Source: Bidens hawaiensis (lineage: Eukaryota; Streptophyta; Magnoliopsida; Asterales; Asteraceae). Taken from it: a stretch of 64,000 nucleotides of DNA. Location: NCBI GenBank assembly GCA_021521415.1, contig JAIQDT010000232.1, forward strand, positions 1,116,001 to 1,180,000, read 5' to 3'. Positions 1-64,000 of this stretch are shown here, one piece after another (position 1 is the stretch's first letter; each line of letters begins with the position of its first letter). Position numbers and translations under genes: made by a program. The notes beneath the pieces were generated by a model. That model had not been told where the DNA came from. It searched no databases and was given only the letters and a program-made list of their open reading frames with translations.

Positions 1-640
1 TTCGGGGTTAACATTGTCCCCGGATCGTGTACGGTACTGGGTTAGCAGTGTCCCCAGACGTACCGGTTAACACGAATTTAAGTTATATTGATAGAAATTG
101 TGTAGTAACGATTTGGGGATCGTATTACAGATCTGTACCAGTAGCCGTGCACCGTAGTACATCTTTGCTCACAAGAAGGTGAGTTTCACGAGCCCCTTTT
201 TCTGAATTGTTTTTAAATAATTTCCCGGGGCGGAAAGCATGTTGTTATTGAAATGTTTAAATACATACTGAACGCATGGATTTGCGTGGATTTATATATG
301 TTTTATTGTACGGGAATCGTACGGAAATGTACTAAGATGGTAATTGTCTGAGTTGCTAACATTCTAAGGCCCCGGAACACGAGTGATTAACTGAAAGCCG
401 GTAGAGTGTGGATAGTACTATTGGTCTGACAAACCCAACTAGTCCGGCATGGATTTGCTGATGTTTCCCAGCCAGTTGCACATGTCTATATTGGGTGTTA
501 TATTTATTTTGCTATGTAATGTTAGGCATAGCGGTTTGTGGCAGGTTCGTGGACAGAGTATGCCACGGGGTTGTGTGTGATAGTCAGAGGTTTCACTTGT
601 GGGCTCAGCATAATTACATCGCTAATATATGATTTATTAT

Positions 641-991
641 GACAGAATTACAAATTTTGTCCTTTAAAAAAAGCCAAATTACGGTTCGTGTCCTTTTCTA
701 AGTTTCCTTGCAGGCGGTGTACTTTAAACTTTTTTTTTCTACACGTTATGTCCTTTACGCTAACTGGGTTAGAAAAACTCAGTTAAATGCCCTCACGTGA
801 GGCGCATGTGAGGGCATTTTTGTCTTTTCACTTGTACCTGCATCTTCTTCTTCCTCTTTCTTCTTCATTTTTGTTCTTTCATCAAACACCTGGCAGACCT
901 TTCAATCTCCATTGCTACCAATAACCCCAAATCCTACCAACACACTCTTATAACAATCAAACCCACAAATTACACAAACCCCTCAATCTCC
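641..991 (+). repeat. Left TIR of the MULE
   Basis: It begins gacagaattacaaattttg and ends in cctcaatctcc. Its reverse complement is found at 1671-2021. Within it lies a self-complementary tract around 790-825, in which a gccctcacgtg-like half is followed by its inverse. Confidence 0.93.
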
Positions 992-1252
992 GCTTCTAAG
1001 CCTCATCGCCGATATCTCAATCCCGGTTAAATACGATGGCACAGTACCTTTGAATGGAACACCGGTTTTCGGATGAACAAAAGCGAGATACGCATAGTCC
1101 TGTAAGGTTGCATCAAGAGCTCTTGCAGGCTTTGGTAGAGGATTAGATAGTTGAGACTCAACAAGTGGCCACCAGAAGATGCACATTAGCAGACTTGGAA
1201 ATTGAAGCCTCATATGCATCAAATTGTTGATAATCAGATTAATGAACAACAA
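983..1252 (-). pseudogene. Captured host-gene fragment inside the MULE
   Basis: This is an 89-codon minus-strand frame whose useful part starts at the methionine at 1213 (MRLQFPS), giving about 77 residues. A hydrophobic stretch follows, plausibly a signal peptide. Next come RALDATLQDYAYLAF and TGIEISAMRLRSGD. From memory, a RALDxxLQDYA block followed by TGIxxxxxRLRSG typifies a conserved family of plant secreted or membrane-anchored proteins of unknown function; no name is asserted. The frame ends inside the TIR, so the gene was truncated on capture. The surrounding 1255-1670 may be the captured upstream region of the same gene. Function as a gene is unlikely. Confidence 0.6.
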
Positions 1253-1670
1253 TTAACCGCCAACAACCTAATTCTGCCGATTTATACTCTTAACAAACCC
1301 TAGGATTCAATGATTCATCAACAACACTCGGTTCATCAATCGAATACAGCAACAGTTGGCTTTATTTACGTCACAATCGATTATCACATCATTTTAATGG
1401 CTTAATAACACGCAATCGTACGGATTATAACTTCAAAACCCTAGGCAAATGCATCTGCGTATGAAATTGCATAATCTGGAGGCAAAAACCGTATGAAATT
1501 GCATAACAGGGTTTCGAAACATGGGATTGGTGCGTCAAGAGACGATATTAGGTTTTATGTTAATGATTTGCTGTGTCGGTTTAAAACTGGGCGAGTTGAG
1601 ATGAAGATGCAGCGTTGGTTCTCTTTAATGAGGTGATTCAAGAGGATGAAAGGTATGTGAGAATTGCAAT

Positions 1671-2021
1671 GGAGATTGAGGGGTTTGTGTAATTTGTGGG
1701 TTTGATTGTTATAAGAGTGTGTTGGTAGGATTTGGGGTTATTGGTAGCAATGGAGATTGAAAGGTCTGCCAGGTGTTTGATGAAAGAACAAAAATGAAGA
1801 AGAAAGAGGAAGAAGAAGATGCTGGTACAAGTGAAAAGACAAAAATGCCCTCACATGCGCCTCACGTGAGGGCATTTAACTGAGTTTTTCTAACCCAGTT
1901 AGCGTAAATGACATAACGTGTAGAAAAAAAAAGTTTAAAGTACACCGCCTGCAAGGAAACTTAGAAAAGGACACGAACCGTAATTTGGCTTTTTTTAAAG
2001 GACAAAATTTGTAATTCTGTC
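1671..2021 (-). repeat. Right TIR of the MULE
   Basis: This is the reverse complement of 641-991 with only a few mismatches, for example tgtcctttacg on the left against the inverse of tgtcatttacg on the right. It ends gtaattctgtc at 2021, directly followed by the second TSD copy. Confidence 0.93.
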
Positions 2022-2384
2022 ATTTATTATAATGAATTGTCAATGTTTATTTAAATCAGTGAAACTCACCAACTATTCGTAGTTGACCCGTTTTCTTTCC
2101 ATGCTTACTAGGTACCCCCAAACTGGAATAAGTGCTTTATGTTTGATTATGCGTGCTATTTGTGGAAGCATAGGGTTCATTTTGTATTATATATGTTAAT
2201 GTAATGTTGGTAAAATATATGTGTTATCGCCTAGTCAGGAATTAAACTCGAAACAATGTAAGATGAAGTAAATTAATGTAGTGGTGTTTCTTTATAAGCA
2301 ATGCTGTTGATATCAGATGCGTCTATTGCATCCCGTGTACGTTTCCGCTGCGGTTACGGGGTGTTACACTTCCATAGAGCGTTC

Positions 2385-2490
2385 AATCATTCCATGAAAG
2401 ATGGCCACCATGCAACGCTGGAAGGTGGCCGGAGCATTACATAGTCCAAATGGCATTCTTCGGTAGGCGATATGGTTTGGTAGTTCTTTT
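2385..2490 (-). pseudogene. Reverse transcriptase scrap of the Athila-type element
   Basis: The minus strand reads YRRMPFGLCNAPATFQRCM and onward, the conserved gypsy RT block that precedes the catalytic YxDD. It follows directly on an ELKELPNHIAY-like segment that normally lies at the very start of RT, so about 200 residues between them have been deleted. The sequence stops at the LTR boundary before the catalytic motif is reached. Confidence 0.85.
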
Positions 2491-2540
2491 AACTCTAAGG
2501 CTGGTGGTTCTTCGATTGATGGTTTCGATTTTTCATTACA

Positions 2541-3134
2541 TTAGGTGACCTCATATACTTCTTCTGATATTTCATGAGTATTGAGACCTTCATTTTCTAT
2601 AACTAGTTTGGTGATAATTTCAATTAAGATTTGTGTTTCTAGTGTGTTATTGATGGGGAATTTCCGCACATAGCAACTTACGATAGAATCGATGATGTCG
2701 ACACAGTATAATGTGTCATCGTGATGTTGCGGATGTTGCATATATTTTCCTATGTCAAAAGTGATAGCCTCGTCATTGACCCTTTGCAGTGGCTAAAAAG
2801 GCTCTTCCTAAAATTATAGGTACATTTTTGTCGTCCTCCATGTCTAGAATCACAAAATCCACTAGGAAAACAAATTTGTCAATTTTGTCAAGCATGTTTT
2901 CAACAATGCGTCGAGGTATTCAACGAATCGGTCAGCTAACTGAATGCTCATGCGTGTGGGCTTTGGTTCTCCTATCCCTAGTTTTCCAAAAACCACGTAA
3001 GGCATTAAGTTAATACTAGCTCCTATGTCGGCCAGGGCATTGTTCACAGACAAATTTCCTATGAGAAAAGGGACAGTAAAGCTCCCTGATCGGTCATTTT
3101 TGGTGGCGGCTTGTTTTGTAGGACTGCTAAGCAT
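2541..3134 (-). pseudogene. Aspartic protease remnant of the Athila-type element
   Basis: The piece at 2862-3134 contains FTVPFLIGNLSVNNALADIG followed by ASINLMPYVVFGKLGIGE. The ADIGASINLMP block is the active-site neighbourhood of Athila/Tat pepsin-like proteases, normally D-L/I-G-A-S. After a frame change the flank continues at 2541-2741 with a segment typical of the linker between protease and RT (VDIIDSIV). It is broken by frameshifts and is not functional. Confidence 0.8.
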
Positions 3135-3379
3135 TCTTCACTTAGGGTGACATGCGAGAGTTCTTTAAGCTTTCTTTTGTTGGTCAACACTTCTTTGAGA
3201 AACTTTGCATATTTCGGCATCTGAGCAATGGCTTCAAAGAAAGGGATGTTGATTTGGAGTTGTTTGAAGAGTTCTAAAAACTTCCCTTACTGGGGTTCCA
3301 ATCTCTCCGGTTTCAGTCGTCCAGGGTATGGAAGAGGTGGAACATATGTTCAAACTGGTTCCTTCGGTTGCATGGTACC

Positions 3380-4912
3380 TGTTGTATCAGTATCTCCTAC
3401 ATCTTAATAGGTACTTCCTTCTCCATAACTGTTTCTGAAGTTGGTGAGGAAACAGTGGTTGTGCCACTTCTTAATGTAACAGCGTTAGTTGTTACATTGG
3501 GATTTGTTATTGTGTTGCTTGGAAGAGCGTCAGGTGGTATTTCAGAAATTTGTCGGGCAATCTGTCCAATCTGAGTTTCTAGATTCCGTAATGATGCTTG
3601 TTGACTTTTTAGGTCAGCTTCATGCTTTAACAATACTCCACTAATATCAACGGCTCTTGAGTCGGCCTTCTTTTCTGCTTCATTTGTCTTGGTCATGATT
3701 TGGATCATCATTTTCTTCGATTTTTTTAGTAGCTTGGATTCTGATGGCTACTGGAACCTTGTTCTTGAAATTGTGGTTTAGGCTAGAAAGATTGATTCAT
3801 TGGACTTTTTTCGAATCCAGTTATGGTTTGAGTATTACTTCCCTCCTTCCAACTGAAATTCGGGTGGTTTCTACAACATGGATTGTAGTTGTTGCTGAAA
3901 TCGTTGTTTTGGCGGGCGATGAAGTCAACTTCTTCCATGGACATGATGACTTGTTTGCAGTCACTGGTCTTATGAGTTCTTCCACAGGTTTAACTGGTGA
4001 TTTTGGCTTTTGATAGTTCGGCTTGAAGTTGTTCAAATTTTTTAGAAAGGGCTTAAAGATGTGCGGTGACAAGTGTCTCCGAATCGACGTGGTGCACTCC
4101 CTTATGTGTTGGTGTAGATCTTGGTGGGTTATAAGTGAAACTTTTCTTTGCTGCCTTCTCCATGATTTTAAAGGCTTCTTTAGGTATTTTGATCCCAAGT
4201 CTCCACAGGCGACGTGGTCGATGGCCTGTTTGTTTTGACAAGATTGTGCATCAAAGAAAGTTTGTGCTTATAAACATACGCCCAGTCCATGGTGTGAGCA
4301 TCTTCTCTGAAGGCTTTTGTATCTCTCCTATGTTGCGTGTAACGACTCATCATTATCGGTCCGGAATCATGTAATGCTGGCTCGATATTTGGCATCTTTT
4401 TGTGCGGAAAGTATTTAAGGAGAAACTATTCAACCATATGGTCCCAGATGGTGATAGTACCAGAATAAAGGGATTCTATCCATTCTAAGGCTTGATCCCT
4501 TAGAGAGAACGGAAAGAGTTTGAGTTTGATATGATCTTCTGAACAGTTTTGAATATTAATGGTTCCGTAGATTCGTAGGAATTGAGATATATGATAAAGA
4601 GAGTCTTCATCGAGGAGTCCATGAAATTGAACTGAATTTTCCACGAATGGTGCTTGATTTGATTTTAAAATGTTCGGTAATATTGGGTGGGGCCACTCCA
4701 TTGTTGTAGCCTTCGAGAGTTGGCTTGGCATATTGGCTCATGTTCGGTTCATTGTTTTGTTTTTCCATCATTTCTTCGGTTTGATTTTCTTCTGATGTGG
4801 TGGCGTCTACTGACTCGTCTAGCGTTTTTTGCAGTACGTTTACGTGCGTCGATGAAAAAGTCGTTCTGGTTCAGAATTGGAGAAACAACCTCAGGTCCGA
4901 ATGTAAATGACA
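3380..4912 (-). pseudogene. gag pseudogene of the Athila-type element
   Basis: The capsid precursor is readable in pieces on the minus strand. An N-terminal piece near 4912-4820 (FGPEVVSPILNQNDFF) precedes the retrotransposon-gag domain at 4426-4731, which contains SEDHIKLKLFPFSLRDQALEW. A further piece at 4180-4395 has DMRTYTQHR-like residues, and a distal piece near 3800-3950 reads as the NYNP...RNHPNFSW motif common in Athila/Tat gag. A region rich in glutamine and asparagine follows at 3397-3711. At least four frame changes separate the pieces; one lies near 4660-4680, where the reading frame shifts just before the gag domain. No intact polyprotein remains. The assignment rests on the conserved LFPFSLRDxAxxW motif. 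Confidence 0.8.
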
Positions 4913-5160
4913 TACAAGGGGTTACATCAAATTTAAACTATTTAAAACTAAAGGTTAGTGAAAGTTAAGCTAAAATTTAGGCTAAGCTATTTTAAAACTA
5001 AACTAAGGTATAAGTTAATTAAGCTAAAAGTTAGGTTAGGCTAGCCTTAAAAATTCTAATCTAATAGTTAGTAAAAGGAAAATTAAACAAGAGTTAAAAA
5101 ATTTTACAATTATAAAAAATGATTAATTTAAAACTTGGATCATTCTTAGAAACATACCGT

Positions 5161-5179
5161 GTCCCCGATAACGGCGCCA
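5161..5179 (-). other. Primer-binding site (tRNA-Asp type)
   Basis: The minus strand reads TGGCGCCGTTATCGGGGAC, the tRNA-Asp 3'-end complement used by Athila-type gypsy elements. It lies 6-7 bases inside the LTR end at 5186 and fixes the element's orientation. Confidence 0.88.
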
Positions 5180-5946
5180 AAAACTTGATGTGTGCGTGTG
5201 GTGTGGTAATAAATATAATAGATGGGAGATGTAGCTTTTGCACAATATCGTTTTTTAAATTTATAAAATTGATTTGTACTAAGACTAAACACACACAAAA
5301 TAGGCAAGTGTACCTATCGTATAGGTAGAATAGTATTGGTAAAAATAAAGTATCTATTCATGAACACAATGTTTCGAATAATGAATCTTCGTTTTACTTT
5401 AATCGGAGAGTTTAATCATTTTGGGGTTGGTTTTCAAACTTTTTATAAAAGTGGAATACTTAAATATATAACATATAGGCAACAAGAATAGAAATTCTAA
5501 ATGAGTAATTCAGTTATATGAAGGTTACCATCTAAGATCAAGAATCCACTCCATTCTTCCCTGATGATTATTAAGTAAGCATGTGATAAACTTGCCTTAA
5601 TAATATACATTATAGAATATTCCCTCATTTCTAAGTGAACCTATTCTATGACATAAAAGAAAGTAGCATGCGCATTTTCAAGTCCATCCTTGTTTAATCT
5701 CATACTAACACGAGAATGTCAATTTAAGTAGACAAGTAGTTTGGTAAAGTAGAATGATTTGTATTGGCTTCAATTTCGCAAATACCAATCCTAAAAACTT
5801 CGGGTGATTATAGTTAACTCACACAACCTCCCATTGGTTAATTTGATTAGGTTATAGTTTCACATTCCATTAGCATATGATTTCAATCTTTTGACCTTAG
5901 CAAACTTTCACCAGCACACTTCAAGTTATGATCTATTTTTCTAGTT

Positions 5947-6530
5947 TTGATAATTCTATGTAAAGTCTACCCGGAGAACTATTCACCAGCACACTTCAAG
6001 GATACCAGGACTGCTCGAAGAAGACAAATGGCACAAAGTGTGCCCGAAGACCTGTTTTTACACTTAGAATGTTTTTGGATATGTAATATGATTATTATCA
6101 TTAGGGTTTCTAGAGGGAATGCCAGCTGTCAGGTGGTGGCAAGCCTATAAATAGAATAATTTATGGCACGCCTCCACATACGAGAGACACGGATTTGCCA
6201 CTTTACACTTTTCAGACCTAATCGAATATTCCTGACTGAGTGTGACGGCTTTCCTAAGATTATTAAGGGTAAACATTACGTACAAGAAACCCTAATCGAT
6301 TTACATTTGTATGAAACCTTTTTATAAATGTAAATCATTTGAGTTATTGTTTGTGTTTTTTACATTTATTAGTCTTTAAGCAACAATTCTGTTTGTTTCT
6401 GATTCCGCCGTTAACAAACATTTGTTCTTACCTTAAATAGCATAGTCACCAACCTTCTTGTCGACACGTTTATCTGTGTGGGTTGTGATATTTATTGTGA
6501 GTTTGAGTGATCAATTCGGGATCGACACAT
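5947..6530 (+). mobile_element. Possible nested solo-LTR-like insertion
   Basis: This segment has its own plus-strand TATA-like box (cctataaatag near 6146) inside an LTR that runs the other way. It begins near tgataattct and ends near gggatcgacaca, so it has TG...CA-like borders. No convincing 5-bp target duplication is visible. A 19-base phrase, ttcaccagcacacttcaag, occurs on both sides of the left border, at about 5908 and 5982. The boundaries and class are uncertain. Confidence 0.35.
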
Positions 6531-7022
6531 GTTTTATCTTGAATAAATTTTCAAGGAATTTTTTTTACCATTTCGAGTCTCCAAGAACATGAGTGAATCA
6601 TGAATGATTATTAATCATCAACCTTGATGTATTGAGTCAAAGTGATAAAACATTTCTTTATCAAAAGATAATTGCAAAATAACCATGTACTTTACCAAAC
6701 TAAATCACATGTTCAACATAATAATCAAGTAAAACAAAGCTTCTTCATATATTTTAGATGGTAAATGGAGTTTAGCTCATAATGAGCATGGTTATGAACA
6801 TCAAAAGAGATGAAGATAACAAACACATGATCAAACTAGAACAATCTAACTAAATGTTGGATGAATCTTCCTTCCTCAATGATGATGGATGGTGATGATG
6901 ATAGCCTCCAAGCCTTCAAACTCTCCACAAGATCTTCAATATGAGTGCAATATGGGTGTTTTTACAAGAGTATCCCGTATAGAGATTTTCTTCAAGCACA
7001 CCAAATGAGTGCAACATGATCC

Positions 7023-7032
7023 TCTATTTATA
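7023..7032 (-). promoter_or_regulatory. TATA box of the Athila-type LTR
   Basis: The minus strand reads ctataaatag inside the LTR, with no start codon context. Its position fits a U3/R boundary that drives transcription leftwards through the primer site and gag. Confidence 0.6.
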
Positions 7033-7436
7033 GGTTGTCTGGGAACTCAGGCACAGCCCCGTGCTCCATGAGGCACGCCCCCGTGTCCACGTGTCCAATC
7101 GCGTTAATTACCCTGTCAGATCGTACATGCTGACTTAGCACGAGGGCAAGCTTCCTGAGGCACGGACCCGTGTCTTTGGTCTTTTGTTATATATTTCTTT
7201 TGTCTTTTCTTGAAATGTGACCACGTCCCCATGCTTCCTGAGGCATGGCCCCGTGCCCGTGTGTCCAGTTTTTTTTTTTTTTTATGCAGATATTTGTCTT
7301 TTCTGGCATAGAGAAGCATCGGGGCATGTTCAGGGAGGCATGGGGGTGTGTTGGAGTGTTTTTCTAGGTTTTCTTTCATTTTTCTTTGGCTTTCACTTAT
7401 TGTTTCGTTTAAGGCTTGGGTTTAACGGAAAAAACA

Positions 7437-8094
7437 TTTTAATATGATAAGTAGCCATTTGAGCTATATTATTTGATAGAAGTTGCAGTTTTTATAGATT
7501 ATTTGATGCTAAAAAGATGTATATTTTTATATACATAAGAATCCATGTGAGCTGCCACTCCCCCCCCCCACTCTCTCCTCACTTATTTTTTTTATTTATT
7601 TCCAAGACATGCACAAAATTTTATTGGTTGACTTGTGTGATGCATTGGTTGCTCACATCTTTTTCTCTCTCTTTCTCTCTCTCACACACACACACACAAG
7701 AAGCAAGTAAACTCTCTTCTTCCTCTCTAATTTTCGGCCATGGAAAGGGATAACAAGAAAGAGTTTTCAAGTGTAAATCCTAGCATAACAAGGTGTTTGT
7801 TATAAGCTTGAAGGGTATACAAGCTTGAGGTCCTTCTATCTTGAAGACTCGCCTTTCATATCATTATCTCCTTTATTTTTCTTGGGCTCTTGAAGGTAGT
7901 ATGCTAAGAACACCTACCCTATGGTTGTATATATTGGTAAGCATGCAAATTCGTATTTGGATACGGGGCTTGGGTTTTGCATATAAAATAGGTTTTATAT
8001 TCATCTAATTAACAAGATTTAAAGATTAATTATCTGCTGTGTTTTCCATATAAATGGGTTTATATGACTTTTCTAATCTTGTTAAAACCGAACA
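7437..8094 (+). repeat. Partial 5' LTR of element A
   Basis: The stretch 7540-8094 aligns with 17320-17852, sharing for example ccaagacatgcacaa, attttcggcca and the ending gggtttatatgac...aaca. A C-run at 7560-7570 and a (ct)n(ca)n microsatellite at about 7660-7700 lie inside it. The beginning of the LTR is missing. Confidence 0.8.
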
Positions 8095-8095
8095 A

Positions 8096-8110
8096 TGGCA
8101 TCAAGAGCCG
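8096..8110 (+). other. Primer-binding site of element A
   Basis: tggcatcaagagccg immediately after the LTR resembles the initiator tRNA-Met complement (TGGTATCAGAGCC) with a substitution and an extra base, consistent with decay. Confidence 0.65.
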
Positions 8111-9703
8111 CTTATATGGATACATGCTTCAATAAATCTAAAACTTTTCGGGTTTTATGGTGTGGTTCACCATATGGCCGAATGTTTTTGGAGCTTTTGG
8201 TTACCCTTTGGTTTTTCAAGATTATACTTTACATGCATGTGGTAATCTTGAATATTTAAGTCATTTGAATGATTGATTATTTTGTTTGGACATAAACCCA
8301 ATGTTTTCAGGTTGATTAACCTTGGCCGAAAATATTAAGGGTTAAAAGGGAAACCATTTTGGATTTACACAGTTTGCGTATTCGGATATGCATTTGCATG
8401 TTCATAACCTAGCCATGACCTTGTGTTTGGATGTGTGTTTGTGTTGTGATTTATGCAATTATTCAATATGGTTGTAATATTCTTTTATTTGCGTTTTTAA
8501 TCTATTTATTCATTTCATGTTGGTTTGTAATAGTGAGTAGATTAGTTGTATTTCTTGTAAAAGAAGATGCAACAAAGTTACGGTTTTGGTTTTGGGCCTT
8601 AATGGTCCTCATAGTCCAAGATGGGATTTTAGCCTAATGGCCAAAACCTAAACATGGAGGCCCAATAATGCTAGGAGCTTAAATTGGAGCCTAAAACGAA
8701 GCCCAAATAAAGTGTAAGAGTCACAACACAAGGTGGACACTTGAAGCATTTGGATGCGGGGTCAAGTGGGAGTTCACCGACACATGCCTTGTGTCATTCT
8801 CGTTACTTAGGAGAGACCTTTTGGCACCCTTGTTTCAGTCAACAAGTGTAGCCAAGTTTAGGTGGCTATGGTTATGAACTTGTGGTTGTTTTATTTTTGC
8901 ATGTTTGGTTGTTTTATGTTTTGCATATGGATTGTTAACTTAAACAACAACTTGAATAAATTTGGTTCCTTAGAAATCATAAGGTAATAAAATTGGTTTT
9001 ATTAAAGGTTGATGATTTCACAATAAAATTGGTTTATCAAAGGATCTTTAAAAATTGGTTTTCAATCAAAGTACCATGCATTTGATGCATGCAAATGTTT
9101 TCCAAACTAGAATTTAGAAAACTTAAATCCCTTTTAAAACAAGTATAACACCATCCTTTTATACAACACTCAAATCACTTGGGAACTCGATGTGGGATAA
9201 AGGTCACCTAACCACATTGGAAGAAACTTGTGAGTTTGAGGTGGGTTTGCCATATTTGTGGGATAAAGGTCACCTAACCACATTGGAAGAAACTTGTGAG
9301 TTTGAGGTGGGTTTTCCATATTTGTGGGATAAAGGTCACCTAACCACTTCTATGTGCAAATTCACATGTGTGCGTAAGTAGGACCACTTGATATGGAAAA
9401 CATGTGAATAGGGTCACCGAAGCATGGCGTACAAAGGTGTTGATGGTATTAAGCATGCCAACTAAACATATGATGTTTAACCTGTCCCATAAAACTAGAA
9501 GATGCAAAAGGGTTGCAATCTTTAAGTGTTGACTACCTTGTTAATTCAATAGTAGGATAAAGGTCACCTAACTACTATGTGAATGTAACTTTGGGTTCTA
9601 GATTTCAATAATTAATTCTCTTGTAGACATAAAAGGGTATTAACGATTAAAATTGATTAATGATATCGAAAATACTAAAACTGAGCTTTGTTAAATTAGG
9701 TAG
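8111..9703 (+). other. Untranslated leader of element A
   Basis: No credible coding sequence lies between the primer site and gag. The only notable structure is the 66-bp tandem repeat at 9192-9348. A degenerate single unit of the same phrase (ggataaaggtcacctaac) recurs near 9552. Confidence 0.6.
9192..9348 (+). repeat. 66-bp tandem repeat, about 2.4 copies
   Basis: Units start at 9192, 9258 and 9324 (partial), each opening gtgggataaaggtcaccta. The first two copies differ by a single base (tttgcc against tttcc). Because 66 is divisible by 3, the repeat stays open and spells a 22-residue peptide repeat, but its place in the leader argues against coding. Confidence 0.9.
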
Positions 9704-10540
9704 ATGGCCGCAATCAACAATCCACCTAACGCAATTATCCCACCCGTGCATAACCTATCACTAAGAGCCATACTCGATAAGGATCGTCGTAACTACAGAT
9801 ATTTTATGGATTGGTATCGAAACTTGAGATTTTTCTCAAGCAAGAAAGAAACCCTATATATTAGACGATCCTATTCCCGACGAACCAAACATTGACGATG
9901 TAGATGCCTATAACGATTGGTTAAAATACACCGAGGATTCAGTGCAAGTTTCTTGTCTCATGTTGGGAACTATGATTCCCGAAATTCAAAAGGATTTTGA
10001 AAATCATGGGGCATATGACATGATCACCCAACTAAAGGAAATATTCCTTGCACATGCTAGGGTGGAACGGTTAGAGTGCTTCGTGCATGTCATATGGTAT
10101 AAAACCAAGCGGTTTCATCTTATGTGCTTAAGATGAAAAGCCACATTGATCGACTTGAACGGCAAAATTGTCCCGTCTTCCTCAATGGCCTAAACAAAAG
10201 ATTTGAGACTTTTTTCATGAATTATAACGTGAATTGAAGGGACAAGAGCATTGGTGAGCTTTACGCAATGCTCAAAACGGCCGAAGCGGGAGTGGGTAAA
10301 AAGGTTCTCACGATCAATGAAGGTGGCAACAAGAGAGGCATCACCCGAAACCTAAATCAAAGTTTACTAAAGGTAAGGGACACGTCAAGGGTAAGTTCAA
10401 AGGGAAGGCTAAAACGGAACAACCCAAACCAAAGAAAAGAAGCTAAAGGTTAGCTCGGACGACCCGTGATTTGGTTGTGGTGAGATAGGACATTGGATGA
10501 GGAATAGTCCAACCTATCTCAAGGAGTTGAAAGACAACAG
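9704..10540 (+). pseudogene. gag pseudogene of element A
   Basis: It starts MAAINNPPNAIIPPVHNLSL and contains the copia gag signature at 9790-9840 (FMDWYRNLRFF). After frameshifts it resumes at 9942-10136 with CLMLGTMIPEIQKDFENHG and AYDMITQLKEIFLAHAR. The distal part near 10140-10260 reads SHIDRLERQNCPVFLNGLNK. A zinc-knuckle remnant follows near 10465-10505 (FGCGEIGHWMRNS), with the first cysteine pair disturbed and a stop just before it. At least three frameshifts and two stops are present. The order and motifs fit Angela/Tork gag. Confidence 0.82.
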
Positions 10541-10610
10541 GAATGCGGGGCAAACCTCGGGTACAACTTTCATGATCCATATTGATCTTAATGTTATTTC
10601 TTCTAACACA

Positions 10611-10900
10611 TGAGTATTGGATACCGGATGTGGAACTCATATTTGCAATTTGTTGCAGGATTTCAAAAGAAATAAGCATTTCAAGAAAGAAGATACAAGT
10701 CTCTTCACGAGTAACGGAGCAAAGGTTGATGTCGAAGCCCAAGGAGACTATGTTTTGAATCTTCCAAATGGTTTGGAAGTTTTTTTGAAAAACATTTTGT
10801 ATGCTCCTAGTTTGACTAGGAAAATTATCTCCGTTTCTCTTTTAAGACAATATGGTTATGATTTCAAATTGTGGACAATGGTATTTGTGCTTTCATGAAT
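10611..10900 (+). pseudogene. Aspartic protease of element A
   Basis: The coding sequence reads VLDTGCGTHICN, the copia protease active-site motif (D-T/S-G). It continues with FLKNILYAPSLTRKIISVS, the second conserved block (LxxVLYxPxLxxNLISV). It is open across 10617-10898 but joins its neighbours only through frameshifts, with gag in the 5' direction and the GAG-pre-integrase region in the 3' direction. The motif is intact, but the domain is embedded in a broken polyprotein. Confidence 0.82.
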
Positions 10901-10977
10901 GATGTCTTTTATTTTAAAGCAATTCCGTCTATGGCATTTATGAATTAGTTCATGATAACATATCCTTTGGTAACAGG

Positions 10978-11850
10978 TTGTACCAATCAAGCACCAAGAA
11001 ACTCAAAGTGGATTTGAGTAAGACTAAATATTGGCATTGTCGCATTGGTCACATAAACAAATATCGCATACATACACTTCAAAAGAATGGTCTTTTGGAA
11101 TTGAATGATGATTCATTTGATAAGTGTGAATCTTGTTTACAAGGAAAGATGACCAAGGAACCCTTTAGTGGAACTAATGAATGGGCAAAAGACTTAATAG
11201 GAATCATACATTTGGATGTATGTGGTCCTTTTAAGGCAATGACAAGGAATGGTGAAAGATACTTCATTACCTTTTAAGGCAATGACAAGGATAAATGATG
11301 ATTATAGTCATTATGGGAATGTGTACTTGTTATGACACAAAGATTAAGCCTTTGAAATGTTCAAAGTCTTCCAAAATGAAGTAGAAATCAACTAAATAAA
11401 ACCATCAAAGTACTTTGTTTGGATAGGGGAGGTGAATACCTTAGTGATGTTTTTCAAGCTCATCTAGGGAGTTGAGGGATTGTCTCACAACTCACTCCAC
11501 CCGGAACACCACAACATAATTGTGTGTCCGAAAGGAGGAATCGAACTCTATTGGATATTATTCGATCTATTATGGCTAGAAGCACATTGCCTCTATCATT
11601 TTTGGGTTTCGCATTGCTCTCTGCGGCCCGTATACTAAATATGGCCCAAGCCAAGTAAGTGGAGAAGACACCTTTTGAAATATGGCATGGAAGGGTTCCA
11701 TCATTATCATAATTAAGGTATGGGGTTGTGAGGCTTATGTTAAGAACAACACCCAAAAAAACTTGAGAGGCGATCCACTAAGTGTATCTTTGTAGGATAT
11801 CCCAAAGACTCTATGGGATAATAATTCTATAAGCCAACCGAGCAAAAGGT
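10978..11850 (+). pseudogene. Integrase pseudogene of element A
   Basis: 10978-11277 holds the GAG-pre-integrase zinc domain: YWHCRIGHINKYRIHTLQ then CESCLQGKM, giving the HHCC ligands, with the first His of the usual LWHxRLGH kept. It continues into the integrase core start IIHLDVCGPFKAMTRNG, where the first catalytic Asp lies in LDVCGP. At about 11265-11290 a short phrase (ttaaggcaatgacaagga) is repeated, and a stop follows. The remainder of the core to 11850 can be followed only in pieces (for example CLDRGGEYLSDVF, then APGTPQHN-like residues near 11500), in several frames. Not functional. Confidence 0.75.
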
Positions 11851-12985
11851 GTTTATTGCTCGAAAGGCCGAGTTATTGGAAACTAAGTTCCTTATGGAAG
11901 GAACTAGTAGAATGGTGGAACTCGAAGAGGATCGAAAACCACAAGCTGATACACATTTGGTTAATACTAGAAATCAACAAGTGGTTGTTGAGAATGATCA
12001 AATCGTTGATCAAAACACACAAAACGTTAGTAAATCTGGTAGAATTAGTAATCCACCCGAAAGATATGGGTTTTTCATGGATGGATGCTATGTGGTAGAT
12101 TTGGATGAACCCACCACATACCATGATGCAATGTCACAATCCGATTGTGACAAATGGCTTGAAGCCATGAACATTGAGAAGCAATCCATGCATGACAACC
12201 AAGTATGGTATTTGGTTGTACCACCACTTAACTCCAAGCCGGTTGGAAGTAAGTTGGTTTTCAAGAAGAAAACCGATATGCATGGAAACTTGGATACTTA
12301 TAAAGCAAGACTTGTAGCAAAAGGTTTTACTCAAACTCAAGGGCTTGGTTATGATGAGACCTTTTCTCCGGTGGCAATGCTAAAGTCTATTAAAATATTA
12401 TCTTTCGTAGCCACATACTATGACTATGAGTTTTGGCAAATGGATGTCAAAACCGCTTTTCTAAATAGGCATCTTGAGGAAGATATCTATATGGTTAAGC
12501 CCGAATGTTTTGTTGATCCACAACATCCTAATAAAGTGTTCAAGTTAAAGAAATCAATATATGGATTTAAACAAGCATCTATAAGTTGGGATCACCGTTT
12601 TGATGAAGAGGTTAAGAAATTTGGGTTCATCAAGAACGTTGATGATGCTTGTGTGTATAAGAAATCTAGTGGGAGCATCATTACTTTTTTAGTATTTTAT
12701 GTTGATGATATACTACTATTTGGAAATAACATTCCAACAATGGTAGGTGTAATAGCCTGGCTTGGGAGTTGTTTTTTCATCAAGGATCTTGGTGAAGCCG
12801 CCTATACTATGGGAATAAAGATCTATAGGGATAGATCAAGGCGGTTGATAGGTTTAAATCAAAGTGCATACATAGATAAAATCTTGAAAAGGTTCAAGAT
12901 GGAGAACTCTAAGAAAGGTATAGTACCTATTCAAAGAGGAAGGATAATGAGTATGTCTCAATGTCCAAGCTCAAAGGATGAGTAA
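11849..12985 (+). CDS. Reverse transcriptase of element A (open 378-codon frame)
   Basis: This is the one long open domain of element A. The first 70 residues are the end of the integrase/linker (MFIARKAELLETKFL). The RT proper starts about residue 100 (WLEAMNIEKQSMHDNQVW) and continues with KPVGSKLVFKKKTD, YKARLVAKGFTQTQG, WQMDVKTAFLN (about residues 196-206) and the catalytic YVDDILLFGN (YVDD 284-287). These blocks define a Ty1/copia RT, and their wording matches the Angela/Tork lineage. Several normally invariant positions are changed: LNR for LNG after KTAF, YGFKQAS for YGLKQAS, and KLVFKK for KWVFKK. It ends at 12985 by a stop before RNase H, so it is unlikely to be active despite being open. 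Confidence 0.85.
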   Translation: MFIARKAELLETKFLMEGTSRMVELEEDRKPQADTHLVNTRNQQVVVENDQIVDQNTQNVSKSGRISNPPERYGFFMDGCYVVDLDEPTTYHDAMSQSDCDKWLEAMNIEKQSMHDNQVWYLVVPPLNSKPVGSKLVFKKKTDMHGNLDTYKARLVAKGFTQTQGLGYDETFSPVAMLKSIKILSFVATYYDYEFWQMDVKTAFLNRHLEEDIYMVKPECFVDPQHPNKVFKLKKSIYGFKQASISWDHRFDEEVKKFGFIKNVDDACVYKKSSGSIITFLVFYVDDILLFGNNIPTMVGVIAWLGSCFFIKDLGEAAYTMGIKIYRDRSRRLIGLNQSAYIDKILKRFKMENSKKGIVPIQRGRIMSMSQCPSSKDE

Positions 12986-13655
12986 GAGAAAATGAAAGGA
13001 ATCCCATATTCATCTACTACAGGATCCATCATGTATGCAATGATATGCACAAGACCGCATGTGTCATGTGCCTTGAGTATGACAAGTAGATTCCAACAAA
13101 ATCTGGGAAGTAGACATTGAATGTTCGTTAAAAGTATATTGAAATACCTTAGAAGGACTAAGAATATGTTTCTAATATATGGCTTTGGTGAGGATGAACT
13201 CGTTGTAAAGGGTTACACAGATGCGATTTTCCAAACTAATCGAGATGACTGTTGACCACAATCGGGATATGTTTTTGTTATGAATGGCGGGGCAGCCTCT
13301 TGGAAGAGCGCAAAGCAAGATGTGGTAGCATTGTCCACCACTGAATCGGAATACATCATCACCTCATTGGAAGCTCAAGAAGCTGCATGGATAAGGAAGT
13401 GCATTGCCGACCAAAGGATTGCCCGTACCATTTAAGACCCTCTAGAGATCTTTTGTGACAACGAGGGTGCGATTGCTCAAATCAAGAAACCCAGTGCACA
13501 TCAAAAGACAAGGCACATTGAGCAGAGATTCAACTACATAAGGGATGAAGTTGTAAAAGGAAAGATATGTATTCGCAAAGTTCACACCGATCAAAACATT
13601 GCGGATCTACTCACGATGATCCTTGAAAGGCCGAAGCATGAGGGTCATACTTGAG
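12986..13655 (+). pseudogene. RNase H pseudogene of element A
   Basis: Following the RT stop, fragments in shifted frames read SGYVFVMNGGAASWKSAKQD, VVALSTTESEYI, then EIFCDNEGAIAQIKKPSAHQ and TRHIEQRFNYIRDEVVKGKI. These are the conserved copia RNase H blocks. The catalytic Asp in the YTD/YSD block near 13210 is only partly legible (KGYTDAIFQTNRDDC). Stops interrupt at about 13250 and 13435. The C-terminal ADLLTMILERPKHEGH marks the end of pol. Confidence 0.82.
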
Positions 13656-14469
13656 CCTTAGGACTTTGATATTCTAGTGATTGGATTTGATTTATTTTGT
13701 ATTTGGATATTGGAACAATTTTTATTTTGACTCATTCATATGATTATGGTTTATGATTATGACATTTTGAGTTATGTACCATTTTAGCATGCTTAAATCC
13801 AAGAATAAGTTAATTATTCTAAACGTTCGTAATCATCCATATTTGTGGGAACATATATGAAGGTAAGACTGTTATGAACTTGGATTTGTGTAAATTCATA
13901 AGGTATGAATATAGAGCAAGGGTTTGCTGCCAGGTTCATAAATATTGATGGGATATAAATATTGGACTAACCCACCGTCAAATGTTACTGCATTGAATCC
14001 ATGTGATTGGTGGTCATAAGTAAATTCGAGTAAAGGCGAATATCATAGTATCCACCGACCTGAGATACATATTAGGTCTTGATATATACCAAATATTATT
14101 CTTTGACTTAGTTCTTCCCTGCTCTGAAACATGACAGTACATAGGGCAAAGATCAGGTATGTTACAAGGTGATTGTGAGATATGTATGTAAAAATGGGAT
14201 TTGTCCCTCTTATTCGTTGAGAGTAAGATGTCTAAAGCCTGCTAAGTTAAATCAACAGAGAATGATCACTTTGTGTCTCTGGATTTGACATGGCATCTGT
14301 GGCAAAAGGATAAATGATAGATTCACCTAAATCATATTCAAGTATGGGACATAAAGGGGGTGATGTTATTGAATGGCACTTCGTCAGATGTATTCGGAGT
14401 AATAAATTGTTTCTAGGTGGTATTTGCTATTTGCGTCAATCTTCTATGTATCTTGTGCAAGTGGGAGAT
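13656..14469 (+). other. 3' non-coding region and polypurine tract of element A
   Basis: About 800 bp with no credible gene separates pol from the 3' LTR, as is usual in Angela-type elements. The polypurine tract gtgggagat lies at 14461-14469, directly before the LTR start tgttgga at 14470. Confidence 0.7.
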
Positions 14470-14491
14470 TGTTGGAATCGGTCTGACCAAG

Positions 14492-16800
14492 TGTGACACT
14501 CGTAAATTTCAAGTTAACTCCGTTAATCCAAAATCCGTTAATTCAAACTCAAGATCACACGAACTGTGTCATTCCAGTTAACGCATATCTCATTACATTT
14601 AATTAGGGTTTAAATGACGCATGACAATCATTACACAAGTAGTCTTTCGGAGTTTCACCGAAACACACACGAGTCGACTCAAACCGTTGGTGAACAAACA
14701 ATAAATATCATGAACAAGTATTGATAAAATTATGTGTTACGTTTATGAATTACCTGGCACTTACATGTATAACCTCATATCATGAAGAAAATAAACTAGT
14801 TATGCTAAAATTTCACAAAATAGAAGTTGAGGGAGCTAGTTGTAACTTGCAATTTATTTAATCATTATATAAACAACTTAAAATAATAAACCCTAACCTT
14901 TTCCCTCCCTCCTCCCTCTCCCTTGTGCGGAAGCCACCCCCCCCCCCCCATTTGATCGACCGAAACACACCACACACATATACATACAATCAATCTCGCA
15001 AGCTTCTTGAAGGGTTAAAGTGCTAACTAGGTAACTAACACCCTATCTAGACTTTCCATCGATGTAATTACAATAGTAAGCATACTAATCATAAACCCTA
15101 AATTCTAAATATGTTGATTGTTGATGAGTAATGGTTGTATGTTAGTTCATAGGTTAATAGTTTGTTAAATTTTTGGTGAAAACTGATGCTAGACAGAATC
15201 ATATTTGCATGTTAAAACGACTGTAAATTGATGTTAATGATGTGTTTGGAAGTGATTATTGATTCTATGATGTAGTAGGTCGAGTCTAGTTTCTAAATAA
15301 TCTGAGTTTGTAATTTTTGGACGTGTGATAGTTAGTTTTTATTAATTCACAAATCTGTTGTGCATGATTCGGGAAGCCTTCTTGTAGCCTGTTTTGTAAT
15401 TAATGTATCTCACAAACGACAAGACGAGTTTATTCCACTTCTAGAAGTTAATAATTTGAGTGAGGAATCTAATTGGATTAACCATGTAACGGGAATAGCA
15501 AATAACGTTATGTTGCGCATGATAATGACTGTTGTGGGCTTAATGTGTTGTTTTTATCATTGTGAGAAAACCGTATGTAGTAAAAATATAATAAAAATAT
15601 TTTTAGAAACCTAACTCACGTGTGCTTTCTGTGATGATTTTTTTTATTTTATTTACATGTTATGATTTATGAAATAGAGTAATCTCGACGTGTTAAAATC
15701 TGTCTCGGTAACTTAGCTGTTGTATTCCTTGAGTTAACAAGAAAAGTAATTATTTGATCGATGTTTTGCTATGTGTTTGGCATATTTGCCGCCCTTGTGG
15801 GAGATAATTTATTGGTAATGTACCATAGTAACATTTAACACTATACTTGTTCACACATGTAACTTACCACCAACGTGTTTGTCGAGTCGCACTTATTTCA
15901 CAAACGCATCTCATGCATAATTTTTAGGTGTCGAGTCTAGGGACTCATTCGTAGTTCAAACACTTAGAAATCTCATTCTTGTTTTTAGAGCACTAGTGAG
16001 GATTTCTGTGATGCACGCTTTTCTCGGATCTTTTTATTAACTTCGCAAACAGTGAGTTTCACGGCCCCTTTACTCTTTAACGCTTTTATTAGGGGGAGAT
16101 AACATACTCCAACACTTTAGATTTTGTTACTCTTTATATATCACTTGTAAGGTTAAGTGGCAAACAAACCAACTATGTCATTCTGAACAATCGAACCGGT
16201 TAATATTGGATAATAGCGAGTCACCATTGAGTATTACTACTGGGTTTGACAAACCCCACCCAACTCTAAACTCGACTGTAGGTCGAGTTGGTATAATTTG
16301 GGCTAACACATTACAATGGTCGTGGTTAACATGGTGGCAAGGCAATCATATAAATAGTCAGCTTCGGTGTCGAACACTTAGTAATACATGCTTGATAGGT
16401 TAGCTACCTATTGATATATAATTGACTTCACACTATCTGCTAACGCTAAAAGGCAACGCTTAATTTACGTAAACTTGTGAACTCACCAACCCTGTGTTGA
16501 CACTTTTAGTATGTTTATCTCATGTAGCCGAGGCTGGCGAGCGGTATAGGACATGCATTCACTGAACTCTTATGATTTTTGCTTCTTTAAATTTTTTTCA
16601 TGATAACTGTGTTTTAAGTCGTCCTGTGTGGAGCAACTATTTGCTTTAAAATTTACGCTTCCGCATTTTTACTTAAGACTTGATGTCTTGGTTGTTTTTA
16701 AAACTTTAACTGTGGTGTTTGATATAACTAATGATTCCGATCATGTTAGTTCACACCCTCTGACGGTAAAACTCGGTTAGTGGATTTTGAATGTGTGACA
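14492..16800 (+). mobile_element. Nested solo LTR of a Ty3/gypsy-type element
   Basis: It begins tgtgacactcgtaaatttc and ends gaatgtgtgaca. The flanks are ccaag (14487-14491) and ctaag (16801-16805), a 5-bp target duplication with one C/T difference. No coding sequence, primer site or second LTR is present, so this is a solo LTR of 2,309 bp. A run of C bases at 14938-14950 and a gtgagtttcacggcccctt phrase near 16050 lie inside. Phrases shared with 1-2368 suggest the same broad LTR group. Confidence 0.72.
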
Positions 16801-17031
16801 CTAAGACACTTATTAGAGTTGATGTGGCTAGCACGTTATGATCCAACTCGGGTCATACCCAATAACAAGCTATACAAATACCACAATATTTATTTAACAT
16901 ATGATCTAACAAATAAATATCAACACTTAGAATATTTGGAAATTGGGTTTCTAAATATTTGCACTTGTGTAATAAATAAATTATATGGATAATTTAGGTT
17001 ATGAAAGATTTTGCATTTTGCATAATACTTG

Positions 17032-17257
17032 TAATGTTATTTAAGTTGGTTAAATAACAATATGCAAGACTTACTGCATTTTGCATATACCATGTAAATA
17101 AAGTTGGTTAAATTTCAATATGCAAGACTTATTGCATTTTACATATACAATGTTATTTAAGTTGATTAAATAACAATATGCAAGACTTATTGCATTTTGC
17201 ATTTTGTATATACCATGTTATTTAAGTTGGTTAAATAACAATATGCAATGCATATTA
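17032..17257 (+). repeat. Tandem repeat of about 58 bp, four copies
   Basis: Each unit contains aagttggttaaat followed by aacaatatgcaagactta and ends in tgcattttgcatatacc, with small indels between copies. It lies in the U3 part of the 3' LTR of element A. Confidence 0.85.
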
Positions 17258-17852
17258 TGTTATGATATAACATAAGTAAATAAAATAGATTACTTGAGTT
17301 TTGAAATTGGGTGGGAACCCATGTTAGCAGCTACTTTTCCCCTTCTCTCTCCTAACTTAATTGTTTTATTTAACTCCAAGACATGCACAAGATTTTATTG
17401 GTTGATTTGTGTGGTGCATTGGTTGCTCACATCTCTCTCTCTCTCACACACACATAAGAAGCAAGTAAACTCTCTCTTCTTCGTCTCTAATTTTCGGCCA
17501 AGGAAAGGGATAACAAGAAAGAGTTTTCAAAGTGTAAATACTAGCATAACAAGGTATTTGTTGGAAGCATGAAGGGTATACAAGCTTGAGGTCCTTCTAT
17601 CTTGAAGTCTCGCCTTTTATATCATCATCTCTTTTATTTCTCTTAGGCTCTTGAAGGTAGTATGCTAAGAACACCCTATGGTTGTTTATATTGGTAGGCA
17701 TGCAAATTCGTATTTGGATTCGGGGCTTGGGTTTTGCATATAAAATCGGTTTTTAAATTCATCTAATTAACAGTATTTAAAACTTATTTATATGTTGTGT
17801 TTTTCATTTAAATGGGTTTATATGACTTTTTTAATCTTGTTTAAACCCAACA

Positions 17853-19125
17853 ATTTGTTTGTCTGTTATAATCTCTTCCAAATAGATTCGCACTATTAAC
17901 ACCCACATCTTTGTTGGTACACTCTATTTTGAAATGTCCTTTCTCTTTACATCTAAAGCATATCACTTTAGATTTATCAAATCCCAACTTTGAGGGAGTA
18001 CCATCTAAACATTTTGTCCAAGTAATCTTTTTGAACCTTTGTGCCCTCCTGATAACACTTGCCATACACCATCTTATGTCAAGCATTTCCGTTTCTTCTG
18101 GGTCTATTTGATCATAATCTTCTTTGGATATGTTAAAGTTTCTAACACTTCCAACAATCAAATATTTATATGACTCTAAGATGGATCCCATAAATGACAT
18201 ATTTTCTTTAACATTCTCAGCAGTAAGTGCATTGTTAATTTTTTTTTTACAACAATGTTTCAATGAAGCAGATGAGGACTTTTATTTTGAGGATTAGATG
18301 GTTAAAATTTCGATCTGATGACATAGTACAAGAATAACTGCTCGAAAACTGTGGAGTTTTTGATCCACTTTATTTACTTCTCACTAAAGCAACTCCATTA
18401 TTGTTGGTATAGTAAGCAGTTTGGATTATGGGATTTTGAATTGAGAACTTTTGTAATTCAACCCAATATCTTGTGAAGTTGAAGAATTCTTCATTTTTTG
18501 CTTCTTCCTTAACTCCAACTATTGAGCTTCCAACTTAACAATGAAACGAGCTAAATTAAGCCGAGCATAAGCAATTGGATTTGATTGTTGAATCCTAATA
18601 AATGTCTCCCACTCTTCACATAACACATCAATCAATTTGTCAATGTATTTAAATTCCGGTTTATCAATCCCTAACTTCTTTATTTCATTAACAAGATGAC
18701 AATATCTCTCAAGAAATCAAGCAAATGATTCACCCTTTACCATCATGAAAAAATTAAAATTTTTCTTTAACAGTTCCATTTTTTACTATATCATATCTGA
18801 ATTGCCAAAATCGAATAGTATTAACCAATGTGCTAAATCAGTTGAAAAATCTCAGCTTTAATTGCTTGTTGAAATAAATTAAACATTTTCTTCTCTCTTA
18901 AGAAAGTTGCCTTGTCATCATCAGCAATTTGTGATAAACGATAACTGGTTCCATTCTCATTCTTTGGGATTATATACTCCTCTTCAACTGCAAGCCATGT
19001 GTCATAGTTAAAGGCTTGAACATGGGTTTCAAATCTATCAGCCCAGCTTGGATAATTCTCCATTTTAAGAAGCTTTAGCGGTTTATTAGAAGTACCCATC
19101 TCATTCCCTAAATTCATATTTTGAA
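17853..19125 (-). pseudogene. Copia gag fragment (minus strand)
   Basis: The minus strand starts MNLGNEMGTSNKPLKLLKME (frame 18833-19117), with the gag entry block YPSWADRFETHVQAFNYDTW. It is followed, through frameshifts, by a UBN2-like central part near 18540-18720 (LERYCHLVNEIKKLGI, YARLNLARFIVKLEAQ). The distal frame 17841-18263 carries KEDYDQIDPEETEMLDI and a CCHC zinc knuckle, CFRCKEKGHFKIEC. The wording YDQIDPxxxExxDxxW also occurs in the gag of elements B and C, so this is a relative of the SIRE-type lineage. The rest of the element is absent: it ends where the 3' LTR of element A begins, which suggests A inserted here. Confidence 0.78.
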
Positions 19126-19506
19126 GCAGGGTTGACGGCTACGTCACAAAAGCACTTAGGTTTCCATAATCAAAAGTTAAATGCTCACAAAGTGTCAGTG
19201 TATGTGTTCAACCATGTATGTATCCAATTGTATATGACAAGATAAACATATATGTCAACCTCCACATATATCCTTTTCGCCGTATATGTCTTACTTCGTA
19301 TATGTTTTGAAACAATGCATAAGTCACTTGTACATGAATCACTACATATCCACTGGAAAACATATCCATTCAAAGTGGTATTCGTTGAATACTAACATAT
19401 TCGTTTATCCCCATTTTGCAATTTTGAAGTTGTAAACATGCTTGTTTGATATCGAAACTTGGTAGAATTGTTGTATGAACTAAAGAGAACATTTTTTTAA
19501 TGTTTC
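19126..19506. other. Unassigned sequence
   Basis: I see no gene or repeat boundary here. It could be the leader of the adjacent gag fragment. It ends at the start of the plastid-derived segment. Confidence 0.4.
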
Positions 19507-19752
19507 ATGGTGGTCCCCCCCGGACCGCACGGATCCCACGAGTGAAACGAAAGTTGGATCTACATTGGATCTCACCTGAATCGCCCTATCTATCCTCCAG
19601 AGGAGAAGTTTGGTTTCAAACCCCGGTTCGAACAGGAGGAGTACGCCATGCTAAGTGCCTTGGATGATCCACATCTCAGGGTCAGGCACCGATGAGCACA
19701 TTGAACTATCCATGTGGCTAATAGCCCTCACAGCCCAGGCACAACGACGCAA

Positions 19753-19790
19753 TTATCAGTGGCGCGCTCTACCCATTGAGCTAATAGCCC
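19753..19790 (-). pseudogene. trnI-GAU: trnI-GAU 5' exon fragment of plastid origin
   Basis: The minus strand begins gggctattagctca and ends ctgataa, including the GAU anticodon, where the plastid exon is split by its intron. It is 38 bases long against 37 in the gene because of an extra base near the D-loop. The 3' exon is absent, so no tRNA can be made. Confidence 0.9.
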
Positions 19791-20083
19791 ATCGTGCGAG
19801 CCACCCAACGGGGGCCCACTATGCCAAAAGGGAGAGAAACCCCATCCCTCTCTTTCCTTTTTTCGTCCCCATGCCGCCGCTGTGGTGACATGGGGACGAA
19901 AAAAGGGGGATCCTATCAACGTGTTCCGACCTGAGATAATAAGCTCATGAGCTTGGTCTTACTTCACTGTCGAGAAACGAAAGAAGACTTCCATCTCGAA
20001 ATTTAACTCAGACGTAGCTCCCTTCTTTTTGGGTGTGAAGCAGTGTCAAACCAAAATACCCAACAAGCATTAGCTCTCCCTGA

Positions 20084-20290
20084 AAAGGAGGTGATCCAGC
20101 CGCACCTTCCAGTACGGCTACCTTGTTACGACTTCACTCCAGTCACTAGCCCTGCCTTCGGCATCCCCATCCTTGCCGTTAAGGTAACGACTTCGGGCAT
20201 GGCCAGCTCCCATAATGTGACGGGGGGTGTGTACAAGGCCCGGGAACGGATTCACCGCCGTATGGCTGACCGGCGATTACTAGCGATTCC
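20084..20290 (-). pseudogene. rrn16: 3' end of plastid 16S rRNA
   Basis: The plus strand reads aaaggaggtgatccagccgc, the complement of the anti-Shine-Dalgarno 3' end of bacterial-type 16S rRNA. It runs on through the universally conserved gtgtacaaggcccgggaacg block to actagcgattcc-like sequence at 20290. Only about 207 of about 1,490 bases are present. Confidence 0.95.
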
Positions 20291-22047
20291 TAACCAAATT
20301 TTGATGATGAAATATTTAAATTGTATAGAAACAACATGAAAAGAAGTAACTTTTAATGAATTCTTGTGATCTCTAAGTATATAAAGAGCTGAAGCTTGAA
20401 ATGACGTGACGTGCTGATGACTTATAAGATGGATATAACGTTGAATACTATCTACTCTTTAACTACATGAGCATAAATCATGTAGAGATGAGATATCATA
20501 ATATACTTTAATGCTTTAACTTTATATTCCTTTCAAATAGATTACAAGTGTAACACCCCAGCCCGGTTAGGGACAACGTTTCACTCGATACGATAAATAA
20601 AAATCCAAATTCAAAAGTTTAAAATCATTCAATACCAAAAAGGTTCAATATCACCAACAACGAAAATAAATAAAGTTGTTTCACTCAAAAGAAATTATAT
20701 AAGTTCCTCATTTTTCAACTTAAGACTTTTAATTTTACTCTCTTATCAAACACTCCCCGGATTCCCTTGAGCACCTGAAACAAATTAAAGAAAACACAAA
20801 ATAAAGAAACACGGATGAGCCAAATATTGCCCAGTAACGGAGGAAACAATAGAAATAACAAACGATGAAGAACAATGCAATACAATAAACGATCAAAGGA
20901 GAAAAAAGTACAATATATGAGCCGGTAACACTAACAATACGCTGAACGATCAGTTATGAATCAATACAATAACAATGTGTTGGAAATACCCATGTGAGCC
21001 AGTAACAGTAACAATAACAGTATGTACATTAGCTGCATACTAATGCACCAATAATTAAGTGAGATAGGAATGTGGGCACACACACCTAACCATCTCACTC
21101 CAGTAACAATTGACCTAGGATCAATCCATACGCCTCTCAGTAATTAGTAAATGCTCTCATCGCACAATAAATTAGAGACGTTGTGGACTAATCGCTCCCC
21201 CACAGATAGAGCACGTCAAAGGTGCCTCTATTGACGCCCTGCAACCCCATAGGTGGATAAATGTTCGCGTATTTAGGTCAAATAAAATGCGATAACAATG
21301 GTCAATATCAATATAATATGTCTAAATAACAATCAGTCAATGTACAATGATCTATTAAGAACATGCGATAATGAGTGCAATAAATATATTATATCGCATG
21401 CATGATAACTTAACAATAATAGTTTGCAATAAATAAAGCGCGAAACTATTTAATAACGGTGACAAGATACTATGAAACTACTCAAAAATTATAACACAAT
21501 TAATGACTCAAGAATCCATATACTATGAGAGTGAAAACACGGTATGCCGCTACAAGTTCAAGGCCACGAAATCCGTACACTATGAGAATGATGAAAACAA
21601 TATTTACTCTACAAGTAATAGGCGCAGAATCCGTACCTTTTAAGCGAAATAGCGGTAACGTAAGCTTAATTAGACATCACCGAGACCTATAATATTATCG
21701 TAACTTGAATTACATGCTCGTTTGGGCATGTTTAGTATTCATGCTCTATTTGAAATTTTGGTGATAGTCCATCATAAAAAAAATGTATACGTATATCAAT
21801 AATTTATAATAATTACTCTCCCGATTACCACCAATACTATAAGCTTTGTTTGGTATCCACATAACTGTTTATATAGATTCCATTTAGGTGATTTCTCCAT
21901 AGCATAAAACAACAAATAGATATTTAATTAACTACTCCCGTCTGAAATACTTTCAACCTAACTATTCTCAATTATATATAATTTATTCATTTAATCTGAG
22001 ATCAAAAACTGTTTACTTTTAAAAACATTTAAAACTTTGATTAGGAA
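20291..22047 (-). mobile_element. LTR-like gypsy remnant (minus) with short unassigned flank
   Basis: 20291-20548 shows nothing recognisable. From 20549 the plus strand starts tgtaacaccccagcc, the reverse complement of the GGGGTGTTACA ending seen at 2368, so this is probably a gypsy-type LTR read on the minus strand. Phrases such as gatgagccaaatattgcccagta near 20815 recall LTRs of Asteraceae gypsy elements. No coding domain was found up to the target site of element B at 22047. The distal end is not defined. Confidence 0.42.
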
Positions 22048-22575
22048 TTGTTGGAACTCGGGAATCAATCTATAACTATCACAGATTTCGGATCTGAGTT
22101 AATACGATTAATACCTTAATCAATAGATCTAGCTCATAATTAACTTTTATTCAGTGTTATATGTGTATGTATGTATATAATCAGTATGTTTACAATAGTA
22201 GTTGGTATAATATTAAGATTGAAGATCGAGAGAGTACTTGGACGGCAATTCGATAAATAACTCTCAAAACTTTTCTTATAAGTGAACAGGGTTCACTATA
22301 AATAGAAGACAGGTCTGGTTCGCTAACATCCCCTAGCGAACCAGAACCTACTTCGTTACAAACATTAAATAGGACGAAACACCCCCTGATTCGTTAACAT
22401 CCCCTAACGAATCTGGAGGGAATAAGGTTAAGTCTTAGTTCGCTAACATCCCCTAGCGAACTAGACTATATACATAACGAACTAGATAATACTTAAACAA
22501 CTTATTACATTAAATATTAAACAAAAACGTTAACGATAATTACAAAGACTCAAGACGCAAAACCGTGCACTAACA
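22048..22575 (-). repeat. 3' LTR of element B
   Basis: On the minus strand it starts TGTTAGTGCACGG and ends CGAGTTCCAACA. It contains three hairpins (22315-22344, 22386-22415, 22435-22464) beside the TATA-like box at 22297-22304. A polypurine tract (gacgagggggtgtc on the minus strand, 22576-22589) abuts it. Confidence 0.9.
22315..22464 (-). promoter_or_regulatory. Three-hairpin array in the U3 of the B 3' LTR
   Basis: Three 30-base inverted repeats: ctggttcgcta/tagcgaaccag, ctgattcgtta/taacgaatctg and ttagttcgcta/tagcgaactag. All surround the same 8-base loop, acatcccc. The same trio recurs in the other B and C LTRs. Confidence 0.85.
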
Positions 22576-22722
22576 GACACCCCCTCGTCTTGAGCTCTTT
22601 GTCTTTAAGTTACTTGAAGGGCTTGGACCGCCAGTCTCTGCAACTATGAATTCCATTTTCATGACAGACACGCACAACGCGTTGGAATTGCATAGCCAGG
22701 TCGTAATCTTCACGGCGCTCAA

Positions 22723-25629
22723 TCAAAATCTGCTTCCTCTATAGCACGTCATTGTTTCAGATAAATTAACCAACCACATTGGGTCGATTATCTTGATCAG
22801 TTCAGTTTCCAGTCCTCGACCAAGAACAATGACGGCCTCGCCCGTACGATTGTCATAGTACCATCGGTTGAAAGAGAGATGCATTTGTTGGGGCATCGTC
22901 TTCACCGGCACTCTCTTCATCGTCTTTGGATCAATCTCATCAATGCGTTTACGTCTCGGGAACTGGGGCTTGAAGAACTTGAACCCATGATTAACCTCGA
23001 ACAGCAAGTGTTGATGAAACCACTCAGCTGTTCGGATGCCACCACGATTGATAAATGGACGCCTCGCGAGGGTACGAACATCCCAACGCGGTAGTGTAAG
23101 AACATCCATTATCCTCTCGTAGTACTGAACTCCCTTATCCCACTTAACTATACATACCTTAAGCTCGGAGTCGTATAGCCATGAGACGATGTCACCATGA
23201 ACCTTGGGTACAGTCTTGAAGGTAGTTACTTGATTCTTTTTGACCCATGCAGCTGATGTGTCTTTCCGTTCTGATCAACAAATCGATACGCCTTGATAAT
23301 CTTACCCGCAGCTTTATGACTGATCCATTTAGCAATATCAGCATCAGTTGGGTTCATAATTGAGTCAAAACGAGTATCCACAACTTTCTTTCCCTTAGAC
23401 ATCTTATCCAAATCATCCTCAGCTGCTTTAAAAACCTGTTCGTTAAATACCGGAGCACCTTGATCAACATTCGTGTGTTGATACAAGTCAGGATACTCCT
23501 CAGCCGTGACGTCTTCCATCTCAACATCCTCATCTTCGTAAATAAAATCTGTGTTCATTTGACTAGACAGATCATCCTCAATACCTTCCTCATTCACAAC
23601 TTCGACATCAGGTTCTATTTCTAACACGGTCAACTGTTTGTCATTCAACCCAAGCAGTATGGAAATCAGCTCTCCTGTCAGAGACCTGTCGACAAACTCA
23701 CCCTCCTCTATCTCATCCTTGTTCACCATGCTTCTAATCACCCCCGATCCATCCATAAATATTACCGTGTCTGCTTCAATCTTCTCTATTGGTTTAGCAG
23801 CCGAATAATCACGATACACAATAATCTATTTCTTTGGATCATCAACAGAACTCGTACCCGCACCAGACGCAGGGTCTTGAGCTTGTTTAGTTTGCACCAC
23901 CAGCACTAGTCTCATCATCATCAGAATCTTCCTCATTATTCTTGATCTTTTTCAAGGCATCATCTTTGCAAGTCAATTGAAGAATCAGATCCTCTTGCTC
24001 TTTAATATTCACCCCCCTGAGACTCAACAATCTCACGTAGCACCTTTGTTTCCTTTTGACAGAAAGAAACATAGCTGACTAGTTTCTTCTGATTCTCCAT
24101 GAGACGTTCTTGATTTAACCGATCAGCATTCATCTGGTTCTCATACAAATGGAGAAGATTTAAAAGCATTTCTGTCTGTCGATGTGGTGGCATAGCATAC
24201 AAGGATGGATGAATTGGTTGGATTGGACCTTGATGCCTTGTAATTCTCGTAAATAAGAGATCACTAGGAGGATGAGGCCTCATAGGTATGGTTGGAGGAG
24301 TTGTAGCCACAGTATTAGTTGGCAATGGTACTTCAGTTAATGCTGACTGAGGTATCATGCCCAACTGCTCATGTGATACCATCGTCGTCGTTAAGGTCAT
24401 TGTCGGAGTGCTAGTTGTAATTGGCACTACTAGGCTTTGAGTCGTTGTTTGACGAGGTGTAGGCACACCAATAATTATACCAGCCCCAGCAGACACACGT
24501 CTCTTCTTTGATGGCTCACCAGTTGCCACTGCCTTCCCTTTTCTTTTTCTTTCCAATTGAGTAGCAATGGTGGCAGCTAATGCAGCATCAACTGCATCTT
24601 GTTGTTCTTTAAGAGCGGCATCACCAGTACTACCATTTCCACCTGCATTACCCCCTTCACCATCATTCCCATCACCCCCATCATTTCCATTATCATCATC
24701 GGTCCCAGCTTCACCTTCCTCACGCTCGGAATCTGAATCATCATGAATCCAACGATCCTCGGAAGGACATACATAATTAGGATCAACGATATGACCAATC
24801 ATTCGTTTATCCGCTGGCCTTGCCTTTCGATAGATAGCCATTCTACATACTGTGTCGGCCGTCATGTGTTCCAGATAAAGCTTATCATTCACCAAGGTTT
24901 GATCAATAGCTAAATTAGGTATCAAGTCTTGAATGATCAGCTGCAAAAACCGAGGATACACTAAAAATTTCTTCTTCTGGTCCGTCTGCTGAAGTTCTGC
25001 CAAATGATCAAATACAAGTTCAGAGTAGTTGAATGGCTTGTTGAGGATTAAAGCCACAAAGGCTAATTGCAAACTGAGTCGATATTCATCAAATCCACCA
25101 CGACGACCACTCATACAATGAAGAAGAACATGAAGAAGATATTTGTATGGTGGGCATAATCCATTCTTGTTCAACATAGATTTATTAACGTCTCCACCAT
25201 AAAGTACACGGGTAAACAAACCCCTAACTAATTGCCTATCGAATTCACTCGGGTTATCATCAATATCAGTAAATCAATTGTAATTGGAGTGTCATTGATC
25301 ATGGCTCGAATATGCTTCTCTTCCTCTACATACGCAGCAGTATCCCAAAATTGCCTAACAATACTTAGATACACCGTAGGTCGAACAGTGATGGCGTAAT
25401 GTATCACTGATCATCTTAGAAAGGCCAACATATCTCCAAATGTAACTATGTTAGCAACGTCTGAGGCAACATAAGCACAGATGTTGTGCTTTTTGTCAGA
25501 TGGTAATAAAATAACATCAGCATGTTGTTCCCGAGGAGGTTGCCCCTGTGGTGGTTGTTCTTGAGGTGGTTGATTTGTGGTGTTGCCCTTGATTGGCCAT
25601 TGGTGGATCTTGATTTACTTGATCATACA
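22723..25629 (-). pseudogene. Extra ORF (aORF) of element B, broken
   Basis: This lies downstream of RNase H, where SIRE-type elements carry an additional ORF often called env-like. It starts at the ATG at 25629 (MYDQVNQDPPMANQGQ), parallel to element C. The first about 400 nt are frameshifted. The open piece 24002-25219 contains a globular part (YLLHVLLHCMSGRRGGFDEY, KKFLVYPRFLQLIIQDL), then an acidic glycine/asparagine-rich tract, then basic nuclear-signal-like KRKGKAVATGEPSKKRR. The piece 23226-23819 is acidic. The piece 22723-23109 holds a conserved C-terminal domain (RWYYDNRTGEAVIVLG, IDPMWLVNLSE). No signal peptide or clear transmembrane segment is visible, so an envelope role is not supported. 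Function unknown; conserved with C and, more distantly, D. Confidence 0.75.
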
Positions 25630-28600
25630 TGTTTACTGTAGAAGTAAAAACGAATATGAGAAGACGTAGAATTGTATTCAATATTATAATATGTTAACGT
25701 ATTTATAAGTGGTGTATCCATTGTTAATCAATATATATATTGAAGTTCTTTACGCGTTTAAATGATTGAAATACTTTATATAATTTAAAAATGAATTTTA
25801 AAGTTAATTACATAATTAAAATTGAATGTCATTCATTAACTATCCCACTGATTCGTTACTATTAAATAACGAATTGTGCGATTCGCTATCAGGTAAATAA
25901 GCCAACGAAGTAGCCTTAGCGAATTACGTGCAAGATAACGAATTAAATATTTGGTTCGTTATACTTTTAACGAATCAACATCGGATTCATGAATTCCATT
26001 CTTCGCTAAGCTAGTTCGTATATGTCCTTAACGAATTGGACACGAAACAATTTCAATTCGTTAAGGAGAACGAATGGTCCATTAATTAGACTTAATCTTT
26101 GACTCCTCATAGTCAAGGTCAAAATTAAGATGAACACAGATAGTCAACAATATGAATCCATAAGCAATTGGTCCATAACTATCGTTGATTCATCAAGACA
26201 ATGAACATGTTGAACTCGGAAACACACAATGAAGCTCATGGTGATGAGATTGAGACTCAAAACCCAGAGATATTGAGTGTAACCGGATCAAACTAAAACA
26301 CAGAAACTATGAAAACAAAATCAACCCGGCAAACTATAATCAAACGTCGATTAAAGTCCACCAAGGGTATCGAAATCACATTCCGATTACACTGAAGCAT
26401 TAATAAGCTATATAATCACAATGGTCCATAAACAAATCAGGGTTTAAAGACTCGGAATACCCTTAGACCACAAAAGTACTTAATTCATCTATCAAATCAC
26501 ACTCATTTTTGACGATAACATATCGCCGTGACCATCTATACCTGAGAAACACAAAGATATCTTTGAAATTTCGAAATATGAAAGTCAAGATTTCAGAGAA
26601 AATTTTGAATAGGGTGACTTTAGGGTGAAGGAAGAAGACGAACAGTGAAGGACTGTTCGTGTTTCTTGTCCTATATAGCTTAACTCACTACCCGAGGTAT
26701 ATAGTGGACGAATTACGCAATTCGTTTGAATTTTAAATAACGAAGTAGCTAATTCGCTATTCCAGTTCGTTACCTTAGAGTAGCGAATAAGACATGACTT
26801 GTGTCTTGATTCGTTAAATTATGTATAACGAAGAAGAGATGATTCGTTACAGAGTGCGGAAGCGAATTGGGTGAGCGAACTAGAAACCAGTTCGCTAAAG
26901 AATCACCTAGTTCGTTATCCATAATTAACGAAGTAGAATGTTAACGAATTAAACATTTTATTTAATTTTAAATTAAATAAGGAAATGAATTAGATAAAAA
27001 AATTAATTAAATAAATTACTAATTTAACATAAAAGAATTACCGAGAACCGTTTATCCTGATAACTAAATAACTTAAAAACGTTTCATTTTTACGAAACAT
27101 AACTTAAAAAAATATTTAAATAATATATATAAGAAGAAAAAAAAATAAAATCTTTTTGGTATTTTGTAAAAAATTGTAAAGAATGTATGTACAAAGAAAT
27201 ATCCGAACATTTAAAAATTGAACAATTTTTTTTTATGATTTTAATAAAAGCAATATATATTTTTTGTGTTTTTGTTGAGTTTGAGCAGAGAATCATATTG
27301 ACCAAATTGCCCTTCCATCACAGTTTTATATTTCAGCGATATTATGATTGATGTTAAGTCGGTCATTGGTATTGTTGTCCACTTAAATCTAATAACAAAT
27401 TTTCAAGTGTTTTTGTGATATGATTAATTGGTTCAATTATAGCACAGAATATCAGAAACTATCAGCCTCTAAACTCAGTTTAAGCTTAATTTGATTTTTG
27501 CCAGATCACCCCAACTTGACTTAAACCATTATAGTGTTGATCAAAACTTTTGATACCAATTGAAAAAATTTTGAGCAATGCATCAAGTTTCTTTTACTGT
27601 GAATGAATATGCACGGGTCCATCTGTCGGCTTACATACATTGTATCCCCTGGGGTCCGTTTCTTAATGGTATTAAGACGCACGCAGTGGAGGAACCATGT
27701 ATGACTAACAACGGATTTTGATCAAGTCAGTAATTTGGATTTGTACGAAGTACAACAGTGATCAAGTTTAATGACTTTGGGTTTGCTCTAGAAAGTGAGT
27801 GAAATTCCATGCTTATGAACACCCAGATGATTAAGCCGCATAAAGACTCACAGTGTCCAGAATCCTAACGCTTGTTATTTGCTTTATTATATTTTTGGAG
27901 ATCAACAACTATAAGGCTTGAGTATGAATGGTTATTACATTTCTACCATCCTTACCGAGATTTTTGCTAGAGACTAACAACCCTTTCAATTTTGCGTTTC
28001 TTTATGTTTATATCACATACTTTACTCTACTTGGTTGTTTTAAGACCTACCAATGCACCAATGCAATTAAGCACACAGTCTTTTAAGCTTACTTCTTGCT
28101 GGACTAGGAGTCAAGATAATCAATGTACTATCATTTTCTCTTTTTGCTTCAAAAACTCAAAATTTTGAGGAGCATAAAACAAAATAAAGATAAATTTAAT
28201 CGCCCCAGTTAACTTAAGTCTATAAATAAATGGTTGTTTTATCAATCCAACAAGTGAATAGTAGGACCAAGACATGCAAGCATGCTTCACAAACTTAAAT
28301 AACCGACATAATTTTTAGCGTGAAAATAATCTAAAAACGCATAACGAACGCCCCCACTATTTTCCATTATCAGGTAAATGGCTAACCTGAACATTTACAA
28401 GTAAATGTCAGGACCAAACATATACACGTACATGTCCGTCAAATGTAGATAATTGACATAATTTTCAACAAACGCACGCCAAAATCTTTTTAGATTTTCT
28501 CTATACAAACTTTAAAAAACACAATATTTTTGTCTTTTTCAATATTCTTATAAACAAAATAAATTTCATATTCTTTTTGGATTTTCGGATTTTTCTGTAC

Positions 28601-28866
28601 AAACTGAAAAGTACATTCTTTTTGGGTTTCAAATTTAAAATGTTTTTGGTTTTTCAATAAATATTTTAAAGGAAAATATTAAATAAAAGAAATAGCAGTA
28701 TTTTTGATTTTTCTGAATTTTCTAATATTTTTGGATTAAGATTTTTTAATGTTTTAGGGTTTTATCTATACAAACGAAAAAACACAATCTTTTTGTATTT
28801 TCTAGATTTTCTCCCCCTAAAACCAAAATAAATTGTAAAAGAGAAATTAACAGAAAATAAAGATAG
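25630..28866 (-). other. Non-coding spacer between RNase H and aORF of element B
   Basis: About 3.2 kb with no coding potential. Part of it (25840-26050, 26690-26950) is very rich in the words ttcgtta/taacgaa and ttcgcta/tagcgaa. An A/T-rich tract lies at about 26940-27290. A tandem pair of structured modules lies at 28201-28469. The spacer has a close counterpart in element C at 50558-53535. Confidence 0.7.
28201..28469 (-). other. Tandem structured module pair in element B
   Basis: Two units of about 120 nt, 28201-28320 and 28349-28469, starting 148 bases apart. On the coding strand each unit runs: an ATTATGTC-like box, hairpin A, TTGGTCC, hairpin B, TAGCCATTT or a variant, and GGGGCG. In the upper unit hairpin B is ACATTTA-CTTG-TAAATGT (28391-28408). 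In the lower unit hairpin A is a 5-bp stem with a CTTG loop (28272-28285). Confidence 0.8.
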
Positions 28867-31086
28867 TCATCCTTGTATAAGGACATCGACGAGGGTCTTC
28901 AATCCGTTTAAACCAAGCAAAAATTTAAAACGAGTTTTGTCAAAGGCTTTGGTAAACAAATCGGCTTTCTGAAAGTCAGTATGTACTTTCTCAAGGTCAA
29001 ACAACTTCTTCTCAAAACAATCCCGTATAAAGTGATATCGAATTTCGATATGTTTTGTTTTCGAATGTTGTACGGGATTCTTTGTGATAGAAATTGCAGC
29101 AGAATTATCAATCAGAATAGGAGTAGTAAGAAACTTCAAACCGTAGTCGCGGAGATGTTGTTGTATCCACAAAACCTGTGAACAACAACTCGAGGCTGCA
29201 ACATACTCAGCTTCGGTGGTAGAAGTGGAGACCATTGCCTGCTTCTTACACTGCCAGGAAACAAGCCGGTTTCCTAAAAATTGACATCCTGCAGTCGTTG
29301 ATTTGAAGTTGATCTTGCAACCTCCATAGCCCGAGTCTGAATAAGCAGTAAGATCAAAAGTTTCATCCTTGGGGTACCACAACCCGATGTCTGGATTTCC
29401 CCTCAAATACCGAAGAATTCTCTTGACTGCATCTAGGTGAGTCACTCGTGGACTTGCTTGATACCTAGCACAAAGACAAACAACAAACATAATATCAGGG
29501 CGAGAATCTGTTAGATACATTAAAGATCCGATCATGGCACGATAGAAGGTTGGATCAACGGTATCCTCCAATTCATCTGATGATAAATTGTGACCCACTG
29601 GGAGAGGAGTAGAAGGTATTTTTCCGGCAGAAATCTTGAATCGGCTCAAGACGTCGTTCACATACTTAGTCTGATGAATGAAGATTCCGTTAGCAGACTG
29701 GTGAACCTGCAGCCCTAAAAAGAAATTCATCTCTCCCATCGAACTCATCTCGAACTTTGTTTGCATGGACTTCTCGAACTCCTTACACAATGTGTCGTTT
29801 GTAGACCCAAAAATAATATCATCAACATAAATTTGGACTAGCAGAAGATCATCACCAACAGTTTTATGAAATAGAGTGCAGTCGACAGTCCCTCTTTTGA
29901 AGCCAGTATCAGTCAGATGGTCAGCGAGCATGCCATACCAAGCTCTTGGGGCTTGATGTAGACCATACAAGGCCTTGTTTAATCGGTAAACACGGTCCGG
30001 ATACTCAGGATCTTCAAAACCAGGTGGTTGTTGGACAAACACCTCTTCGTGTAGTTCACCATTGAGAAAAGCACTCTTAACATCCATTTGGTAGACCTTG
30101 ATATTCTTATAAGCTGCATATGCCAAGAAGATTCGAATCGACTCTAATCTTGCAACTGGAGCATAGACCTCTGTGTAATCAATACCCTCTTGCTGATGAA
30201 AACCTTGCACCACTAGACGTGCCTTGTTTCTGACAATCACACCCCGATCGTCTTTCTTACACTTAAATACCCACTTAGTCGGAATCTCTTTCTTGACTCT
30301 AGCAGGCTTGTCTATTAAATCCCAAGCACCCAATCCTGTAAATTGCTGTAATTCTTCTTGCATAGCTTCTACCCAAGAAGGATCTTCAAGTTCCTTTCGA
30401 GCCGTCTTTGGCTCAACTTGGGATAGAAAGCAAGTGAATTTAGCAAGATTTACAATTCCCGATGAATGTAAATCAGTGTAAGCACACAATATGTTATTAT
30501 CACTTGACGAAGCAACTTGATGACGTGTACGAACGCCCAGATCAAGTTCTCCAATGATGTTTTCCTGTGGATGATCTCCATGAATCCGAAGAGTGGGATT
30601 CTCAAGAACAACAACATTTTCAATTAAGTTAGTGTAATGTTCACCAAGTTCAGGAGATGAAACATTATCACTGTCAAGGTTAATAACTTGATCGTCAGCT
30701 TGATTATCATCAGAAGAAGCGGAAACATTATCGATAGACACTGGAGAGGCAACTTGAGGTTCCTCAGTTGGAGCATCAGGTTGAGCTGCAACATCATTAG
30801 AACTTGAAATGCGTGGAATTGCCAAATGATCTTCAAAGTATGCTCGAACCAGGTCTTCGTCAATGTGTTCAGTTGATGGAGTAAATGAATTAAATAAACT
30901 ATCGTAGTCAAACATCCAATCGGGACCTTTCCCTTGAGGAGGAGTTGTGTACTTTTGACAGTACACGTGGTACCACTCTTCAACACAACCAGATGTAAAA
31001 TTAAATACCCTTTTCTTTGGAGATGCATATCCCAAGAAATACCCTTCGATAGCTTTTTCTTCAAATTTGCCCGCATCCTTCTTCAA
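28867..31086 (-). CDS. Reverse transcriptase-RNase H of element B
   Basis: An open frame of 739 codons. Residues 1-60 are the integrase C-terminal region ([16 protein letters not shown]). Residues 75-190 form an acidic linker. The RT shows [13 protein letters not shown] (237-249), [20 protein letters not shown] (271-290), YQMDVKSAFLNGELHEEV (about 332-349) and the catalytic YVDDIIFGS (420-428). RNase H follows with YSDSGYGGCKINFKSTTAG, SWQCKKQAMVSTSTTEAEY and IDNSAAISITKNPVQHS, ending at FTKAFDKTRFKFLLGLNGL. All main catalytic acidic residues can be read. It is the best preserved part of B, though it lacks its own start: the methionine is internal, and a frameshift separates it from the rest of integrase. 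Its wording is that of the SIRE/Maximus lineage. Confidence 0.92.
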   Translation of the reverse strand: MKKDAGKFEEKAIEGYFLGYASPKKRVFNFTSGCVEEWYHVYCQKYTTPPQGKGPDWMFDYDSLFNSFTPSTEHIDEDLVRAYFEDHLAIPRISSSNDVAAQPDAPTEEPQVASPVSIDNVSASSDDNQADDQVINLDSDNVSSPELGEHYTNLIENVVVLENPTLRIHGDHPQENIIGELDLGVRTRHQVASSSDNNILCAYTDLHSSGIVNLAKFTCFLSQVEPKTARKELEDPSWVEAMQEELQQFTGLGAWDLIDKPARVKKEIPTKWVFKCKKDDRGVIVRNKARLVVQGFHQQEGIDYTEVYAPVARLESIRIFLAYAAYKNIKVYQMDVKSAFLNGELHEEVFVQQPPGFEDPEYPDRVYRLNKALYGLHQAPRAWYGMLADHLTDTGFKRGTVDCTLFHKTVGDDLLLVQIYVDDIIFGSTNDTLCKEFEKSMQTKFEMSSMGEMNFFLGLQVHQSANGIFIHQTKYVNDVLSRFKISAGKIPSTPLPVGHNLSSDELEDTVDPTFYRAMIGSLMYLTDSRPDIMFVVCLCARYQASPRVTHLDAVKRILRYLRGNPDIGLWYPKDETFDLTAYSDSGYGGCKINFKSTTAGCQFLGNRLVSWQCKKQAMVSTSTTEAEYVAASSCCSQVLWIQQHLRDYGLKFLTTPILIDNSAAISITKNPVQHSKTKHIEIRYHFIRDCFEKKLFDLEKVHTDFQKADLFTKAFDKTRFKFLLGLNGLKTLVDVLIQG

Positions 31087-31116
31087 CGTAGTACAAGGAA
31101 ATCCAAAAGGTTCCAG

Positions 31117-31917
31117 CTACTTTAAATCAGGTTTTCGATTATTCAATAACTCATAGCTTGTATTTTTGAATCTTTTAACTGTCAGAACCCGATTAAGAGT
31201 ATAGCAAGCTGTATTCACCGCTTCGTTCCAGAATTGGACGGGAAGCTTAGAATCAGCGAGCATTGTACGTGCAGCTTCAATCAAGGTTCGATTCTTTCGT
31301 TCAGCAACACCATTTTGTTGAGGCACATATGGTGCATTGTATTCTCGATGAATTCTTTTGTGAGTACAAAAGAAATCCGATACAGTGTTTTTGAATTATG
31401 TACCATTATCACTTCGGATTCTCCTCACCTTTTGTTTGTTCAGTGATTCGATCTTGGTGATAAGGTTTTGTACCAAAACCGGTGTTTGATCTTTCGAACT
31501 CATAAATAACACCCATGAGTATCTCGAATAATCATCAGTCACCACAAGACAATACCAATCTCCAGAAATACTCGCACAATTCACAGAACCAAACAAATCC
31601 ATATGAAGTCGTTCAAGAGGAGTATTAATGGAATTCAATAATTTAGAAGGATGTGTTTTCTTCTTCTTCTTGCCCTTTTTACATGCAACGCAGTGATCGG
31701 ATAATTTAAATTTCTTCAATGAGACACCGTCCACTAAATCATTGTCCATCAAATAATTCATCTTTCTCACATGTATGTGACCCATTCTATGATGCCATAG
31801 AATCGAGTCTTTCTCGGTTGCCTTCGAGACAAAACATGTTTCGATCGATGTGGATATCTTAGAGCTCATGTTCAAGACATAAATATCATTCGATCGTGGT
31901 GATCGCATGACAACCAT
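31117..31917 (-). pseudogene. Integrase of element B, split by stops
   Basis: The frame 31396-31917 carries the GAG-pre-integrase/HHCC region (ILWHHRMGHIHVRKMNYL, then CVACKKGKKKKKTH) and the core with its first catalytic Asp (LERLHMDLFGSV) and second Asp (RRIRSDNGT). A stop at about 31395 interrupts. The frame resumes at 31326 with PQQNGVAERKNRTLIEAA, which holds the catalytic Glu, and runs to 31117. All three catalytic acids are present, but the polypeptide is broken by the stop and by a frameshift to the RT frame. An odd lysine/threonine run (KKKKKTH) replaces the KGKQ context seen in C. Confidence 0.85.
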
Positions 31918-31920
31918 GTC

Positions 31921-32202
31921 CTAGGGAATAACATAACCCGGTTTCAAGATAAGACATTCCTTTTCAGTGAATATCGTTGTGTACTTTTTATCACAAATCT
32001 GCGATACACTTAATAAGTTATGATCCACTTTATCACAATAATTTACTTTCTCAAACGTGATGTGACCATTTGAAACTTCACCCTCTTGTGTGATCATGCC
32101 CCCAGAATTCCCAACAAATGCCACATAACCCCCTTGAATATTCCTCACGTTGGTTAATAGGTCGAGATTCCCAGTGATATGACGAGAACATCCACTATCC
32201 AT
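31921..32202 (-). CDS. Aspartic protease region of element B
   Basis: This 94-codon open piece starts MDSGCSRHITGNLDLLTNVR, the copia protease active-site motif (D-S-G). It continues with HNLLSVSQICDKKYTTIFTE, the second conserved block. It ends at a stop (31920) right before the integrase frame, whereas in a functional element both are joined in one polyprotein. The catalytic Asp is present. Confidence 0.8.
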   Translation of the reverse strand: MDSGCSRHITGNLDLLTNVRNIQGGYVAFVGNSGGMITQEGEVSNGHITFEKVNYCDKVDHNLLSVSQICDKKYTTIFTEKECLILKPGYVIP

Positions 32203-32553
32203 TATCTAGTTTTCACCAGACACAGTCCTGGATGTAGCCTACACACAAAATAAAGATGATTAGTTCTAAAAGGCAGCCCAGGCCTCAGTCTTGGACACCT
32301 TTTGGTTTTCTCTTTGATCGTTAACTTTAAAAGAGTTCAAATGTTGTTCAGCCACTTGTGAATAAGTTACTGGCTTCCTAGACTTTCATCTTAAGTAAGC
32401 TGCTTGAACAATATTTGAATTCGTGTTCCTACAAATTGGCTCATGTGGGACAAACTTTGGTTTAACCTGACCATGTGTCTCATTAACATGAATAACCTTC
32501 CTTGGATTCACATTAGAGAACATAATATGAGTATCATCAGCATACGATACAGA

Positions 32554-34101
32554 TCATTTCAGAATCTCTTTAACCAAAGAAACCGGCTTAGAGTGGTCCT
32601 TGATAAAAGGATGAAGATTCTGATAGCTCTTCTGATTACAATCCCTCACAACATGACCAAGTTGACCGCAAAGAAAACATCTTCGCATGTCTACACGATG
32701 TTGTTGTGAGGTATTTGGAATGAATGACACAGAAGATTGATGATGGCTCACATTCTTGGTCATGCACTTAGCAAACTCATCAGATAATTCAGATTTCTTT
32801 TTCAAGTTAAAATCCAAATTAGAACAATTTGAAAAACCTTTCAATGTATCTGTCCTAGTTGACTTCACAAAGTTGATTTTCTTAGCTTGTTTTAAAACTT
32901 GCTTTGCCTTAGTCATTGGGTCAGACGGAACTGATGTTTTCGCTTGAGCATATCCACGTTCAAGATCTTGAATCTGTGACGTTTCATTGATAAAGACAAT
33001 CTCAATAAATTCAGGTTTAATGATGCTTATTGGAATATCTTTTTCTGTGAACATCGTGTCCATCCCTTTTAATTTAAAAACTCTAACTGGTAAAGACTTA
33101 GAACTAGGAGGATTAACAAATCGCATTAAGTCCCCATCAGAAATCTTTGGTTTATCTGACTTCTTTGCCTTTACAGGTTTAGTTTTTACCGGTTTTTCAT
33201 TTTTCATGTGAGACTTGAATGAACCATACACAGCTTCCTCAAATTCTTGAGGTTCGCAAAGAATATGATTTGAACTTGGGATGTTCTTATTCTCGTGTAT
33301 AATCTCAGGTTCAAACACGTCCTCGATGATCACTTTGTCATCATTCTCAACAAAGACCTTTTTACTTTGAACATGAGGTTTTTGAGGAGCAACCTGGGTC
33401 TTAACAGTTTCTGTTTTAACTGATTTTTCTGGTTTAACTGGTTTAGGTTTTTCAGAAATCCCAGTTTCTTTCTCAATCAAATCCTCTTCTTTTCTAGCAA
33501 AAGGATTAATTTTGTAATCATTGTGAAATGGAAGTTGAATTTCAACAAAACCAATACCTTTCTTAGAATCCTTTTGTTTGCCATATATTTCAATAATTTC
33601 ATTTAACAGAAAAAAAGAATTTCTAAACTTTCCTAGTTTGTTCTTCAACTCAAGAACCTCATTCTCAAGCTCGGTTATCTTTGAACGATGTTTCAGAATT
33701 TCTTGAAACTTTTGATCATTAATTGTCATTTTCACAGATAACTCAGCTTTGAGATCGTGGTTACCTGTCGACAATGCTTCAATATTTTCTCAAGATTTCA
33801 TTTGAGATTCAAGAGATTGTCGATAAGTATCCTTTAGAGAAGCAATTTCTCTTACCAGATTATCATTTTGACTTTTCAAAGCTTCTAACTTAGGTCTGTT
33901 AGATTCACAAACAACACATGATACTTTAACAGATAAAGTAGCAGAGATAGAATGACAAACCTCATTGATTTTGGCCATGCAAGCAAATACTGTTGGAGGC
34001 TTGTGCCAATAGTTGTTAGAATCAGATCCAGAATCATTATCAGAAGACATCTCACTCTCACTTATATCTTGACAATCTGTATGTAATCCATACATGGCCA
34101 A
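32554..34101 (-). pseudogene. C-terminal gag/linker region of element B
   Basis: Two open pieces, 33790-34101 and 32554-33774, are separated by a stop at about 33780. The first has an acidic serine-rich start (SEMSSDNDSGSDSN) and VFACMAKINEVCHSISATLS. The second has a heptad-rich stretch that should form a coiled coil (FQEILKHRSKITELENEVLE), then lysine/proline-rich repeats of the type KPVKPEKSVKTE. It ends in a second zinc knuckle, CFLCGQLGHVVRDC. A knuckle this far downstream is typical of SIRE-type gag-pol junctions. The reading frame is interrupted again before the protease. Confidence 0.78.
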
Positions 34102-35447
34102 ATTTGCTTGAGCATCATTACATGGTTTCTTTTCGGCATCACTACCTCGTGGTGTAGAAGAATTTTGATGTTGACCACGAGGCCAGTGTATTCTTTCTTT
34201 GGTTTGTCACATTCTTTTGCGAAATGCCCAAATTCTTGACAGTTATAACATTTTACTTTCAACTTGTCAAAACCCAATTTCTTGTTTAAAGCTGGAAGAT
34301 CTTTACCAGTTCTTTGCATGAATCTTTTAACCTTACGGACGATCATAGCCATGTTCCACTTTAAATCCATGATTTCCAAATCATCAGGATCTATCTGATC
34401 ATAGTCCTCATCATTTAAATCACTTGGGGCAATCTTACTACTTACCAAGTTTTCATATGAAGACATGAAAGCTGTCAGAAAAACAAAGTTTTGCTCAGAT
34501 TCCTTCATATTAACACTCGGCGGTGAAGCAAATGGATTAGTAGTAGTTAAACTTCCAGAGCCACCAGACAATCCAGAATTACCAGCAGAATAGAAACAAA
34601 CTTTTGGATCATTGAACATAGTTGATTCTTTTTCACTTGCTGCTTGAGTAAGAAAAGCATTGATTGGAGAGATTGTTGAACTAAGAGGCATACTTCCACC
34701 ATAGAAAACTGAATCTTGATTTTCCTTGGAGGATTTTTGACACTTAAGATCATATTCTCTAGCTTCGATCTTTTGTAAAAATTCAAGTGCAGTCAAGTCA
34801 TCGTTCAAGAAGTAGTCATTCTCTTTTAAGACCATGAGAAAAGTTGAATAAGAACTTGGAAGCACACTCTTAATAGTGTCAATTTTATATGTTTCAGAAA
34901 TCTCCAATTTCATCTTGTCCAATTCAGCAATTAAATGAATAAACCTTGCTATCATCTCTTCAACCGTTTCTCCCTTCAATGGATTAAAGTTTCGAAACTG
35001 AAATTTGAGCATCACTTTTTTACTCTCAGTTGTGTTCCCCATACTTCTCATACGGAGATGTTGGAATAGAGAAACACATATCTTAATATTACCCACTTGA
35101 TGAAAGATATTTTTTGGCAATGCCATTGTGAGAGTGGAATAAGCTTTTGTTTCGATTTCCAAAGCTTTCTTCTCTTCTTGAGAATATTGAGAAACTGCTT
35201 TAGGAACAAAACCAGTGGTATCATCACCAATCAATGGTTCCTTATAAACTTCATCGAGACAATATGAGCAATCAGGATGAACATACCCCAAATGAGCACG
35301 AAACCGAGGTTCCCACTTGGCAAAGTCACTAAACTTCATCAATCTTGGACATTTAGAATGTGAACCTATCTCGGTATCAAGTTGTAATATTTGTTGCATC
35401 AACATGTTTTGAGACGCCAATGCATACATACCGGCCATTTTTGACAA
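34062..35447 (-). CDS. Gag of element B (461 codons)
   Basis: It starts MSKMAGMYALASQNMLMQQI near the ATG at 35447, about 1 kb inside the primer site. It contains the gag entry block FSDFAKWEPRFRAHLGYVHP and the UBN2-like central domain (MRSMGNTTESKKVMLKFQF; LKGETVEEMIARFIHLIAEL). A threonine/serine-rich spacer follows, then YDQIDPDDLEIMDLKWNMAM and the CCHC knuckle CYNCQEFGHFAKEC near residue 415. A frameshift at about 34200 gives an alien C-terminus (LVVNIKILLHH...), and the true continuation lies in the next piece. It packages element RNA in virus-like particles by family analogy. The copy in C is the same protein with stops. Confidence 0.88.
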   Translation of the reverse strand: MSKMAGMYALASQNMLMQQILQLDTEIGSHSKCPRLMKFSDFAKWEPRFRAHLGYVHPDCSYCLDEVYKEPLIGDDTTGFVPKAVSQYSQEEKKALEIETKAYSTLTMALPKNIFHQVGNIKICVSLFQHLRMRSMGNTTESKKVMLKFQFRNFNPLKGETVEEMIARFIHLIAELDKMKLEISETYKIDTIKSVLPSSYSTFLMVLKENDYFLNDDLTALEFLQKIEAREYDLKCQKSSKENQDSVFYGGSMPLSSTISPINAFLTQAASEKESTMFNDPKVCFYSAGNSGLSGGSGSLTTTNPFASPPSVNMKESEQNFVFLTAFMSSYENLVSSKIAPSDLNDEDYDQIDPDDLEIMDLKWNMAMIVRKVKRFMQRTGKDLPALNKKLGFDKLKVKCYNCQEFGHFAKECDKPKKEYTGLVVNIKILLHHEVVMPKRNHVMMLKQIWPCMDYIQIVKI

Positions 35448-36506
35448 ATTTTAAAATTAAAAGGTGTAATGAATCAAACAATCAAATAAGGTTTAACGAA
35501 CTGTGAACAGTTGTAGCGAACTGTGAATAGTAAAATAACGAATCAAATTTTAACGAAGTGAAGATTGATCAGAGAACGAATCAGAATTGAGTTTAACAAA
35601 TTAAATGGTTAACGAATCAACTCAAAACCACGAATCAGATGGTCAACAATCAGTCAACGAACTAGCCAATACTAACGAATTGACTAAGTCAATCACGAAT
35701 TACAGGCTTAGCGAATTAAAGATTTTTTGTAACGAAGTAGACAACGAACAGACTATAACGAATCAGCTACAGTTGATTTAGCAAATCAACTATAACGAAT
35801 CAAGTTGTTATAACTGTTTGTAACAAACTTTGATACCTTATGCCACGTGGCAAAGGTTGTAATGACACAAATCCCAATGTGGACACGTATCACACGTATC
35901 TGTTTATCCAATTAGCGAATCAGATGACACGAATTAACAACTAACACGAACTGACAAACGAATCACTTGAAATAGATAACGAATCAACAGAATTAATGAA
36001 CGAATCAAATGAAACAAGATAGAGAATCACCATACGGATGATAACGAATCAAGTTCATATTGAATCTTCAAATCTTCAACGAGAAATTTCCAGAAATCTG
36101 GAAATGATGAACACTAAACCCAGAACACCAGAAATTTTAGATCCGTAATACTATCTCGATTCTAGGCCAAATTACACAAATAAACTATCAAATTACTCGG
36201 AATTCGATCACAAATCCAATACACCAAACCTCATAACCGATTATTACCAATATCAGTCCAATTTCACCAAAAACTCAAACCCTGTTTCGGCCATAATCCA
36301 AAACAATATCGAATCACTTCAAAACCTGATGAAACCTCAATTCCCATTTGCCGAACCTTTCCAATACCTTATCCAACTCAAATCCAAACCAAACTAACCA
36401 TAACTCACTCCAGTAACCTCTAAATTAATCCAAATTCACTAAACAGAACACTAACAAACTGATATCCCAAATAAACACCAAATCAAGTGTAATTGAGCAA
36501 CCAACA
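35448..36506 (-). other. Leader of element B
   Basis: This roughly 1-kb untranslated leader lies between gag and the primer site. Its gag-proximal half (35500-36060) is packed with the words aacgaat, cgaatca and tagcgaa. No coding sequence was seen. Confidence 0.7.
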
Positions 36507-36518
36507 GCTCTGATACCA
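36507..36518 (-). other. Primer-binding site of element B
   Basis: The minus strand reads TGGTATCAGAGC two bases inside the LTR, the initiator tRNA-Met complement standard for copia elements. Confidence 0.9.
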
Positions 36519-36520
36519 CT

Positions 36521-37012
36521 TTTTGGAACTCGGGAATCAATCTATAACTATCACAGATCTCGGATCTAAGTTAATACGATTAATACCTTAATCAATAGAT
36601 CTAGCTCATAATTAACTTTGATTCAGTGTTATATGTGTATGTATGTATGTATATAATCAGTATGTTTACTATAGTAGTTGGTATAATATTAAGATTGAAG
36701 ATCGAGAGAGTACTTGGACAACAATTCGATAATTAACTCTCAAAACTTTTCTTATAAGTGAACAGGGTTCACTATAAATAGAAGACATGTATGGTTCGCT
36801 AACATCCCCTAGCGAACCAGAACCTACTTCGTTACGAACATTAAATAGGACGAAACACCCCCTGATTCGTTAACATCCCCTAACGAATCAGGAGGGAATA
36901 AGGTTAAGTCTTAGTTCGCTAACATCCCCTAGCGAACTTATTACATTTTATATTAAACAAAAACGTTAACGATAATTACAAAGACTCAAGATGCAAAACT
37001 GTGCACTAACAA
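36521..37012 (-). repeat. 5' LTR of element B
   Basis: It matches 22048-22575 closely but lacks 40 bases between two gcgaact words downstream of the third hairpin. The TATA-like box is at 36773-36780. Hairpins lie at 36791-36820, 36862-36891 and 36911-36940. The inner end reads ttttgg where the 3' LTR has tgttgg. Confidence 0.9.
36773..36780 (-). promoter_or_regulatory. TATA-like box of element B
   Basis: The minus strand reads tatttata, preceded by the three hairpins and followed by the leader, so transcription would run leftwards into gag. Confidence 0.55.
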
Positions 37013-37294
37013 GAATAAATATTACAAAGGAAGTAATGGTGTACTGTTAGTGTTATTCAAAATAATGGTTTGCTTTGAAAAGGTATTTAATAACAGCAAG
37101 GAATTCGGTTTCAAAATTCCTCAGACATATATTTGGCCGCCATCATTTAAATAAATAATTAGCAAAGGCTTTGATAACCTTTCAATCAAATCTATAGAAC
37201 AAAACAGAGAAGAGGAATCGATCAAGTGTTTGGTTGTTACCTTCGATGGTGGCTACAACGACGTGGATTTTCGGCAACAATAGGTTGCGGTGGT
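37013..37294. other. 282-bp spacer between elements B and C
   Basis: This is single-copy-looking sequence and starts with the second TSD copy of B (agaat). It contains no recognised domain. A short plus-strand frame around 37246-37294 (MVATTTWIFGNN) could be chance. It is presumably continuous, before B inserted, with sequence left of 22048. Confidence 0.55.
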
Positions 37295-37813
37295 TGTTAG
37301 TGCACGGTTTTGCATCTTGAGTCTTTGTAATTGTCGTTAACGTATTTGTCGTTTGTTTTATGTAATAAACAATTATTATTTCATGTAGTTCGTTAAAGTA
37401 TTAGGCTAGTTCGCTAAGGATGTTTAGCGAACTAGACCTTAAGTTAAGTCTCCTCTGATTCGTTAGGGGATGTTAACGAATTAGGAGGTGTTTCGTCTTA
37501 TTAATGTATGTAACGAAGTAGCATCTGGTTCGCCAGGGGATGTTAGCGAACCAGACCTATCTTCTATATATAGTGAACACTGTTCACACATAATTTAAGT
37601 TTTTGAGAGATTAATTAACAAAACTCTATCCAAATCCTCTCTCGATCTTCATCCTTAATATTATACTAATGCTGATAATATATAAACTTATACAACACTT
37701 AATCATACGTAATTATGAGTTAGATCTATAGTTAAAGTATTAATCGATTACGCACAGATCTGAGATCTGTTATTGTTATTGTTACTAGATTGATACACAT
37801 ACGGGATCCAACA
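37295..37813 (+). repeat. 5' LTR of element C
   Basis: It begins TGTTAGTGCACGG and ends GATCCAACA. TATA-like tatatatag is at 37564-37573. Hairpins lie at 37406-37435, 37455-37484 and 37525-37554. It is clearly homologous to the B LTRs but more diverged than they are from each other. Confidence 0.92.
37406..37554 (+). promoter_or_regulatory. Three-hairpin array in the U3 of the C LTR
   Basis: Inverted repeats ctagttcgcta/tagcgaactag, ctgattcgtta/taacgaattag and ctggttcgcca/tagcgaaccag surround the loop ggggatgt (aggatgtt in the first). The order mirrors B once orientation is allowed for, and the array ends about 10 bases before the TATA box. Confidence 0.85.
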
Positions 37814-37815
37814 AG

Positions 37816-37828
37816 TGGTATCAGAGCT
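37816..37828 (+). other. Primer-binding site of element C
   Basis: tggtatcagagct two bases after the LTR end, the initiator tRNA-Met complement. Confidence 0.92.
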
Positions 37829-38840
37829 TTTGGGGCTCAATTACACTTGATTAGGTGTTTATTTGGAATATTAGTTTGTTAATGTTCTGTTTTAGTGAAT
37901 TTGGTTTAATTCAGAGGTTTATGGATTGATTATGGTTAGTTTGGATTGGTTTTGAGGTGTTAAAGGTATTGGTAAGGTTTTGTGAATTGGAATTGAGGTT
38001 TGATTTGGTTTTGAGTGGATTAAGTATTGATTTGGATTATGACCGAAACAGAGGTTTAGTTTTGGTGTAATTGGATTCACGAGATATGTTAATTGGTTCC
38101 GAGGATTGGCGATTTGGTTTCGCGTGTTGATAACGAATAATTTTGTAGTTGATTTGTGTTATTTGGTTGAAAATTGAACGAGTGTTACGGATTTGAGTTT
38201 CTGGGTTTCATATTCTTCATTTCTAGATTTCTTGAAATCTTCTTTGAAGATTTGAAGATTTGAAGATGATTATGATTCGTTATCATCCGTATGTTGATTC
38301 GTCATCTCTGTCACATTGATTCGTTACTTAATTTAGTCAATTCGTCATAAACACTTAGTGGTTCGTTAATCAGTTCGTTATATCATCTGATTCGTGTCTA
38401 ACAAACTCGTGTGACACGTGTCTGCCTTGGGATTTTTGTTATAACAACCTGTGCCACATGGCATTAGGTGTCAGATTTTGTTACAAATGGTTGTAACTGC
38501 CTGTATCGTTCTAGTTGATTCGCTAATCAACTGTAGCTGATTCGTTATAATCTGTTCGCTATCTAATTCGTTACAAGAAACTTTTAATTCGCTAAGCTTG
38601 CAGTTCGTGATTAAATTAGCCAATTCGTTAGTGTTGACTGGATCGTTGACTGATTTGTTGACTATCTGGTTCGTGGTCTGAGCTGATTCGTTAATCATTT
38701 GATTCGCTAAAATCAATTCTTGTTTGTTAACATTAATCCTTATTTCGTTAAGGTTTGAAATTGTTAATTATTGTTCACAGTTCGCTATAACTGTTTACAG
38801 TTCATTAATCTTATTCGTTATACCCTTGAAGTTTTAAAAC
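37829..38840 (+). other. Leader of element C
   Basis: This 1-kb untranslated leader is homologous to the leader of B. The segment 38270-38830 is dense in gattcgtta, ttcgctaa and gttcgttat words. Confidence 0.75.
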
Positions 38841-40460
38841 TTGTCAAAAATGGCTGGTATGTATGCATTGGCTTCTCAAAACATGTTGATGCAACAAATG
38901 TTGCAACTTGATAGCGAGATAGGTTCACATTCTAAATGTCCAAGATTGATGAAGTTTAGTGACTTTGCCAAGTGGGAACCTCGGTTTCGTGCTCATTTGG
39001 GGTTTGTTCACCCTGACTGCTCATATTGTCTCGATGAACTTTATAAGGAACCATTGATTGGTGATGATACTATTGGTTTTGTTCCTAAAGCTGTTTCTCA
39101 ATATTCACAAGAAGAGAAGAAAGATTTAGAAATCGAAACAAAAGCTTATTCTACTCTTACTATGGCTTTACCTGAAAATATCTTTCATCAAGTGGGTAAC
39201 ATAAAGAGATGTGCTTCTCTATTCTAACATCTTCGTATGAGAAGTATGGGGAACACAGCTGAGAGTAAGAAAGTGATGCTCAAGTTTCAGTTTCGAAACT
39301 TTAATCTATTGAAGGGAGAAACAGTTGAAGAGATTATTACACAGTTTATTCATGTAATTGCTGAAATGGACAAGATGAAATTGGAAATTTCTGAAACCGA
39401 TAAAATTGACACTATTAAGAGTGTGCTTCCAAGTTCTTACTCGACATTTCTAATAGTTTTGAAAGAGAATGACTATTTCTTGAATGAAGACTTGACTGCA
39501 CTTGAATTTTTACAAAAAATCGAAGCTAGAGAATATGATCTTAAGTGTCAAAAATCCTCCAAGGAAAATCAAGATCCAGCTTTCTATGGTAAAAGTATGC
39601 CTCTTAGTTCTACGATCTCTCCAATAAATGCTTTTCTTACCCAAGCTGCAAGTGAAAAAGAATCAACTATATTTAATGATCCAAAAGTTTGTTTTTACTC
39701 GGCTGGTAATTCGGGGTTGTCTGGTGGTTCTGGAAGTTCAACTACTACGAATCCATTTGCTTCACCACCTAGTGTTAATATGATAGAAGCTGAGCAAAAC
39801 TTTGCTTTTATGACAGCTTTCATGTCTTCATATGAAAACTTAGTAAGTAGTAAGATTTCTACAAGTGATTTAACTGATGAGGACTATGATCAGATATATC
39901 CAGATGATTTGGAAATCATGGATTTAAAGTGAAACATGGCTATCATCGTCCATAAAGTTAAAAGATTCATGCAGAGAACTGGAAAAGATCTTCCAGCTTT
40001 AAACAAGAAATTGGGTTTTGACAAGTTGAAAGTAAAACGGTATAATTGTCAAGAATTTGGGCATTTCGCAAAGGAATGTGACAAACCAAAGAAAGAATAC
40101 ACTGGTTCTCGTGGTCAACATCAAAATTCTTCTACACCACGAAGTAGTGATGCTGAAAAGAAACCATCTTCTTCAACACAAGAAATGTTATCAGATGGAA
40201 ATGACCGGTCACAAGGGTTACTATGTAATGATGCTCAAGCAAATTTGGGTATGTTTGGGTTACATAAAGATTGTCAAGATACATTTGGGAGTGAGATGTC
40301 TTCTGATAATGATTTTGGATCTGATTCTGACGACTCTTGCGACAAGCCTCCAACAGTATTTGCTTGCATGGCCAAGATCAATGAGGTTAGTCATTCTATC
40401 TCTGCTACTCATCTGCTAAAGTATCATGTGTTGATTGTGAATCTAACAATCCTATGTTAG
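38841..40460 (+). pseudogene. Gag of element C with in-frame stops
   Basis: It starts MSKMAGMYALASQNMLMQQM, parallel to B. The frame is closed at about 39226 by TAA, where B has a glutamine codon. It is closed again at about 39930 by TGA, where B has a tryptophan codon (DLK*NMAI against DLKWNMAM). Between these lie the same UBN2-like domain and the EDYDQI block. The zinc knuckle near 40040-40080 reads RYNCQEFGHFAKEC: the first cysteine has become arginine, which would abolish zinc binding. The downstream acidic part (SEMSSDNDFGSDSDDSC) stays in frame, unlike in B, so C retains the original reading frame across the point where B is frameshifted. Confidence 0.88.
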
Positions 40461-40559
40461 AAGCTTTGAAAAGTCAAAATGATAATTTTGTAAGAGAATT
40501 GCTTCTCTAAAGGATACTTATCGACAATCTCTTGAATCTCAGATGAGATCTCGAGAAAA

Positions 40560-42045
40560 GATTGAAGCATTGTCGATAAGTAACCACGATCTCAAAGCTG
40601 AGTTGTCTGTAAAAATGACGATTAATAACCAAAAGTTTCAAGAATTTCTGAAAAATCGTTCAAAGATAACTGAGCTTGAGAATGAGGTTCTTTAGTTGAA
40701 GAACAAACTGGGAAAATTTAGAAATTCTTCTTTTCTGTTGAATGAAATTATTGAAGTATCTGGTAAACAAAAGGATTCAAAGAAAGGAATTGGTTTTGTT
40801 GAAATTCCACCACCATTTCACAATGATTACAAAATTAATCCTTTTACTAGAAAAGAAGAGGATTTGATTGAAAAAGAAACTGTTATTTCTGAAAAACCTA
40901 AACCAGTTAAAACAGAAACTGTTAAGACCAATTTGCTCCTCAAAAACCTCATGGTCAGAGTAACAAAGTCTTCGTTGAGAATGTTGACAAAGTGATTATC
41001 GAGGACGTGTTTGAACCTGAGATAATACACAAGAATAAGAACATCCCAAGTTCTAATCATATTCTTTGCGAACCTCAAGAATTTGAGGAAGCTGTGTATG
41101 GTTCATTCAAGTCTCACATAAAAAAAGAAGAACCGGTGAAAACTAAACCAGTAAAGGAAAAGAAGTCAGATAAGCCAAATATTTCTGATGAGGACTTAAT
41201 GCGGTTTGTTAATCCTCCTAGTACTAATCCTTCATCTATTAGAGTTTTTAAGTTAAAAGGGATGGATACGATGTTCACGGAAAAAGATATTCCAATAAGT
41301 ATCATTAAACCAGAACTTATTGAGAGTGTCTTTATCAATGAAACGTCACAGATTCAAGATCTTGAACGTAGATATGCTCAAGCAAAAACATCAGTTCCGT
41401 GTGATCCATTGACTAAAGCAAAACAAGTTTTAAAACAAGCTAATAAAATTAAATTTGTGAAGTCAACTGGGACAGATACGTTGAAGAGTTTCTCGAATTG
41501 TTCTAATTTGGATTTCTACTTGAAAAAGAAGTCTGAATTATCTGATGAGTTTGCTAAGAGCATGACCAAAAATGTGAGTCATCATCAAACTTCTGCGTCA
41601 TTCATTCCATCATCGTGTAGACATGCGAAGCTGTTTTCTTTGCGGTCAACATGGTCATGTAGTGAGGAATTGTAGTCATAAGAGCTATCAGAATCTTCAT
41701 CCTTTTATCAAGGACAACTCTAAGCCAATTCCATTGGTAAAGGAGATTCTAAAACGACCTGCGTCGTATGCTGATGACACTCATATTATGTTCTCTAATG
41801 TGAATCCTCGAAAGGTTATTCATGTTAATGAGACACATGGTCAGGTTAAACCAAAGTTTGTCCCACATGAACTAATTTGTAGGAACACAAATTCAAACAT
41901 TGTTCAAGCAGTGTACTTAAGACGAAAGTCTAGGAAGCCGGTAACTTATTCACAAGTGGCTGAACAACAGTTGAATTCTGTTGAAATTAATGATCAAAGA
42001 GAAAACCAAAAGGTGACCAAGACTGAGGCCTGGGCTGCCTTTTGA
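40560..42045 (+). pseudogene. C-terminal gag/linker of element C
   Basis: Homologous to 32554-33774 of B. Pieces at 40696-40995, 40992-41675 and 41623-42045 are in different frames. A TAG at about 40694 interrupts the coiled-coil stretch. The lysine/proline-rich part and FKLKGMDTMFTEKDIPIS follow. The second zinc knuckle, CFLCGQHGHVVRNC, lies near 41630-41670, then the linker KPKFVPHELICRNTNSNIVQ. It ends before the protease with a frame change. Confidence 0.8.
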
Positions 42046-42094
42046 ACTAATCATCCTTAATTTGTGTGTAGGGTACATCCAAGAGTGTGTCTGG

Positions 42095-42390
42095 TGAAAA
42101 CTGGATAATGGATAGTGGATGTTCTCATCATATCACTGGGAATCTCGACCTATTAACCAACGTGAGAAATATTCAAGGGGGTTATGTGGCATTTGCTAGG
42201 AATTCTGGGGGAATGATCACACAAGAGGTGAAGTTTCAAATAGTCACATTACTTTTGAGAAAGTAAATTATTGTGATAAAGTGGATCATAACTTATTAAG
42301 TGTATCGCAGATTTGTGATAAAAATTACACAACGATATTTACAGACAAAGAATGTCTTATCTTGAAACCGGGTTATGTGATTCCCTAGGA
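42095..42390 (+). pseudogene. Aspartic protease of element C
   Basis: It reads NWIMDSGCSHHITGNLDLLT with the catalytic D-S-G, then GGYVAFARNSGGMITQE. One base is lost near 42225 relative to B (acaagaggtgaag against ttgaagggtg order), shifting the frame; the rest (CDKNYTTIFTDKECLILKPG) is read in a second frame up to the stop at about 42388. Confidence 0.8.
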
Positions 42391-42391
42391 C

Positions 42392-43190
42392 ATGGTTGTC
42401 ATGCTATCACCACGATCAAATGATATTTATGTCTTAAATATGAGCTCTAAAGTATCCACATCGATCGAAACATGTTTTGTCTCGAAAGCAACCGAGAAAG
42501 ATTTGATTCTATGGCATCATAGAATGGGTCACATACGTGTTCGAAAGATGAATTATTTAATGGCTAATGACTTAGTTGAGGGTGTCTCATTGAAGAATTT
42601 TAAGTTATCTGATCACTGCATTGCATGCAAAAAGGGCAAGCAGAATAAGAAGTCGCATCCTTCTAAATTATTGAATTCCATTAATACCCCTCTTGAACGA
42701 CTTCATATGGATTAATTTGGTCCTGTGAATCGTGCAAGTATTTCTGGGGATTGGTATTGTCTTGTGGTGACTGATGATTATTCAAGATACTCATGGGTGT
42801 TATTTATGAGTTCGAAAGATCAAACACCGGTTTTGGTACAAAACCTTATCACCAAGATCGAATCACTTTACAAACAAAAGGTGAGGAGAATCCGAAGTGA
42901 TAATGGTACTGAATTCAAAAACACCGTATTGGATTTCTTTTGTGTTCAAAAAGGAATTCATCGAGAATACAGTGCACCTTATGTAACTCAACAAAATGGT
43001 GTTGCTGAATGAAAGAATCGAACCTTGATAGAAGATGCACGTACAATGGTCGATGACTCTAAGCTTCACGTCAATTCTGGAATGAGGCGGTGAATACAGC
43101 TTGCTATACTCTTAATCGGGTTCTACCCGTTAAAAGACTCAAAAAGAGAAGTTATGAGTTAATAGATAATCAAAAACCTAACTTAAAGTA
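42392..43190 (+). pseudogene. Integrase of element C with stops
   Basis: HHCC region: ILWHHRMGHIRVRKMNYLMA, then CIACKKGKQNKKSH. A TAA at about 42714 hits the first catalytic block right after the Asp (LERLHMD*). The second Asp lies in RRIRSDNGTEFKNTVLDFF. The catalytic Glu lies in QQNGVAE, followed at 43013 by TGA where B has an arginine codon (CGA). A small deletion near 43060 shifts the frame again. Inactive, but every key motif is visible. Confidence 0.85.
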
Positions 43191-43194
43191 CCTG

Positions 43195-44759
43195 GAACCT
43201 TTTGGGTGTTCGTGTACGATATTGAAGAAGGATGCGGGTAAATTTGAAGAAAAAGCTATCGAAGGGTATTTCTTGGGAAATGCATCTCCAAAGAAAAGGG
43301 TTTTCAATTTTACATCTGATTGTGTTGAAGAGTGGTACCATGTGGACTGTCAATATTACACAACTCCTCCTCAAGGGAAAGGTCCCGATTGGATGTTTAA
43401 CTACGATAGTTTATCTAATTCATTTACTCCATCAACTGAAAACATAGACGAAGACCTGTTTCGAGCATACTTTGAAGATCATTTGTCAATTCCAAGATTT
43501 TCAAGTTCTAATGATGTTGAAGCTCAACCTGATGCTCCAACTGAGGAACCTCAAGTTGCTTCTCCAGTTGCTATCGATAATGTTTCCACTTCTTCTGATG
43601 ATGATCAAGCTGAAGATCAAGTTATTAACCTTGACAGTGATAATGTTTCATCTCCTGAACTTGGTGAACATTACACTAACTTATTTGATAATATTGTTAT
43701 TCCTGAGAATCCCACTCTTCGGATTCATGGATATCATCCACAGGAAAACATCATTGGAGAACTTGATGTGGGCGTTCGTACACGTCATCAAGTTGCTTCG
43801 TCAACTGACAATAATGTATTGTGTGCTTACACTGATTTACATTCATCGGGAATTGTAAATCTTGCTAAATTCACTTGCTTTCTATCTCAAGTTGAGCCAA
43901 CGACGGCTCGTAAGGCACTTGAAGATCCTTCTTGGGTAGAAGCTATGCAAGAAGAATTACAGCAATTTGCACGTTTGGGTGTTTGGGATTTAATAGACAA
44001 GCCTGCTAGAGTCAAGAAAGCTATTCCGACTAAGTGGGTATTTAAGTGTAAGAAATACGATCGAGGGGTGATTGTCAGAAACAAGGCACGTCTAGTGGTG
44101 CAAGATTTTCATCAGCAAGAGGGTATTGATTACACAGAGGTATATGCTCCAGTTGCAAGATTAGAGTCGATTAGAATCTTCCTGGCATATGAAGCTTATA
44201 AGAATATCAAGGTCTATCAAATGGATGTTAAAAGTTCTTTTCTCAAAGGTGAACTACACGAGGAAGTGTTTGTTTTACAGCCTCCTGGTTTTGAAGATCC
44301 TGATTATCCGGACCGAGTTTGCCGATTAAACAAGGCCCTGTATGGTCTACATCAAGCCCCGAGAGCTTGGTATGGCACGCTTGCCGACCATCTGACTGAT
44401 AACGGCTTCAAACTAGGGACTGTCGTCTGCACTTTATTTCATAAAACAATTGGTGACGATCTTCTCCTAGTTCAGATTTATTTCGACGACATTATCTTCG
44501 GGTCAACAAATGATACATTGTGTAAGGAGTTCGAGAAGTCCATGCAAACAAAGTTCGATAGGAGAGATGAATTTCTTTTGAGGGTTGCAGGTTCACCAGT
44601 CTGCTAACGAAATCTTCATTCACCAGACTGACTAAGTATGTGAATGACGTCTTGAGCCGATTCAAGATATCTGCCAGAAAAATCCCTTCTAATCCTCTTC
44701 CAGTGTGTCACAATTTATCACCGGATTAATTGGAGGATACCGTTGATCCTACCCTCTAT
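43195..44759 (+). pseudogene. Reverse transcriptase of element C, cut by the hAT element
   Basis: The open frame 43090-44607 (505 codons) covers the integrase tail, the acidic linker and most of RT. It has [37 protein letters not shown], where the normal SAFLNG is changed to SSFLKG, and [11 protein letters not shown], where B has YVDD. Val-to-Phe in the catalytic box would probably impair activity. A deletion at about 44560 removes residues relative to B (KFEMSSMGEMNFFLG) and shifts the frame; the sequence then continues in another frame to the hAT insertion point at 44759, with an added TAA near 44730. Confidence 0.86.
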
Positions 44760-44764
44760 TAGAG

Positions 44765-45003
44765 GTGCACAAATCGGTTTTTTTAAAAAAACCGGTTCGG
44801 TTATTAACCGGACCGGTTTTTTTCGTCCTGGAAAAAAACCGGTTCGGTTAATAACCGGACCGGTTAATAACCGGTTTTTGTGCATGAAAACCATAACCGG
44901 TCAAACCGGTTACGACCGGTTTGGGAACCGGTTAGAACCGGTTAATAAACCGGTTTTTTTATTAACCGGTTTTTTAATAACCGGTCTAACCGGTTAACCG
45001 GTT

Positions 45004-45027
<24 letters not shown>
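44765..45027. repeat. Left subterminal AACCGGTT array of the hAT element
   Basis: Dense short repeats built on accggtt/aaccggt, frequently as the self-complementary AACCGGTT, end in a run of T at 45003-45027. A 38-bp direct repeat (cattaaatcgttatcgcat...) follows at 45094 and 45170. Confidence 0.9.
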
Positions 45028-45034
<7 letters not shown>

Positions 45035-45256
45035 CATTATTTTTTCACAGTGTAAACAAACCGGTAACTACAAGGCAAACCGGTAACTACAAGCATTAAA
45101 TCGTTATCGCATATTCGTAACTCAAAAATACATAACTTTCATTTATAGCTTTTACATTAAAAATACAAACATTAAATCGTTATCGCATATTCGTAACTCA
45201 AAAATACAAACATTAAAGAATGCTTAGACACGATTACATTAACAACTTGCTGTTTC

Positions 45257-47362
45257 TTACTCATTATTTTCATCGCTACCCGATCCCGAGCTATTCCTTA
45301 GGTAATCGTCGTACGCGGCTTCTTCATCGGTCATTGGTTGAGTGTGTCCTTGATTGACCTCGTCTTCATACAAGCCCGCCTCATAGTCCATTTCCCCCTC
45401 GAGTGAGCGTTGATGTTGTGCCCTATCTAAAGCGTCCAAGTAATCCTTGTAGCAAATAGACATCTCTACAGCTGGTGGAGTGAGTCGAGTCCTCCTAATC
45501 GATATAACCCTGCCAGAAACAGAAAAAGCAGACTCCGAAGCTACCGTGGAAGCTTGGACAGTTAGTAAATCTTTGGCCATGGCGGCGAGGATCGGAAACT
45601 CATCCTCCTTACCTCTCCACCAAGCCAGCAAATCAAGACTTCTAAATTCATCTGGAGTCATGTGTTTCACAAAGTTGGTACCACCATACCTTCCAAGTTC
45701 ACTGCTTGGGGTGTTTACCTTTTGACGTTTACCGGCGTCTTCCCAAATCATGTAGTACATCCCCATTTCAAGGTCGGTTTGGGATTGGGATTGGGCAACA
45801 GCTCTTAACGAGTCATGAATTTGGGAAGACGACCCGTATTTTGTAAGGTAAACATCATACATGTTAGACAAGGTGGTGTTGAAAGCATTCTTTAAAGTTT
45901 GGTTATAATAGGGGTTTTGATCGTCGTTTAACTCTAGCTCATCACAAATTTTTTCTATTAAAGCTTCAACACCACCAACATTTATGCAAGGGTTTAACGC
46001 AGCAGCACATGTCAAAACAGCGGGTAGTTGTTGAAAATATTTTCTAAATTTTTCTTTCATTTTTACACCCATATCAAAATAAGGTGCACCCCTACAATGA
46101 AGTTCACTCAACTTTGTGCACATGACAGCAATTTTTGGTAAAGCAATGGGGCTTGTTGGATAGTAAACCCCGGATAAACTTGTTGTGCAAGATTTAAAAA
46201 TTTGAAGTACCTCCGTAACGATCTCAATCAATAACCAGTTTCTAGGATCGTACGGTGCACATTTACCCCTACTTGACATTATTTGATGAAACGCAACTAG
46301 TGATTCTTTTTGTTGGATGGCTTTCTCAAATATATCACAAGTCGAGTTCCATCTTGTTGGACAATCCCAATTGGGCCCCAACCATTGACAATTAGCTTCA
46401 TCACAAAATTTTTTGTATCTTGAAAATGTTTTATTGTTGCTAAAAACATCTCGTAACATTCTTTTAAAATTGTTTCTTTGCGTCTCGATCACGTTTAACC
46501 CATCTTGCACGGCCAAGTTGATAATATGTGCAATGCATCGGCTATGAAAAAACGCTCCATCACAAATAGGTTTATACTTTAATTTTAAATGGCCAACCGC
46601 GGCCGTATTGTTGGACGCGTTATCAAACGAAATTGAAAAGATTTTATCTTCAATCTTGTATTGTCGAATGACTTTATCCAAGAGTTTAAAAATATTTCTG
46701 CCCGTGTGCGGGTAATCAAACAATTGAAACGCAATGGTTCGTTTCATCATTTGCCACGACCCGGGGTCAACCCAATGAGCCGTCACACAAATGTATGAGT
46801 CGGGCGAACCATTAGGTACCGACCACACATCCGTTGTTAAGTTTACACCAGTTTGTAAGTTTGAAAAGTATGAAATTAGTTCGGATTTAGCGTTTTTCCA
46901 AGCTTTAAGACAATCTCTTCTAAGGGTCGAACGACTTACGTGTTGGTAGCGTGGTTGAACATACTTTTGCATCATCGACGTGAATTGAGGGTTGTCGAAG
47001 TGGTTGAAAGGAAGTGTATTTTGAATCACAAAGTTTGAAAACTGTTGACGTACCTCTTCAAGGTCGTACGTAAACACCGTTCCTTGATTCGTCATCTCCG
47101 GCTGTGAACTACTTCCCGATTCGTCCTTCAAGGCCTTGCAAAAGGGCCTTTGTACATGCGCTCTTAAAGTGGAGTTTGCATCTTTGCCATAAAACTTCAA
47201 ACAATGTTTGCATCGAGCTTTTTGGGTACCGTTAGACATTTCGCATAGGTCGAAATGTTGCCAAACATCTTGGTTTCGTTTCGTGGGGATGACCCGAACG
47301 ACCGTTTCTCCCGTGTTCGAGGCACCCATGTTGACGGATGAAGCAGCACTTTGGGAGGCCAT
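45257..47362 (-). CDS. hAT transposase (BED zinc finger, RICESLEEPER/Ac type)
   Basis: An open 701-codon frame. A BED-type zinc finger lies at residues about 31-75, with ligands C51, C54, H69 and C75. The central RNase H-like catalytic fold shows NLTTDVWSV (D178) and SISFDNASNN (D247), followed by the cysteine/histidine block FFHSRCIAHIINLAVQDGLN at about 273-292. The C-terminal dimerisation region is LLAWWRGKEDEFPILAAMAK, then STVASESAFSVSGR with E610 as the likely third catalytic acid, and RRTRLTPPAVEMSIC. The acidic tail ends at residue 701. The start at 47362 (MASQSAASS) precedes the zinc finger by about 30 residues, a normal spacing. It cuts and pastes the element by binding its termini. 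All three catalytic acids are present; no internal stop or frameshift. Confidence 0.95.
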   Translation of the reverse strand: MASQSAASSVNMGASNTGETVVRVIPTKRNQDVWQHFDLCEMSNGTQKARCKHCLKFYGKDANSTLRAHVQRPFCKALKDESGSSSQPEMTNQGTVFTYDLEEVRQQFSNFVIQNTLPFNHFDNPQFTSMMQKYVQPRYQHVSRSTLRRDCLKAWKNAKSELISYFSNLQTGVNLTTDVWSVPNGSPDSYICVTAHWVDPGSWQMMKRTIAFQLFDYPHTGRNIFKLLDKVIRQYKIEDKIFSISFDNASNNTAAVGHLKLKYKPICDGAFFHSRCIAHIINLAVQDGLNVIETQRNNFKRMLRDVFSNNKTFSRYKKFCDEANCQWLGPNWDCPTRWNSTCDIFEKAIQQKESLVAFHQIMSSRGKCAPYDPRNWLLIEIVTEVLQIFKSCTTSLSGVYYPTSPIALPKIAVMCTKLSELHCRGAPYFDMGVKMKEKFRKYFQQLPAVLTCAAALNPCINVGGVEALIEKICDELELNDDQNPYYNQTLKNAFNTTLSNMYDVYLTKYGSSSQIHDSLRAVAQSQSQTDLEMGMYYMIWEDAGKRQKVNTPSSELGRYGGTNFVKHMTPDEFRSLDLLAWWRGKEDEFPILAAMAKDLLTVQASTVASESAFSVSGRVISIRRTRLTPPAVEMSICYKDYLDALDRAQHQRSLEGEMDYEAGLYEDEVNQGHTQPMTDEEAAYDDYLRNSSGSGSDENNE

Positions 47363-47589
47363 GATAATCGACTACGAAATAAGAGCGTATGGAGTGGTAA
47401 TGTGGTATAATTGAGCGTGAGATAACAAAATAATCGCGTATGTAATAAACGTTTAGAGCGTTTGGAGTTGTATAATCGAGTGTGATCTAACCAATACCCA
47501 ACCTAAGCTATATATAGATGTTTGTGGGGGTAAAATGGGAAAAAAAAAACGGTCAAAAATAAGAAAAAACGGCTATATGGCCGTTACTC

Positions 47590-48012
47590 AACGGGAAAAA
47601 ACTGGTTTTTAACCGGTTAACCGGTTTTTTTATAACGGTCAAAAACCGGTTTATAAAAAAACCGGTTAACCGGTTTTTCTAATAAACGGTTATTAAAAAA
47701 ACCGGTTTTTTAAAAACCGGTTATTAAAAAAACCGGTTAACCGGTTTTTTTATAAACCGGTTTTTGACCGTTATAAAAAAAACCGGTTAACCGGTTAAAA
47801 ACCGGTTTTTTTCCGGTTTTTTAAAAACCGGTTATTAAAAAAAACCGGTTTTTTTTAAAACCGGTTATAAAACCGGTTTAGGCTCCAAATTGTGTAACCG
47901 ATATACAAACCGCCGGTTTGTAAACCGGTCAAACCGGTTTACAAAAAACCGGTTTTCTTAAAAACCGGTTTCCGGTTTAAACCGGCAAACCGGTTCGAGG
48001 ACCGGTTTTTTT
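47590..48012. repeat. Right subterminal AACCGGTT array of the hAT element
   Basis: About 420 bp dominated by aaccggttt and its complement, separated by runs of A or T. It is the likely transposase-binding zone, upstream of the transposase gene. Confidence 0.9.
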
Positions 48013-48031
48013 GACCACCTCTACCCTCTAT

Positions 48032-48367
48032 CATGCCATGATCGGTTCTTTAATGTATTTAACGGCTTTCGCCCTGATATTATGTTTGTTGTTTGTCTTT
48101 GTGCTAGGTATCAAGAAAGTCCACGAGTGACTCACCTAGCTGCGGTCAAGAGAATGCTTTAGTTTTTCACAGGAAATCAAGACATCGGGTTGTGGTACCC
48201 CAAGGATGATACTTTTGATCTTACTGCTTATTCAGACTCGGACTATGGAGGTTGCAAGATCAACTTCAAATCAACGACTGCAGGATGTCAATTTTTAGGA
48301 AACCGACTTGTTTCCTAGCAGTGTAAGAAGCAGACAACGGTATCCACTTCAACCGCCGAAGCTGAGT
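48032..48367 (+). pseudogene. RT end and truncated RNase H of element C
   Basis: After the hAT element the C pol continues (IMFVVCLCARYQ) into RNase H: YSDSDYGGCKINFKSTTAGC, with the catalytic YSD, then STSTAEAEY-like residues at about 48345-48367. A TAG near 48318 replaces a tryptophan codon of B (SWQC block). It stops at about 48367, where element E begins. About 113 residues of RNase H and the start of the spacer (equivalent to B 28536-29208) are lost. Confidence 0.85.
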
Positions 48368-48776
48368 ATGGTGCATGATGTCAGTAGTTCAGTATCTTGT
48401 GTTTGTCTGTGTCTGTAATCAATTAGTTTATTCGTTTCATGTTAAATACTGTTTATTGTATGTTCGCTATTGTTTAGACGAACTTGGGGATTAGCGAAGT
48501 TATGACAACTTCGCCTAGTATGTTAGGCGAAGTTGTCGAGGTTTATAAATACCTTAACTTCGGCTATTTGGTTTAAGTTTTTTTTTTTAGAGAACGACTG
48601 GTTTTAGTGATCTTTTGTATCACGGGTTGGCTTTTGCAATATATCAAGTTTTACAGTATACCTTCATGTGTTTTATATAAATATTCAACGTGTTATTTGT
48701 TTCGACACTCGTATCGTATAGATGGGGATTCCGCACCCTCGTGTTATGAGATACTCCTGTGTAGATCAACCTACCA
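48368..48776 (+). repeat. Left LTR of element E (D-type)
   Basis: About 409 bp with a TATA-like ttataaata at about 48543 and a palindromic aacttcgcc...ggcgaagtt pair at about 48507-48538. Its opening matches the minus-strand LTR start at 56360. Confidence 0.75.
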
Positions 48777-48777
48777 G

Positions 48778-48790
48778 TGGTATCAGAGCC
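48778..48790 (+). other. Primer-binding site of element E
   Basis: tggtatcagagcc, the initiator tRNA-Met complement, directly after the LTR. Confidence 0.9.
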
Positions 48791-50014
48791 TTAGGCTCTT
48801 ATGCTATGGTTCGAGATCTGCGTTTTGATGTTTCTGGCCCGTTTCTGATCGATTTTTGGCTGAACAGCCGTTTTGGCGAAGTTGTCGCTAAAATTTTAGG
48901 GTTTTGGCGAAATTGACTTTTTTGGCGAAGTTGACTTTTTGGCGAAGTTGACCTTTTTGGCGAAGTTGACTTTTTGGCGAAGTTGACTTTTGGCGAAGTT
49001 AAAAAAAAAAGTTGTTTGGAGTTTTCGTCTGTATGGCCAGGTGTACACGATTATTGTGAGACCAAAAATGTTATTCCAACAAAGAGAGACAATTGGTATC
49101 TCTTGGTCTTACGTGTGAACAAATACGGGTCAACTCTGGATATGGAGTTGAAGTTGCGAATGGGATATTGATTGAAACTGGACATTGACACATATTTGGG
49201 TGTTTTTGGGCCAAGAAATAAGTGTTGTTCGAGGTTGACCAACTGAAGAAAGTCAAATTTTGTTCGGGTTTTCGTCATTACTGGATTGCGTTTAGAGCAT
49301 ATTATTTATGTTATTTTCAAGGCGTTCGAGAATTGGATCCTGAAAACGTGGGATACGAGCATCTGGGATGCTTGTTTATTAAGGTGAAAATTTTGGAACA
49401 AGTTGGATTTAATCGGGAATTAAATTGTTTAAGTTCTTGATCATTATCCCTGTTGATTGAAGATGCTTCGGATTTATTAATGGTCATGTGTGTTAGATTC
49501 TGTCAAGGTGATTTTGTGATGAAACTGATCACTTGATGTTGAGTAGTTGAAGATTGAACCTTATCTTACTATACAATTCCGACTAGTTGGGTGAAGTTGT
49601 GGAGGGAGCACAACTTCACGTGTTAGTGAAGTTAGATGAACTTCACGTGTTAGTGAAGTTAGGAACAACTTCACGTGTTGGTTGAGATGATCGATTAGGC
49701 ATGGGCATGCAGGTCAAAGATCTCGATTGATATAGTTCGGAGGAGCTTACACTAATGGAGAGATCTGATATGGAAGACGCCGGGTGATTGGTAGATTTGT
49801 GGAGCTACAAGACAGTTTCAAACACGGCTGGTTGAAGACAGGATGGATGTTGCATGTATATGTTAAGTTCAAGTTTGAAGATCACAGTGCAATCAAGTCC
49901 TACCAGAAGAAGAAAACAGAAGATCATCAGTTAAGGGAGTGTCTGTTGGTGCATGTTTGTAACAGATGATCTTTTGTGTTTGTTAGAATTAAGAGCAACG
50001 GTTAAAGGGGAGTC
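48791..50014 (+). other. Non-coding interior of element E
   Basis: No protein domain. It contains a tandem array of ttttggcgaagttgac units (48871-49008), a segment (about 49015-49200) whose reverse complement lies in element F (55921-56102), repeats of cttcacgtgtt near 49615-49685, and two polypurine-tract/LTR-start copies near 49930 and 50003. Confidence 0.75.
48871..49008 (+). repeat. Short tandem array, about seven copies of a 17-21-bp unit
   Basis: Units of the form ttttggcgaagttgac, with variable T-run length, end in a run of A. The core ggcgaagtt is the same word that forms hairpins in the E/F LTRs. Confidence 0.85.
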
Positions 50015-50557
50015 TGTTGGTGCATTTTGTGACCTTCGCTATGCAATTCTGACCAGCGCAGACGAAGTGGTGAAGTTAGAACAACTTCACCATAGACGGA
50101 GTTAGAACAACTTCACCATAGGCGAAGTTAGACAACTTCGCCTACAGGCCCAAGCCCAAGCCCGCGAAGTTGGTTATCTATATATATGTGTGTCTTGTTT
50201 AGGGTTTTGTATCCAGAAAAGTGAGAGTGTTTTGTGTAGCTGTCATTGTCTAGAGAGAAACCGAGAGGGAGAGTCGTGTGGGATGGCCCGAGGTAGAGCT
50301 CACCTCGGGTCGGCCGTGTCTTTGTTTTTGTTTGGTATGTAACGTGGTTTGGTTATTATATAAAGGATCTGCAGATTCGTTTATCCCATCCGTGTGTTTG
50401 TTTATGTGTAATCGTGTTCTTCGTCCCTTACACCATTAAACGAGTCTAGGAGGATTCCGCACTCCTAGACCTCGTGCGGATTTCATATCGCATACGTGGA
50501 GATTCCGCACCCTCGTGTTACGAGATACTCCTGTGTAGATCCGGCTGGGAACCTACA
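50015..50557 (+). repeat. Right LTR of element E (F-type)
   Basis: Starts TGTTGGTGCATTTTGTGACC and ends ggaacctaca. It is collinear with the F LTR at 55291-55836, with hairpin pairs in U3 (about 50080-50155), TATA-like tatatatatg at about 50178, and two R/U5 hairpins at 50287-50309 and 50444-50470. Confidence 0.88.
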
Positions 50558-50617
50558 AAAATATTGTGTTTTTAAAGTATGTATAGAGAAAAACCAAAAA
50601 GATTTTTGCCTGCGTTT

Positions 50618-50886
50618 GCTGAAAATTATGTCAATTATCTACATTTGAAGGGCATGTACGTGTATATGTTTGGTCCTGACATTTACTTGTAAATGTTCAG
50701 GTTAGCCATTTACCTGATAATAGAAAATAATTGGGGCGTTCGTTATGCGTTTTTAGATTATTTTCTCGCTGAAATTTATGTCGGTTATTTAAGTTTGTGA
50801 AGCATGCGTGCATGTCTTGGTCCTATTATTCACTTGTTGAATTGATAGAATAGCCATTTATTTATAGACTTAAGTTAACTGGGGCG
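50618..50886 (+). other. Tandem structured module pair in element C
   Basis: Units at 50618-50738 and 50768-50886, starting 150 bases apart. The first holds GAAAATTATGTC, hairpin A (50651-50676) ending in TTTGGTCC, hairpin B ACATTTA-CTTG-TAAATGT (50679-50696), TTAGCCATTTACC and GGGGCG. The second has the same order with different stem sequences (GCATGC...GCATGT; TTCA-CTTG-TTGAA). Confidence 0.82.
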
Positions 50887-51000
50887 ATTAAATTTATTTT
50901 TATTTTGTTTTTTTATGCTACTCAAAATTTTAAGTTTTTGAAACAAAAACAGAAAATGATATTACATTGATTATCTTGACTCCAAATCCAGCAAAAAGTA

Positions 51001-51254
51001 AGCTTAACAAACTGTGTACTTAATTGCATTGGTGCATTGGTAAGTCTTAAAACAACCTAGTAGAGTAAAGTATGTGATATAAACATAAAGAAACGCCAAA
51101 TTGAAAGGGGTGTTAGTCTCTAGCAAAAGCTTAACAAACTGTGTACTTAATTGCATTGGTGCATTGGTAAGTCTTAAAACAACCTAGTAGAGTAAAGTAT
51201 GTGATATAAACATAAAGAAACGCCAAATTGAAAGGGGTGTTAGTCTCTAGCAAA
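51001..51254 (+). repeat. 127-bp tandem duplication
   Basis: 51001-51127 and 51128-51254 appear identical. Element B has a single copy of the unit near 27960-28110, so the duplication arose in C after divergence. Confidence 0.92.
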
Positions 51255-53535
51255 AGTTTCGGTGAGGATGACAAAAATGTAATAACCAGTCATACTCAAG
51301 CCTTATAGTTGTTGATCTCCAAAAATATAATAAAGCAAATAACAAGCGTTAGGATTCTGGACACTGTGAGTCTTTATGCGGCTTAATCATCTGAGTATTC
51401 ATAAGCATGAATATTTCACTCGCTTCCTTGAGCAAACCCAAAGTCATTAAACTTGATCATTGCTGTACTTAGTACAAACTTCCAAATTACTGACTTGATC
51501 AAAATCCGTTGTTAGTCATACATTTGTTCCTCCCTTGCGCGCGTCTTAATACCATTAAGAAACGGACCCAGGGGATACAATGTATGTAAGCCAACAGATG
51601 GACTCGTGCATACTCACTCACAGTAAAGGAAACTTGATGCATTGCTCAAAATTTCACAATTGGTATCAAAATTTTGATCAACACTATAATGGCAAAAATC
51701 AAATTAAGCTTGAACCGAGATTAGAGGCTGATAGTTTCTGATATTCGGGGCTTTAACTGAACCATTAAGCATATCACAAAAACACTAGAAAGTTTGTTAT
51801 TAGATTTAAGTGGACAACAATACCAATGATCGACTTAACGCCAGTCATAATATCGCTGAAATATAAAACTGTGATGGAAGGGCACTTTGGTCAGTATGAT
51901 TCTCTGCTCAAACTCAACAAAAACACAAAAATAAGTACTGCTTTTGTTAACTCATAGAAAACACAAAAAGATTGTTCAATTTCAAAATGTTCGGATACTT
52001 CTTTGTACATATATTCTTTAAAAATTTTTACAAAATACCAAAAGTATTCTATCTTTCATTCTTTACATATTATTTAATTTGTTAAGTTATGTTTCGAAAA
52101 AGAGAAACAGTTTTAATATATTCAATTATCGGGATAAAAGGTTCTCGGTAATTCTTTTAAGTTAAATCTATTTATTATTTAATTCATTTATTTATTTAAG
52201 TTAAAATTAAATAAATTTTTTAATTCGTTAAAAGTTAATTCGTTAAGTATGAATAACGAACTAGGTGATTCTTTAGCGAACTACTTTCTTGTTCGCTCAC
52301 CCAATTCGCTTCCGCACTCTGTAACGAATCACCTCTACTTAGTTATACATAGTTAACGAATCAAACTACAATACATATCTTGTTCGCTATTCTGACGTAA
52401 CGAATTGGAATAATTATTTACCTAATTCGTTATTTAAAATTCAAATGAATCATTTGATTCACCTTGGGGGTGTGTTAGGCTATATAGGACATAAACACGA
52501 ATCGTCCATTCACTATTCACCATCTTTCTTCAACCTAAAGCACCCTTTTCAAAAATTTTCCTTTGATTTTCGATCTTCAAATTTTGACATTTCAAGGATA
52601 TCATTGTGACACTAAGGTATAAACGATCACCACGATGTGATTTTCGTAAAAAATGATGGTGTTTTAATACACTAATTATGGACTTTTGTGTTCAAAGGGT
52701 TTTCCGTGTTCTAAACCCTAATTTATTTATGATATACTGTGTTAATGTTAATTTTTGGATTCATTGTGTTCGGAATGTGATTCTGAAACCCTTGGTAGAC
52801 ATTAATCGATGTTTGATTTTTGTTTGCTGGGTTGATTGAATGTGTATGTATTCGGGGTTTTAGGCTCTGTTTAACTCTTTGATTATTCGTATTCATTTCA
52901 AGGTGTTAAGCCTCAATCTTAACACCATGAGCTTCGTATTGTGATTCTGAGTTGGATAAATCTGTGGTTTTGGTTACTCGATGTTCTGTTTGGGATAATT
53001 GAATCTGGATTTGTCATATTGACCGTCGGTGTTCTTATGCTATTTTGACTTTGACTACGAAAGTCAAACATTGAGTCTAATTATTGGCCATTCGTGATCC
53101 TTAGAGATTTGGGACTGTTTCGTGTCCAAATCGTTAAGGAAATACACGAATTAGATTAACGAATAAATTAGTTAACGAATCAGATGAGGATTCGTTAATT
53201 TATAACGAACTAGATCCTAGTTCGTCCTTGTGAATAGTAATTCGCTTGATCTACTTCGTTAGCTTATTTACCTGATAGCGAATCACTTGATTCGCTACTG
53301 AATAGTAACGAATCAAAGTGATATTCACACGAATGACATGTTTTTTAATTACATTTAAAAAAAATATTACTCCAACCGTCTAAACGCGTAAATAAATTAA
53401 ATGAAATTAAATACATAAACATGTTTTTTAAACACGTCTAAACATATCATATGAAATTAAATACACCATTTAGACATAAATAGATATATATTACCTGTTC
53501 ATATTTCTTATCTTGATTTATATTCATTCAGTAAA

Positions 53536-55290
53536 ATGGCTGATCAAGTGAATCAAGATACACCGATTGCTAATCAAGAGCAGCTAGAACATCCTGCTAT
53601 TGATCAAGGGCAGCAAGAACAACCACCACAAGAGGAACCTCCTCAAGAACAGCATGACGATGTTATTTTATTACCGTTTGATAAGAAACATAACATCTGT
53701 GCCTATGTTGATCAAGATGTTGCTGATGTTGCTACATTTGGAGCTATGTTTACTTTCCTAAGACGCTCGGTGATACATTACGCATCACTGCTCAACCTAA
53801 AGTTTATCTAAGTATTATTAGGTAGTTTTGGGATACAGCTGAGTATGTGGAGGAGGAGAAGCATATTCGAGCCATGATTAATGAAACTCTATTACAACTG
53901 ATGTTGAAGTAATTCAGCGTGTGCTTCGATTTGATGATACTGATGATAACCCGAGTTAATTTGATAGGCAGCAGGTCAAGGGTTTGTTTACACGTGTGCG
54001 TTATGGTGGAGACATTAATAAATCTATGTTGAACAAGAATGGATTATGCCCATCATACAATTATCTTCTCCATGTTCTTATTCAATGCATGAGTGGTGTC
54101 GTGGTGGCTTTGACGAATGTCGACTCAGTTTGCAATCACCCTTTGTGGCTTTAATCCTCAATAAGCCATTCAACTACTCCGAGCTTGTATTCGATCATTT
54201 GAGAAAACAAGTTCAGCAGACGGACCAGAAGAAGATATTTTTAATGTATCCTCGGTTTTTGTAGTTGATTATTCAAGATTTGATACCTAATTTAGTTATT
54301 GATCAGACCCTGGTGAATGATAAGTTTCCTATGGAACACATGACGGCTGACACAGTACGTAGACTGGCGATTTATCGAAAGGCAAGGCCAGCGGATAAAC
54401 GAATGATTGGTCGCATCGTTAATCCTAATTATGTATGTCCTTCCGAGGATCGTTGGATTCATGATGATTCTGATTCTGAGCGTGAGGAAGGAGAAGGTGG
54501 GAACAATGGTTATGATGGAGATAATGGTGGTAATGACGGTGGTAATGGTGATGCCGCTCTTAAAGAACAACAAGATGCAGTTAATGTTGCATTAGCTGCC
54601 ACCATTGTAGCTCAACTAGAAAGAAAGAGAAAAGGGAAAGGTGTGGCAACTGGTGAGCCATCTAAGAAGAGACGTGTATCTGCTGGGGCTGGTGTAATCA
54701 TTGGTGTGCCACCACCTCGTCAAACAATGCCTCAACGCTCGGTAGTGCCGGTTACAACTAGCACTCCGGCGATGACTTTAACAACGACGATGGTTCCACA
54801 TGAGCAGTTGGGTATGATTCCTCAGTCAGCATTAACTGAAATACCTTTGCCGACTGATACAGTGGCAACAGTTCCACCAAAAACATCCATGAGGCCTCCT
54901 CCTCCTAGTGATCTCTCATTTAAGAGAATTACAAGGCCTCAAGGTCCAATCCAACCAGTTCATCCATCCTTGTATGCTTTGCCACCAAATCGTCAGACAG
55001 AAATGATTTTAAATCTTTTGCATTTATATGAGAACCAGATGTCTGCTGATCAGTTGAATCAAGAACGCTTAATGAAGAATCAGAAGAAACTAATCAGTTA
55101 TGTTTCTTTCTGTCAAAAAGAAACCAAGGCCCTACGTGATTGTTGAGTCTCAGGGGGTGAAACTGAAAGAACAAGAGGATCTGATTTTGCAATTGACATG
55201 AAAAGATGATGCTTTGAAGAAGATCAAGAATAATGAGGAAGATCCTGATGCTGATGAGTCTGGTGCTAGTGGTGAGCCTAAATAAACTCA
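53536..55290 (+). pseudogene. aORF of element C (5' part, cut by element F)
   Basis: It starts MADQVNQDTPIANQEQ, followed by a glutamine-rich segment (QQEQPPQEEPPQEQ) and IILLP-like residues leading to FDKKHNICAYVDQDVADVAT. A frameshift near 53790 and a stop near 53958 break the next 200 residues. The pieces 54046-54264 and 54265-55146 hold PLVALILNKPFNYSELVFDH-like and MYPRFLMIIQDLIPNL-like residues, separated only by a TAG where B has leucine/glutamine context, then SEDRWIHDDSDSEREEGEG, a glycine/asparagine-rich tract and KRKGKGVATGEPSKKRR. The reading continues in a shifted frame to 55285 (EDPDADESGASGEPK) and stops at the F LTR. A basic nuclear-localisation-like patch and no transmembrane segment argue for a nuclear or particle-associated role, but the function is unknown. 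Confidence 0.78.
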
Positions 55291-55357
55291 TGTTGGTGCA
55301 TTTTTTGACCGTCGCTATGCAATTCTGATCAGCGGAAACGAAGTACGAAGTTAGAAC

Positions 55358-55431
55358 AACTTGGCCATAGGCAAAGTTACAACAACTTCGCCGTAGGCGA
55401 AGTTGTAACAACTTCTGCCATAGGCGAAGTT
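55358..55431 (+). promoter_or_regulatory. Hairpin array in the U3 of the F LTR
   Basis: Three consecutive inverted repeats: aacttggcc/ggcaaagtt, aacttcgcc/ggcgaagtt and aacttctgcc/ggcgaagtt, with loops ata or gta, spaced 26 bases apart just upstream of the TATA box. The array has more copies in the 3' LTR (63737-63860). Confidence 0.85.
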
Positions 55432-55587
55432 AGAACAACTTCGCCTACTGGCCCAAGCCCAAGCCCGCGAAGTTGTTTCGATATATATATACGTGTCTTG
55501 TTTAGGTTTGAGTATCCAGAAAATTATAGTATTGTGTGTCCAGTTCAAGTAGCTAGAGAGAAACCGAGAGGGAGAGTCGTGTGAGAC

Positions 55588-55787
55588 GACCCGAGGTAGA
55601 GCTCACCTCGGGTCGGCCGTCATTTGTTTTCGTGTTTGGTATGTAACGAGTGATGATTATTATATGAAAGGATCTGCAGATGTGTTTATCCCATTCGTGT
55701 GTTTGTTCGTGTATGTGTTTTGTGTGTAATCGTGTTCTTCGTCTTCTACACCATAAACGAGTCTAGGAGGATTCCGCACTCCTAGAC
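55588..55787 (+). other. Two conserved R/U5 hairpins of the F LTR
   Basis: gacccgaggt/acctcgggtc with loop agagctc (55588-55614) and gtctaggag/ctcctagac with loop gattccgca (55761-55787). Both lie downstream of the TATA box, so they would be in the RNA. The same pair is in E at 50287-50309 and 50444-50470. Confidence 0.82.
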
Positions 55788-55838
55788 ATCGTGCGGATCT
55801 CGTATCGATCGGCGACGCCCCGTGTGGGAACCTACAAG

Positions 55839-55851
55839 TGGTATCAGAGCC
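55839..55851 (+). other. Primer-binding site of element F
   Basis: tggtatcagagcc two bases after the LTR, tRNA-Met type. Confidence 0.92.
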
Positions 55852-56350
55852 AGGTTCTTATGCTATGGTTCGAGATCTGCGTTTTGGTGTTTCCGGCACG
55901 TTTCTTATGCGTTTCTGGCCTAATCAATATCCAGTTTCAATCAATATCCCATTCACAACCTCAACTCCATATCCAGAGTTGACACGTATTTGTTCACACG
56001 TAAGACCAAGAGATAACAAGTTTCACTCGTTGACGGAACAACGTCTTCGGTCTCACAATAATCGTGTACACCTGGCCATACAGACGAAAACTCCAAACAC
56101 TTTTTTTTTTTTTTTTAACTTCGCCTAAAGTCAACTTCGCTCCTCCTTAACTTCGCCTATCCAAAACTTCGCCTGACAGATAACTTCGCCTGAGATAAGC
56201 GAACTTGTGAGGTAGGCGAAGTTGTGAATAACTTCGCTTATCTAACAAGTTCGCCCATATCAGGCGAACTTGAGACTCAACTTCGCTTAATTCAAATACA
56301 AAACATTACTAACTCGATTACAGACACTAGACACTGAACTACTGACATCA

Positions 56351-56373
56351 AGTACCAACAGACTCCTACTTGG
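56351..56373 (-). other. Polypurine tract and LTR start of segment D
   Basis: The minus strand reads ccaagtaggagtc followed by TGTTGGTACTTGATGTC from 56360. This is the same LTR opening as the left LTR of element E. Only the first part of the LTR can be followed leftwards before it passes into repeats and the E-like inverted segment. Confidence 0.65.
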
Positions 56374-56440
56374 CAGTAGCTTCATATCTTTATCTTCAAA
56401 CACGTGTCTTGTAATCTTCAACAATCTTGTATCTTCATCT

Positions 56441-59326
56441 TTAAGCATGAACTCCTTCACGTACACAAACTGATACAATTCTTTGATATTTCTTCGCTTC
56501 GTCTTTCCAAGCAGGAATATAAAATATCTTCTTCTCATTCAGCACCTGCAGATCAGCTTGAGACAGGTTCACTAGATGCATCAGATCATATACTCTCAGC
56601 AGCTCTTGTTCATTTTCGTCCTCCATTACTGCTTCAGCTGTTTCACAATCTACATACCACCACTTCAGATCTTTCAGCACATCCTTGGGCATTTGTTTCA
56701 TCTGCACTTCTTTTAGACACCGGATCGGCTTATACTTCATAATCATCCAAGGCTTGCCATCTGCTCTCATTCCTCTATCTTTGTCTTCCATAAGTTTTCC
56801 CTTTTGTGGTTTCAACAGCTCGAACTTCTTCTTCTTTATACTTTCCTTCCAAACAATCTTCCCAATGACTCTAGCCATATTATCATCACTCCTGTTTATT
56901 AACCCCAATATGGCTAAGTCTTTCACTTCACATTCTGGCAATGTATTCAACGATCTCAACATCCTCTTGAAGTACTAAACACCATCATACCTTTTAATCA
57001 CAAAGAGCCTCAACTGCTCATCATATATCCAGCATATAATCCCCTTTCTCGATTCAGCATAACCTCTAATGTTGTAACTCTTCTTGAACATAGTAGGGAC
57101 CGCCGGTTTCTTCGTTTTTACAAACCACTGAGCGTAGCCTTCTTTCCATCTTGGCTGCTCTTCCCATTCTGTCTCATCATTTCCAATCTCTTTATTCATA
57201 TCTGCCTTTTCAACATCCGGAATTTCATGCTCCACATTCTCCTCTACTATCTCTCCCTCTTCAATATCATTATCAATAACAATCTCTGCACCAATCTTCT
57301 CTATCTCATCAACTGGTAATACATCATCATCACCTATAAACTCATCATCCATCTCCTCAACATCCACAACCACCACCTCATCACCTGTACCGCCCGCTGC
57401 ACTTGTTGACTCCCCCTGAGATGTGGAAGTCCCAAGAGCTTGTTCAGTTCTTGGCAACTCTCCACCTGCACCTTTCGATGCATTGGGATCATCGTCTCGA
57501 TCATTTCGCTTCTTAGTCCTTAGTTCATCGACCTTACAGCTCGTCTCCCCCTGAGATGCCAAGAACACCTTCAAAGCATCAATGATTTTGCCATGTTCGA
57601 TCAGCAGGGACGACTGTATTTGATTCTCTACAACGAGGCACTGAATAGCAAGGGTCTGGATAAGATTCACCCTTGATTGTTCTGCCACGACCCGTTCAAG
57701 TGCTGCTATTCTCTCCGTGTCGGATAAGGTTGCATCAAAATCAAATCTCAGATGTGATATATCTTGAGTGTACTGAGGAGGGATTTCCATTGTAACCGGG
57801 ACCTCAGAAGTAGGCGTAAACGTAACCACAGGTGGCAACGTAACTGACAACCCTGCAGTTGCTACAACCGTCGACTCAATAAATCTTGCCACAACCTCCG
57901 TTGGAATAAGAGTTTGAGGCGGCAACGATACAATCTCAGGAGCCGAAAGTTGAAATGTAGTGGGTGGGAGGCCGAATGCAGATAAGGTAGCCACCACGGG
58001 AACATCCGTGGCGCTTGGCCTTGTAACTTGTAATGATGAGGGAACCATGGTCATACCGGACAGTGCGGGTGGAGTGAAACGTACCACCCTTGAGCTCTCA
58101 CCAGCTCCCGAACCTGCACATGTCCGTTCCCTTCTTGATCTACGAACCAACTGATGTACTTCTTCCTCATAATCTGACTCGCTGTCATCATCAGTTCTCT
58201 TTCTTTTCCCATGAATTCGTTCTTGAGTTACCAAAATTCGTCTCGCTTCAGCCACATCATCATCTGAATTAGAATCAGCCACCGTCTGAGCTGGCCTAGC
58301 AATATTCACACTCGAAACCCTTTCAACTGAGACCTGTACATCTTACTCAGGGTCAACCCGATCCATATCAAAGAAGCCTTGACCATCAAGGTCTACATTC
58401 TCCTCCGGTGACACAACAAGATCAGCAGGTATAGCTTGAGGTGCTCCAGCCTGTTGTGGTGCCGGGTCCCGAAACTCATCCCCACGAGCAGGCACATACT
58501 CCGGGTTGATCAAGTACCAGAATAATGGAGTATGTCGAGGACGGAGCTCAGGTTTACTCCTCGCACTGGAAGATCTGCACTGGGCGAAGATCCTTTTACT
58601 CACACTTTCTACATATCTGATAGGGCGGCGCTGAGGTAACGTTGGAGCAACGTGATTCAAGATCATCTGAATGAATCTTGGATACATGAGAAATCTCTCA
58701 CGCGCCACCGCTCTTCTCTGTCGATCTATCTCGTAGAAGACCATCTGACTAAAGCTGTAACGCTTATTATAAGTCAGAGCAGTCATCGCCGACTGCTTGG
58801 TCGCGCCCATCCCATCAGTACCAGCCTTTCTCCCAGACATGCACACAATCATCACATGCATGAGAAAGCGCCACTGGTCTAGCAAGAACCCCTTGCGTCT
58901 CTGAGTATCTCCCAAGGGACCAGAGTATCCCATTCTCAGAAACGCTCCATCTCGGAAAGGAGCTACAAAGTCTGTCGGATCGTCTCTCGTTTCGTCTCCA
59001 AACCGCAAAGCCGCCCGGATCTGTTCAGATGAGAACTGAACAATCTGATTATTGACCGTTGCTCGCATCACCGGGGGCTCGACGCGACAGTCATACTCCA
59101 CTGTCTGCCAAAAATCCTCAATGTTTGGCAAGGATATCGGCAGTGTTGTAGTAATCGCGTGGAATATACGCGAGCGGAGTAAGAATGTGATGATCTCGCG
59201 GAAATCATCAACACCGCTCGCATCCGGGTCTAATGTTATATACATGTTATGACCCGGGAAAAACTGTCGATGGTTGTCTCCTCCATCATCACCGCCTGCA
59301 CCGCCTGCTCCAGCTACAGCAGCCAT
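56441..59326 (-). pseudogene. aORF of segment D, one frame with two stops
   Basis: A 2,886-nt single reading frame on the minus strand, interrupted only by stop codons near 58340 and 56972. The N-terminal part (59326-58343) contains FREIITFLLRSRIFHAITTT, IEDFWQTVEYDCRVEPP, WRFLMHVMIVCMSGRKAG and RFLMYPRFIQMILNHV, a globular domain also present in B. The middle (58309-56975) is acidic and serine/threonine-rich with basic patches (HGKRKRTDDD). The C-terminal part (56962-56441) has WWYVDCETAEAVMED and LLRVYDLMHLVNLSQADLQ, aligning with the B C-terminal domain. At the second stop (TAG) the B homologue has CAG in KGVQYY, so a C-to-T change explains it. No signal peptide or membrane span was seen. 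Function unknown. Confidence 0.82.
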
Positions 59327-61415
59327 ATCTGCAACAAACAGGCTAAGTTAGATAAACGTCAAGGCAAATCACAAGTTCGCCTGTTACCATGAGCGAAGTT
59401 GTGATTTATTCTGTATATGCGAAGTTAGAGGTGGGGCGAAGTTGGGAACAACTTCGCCTCAACTTGAACTTCGCTGTTAACAGTTAATTAAAATTAAAAG
59501 TGCCAGGCGAAGTTAATGATAACTTCGCCTAACCACAACATCGACCCAAATACTGTTACATAATTAATTATCAGGCGAAGTTAAACATCAGGCGAAGTTA
59601 CAGATAACTTCGCCGAATATGAATCGGCAACAGTTAGGTTTTCGAATGAACTGATTTGGTAAATTTTGAAGATCGTGGACTGTTAAACACATGTTTTAGA
59701 GATGATCTAGACTATTAATATGATTATGACCACGTGAAAAAGGTTTGAAAATTGGGTGGTTAGGTTTCGAAATACGGAGGTCGTGAATCGGGTCGAAACG
59801 ACCGATGATTAACGTTAAGGTTAGTGATTCTACGACACTACAAGCCTACACACCTTTAATCGGATTAGAACGAAAGAAAAATAAACACAGATGATAATCG
59901 AAGGATAAGTTCGCCTAGGTTTCTGGAAGATATCTTCGCTTAGGGTTACGGAGATAAGTTCGCTGGGTTTTTGAAAATAATGAACAGTTTGACCTTAAAA
60001 CTTCTTTATATAGGGTCAAAATTTTACAGGCGAAGTTATGGATAACTTCGCCTATTGCAGGCGAAGTTATGCACAACTTCGCCGATATTAGATTTTTACA
60101 AAACAAACCCCATAATTTGAACAATTTGCAATTAAGTTTTAAAACAACCTTTAAAGCGTTAAATGATACGATCAAGACCAAGTAACCAGGTATAAAATCA
60201 TACAACTACATTAGTAGGAAAAACTTTTAAAAATAAAGTACACGAGATCAAATTTCAGTCTCGACAGGGACTACCATGTTTTAGAAAAGATCCGAACAGG
60301 AATCATACTAATTACGTGACTGTCACACAGATCCGTGTTCAGCTGTATTATGACATAAAGAAACAGGTTGTAAGCAGGCAAATAACTTAAAATGGTTTTC
60401 ATCGTTTCTGTGATATGGGTTAGGTTCAATTAAGCTCAAAACTTAAGTGGGCAACAACTCAGAGATTATGATGCCTCCTATCTATTCTCAAAGCGTATTT
60501 GGCTTTCCCCAAGTCACCCCGAGTTGACCTCGACCCGTACTGTCTGATTAAATTGTAAGTACTCTTCGATCTTATACTCTTCTTCCCGTTCTCTATCTTG
60601 CATCTTGATTGAGAAGTCTTAACATTATGAACTCTAGAATGTCTCAATAACACACAATTTTTTTTTTTTTAATATTTACATAACTTCAAAGTAGTAAACA
60701 ACTGCAAGTCCCGAATCTGGATCACTGCAGTTTCTTGACACGCTATCTTCACGGGAATCAGATCACTCACGGGCTCGTGTATGACTGGGTAATCGCTTTT
60801 CTGCCTATCATTCGGAAAGGTATATATGGAGACATACACAACTCTTATGGAGTTTCCACGTAAAATCGAGTAGATTTAGTTAGTATCACTTCTACTTTTA
60901 CGCACCAGGAAAAGCTACCATGACATACAATGACAGTTCTAAAGTCTTTTAGGCCTAATAACTTCACTAGTTAAGCACACAGAATCAGTATATCTATCAC
61001 TTTCCAAGGTTGGATCAATTTTCTGTTAAACATAGTAAAGGAACTTCTTACGAAGTAGTAGACTAGAAAAATAATTTCATCTCCCCAAAAATTTTAACTT
61101 CAATCGCCCCGATCAAATTGAAGTTTTCAGGTAAACGGCTATCCTGAAGATCCAATGGATCAGCTGGACCGACCACATACAAGTATGTGTCCTTCTAACT
61201 ACTTATGAACGACTAATTTTCAGCGAAAGAATAAAAACACATCATAAATCGCCCCGGTCACTTTCAGTCATCTGGTTAATGGCTATCCTCATATTCTAAA
61301 AGTAGAAATGAGGACCAAACATATCCGAAGATATGTCCTTCAAACTGAGGCAACCGACATAATTCTAAGCAATAGTGACGTTTTTTTTTTTTTTTAACAA
61401 AGACTAAATACACGG
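59327..61415 (-). other. Non-coding spacer of segment D
   Basis: About 2.1 kb between RNase H and aORF. 59360-59620 and 60020-60090 are rich in aacttcgcc/ggcgaagtt pairs, several forming hairpins. The structured module pair is at 61105-61370. A run of T lies at 60658-60671 and another at 61380-61396. No coding potential was seen. Confidence 0.75.
61105..61370 (-). other. Tandem structured module pair in segment D
   Basis: Units at 61105-61224 and 61250-61370, 145 bases apart. Hairpin A of the upper unit is ACATATC-TTCG-GATATGT on the coding strand (61319-61336), a C(UUCG)G tetraloop. Hairpin A of the lower unit is CACATA-CTTG-TATGTG (61174-61189). Each is followed by GGTCC, a second hairpin, TAGCC(A/G)TT and GGGGCG, as in B and C. 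Confidence 0.82.
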
Positions 61416-63083
61416 TTACTCGGGATTGATCATCCCATTCAACTCAACAAGGTTTTGAAAACGGTTTTTGTCAAACGCTTTAGTGAACAAATCAGCGAAA
61501 TTATCTAACGTATCAACCTTTTCGAGCACAATCAGTTTCTTCTCAGCACAATCCCGTATAAAATGATGACGGATGTCAATGTGTTTAGTTTTACTGTGCT
61601 TTACGGGATTGTTAGTTACTGAGATAGCAGCAGTGTTATCTATGCAAATAGGAGTATGAGTGAAATTCAGACCATAATCGAGAAATTGCTGTTGAATCCA
61701 AAGAACCTGGGAGCAGCAGTTGGATGCTGCCATGTATTCTGCTTCACAGGTTGAAATGGCGACTGAGGTCTGCTTCATGCATTGCCATGACACTAATCTG
61801 CCTCCAAGAAACTGACATCCACCTGTTGTTGACTTTCGATTCTGATTGCACCCTCCATAATCAGAATCCGTGTAGGCGACCAACTCCAAGTCTCCTCCCA
61901 TCGTGTACCACAACCCCAGCTTAGGTTTGCCTTTGAGATAGCGCAATATCCTCTTCGCACCCTTCAAGTGAGATTCCTTTGGGTTTGCCTGAAAGCGTGC
62001 ACAAAGACAAACTGCAAACATAATATCAGGCCTAGAAACAGTTAAGTACATTAAAGAACCTATTATTGCCCGATATTGGGTTGGGTCCACGTCTGCATCA
62101 TTGTCTGAATTAGCACCCAATTTATGGTTGACGCAGACTGGAGTATCAAATGGAGTGTTGTCCTCCATCTTGAAGCGTTTGAGAACATCATGGACATACT
62201 TAGTCTGATGAATGAACATCCCATCTTTCTTCTGATCAACCTGCAGTCCTAAAAAGAAAGTTAGTTCACCCATAACACTCATTTCAAATCTCTTTTTCAT
62301 GACGGCCTCAAATTCCTGACACATGGCGACTTTTGATGCAGCAAAGATGATGTCGTCCACGTAGACTTGCACCAGAAGAAAGTCGCTTCCTTTTCTCTTA
62401 AAGAACAATGTGCTATCAATCTTTCCCCATTCAAACTCATTCTCAAGCAAGTAGTAGGATAGTGTTGAGTACCAGGCACGAGGTGCCTGATGTAGCCCGT
62501 ATAGCGCTTTACTTAGCTTGTACACACGATCGGGAAAGTCTGGGTCAGGAAAACCCGGAGGTTGCTCAACGTACATAACCTCATCGACTTTACCGTTAAG
62601 GAACGCACTCTTCACGTCTAACTGAAATACTTTCATCTCCTTATGTGCAGCAAATGCCAAAAACAATCGAATGGCTTCCATTCTCGCCACAGGAGCAAAC
62701 ACCTCATTGTAATCGATCCCCTCTTGCTGATTAAAACCTTTTACAACCAACCTCGCCTTGTTCCTGATAATAATCTTTTTCTCATCTCTCTTGCATTTGA
62801 AAACCCAGTTGGTGCCAATCGCATGCACATTCTTCGGTTTTGCAACCAAATTCCATACCTCCATCTTCTTAAACTGGGCTAACTCTTCTTGCATGGCTTC
62901 GACCCATGAGCTGTCCTTAAGAGCCATCTGATAGTTCTTTGGTTCAATCTGGCTGACGAAGCAGGTGTACAAGCATTCGTTGATTATGCCCGTATCTTTA
63001 ATGCTTGTGTAAACACAGGTGTGCTCATTCAAGCTTTGTCTTGTTTGTACACCGTCGGACAGATCACCTATCACGTTTTCCAA
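61416..63083 (-). CDS. Reverse transcriptase-RNase H of segment D (5' truncated)
   Basis: Open for 555 codons from an internal methionine; the same frame can be read upstream to about 63175 (SLIDELPSNLEDNLDV). RT blocks: [19 protein letters not shown] (59-77), NWVFKCKRDEKKIIIRNKAR (92-111), FQLDVKSAFLNGKVDEV (153-169) and the catalytic YVDDIIFAAS (241-250). RNase H: YTDSDYGGCNQNRKSTTGGC, SWQCMKQTSVAISTCEAEY and IDNTAAISVTNNPVKHSKTK, ending FTKAFDKNRFQNLVELNGM. All catalytic acids are present and there is no internal stop, so the domain is well preserved. Gag, protease and integrase are missing upstream because the segment ends near 63175. SIRE/Maximus-like, a different subfamily from B/C. Confidence 0.92.
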   Translation of the reverse strand: MENVIGDLSDGVQTRQSLNEHTCVYTSIKDTGIINECLYTCFVSQIEPKNYQMALKDSSWVEAMQEELAQFKKMEVWNLVAKPKNVHAIGTNWVFKCKRDEKKIIIRNKARLVVKGFNQQEGIDYNEVFAPVARMEAIRLFLAFAAHKEMKVFQLDVKSAFLNGKVDEVMYVEQPPGFPDPDFPDRVYKLSKALYGLHQAPRAWYSTLSYYLLENEFEWGKIDSTLFFKRKGSDFLLVQVYVDDIIFAASKVAMCQEFEAVMKKRFEMSVMGELTFFLGLQVDQKKDGMFIHQTKYVHDVLKRFKMEDNTPFDTPVCVNHKLGANSDNDADVDPTQYRAIIGSLMYLTVSRPDIMFAVCLCARFQANPKESHLKGAKRILRYLKGKPKLGLWYTMGGDLELVAYTDSDYGGCNQNRKSTTGGCQFLGGRLVSWQCMKQTSVAISTCEAEYMAASNCCSQVLWIQQQFLDYGLNFTHTPICIDNTAAISVTNNPVKHSKTKHIDIRHHFIRDCAEKKLIVLEKVDTLDNFADLFTKAFDKNRFQNLVELNGMINPE

Positions 63084-63200
63084 AGGGTGATTTTTGTGAA
63101 CTCTCGTAGTCGGAACCGAACTGACATCCAGATTGTCTTCCAGGTTCGAAGGTAGCTCATCAATTAAACTACTTTAATTCCCGATTAAATCTAACTTGTT

Positions 63201-63678
63201 AATTCAGATTTTCTGATTAATTAATGGTCATGTGTGTTAGATTCTGTCAAGGTGGTTTTGTGATGAAATTGATCACTTGATGTTGAGTAGTTGAATATTA
63301 AACCTTATCGTATGCCGACGTGTTGGTGAAGTTGTGGAGGGAGCCCAACTTCACGTGTTGATGAAGTTTGAAGAACTTCACGTGTTGTGAAGTCAGAAGG
63401 ACTCACGTGATTGGTTGAGATGATCAATTAGGCACGGGGATGCATGCATTTCAAAGACCTCAATCTATATAGTCGGAGAAGCTTACACTGAAGGGGAGAT
63501 CGGATATGGAAGACGCTGGGTGATTGATAGATTTGTGAAGCTACAAGACAGTTTCAGACACGGCTGGTTGAAGAGCAAACAGAAGATCATCAGTTAAGAG
63601 GGAGTCTGTTGGTGCATGTTTTGTAACAGATGATCTTTTGTGTTTGTTAGAATTGAGAGCAACGGTCAAAGGGGAGTC
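63201..63678 (+). other. Plus-strand tail of element F with two polypurine tracts
   Basis: Collinear with E 49475-50014. It contains attaatggtcatgtgtgtta, repeats of cttcacgtgttg and gaagttgtgg words near 63320-63390, and two successive tract/LTR-start phrases: gggagtc-tgttggtgcatg at about 63602 and ggggagtc-tgttggtgcatt at 63671-63690. Only the second begins the LTR proper. Confidence 0.8.
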
Positions 63679-64000
63679 TGTTGGTGCATTTTGTGACCGT
63701 CGCTATGCAATTCTGATCAGCGGAAACGAAGTACGAAGTTAGAACAACTTCGCCATAGGCGAAGTTATAACAACTTCGCCCTAAGCGAAGTTGTAAAAAC
63801 TTCTGCCGTAGGCGAAGTTGTAACAACTTCTGCCATAGGCGAAGTTAGAACAACTTAGCCTACTAGCCCAAGCCCAAGCCGCGAAGTTGTTTCGATATAT
63901 ATATACGTGTCTTGTTTAGGTTTGAGTATCCAGAAAATTAGAGTATTGTGTATCCAGTTCAAGTAGCTAGAGAGAAACCGAGAGGGAGAGTCGTGTGAGA
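63679..64000 (+). repeat. Start of the 3' LTR of element F
   Basis: Begins TGTTGGTGCATTTTGTGACC and runs off the window. It contains an expanded hairpin array (63737-63860), with more aacttcgcc/ggcgaagtt copies than the 5' LTR, and a TATA-like box at about 63894-63905. Confidence 0.9.

Follow-up and report, generated by a model that had tools for sequence, protein, structure and literature searches.

Does the non-coding DNA between pol and the open frame that follows it (the aORF) encode an RNA structure that selection has maintained in three retroelements at this locus, and what might such a structure do? A preliminary description had pointed to two tandem units of about 120 nt in element C, each carrying two hairpins and a set of short boxes in fixed order, and to the same arrangement in elements B and D. 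It proposed selection on RNA structure. All structural data below come from one window, the whole stretch of 64 kb that was analysed, and six units found there count as four non-redundant ones.

Six units in three elements

Self-comparison of the window places element C on the + strand and elements B and D on the − strand. Both units of C were read with their ordered parts, and the same order recurs at nearly the same spacing in B and D, as had been described. Unit starts lie 150 nt apart in C, 150 nt apart in B (28468 and 28318) and 146 nt apart in D (61369 and 61223). The units are listed here with their scores from a covariance model built on all six (R1) or their single-sequence z against dinucleotide shuffles:

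50619–50738 (+): C unit 1, the complete three-way-junction module; R1 140 bits, itself a training member; also seen in folds
50769–50886 (+): C unit 2; R1 123.4 bits, itself a training member; z −2.42
28349–28468 (−): B unit 1; R1 134.5 bits; 95.2% identity with C unit 1
28201–28318 (−): B unit 2, hairpin B largely broken (−1.1 kcal/mol); R1 114.4 bits
61250–61369 (−): D unit 1, hairpin A with a UUCG loop, 46 bases past the pol stop codon; z −3.49; held-out scores below
61105–61223 (−): D unit 2; held-out scores below

The order of parts in each unit is (A/T)TTATGTC, hairpin A, TTGGTCC, hairpin B, a TAGCCATT-like box and GGGGCG, with ATTA-GTC and TCGGTCC as variants in D2 and AACCATT in place of the TAGCCATT-like box in B2. 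All six units of the preliminary description are present, although the modules of B and C are 94.6% identical over 277 columns, and since these two elements are sister, close copies, only C1, C2, D1 and D2 were counted as non-redundant.

The six-unit covariance model, which had been suggested beforehand, recovered the same six units when the 64 kb were scanned, the next-best match reaching 15.8 bits (E 0.22). A model trained on B and C also scored 21.0 and 19.3 bits (E 0.0085 and 0.023) within self-complementary repeats at 47658–47848, matches that we read as noise. No module rose above noise in the LTR-bounded stretch 7539–17854 scanned with the covariance model (best match 13.2 bits, E 0.99). 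A third, degenerate unit near position 50929 of C, suggested by a 17-nt direct repeat, was dropped, as the covariance models returned six units only. A coding origin of the modules was likewise rejected, with stops in all three sense frames in B, C and D. Among viral contigs, the search for module relatives gave no pattern match and none of 124 was confirmed; among prokaryote genomes, 0 of 75 were confirmed. Directly after the C module lies a 133-bp tandem duplication (51000–51259, 99% identical), which is present as a single copy in the B alignment.

Rfam at its curated threshold gave two matches in the window, neither of them inside a module. In permissive scans, matches in C and B fell only outside the module, and the D module was overlapped by three sub-threshold snoRNA matches (E 1.1–2.9). 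Elsewhere in the window, a match to the snoRNA snR37 at 47604–47934 exceeded its cut-off (52.1 versus 47 bits) and is probably spurious, as the region beside the hAT insert is full of self-complementary repeats. At 20097–20229 (−), a fragment of the 3′ end of a bacterial-type small-subunit rRNA (103.5 bits) is probably organelle DNA.

A predicted three-way junction and its statistical support

From alignment reading and consensus folding, each unit of ~120 nt is predicted to fold into a three-way junction made of a closing stem, P1, and hairpins A and B. The two hairpins of the preliminary description are thus both present; the closing stem, whose strands lie ~90–100 nt apart, had been missed. 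Because P1 joins the unit ends, much of the boxes TTGGTCC, TAGCCATTT, GTC and GGGGCG is helix. P1 is formed by the same columns in the four non-redundant units, and C2 and D2 contain mismatches there. For C unit 1, the parts are:

50631–50638 (+): P1, 5′ strand, partner 50727–50734; double-sided change in 4/8 pairs (C1, C2, D1, D2)
50727–50734 (+): P1, 3′ strand, partner 50631–50638
50650–50651 (+): inner closing pairs, GG with partner CC at 50713–50714; AA/UU in C2; double-sided change in 2/2
50652–50669 (+): hairpin A, CGTG loop; double-sided change in 4/7 pairs; supported by shuffles
50671–50708 (+): hairpin B arm; double-sided change in 1/3 outer and 5/11 inner pairs; supported by shuffles

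The two-pair inner step (GG/CC, or AA/UU in C2) precedes the junction. Hairpin A has 5–9 bp in single folds and a loop of CGTG, CTTG or TTCG. The hairpin B arm of C1 consists of an outer step TGG/CCA, an internal loop of T against TTAG and an inner stem (50675–50685 with 50690–50701) closed by a CTTG loop; its core, ACATTTA-CTTG-TAAATGT, is exactly the 7-bp stem with CTTG loop noted previously. Among the units, the outer step reads CGG/CCG in D2, where both partners have changed, the internal loop (one T against (A/T)TAG) is altered in B2, and the inner-stem loop is CTTG, CTTT or short. In D2, the loop of hairpin B is shorter and the outer stem is imperfect. Invariant letters that remain unpaired in a 31-pair model are mainly ATTATG (one T of which is absent in D2), the internal loop and the final letters of GGGGCG. 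Base-pair probabilities were mostly intra-unit, with 0.0 (B), 2.1 (D) and 5.4 (C) expected inter-unit pairs.

The paired structure was evaluated on sequence-only MAFFT alignments, on which all counts rest. For C1, C2, D1 and D2, RNAalifold returned a consensus of −24.15 kcal/mol (−3.75 of it from covariation) with 38 pairs, 16 of them changed on both sides; column shuffles within gap and conservation classes gave −3.47 ± 2.27 kcal/mol, with 0/300 as low (z −9.1). In the 31-pair model of the four units, 90.1% of cells pair, compared with 78.8 ± 2.0% in letter shuffles and 36–41% with slid partners, and 16 of the 31 pairs are changed on both sides, compared with 6.1 ± 1.8 in shuffles; none of 500 letter shuffles matched the model for paired cells, and none of 500 for double-sided pairs. 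When columns were permuted within classes (3000 trials), 42 ± 6.5% of cells paired (maximum 66%), with ≤11 double-sided pairs. The claim that stem sequences differ while pairing is kept thus held. For ‘further pair types’, one of the five measures used on pairs, 86/500 shuffles attained the observed value with six rows and 3/500 with four.

Support was distributed unevenly over stems and units. Mononucleotide segment shuffles, combined over C1, C2, D1 and D2, gave P values of 2.7e-6 for hairpin B, 1.2e-3 for hairpin A and 1.0e-3 for P1. Taken by unit, hairpin B was significant in C1, C2 and D1 and stood at 0.05 in D2; hairpin A was significant in C1 and D1, not in C2 (P 0.19) or D2 (P 0.11); and P1 was significant in C2 and D1, not in C1 (P 0.28) or D2 (P 0.55). 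Swapping arms between the four units, the own partner was best in 2/4 cases for P1 and in 3/4 for each of the hairpins. The B/C-trained covariance model scored D1 at 97.8 bits with pairs (R2) and 52.3 bits without (R3), and D2 at 55.1 and 29.9 bits, in a test that withheld D from training, not from pair choice, the structure having been picked with all units in view, and in which the models with and without structure had unequal effective sequence numbers (1.25 and 2).

The pairwise consensus fold of B1 and D1 reached a z of −7.2, compared with a mean of −0.94 and a lowest value of −3.04 for 12 pol windows. Pairwise folds of second units were no different from shuffles (B2/D2 z −0.16, C2/D2 z −0.51), and units inside one element reached a consensus z of only −2.3 (C1+C2 −2.33, D1+D2 −2.28). 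Folded singly, C2 (−2.42), B2 (−2.63) and D1 (−3.49) stood out against dinucleotide shuffles, and C1 (−0.76), B1 (−1.14) and D2 (−0.51) folded no better than these; single-sequence folding was dropped as a criterion, as only the former three stand out.

Host elements, conservation and strand

The module sits between pol and the aORF, and the two occur together in all three elements (3/3). The relevant frames are:

61416–63083 (−): D pol open frame (RVT_2, Pfam), stop codon at 61416–61418
28867–31086 (−): B pol open frame (RVT_2, Pfam), ending ~400 nt before unit 1
24002–25219 (−): B aORF open frame as listed; 29% over 154 aa to the D aORF, 79% over 303 columns to the C aORF
54265–55146 (+): C aORF open frame as listed, sharing 79% with the B aORF in 303 columns
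58343–59326 (−): D aORF open frame; 22 relatives

The distance of the module from the pol stop varies between elements: 46 bases in D, including a run of 15 A, and ~400 in B. In C, nested insertions separate the module from its own pol, namely a hAT transposase (45257–47362) and LTR-like DNA up to ~50490. The hAT transposase open frame encodes 701 aa on the − strand. From unit 2 to the listed aORF frame, there are 1.77 kb in D and ~3.0 kb in B, and 6.3 kb separate pol from the 3′ LTR in B. The D aORF is followed by a 444-aa open frame without a Pfam match (56975–58309, −), which has basic and acidic stretches and contains two exact copies of the polypurine tract (PPT) octamer.

Marks used for SIRE/Maximus were an RVT_2 pol, a primer-binding site (PBS), a AGGGGGAG PPT 10 bp before the LTR and an ORF after pol. 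Next to the B LTR lies TGGTATCAGAGC, which we take to be PBS-like. The 3′ LTR of B is preceded, at a distance of two bases, by a PPT-like AGGGGGTG that differs in a single letter from the Sirevirus octamer AGGGGGAG (PMC2829016), and the exact octamer occurs at 28811, after the B pol. B also has a frame with a CCHC knuckle (32554–33774, PF00098). Of the best 120 of 7999 pol relatives, the named ones are nearly all from the daisy family, with one from the grass Paspalum, and the 21 named relatives of the D aORF (out of 22) are from Smallanthus and Tanacetum. PF20167 was matched at E ≤ 0.1 by 18 of 24 aligned aORF proteins. Judged by these marks and relatives, the elements would fit SIRE/Maximus (Ty1/copia) elements of a daisy-family plant.

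The pol frames of B and D are identical in 62% of 554 aligned residues and in 63% of nucleotides. At fourfold-degenerate sites, 41/129 are identical (31.8%), compared with 28.0% expected from composition alone; these sites are saturated, and neutral sequence should therefore be past recognition between the B and D lineages. The tandem block nevertheless aligns in 288 columns at 66.3% identity (E 5.5e-26), a stronger match than any other from the end of pol through the aORF. It is conserved as well as pol at the nucleotide level and better than the aORF protein. In a sensitive comparison of that region, four matches had E values under 1e-3, namely the tandem block itself, two matches across units and a weaker block (B 27400–27545, −; D 60396–60552, −; 164 columns, 64%, E 2.4e-5), which lies ~0.65 kb (B) or 0.54 kb (D) beyond the tandem block and is non-coding, without an open frame or structure signal. 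The consensus fold, the double-sided changes, the held-out model and a conserved block beside saturated sites together argue for a selected RNA structure, in agreement with the preliminary description. By comparison of the units, we conclude that a selected structure, predicted as two tandem three-way-junction units, is present in SIRE-like copia elements.

As to the strand, the sense consensus energy was below the antisense one in 6/6 subsets. The consensus z (sense/antisense) was −9.10/−6.81 for the four units, −8.92/−5.88 for all six and −8.06/−4.41 for C1+D1; the antisense value was the lower one in three of the six subsets, namely C1+D1+D2 (−7.37/−7.82), D1+D2 (−2.28/−3.00) and C1+C2 (−2.33/−3.12). 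Antisense single-sequence z values were −1.81 (C1), −0.30 (C2), −0.90 (B1), 0.56 (B2), −3.36 (D1) and −1.61 (D2), that is, lower than on the sense strand for C1 and D2 and about equal for D1 (−3.36 versus −3.49). Each unit has 3–4 G-U cells in sense, and A-C cells, the counterpart of G-U on the opposite strand, number 0–1 in five units and 3 in B2, a count that is biased because pairs were picked on the sense strand. CTTG and TTCG loops fit RNA hairpins. Action of the module in the element's sense RNA is accordingly the favoured reading, not a proven one.

Possible roles of the module

Among the papers listed in searches of open-access literature, none was found to describe such a fold in SIRE-type elements in the stretch that separates pol from the extra frame. 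This agrees with the preliminary description, which named none. The closest account, in the available part of the Sirevirus paper (PMC2829016), covers copies of the PPT, an inverted repeat located there and palindromes that mostly have a CGG-CCG core; the module corresponds to none of these. The accessible portions of two papers on additional frames (PMC11963269, PMC11728184) and one on lineages (PMC6317226) contain no mention of such a fold, and a paper from 2025 that deals with structured RNAs of plants (PMC12218528) contains none of the terms Asteraceae, Asterales, transpos-, tandem, junction and repeat.

Several known systems resemble the module in part. Like the RM boxes of Sireviruses, it is repeated, symmetric, non-coding and located between pol and an envelope-like frame of what is apparently the same lineage (PMC2829016). 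RM boxes, however, are palindromes of short length whose core is mostly CGG-CCG, present in 8–32 copies per element and also in LTRs (PMC2829016), whereas the module measures ~120 nt and occurs in two copies, with no conserved stem sequence and no common core. D also has RM-like palindromes, away from the module: at 59435–60083 and 56215–56238, six similar palindromes close to GGCGAAGTTATnnATAACTTCGCC in sequence, with a CGAAG core, were found at ≤3 mismatches versus 0 expected, five of them upstream of the aORF and the sixth past it on the 3′ side. The MPMV/SRV constitutive transport element (CTE) is likewise a structured cis element in retroelement RNA with a doubled motif, but it forms a single long stem-loop of 150–175 nt with two internal loops (PMC7551171); the module is predicted to form two separate three-way junctions with few inter-unit pairs. 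The direct repeats of Rous sarcoma virus (RSV) are also two copies, used there for export, but flank src (PMC7551171), whereas the module copies start 146–150 nt apart. The RSV RNA stability element (RSE) lies close past a stop codon with many kb of RNA after it, and the module may be comparable in this, its distance from the pol stop being 46 bases in D and ~400 in B; the RSE follows gag, spans 400 nt and lies in sequence that presumably also holds pol (PMC5580461), whereas the module follows pol and is non-coding. The LTR retrotransposon Cer1 has an extra nuclear protein, CERV; no such cis RNA element is named in the available part of that paper (PMC10309623).

The role that we rank first, and tentatively, is in transport and stability. 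The tandem module may be a docking site through which the unspliced full-length transcript leaves the nucleus and escapes decay. The full-length RNA of the element would have to exit the nucleus unspliced, and during its translation several kb would follow the stop codon of pol (in B, 6.3 kb up to the LTR); RNAs with such an extension are marked for decay. A protein of the host or of the element could dock on the module in this region, the doubling of the unit giving greater strength or allowing a dimer to bind, and the docked protein would keep the RNA exported and protected, hence available for translation and packaging. Functionally, such a module would be akin to three retroviral elements, while being distinct from each: the CTE and the RSV direct repeats, both of which recruit NXF1 (PMC7551171), and the RSE, which lies directly downstream of gag and protects RNA with a 7-kb 3′ UTR (PMC5580461). 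In a plant assay, decay resistance was linked to a lack of structure just past the stop, which counts against this reading, although recoding structures were also protective there (PMC6277124). The varying distance of the module from the pol stop counts against it as well. It is also conceivable, though improbable, that the system is Rev/RRE-like or CERV-like, in which case the aORF protein, hitherto termed envelope-like, would be a nuclear RNA-binding protein that docks on both modules in order to export or sort full-length RNA. This idea draws on NLS-like basic stretches identified by eye (KRKGKAVATGEPSKKRR within the B aORF, and both GKRKR and RRSRRER within the frame that follows the D aORF), on the joint occurrence of module and aORF in B, C and D, and on the precedent of Cer1, where CERV is needed for genomic RNA export (PMC10309623). 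The structure prediction for the D aORF (pLDDT 65.7) had no PDB match at E ≤ 0.001 and hence gives no hint of RNA binding.

Ranked second, and rather unlikely in our view, is a packaging or dimerisation signal, with Gag, which carries a zinc knuckle, binding the tandem modules on full-length RNA. B does contain a CCHC-knuckle frame, and two structured modules, which no spliced aORF mRNA would carry, would suit the selection of full-length RNA. Known packaging signals, however, lie mostly near the 5′ end, and the units share no self-complementary loop (CGTG, CTTG, TTCG, CTTT and ATT were found). Ranked third and less probable is a control of aORF expression, as a splicing switch, an internal promoter region or a ribosome entry site, for which the position between pol and aORF in all three elements would be suitable. 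The Smallanthus gene model P0001 joins pol (1–219) to the aORF (225–496) and omits the stretch corresponding to the D module, but it is a predicted model and the sole pol–aORF join among the 6 of 22 relatives listed. Splice acceptors have been predicted in other plant elements and an internal promoter has been considered for the Sirevirus ENV (PMC2829016); stem letters that vary with pairing kept are a poor fit to a DNA promoter, and D has separate palindromes closer to the aORF. Given the distance from unit 2 to the listed frames, a direct effect on the start of aORF translation, one of the roles originally proposed, is unlikely.

We give little weight to a reading without any role in sense RNA, be it as RM-like DNA palindromes, antisense RNA or hairpins that feed small RNAs. 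Sirevirus RM palindromes do lie upstream of ENV (PMC2829016), predicted structure in Sireviruses accompanies small RNAs (PMC10760457), and the antisense strand of the module also folds better than shuffles. On the other hand, most RM copies within one element are >85% identical, whereas the units differ in stem letters with pairing kept, and the sense energy was the lower one throughout. Very unlikely, too, is a ribozyme or an exonuclease-resistant RNA that yields a shorter transcript by processing or by blocking decay. Viral exonuclease-resistant RNAs do use tandem three-way junctions, and a pseudoknotted ring that stops a 5′–3′ exonuclease is their mark; the modules match no Rfam family at threshold, and the letters of C1 and D1 that resemble the hammerhead core are not kept in C2 or D2. 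A hammerhead ribozyme was rejected on the same two grounds, no Rfam match and candidate core letters that vary among units, and no tRNA was found. A neutral tandem duplicate that folds by chance is strongly disfavoured. The data do comprise only two clearly separate lineages, with weak pairwise tests for unit 2, but 66% identity beside saturated synonymous sites and a consensus energy reached by none of the 300 column shuffles speak against it.

Cis-acting RNA structures govern much of the life of animal retroviruses, and SIRE-type elements are abundant in plant genomes. If the Rev/RRE-like reading were true, the ‘envelope’ gene would gain a job without the need for cell-to-cell spread. A tandem module kept while synonymous sites saturate may offer a concrete handle on RNA export, protection or packaging in these elements and on the purpose of the aORF.
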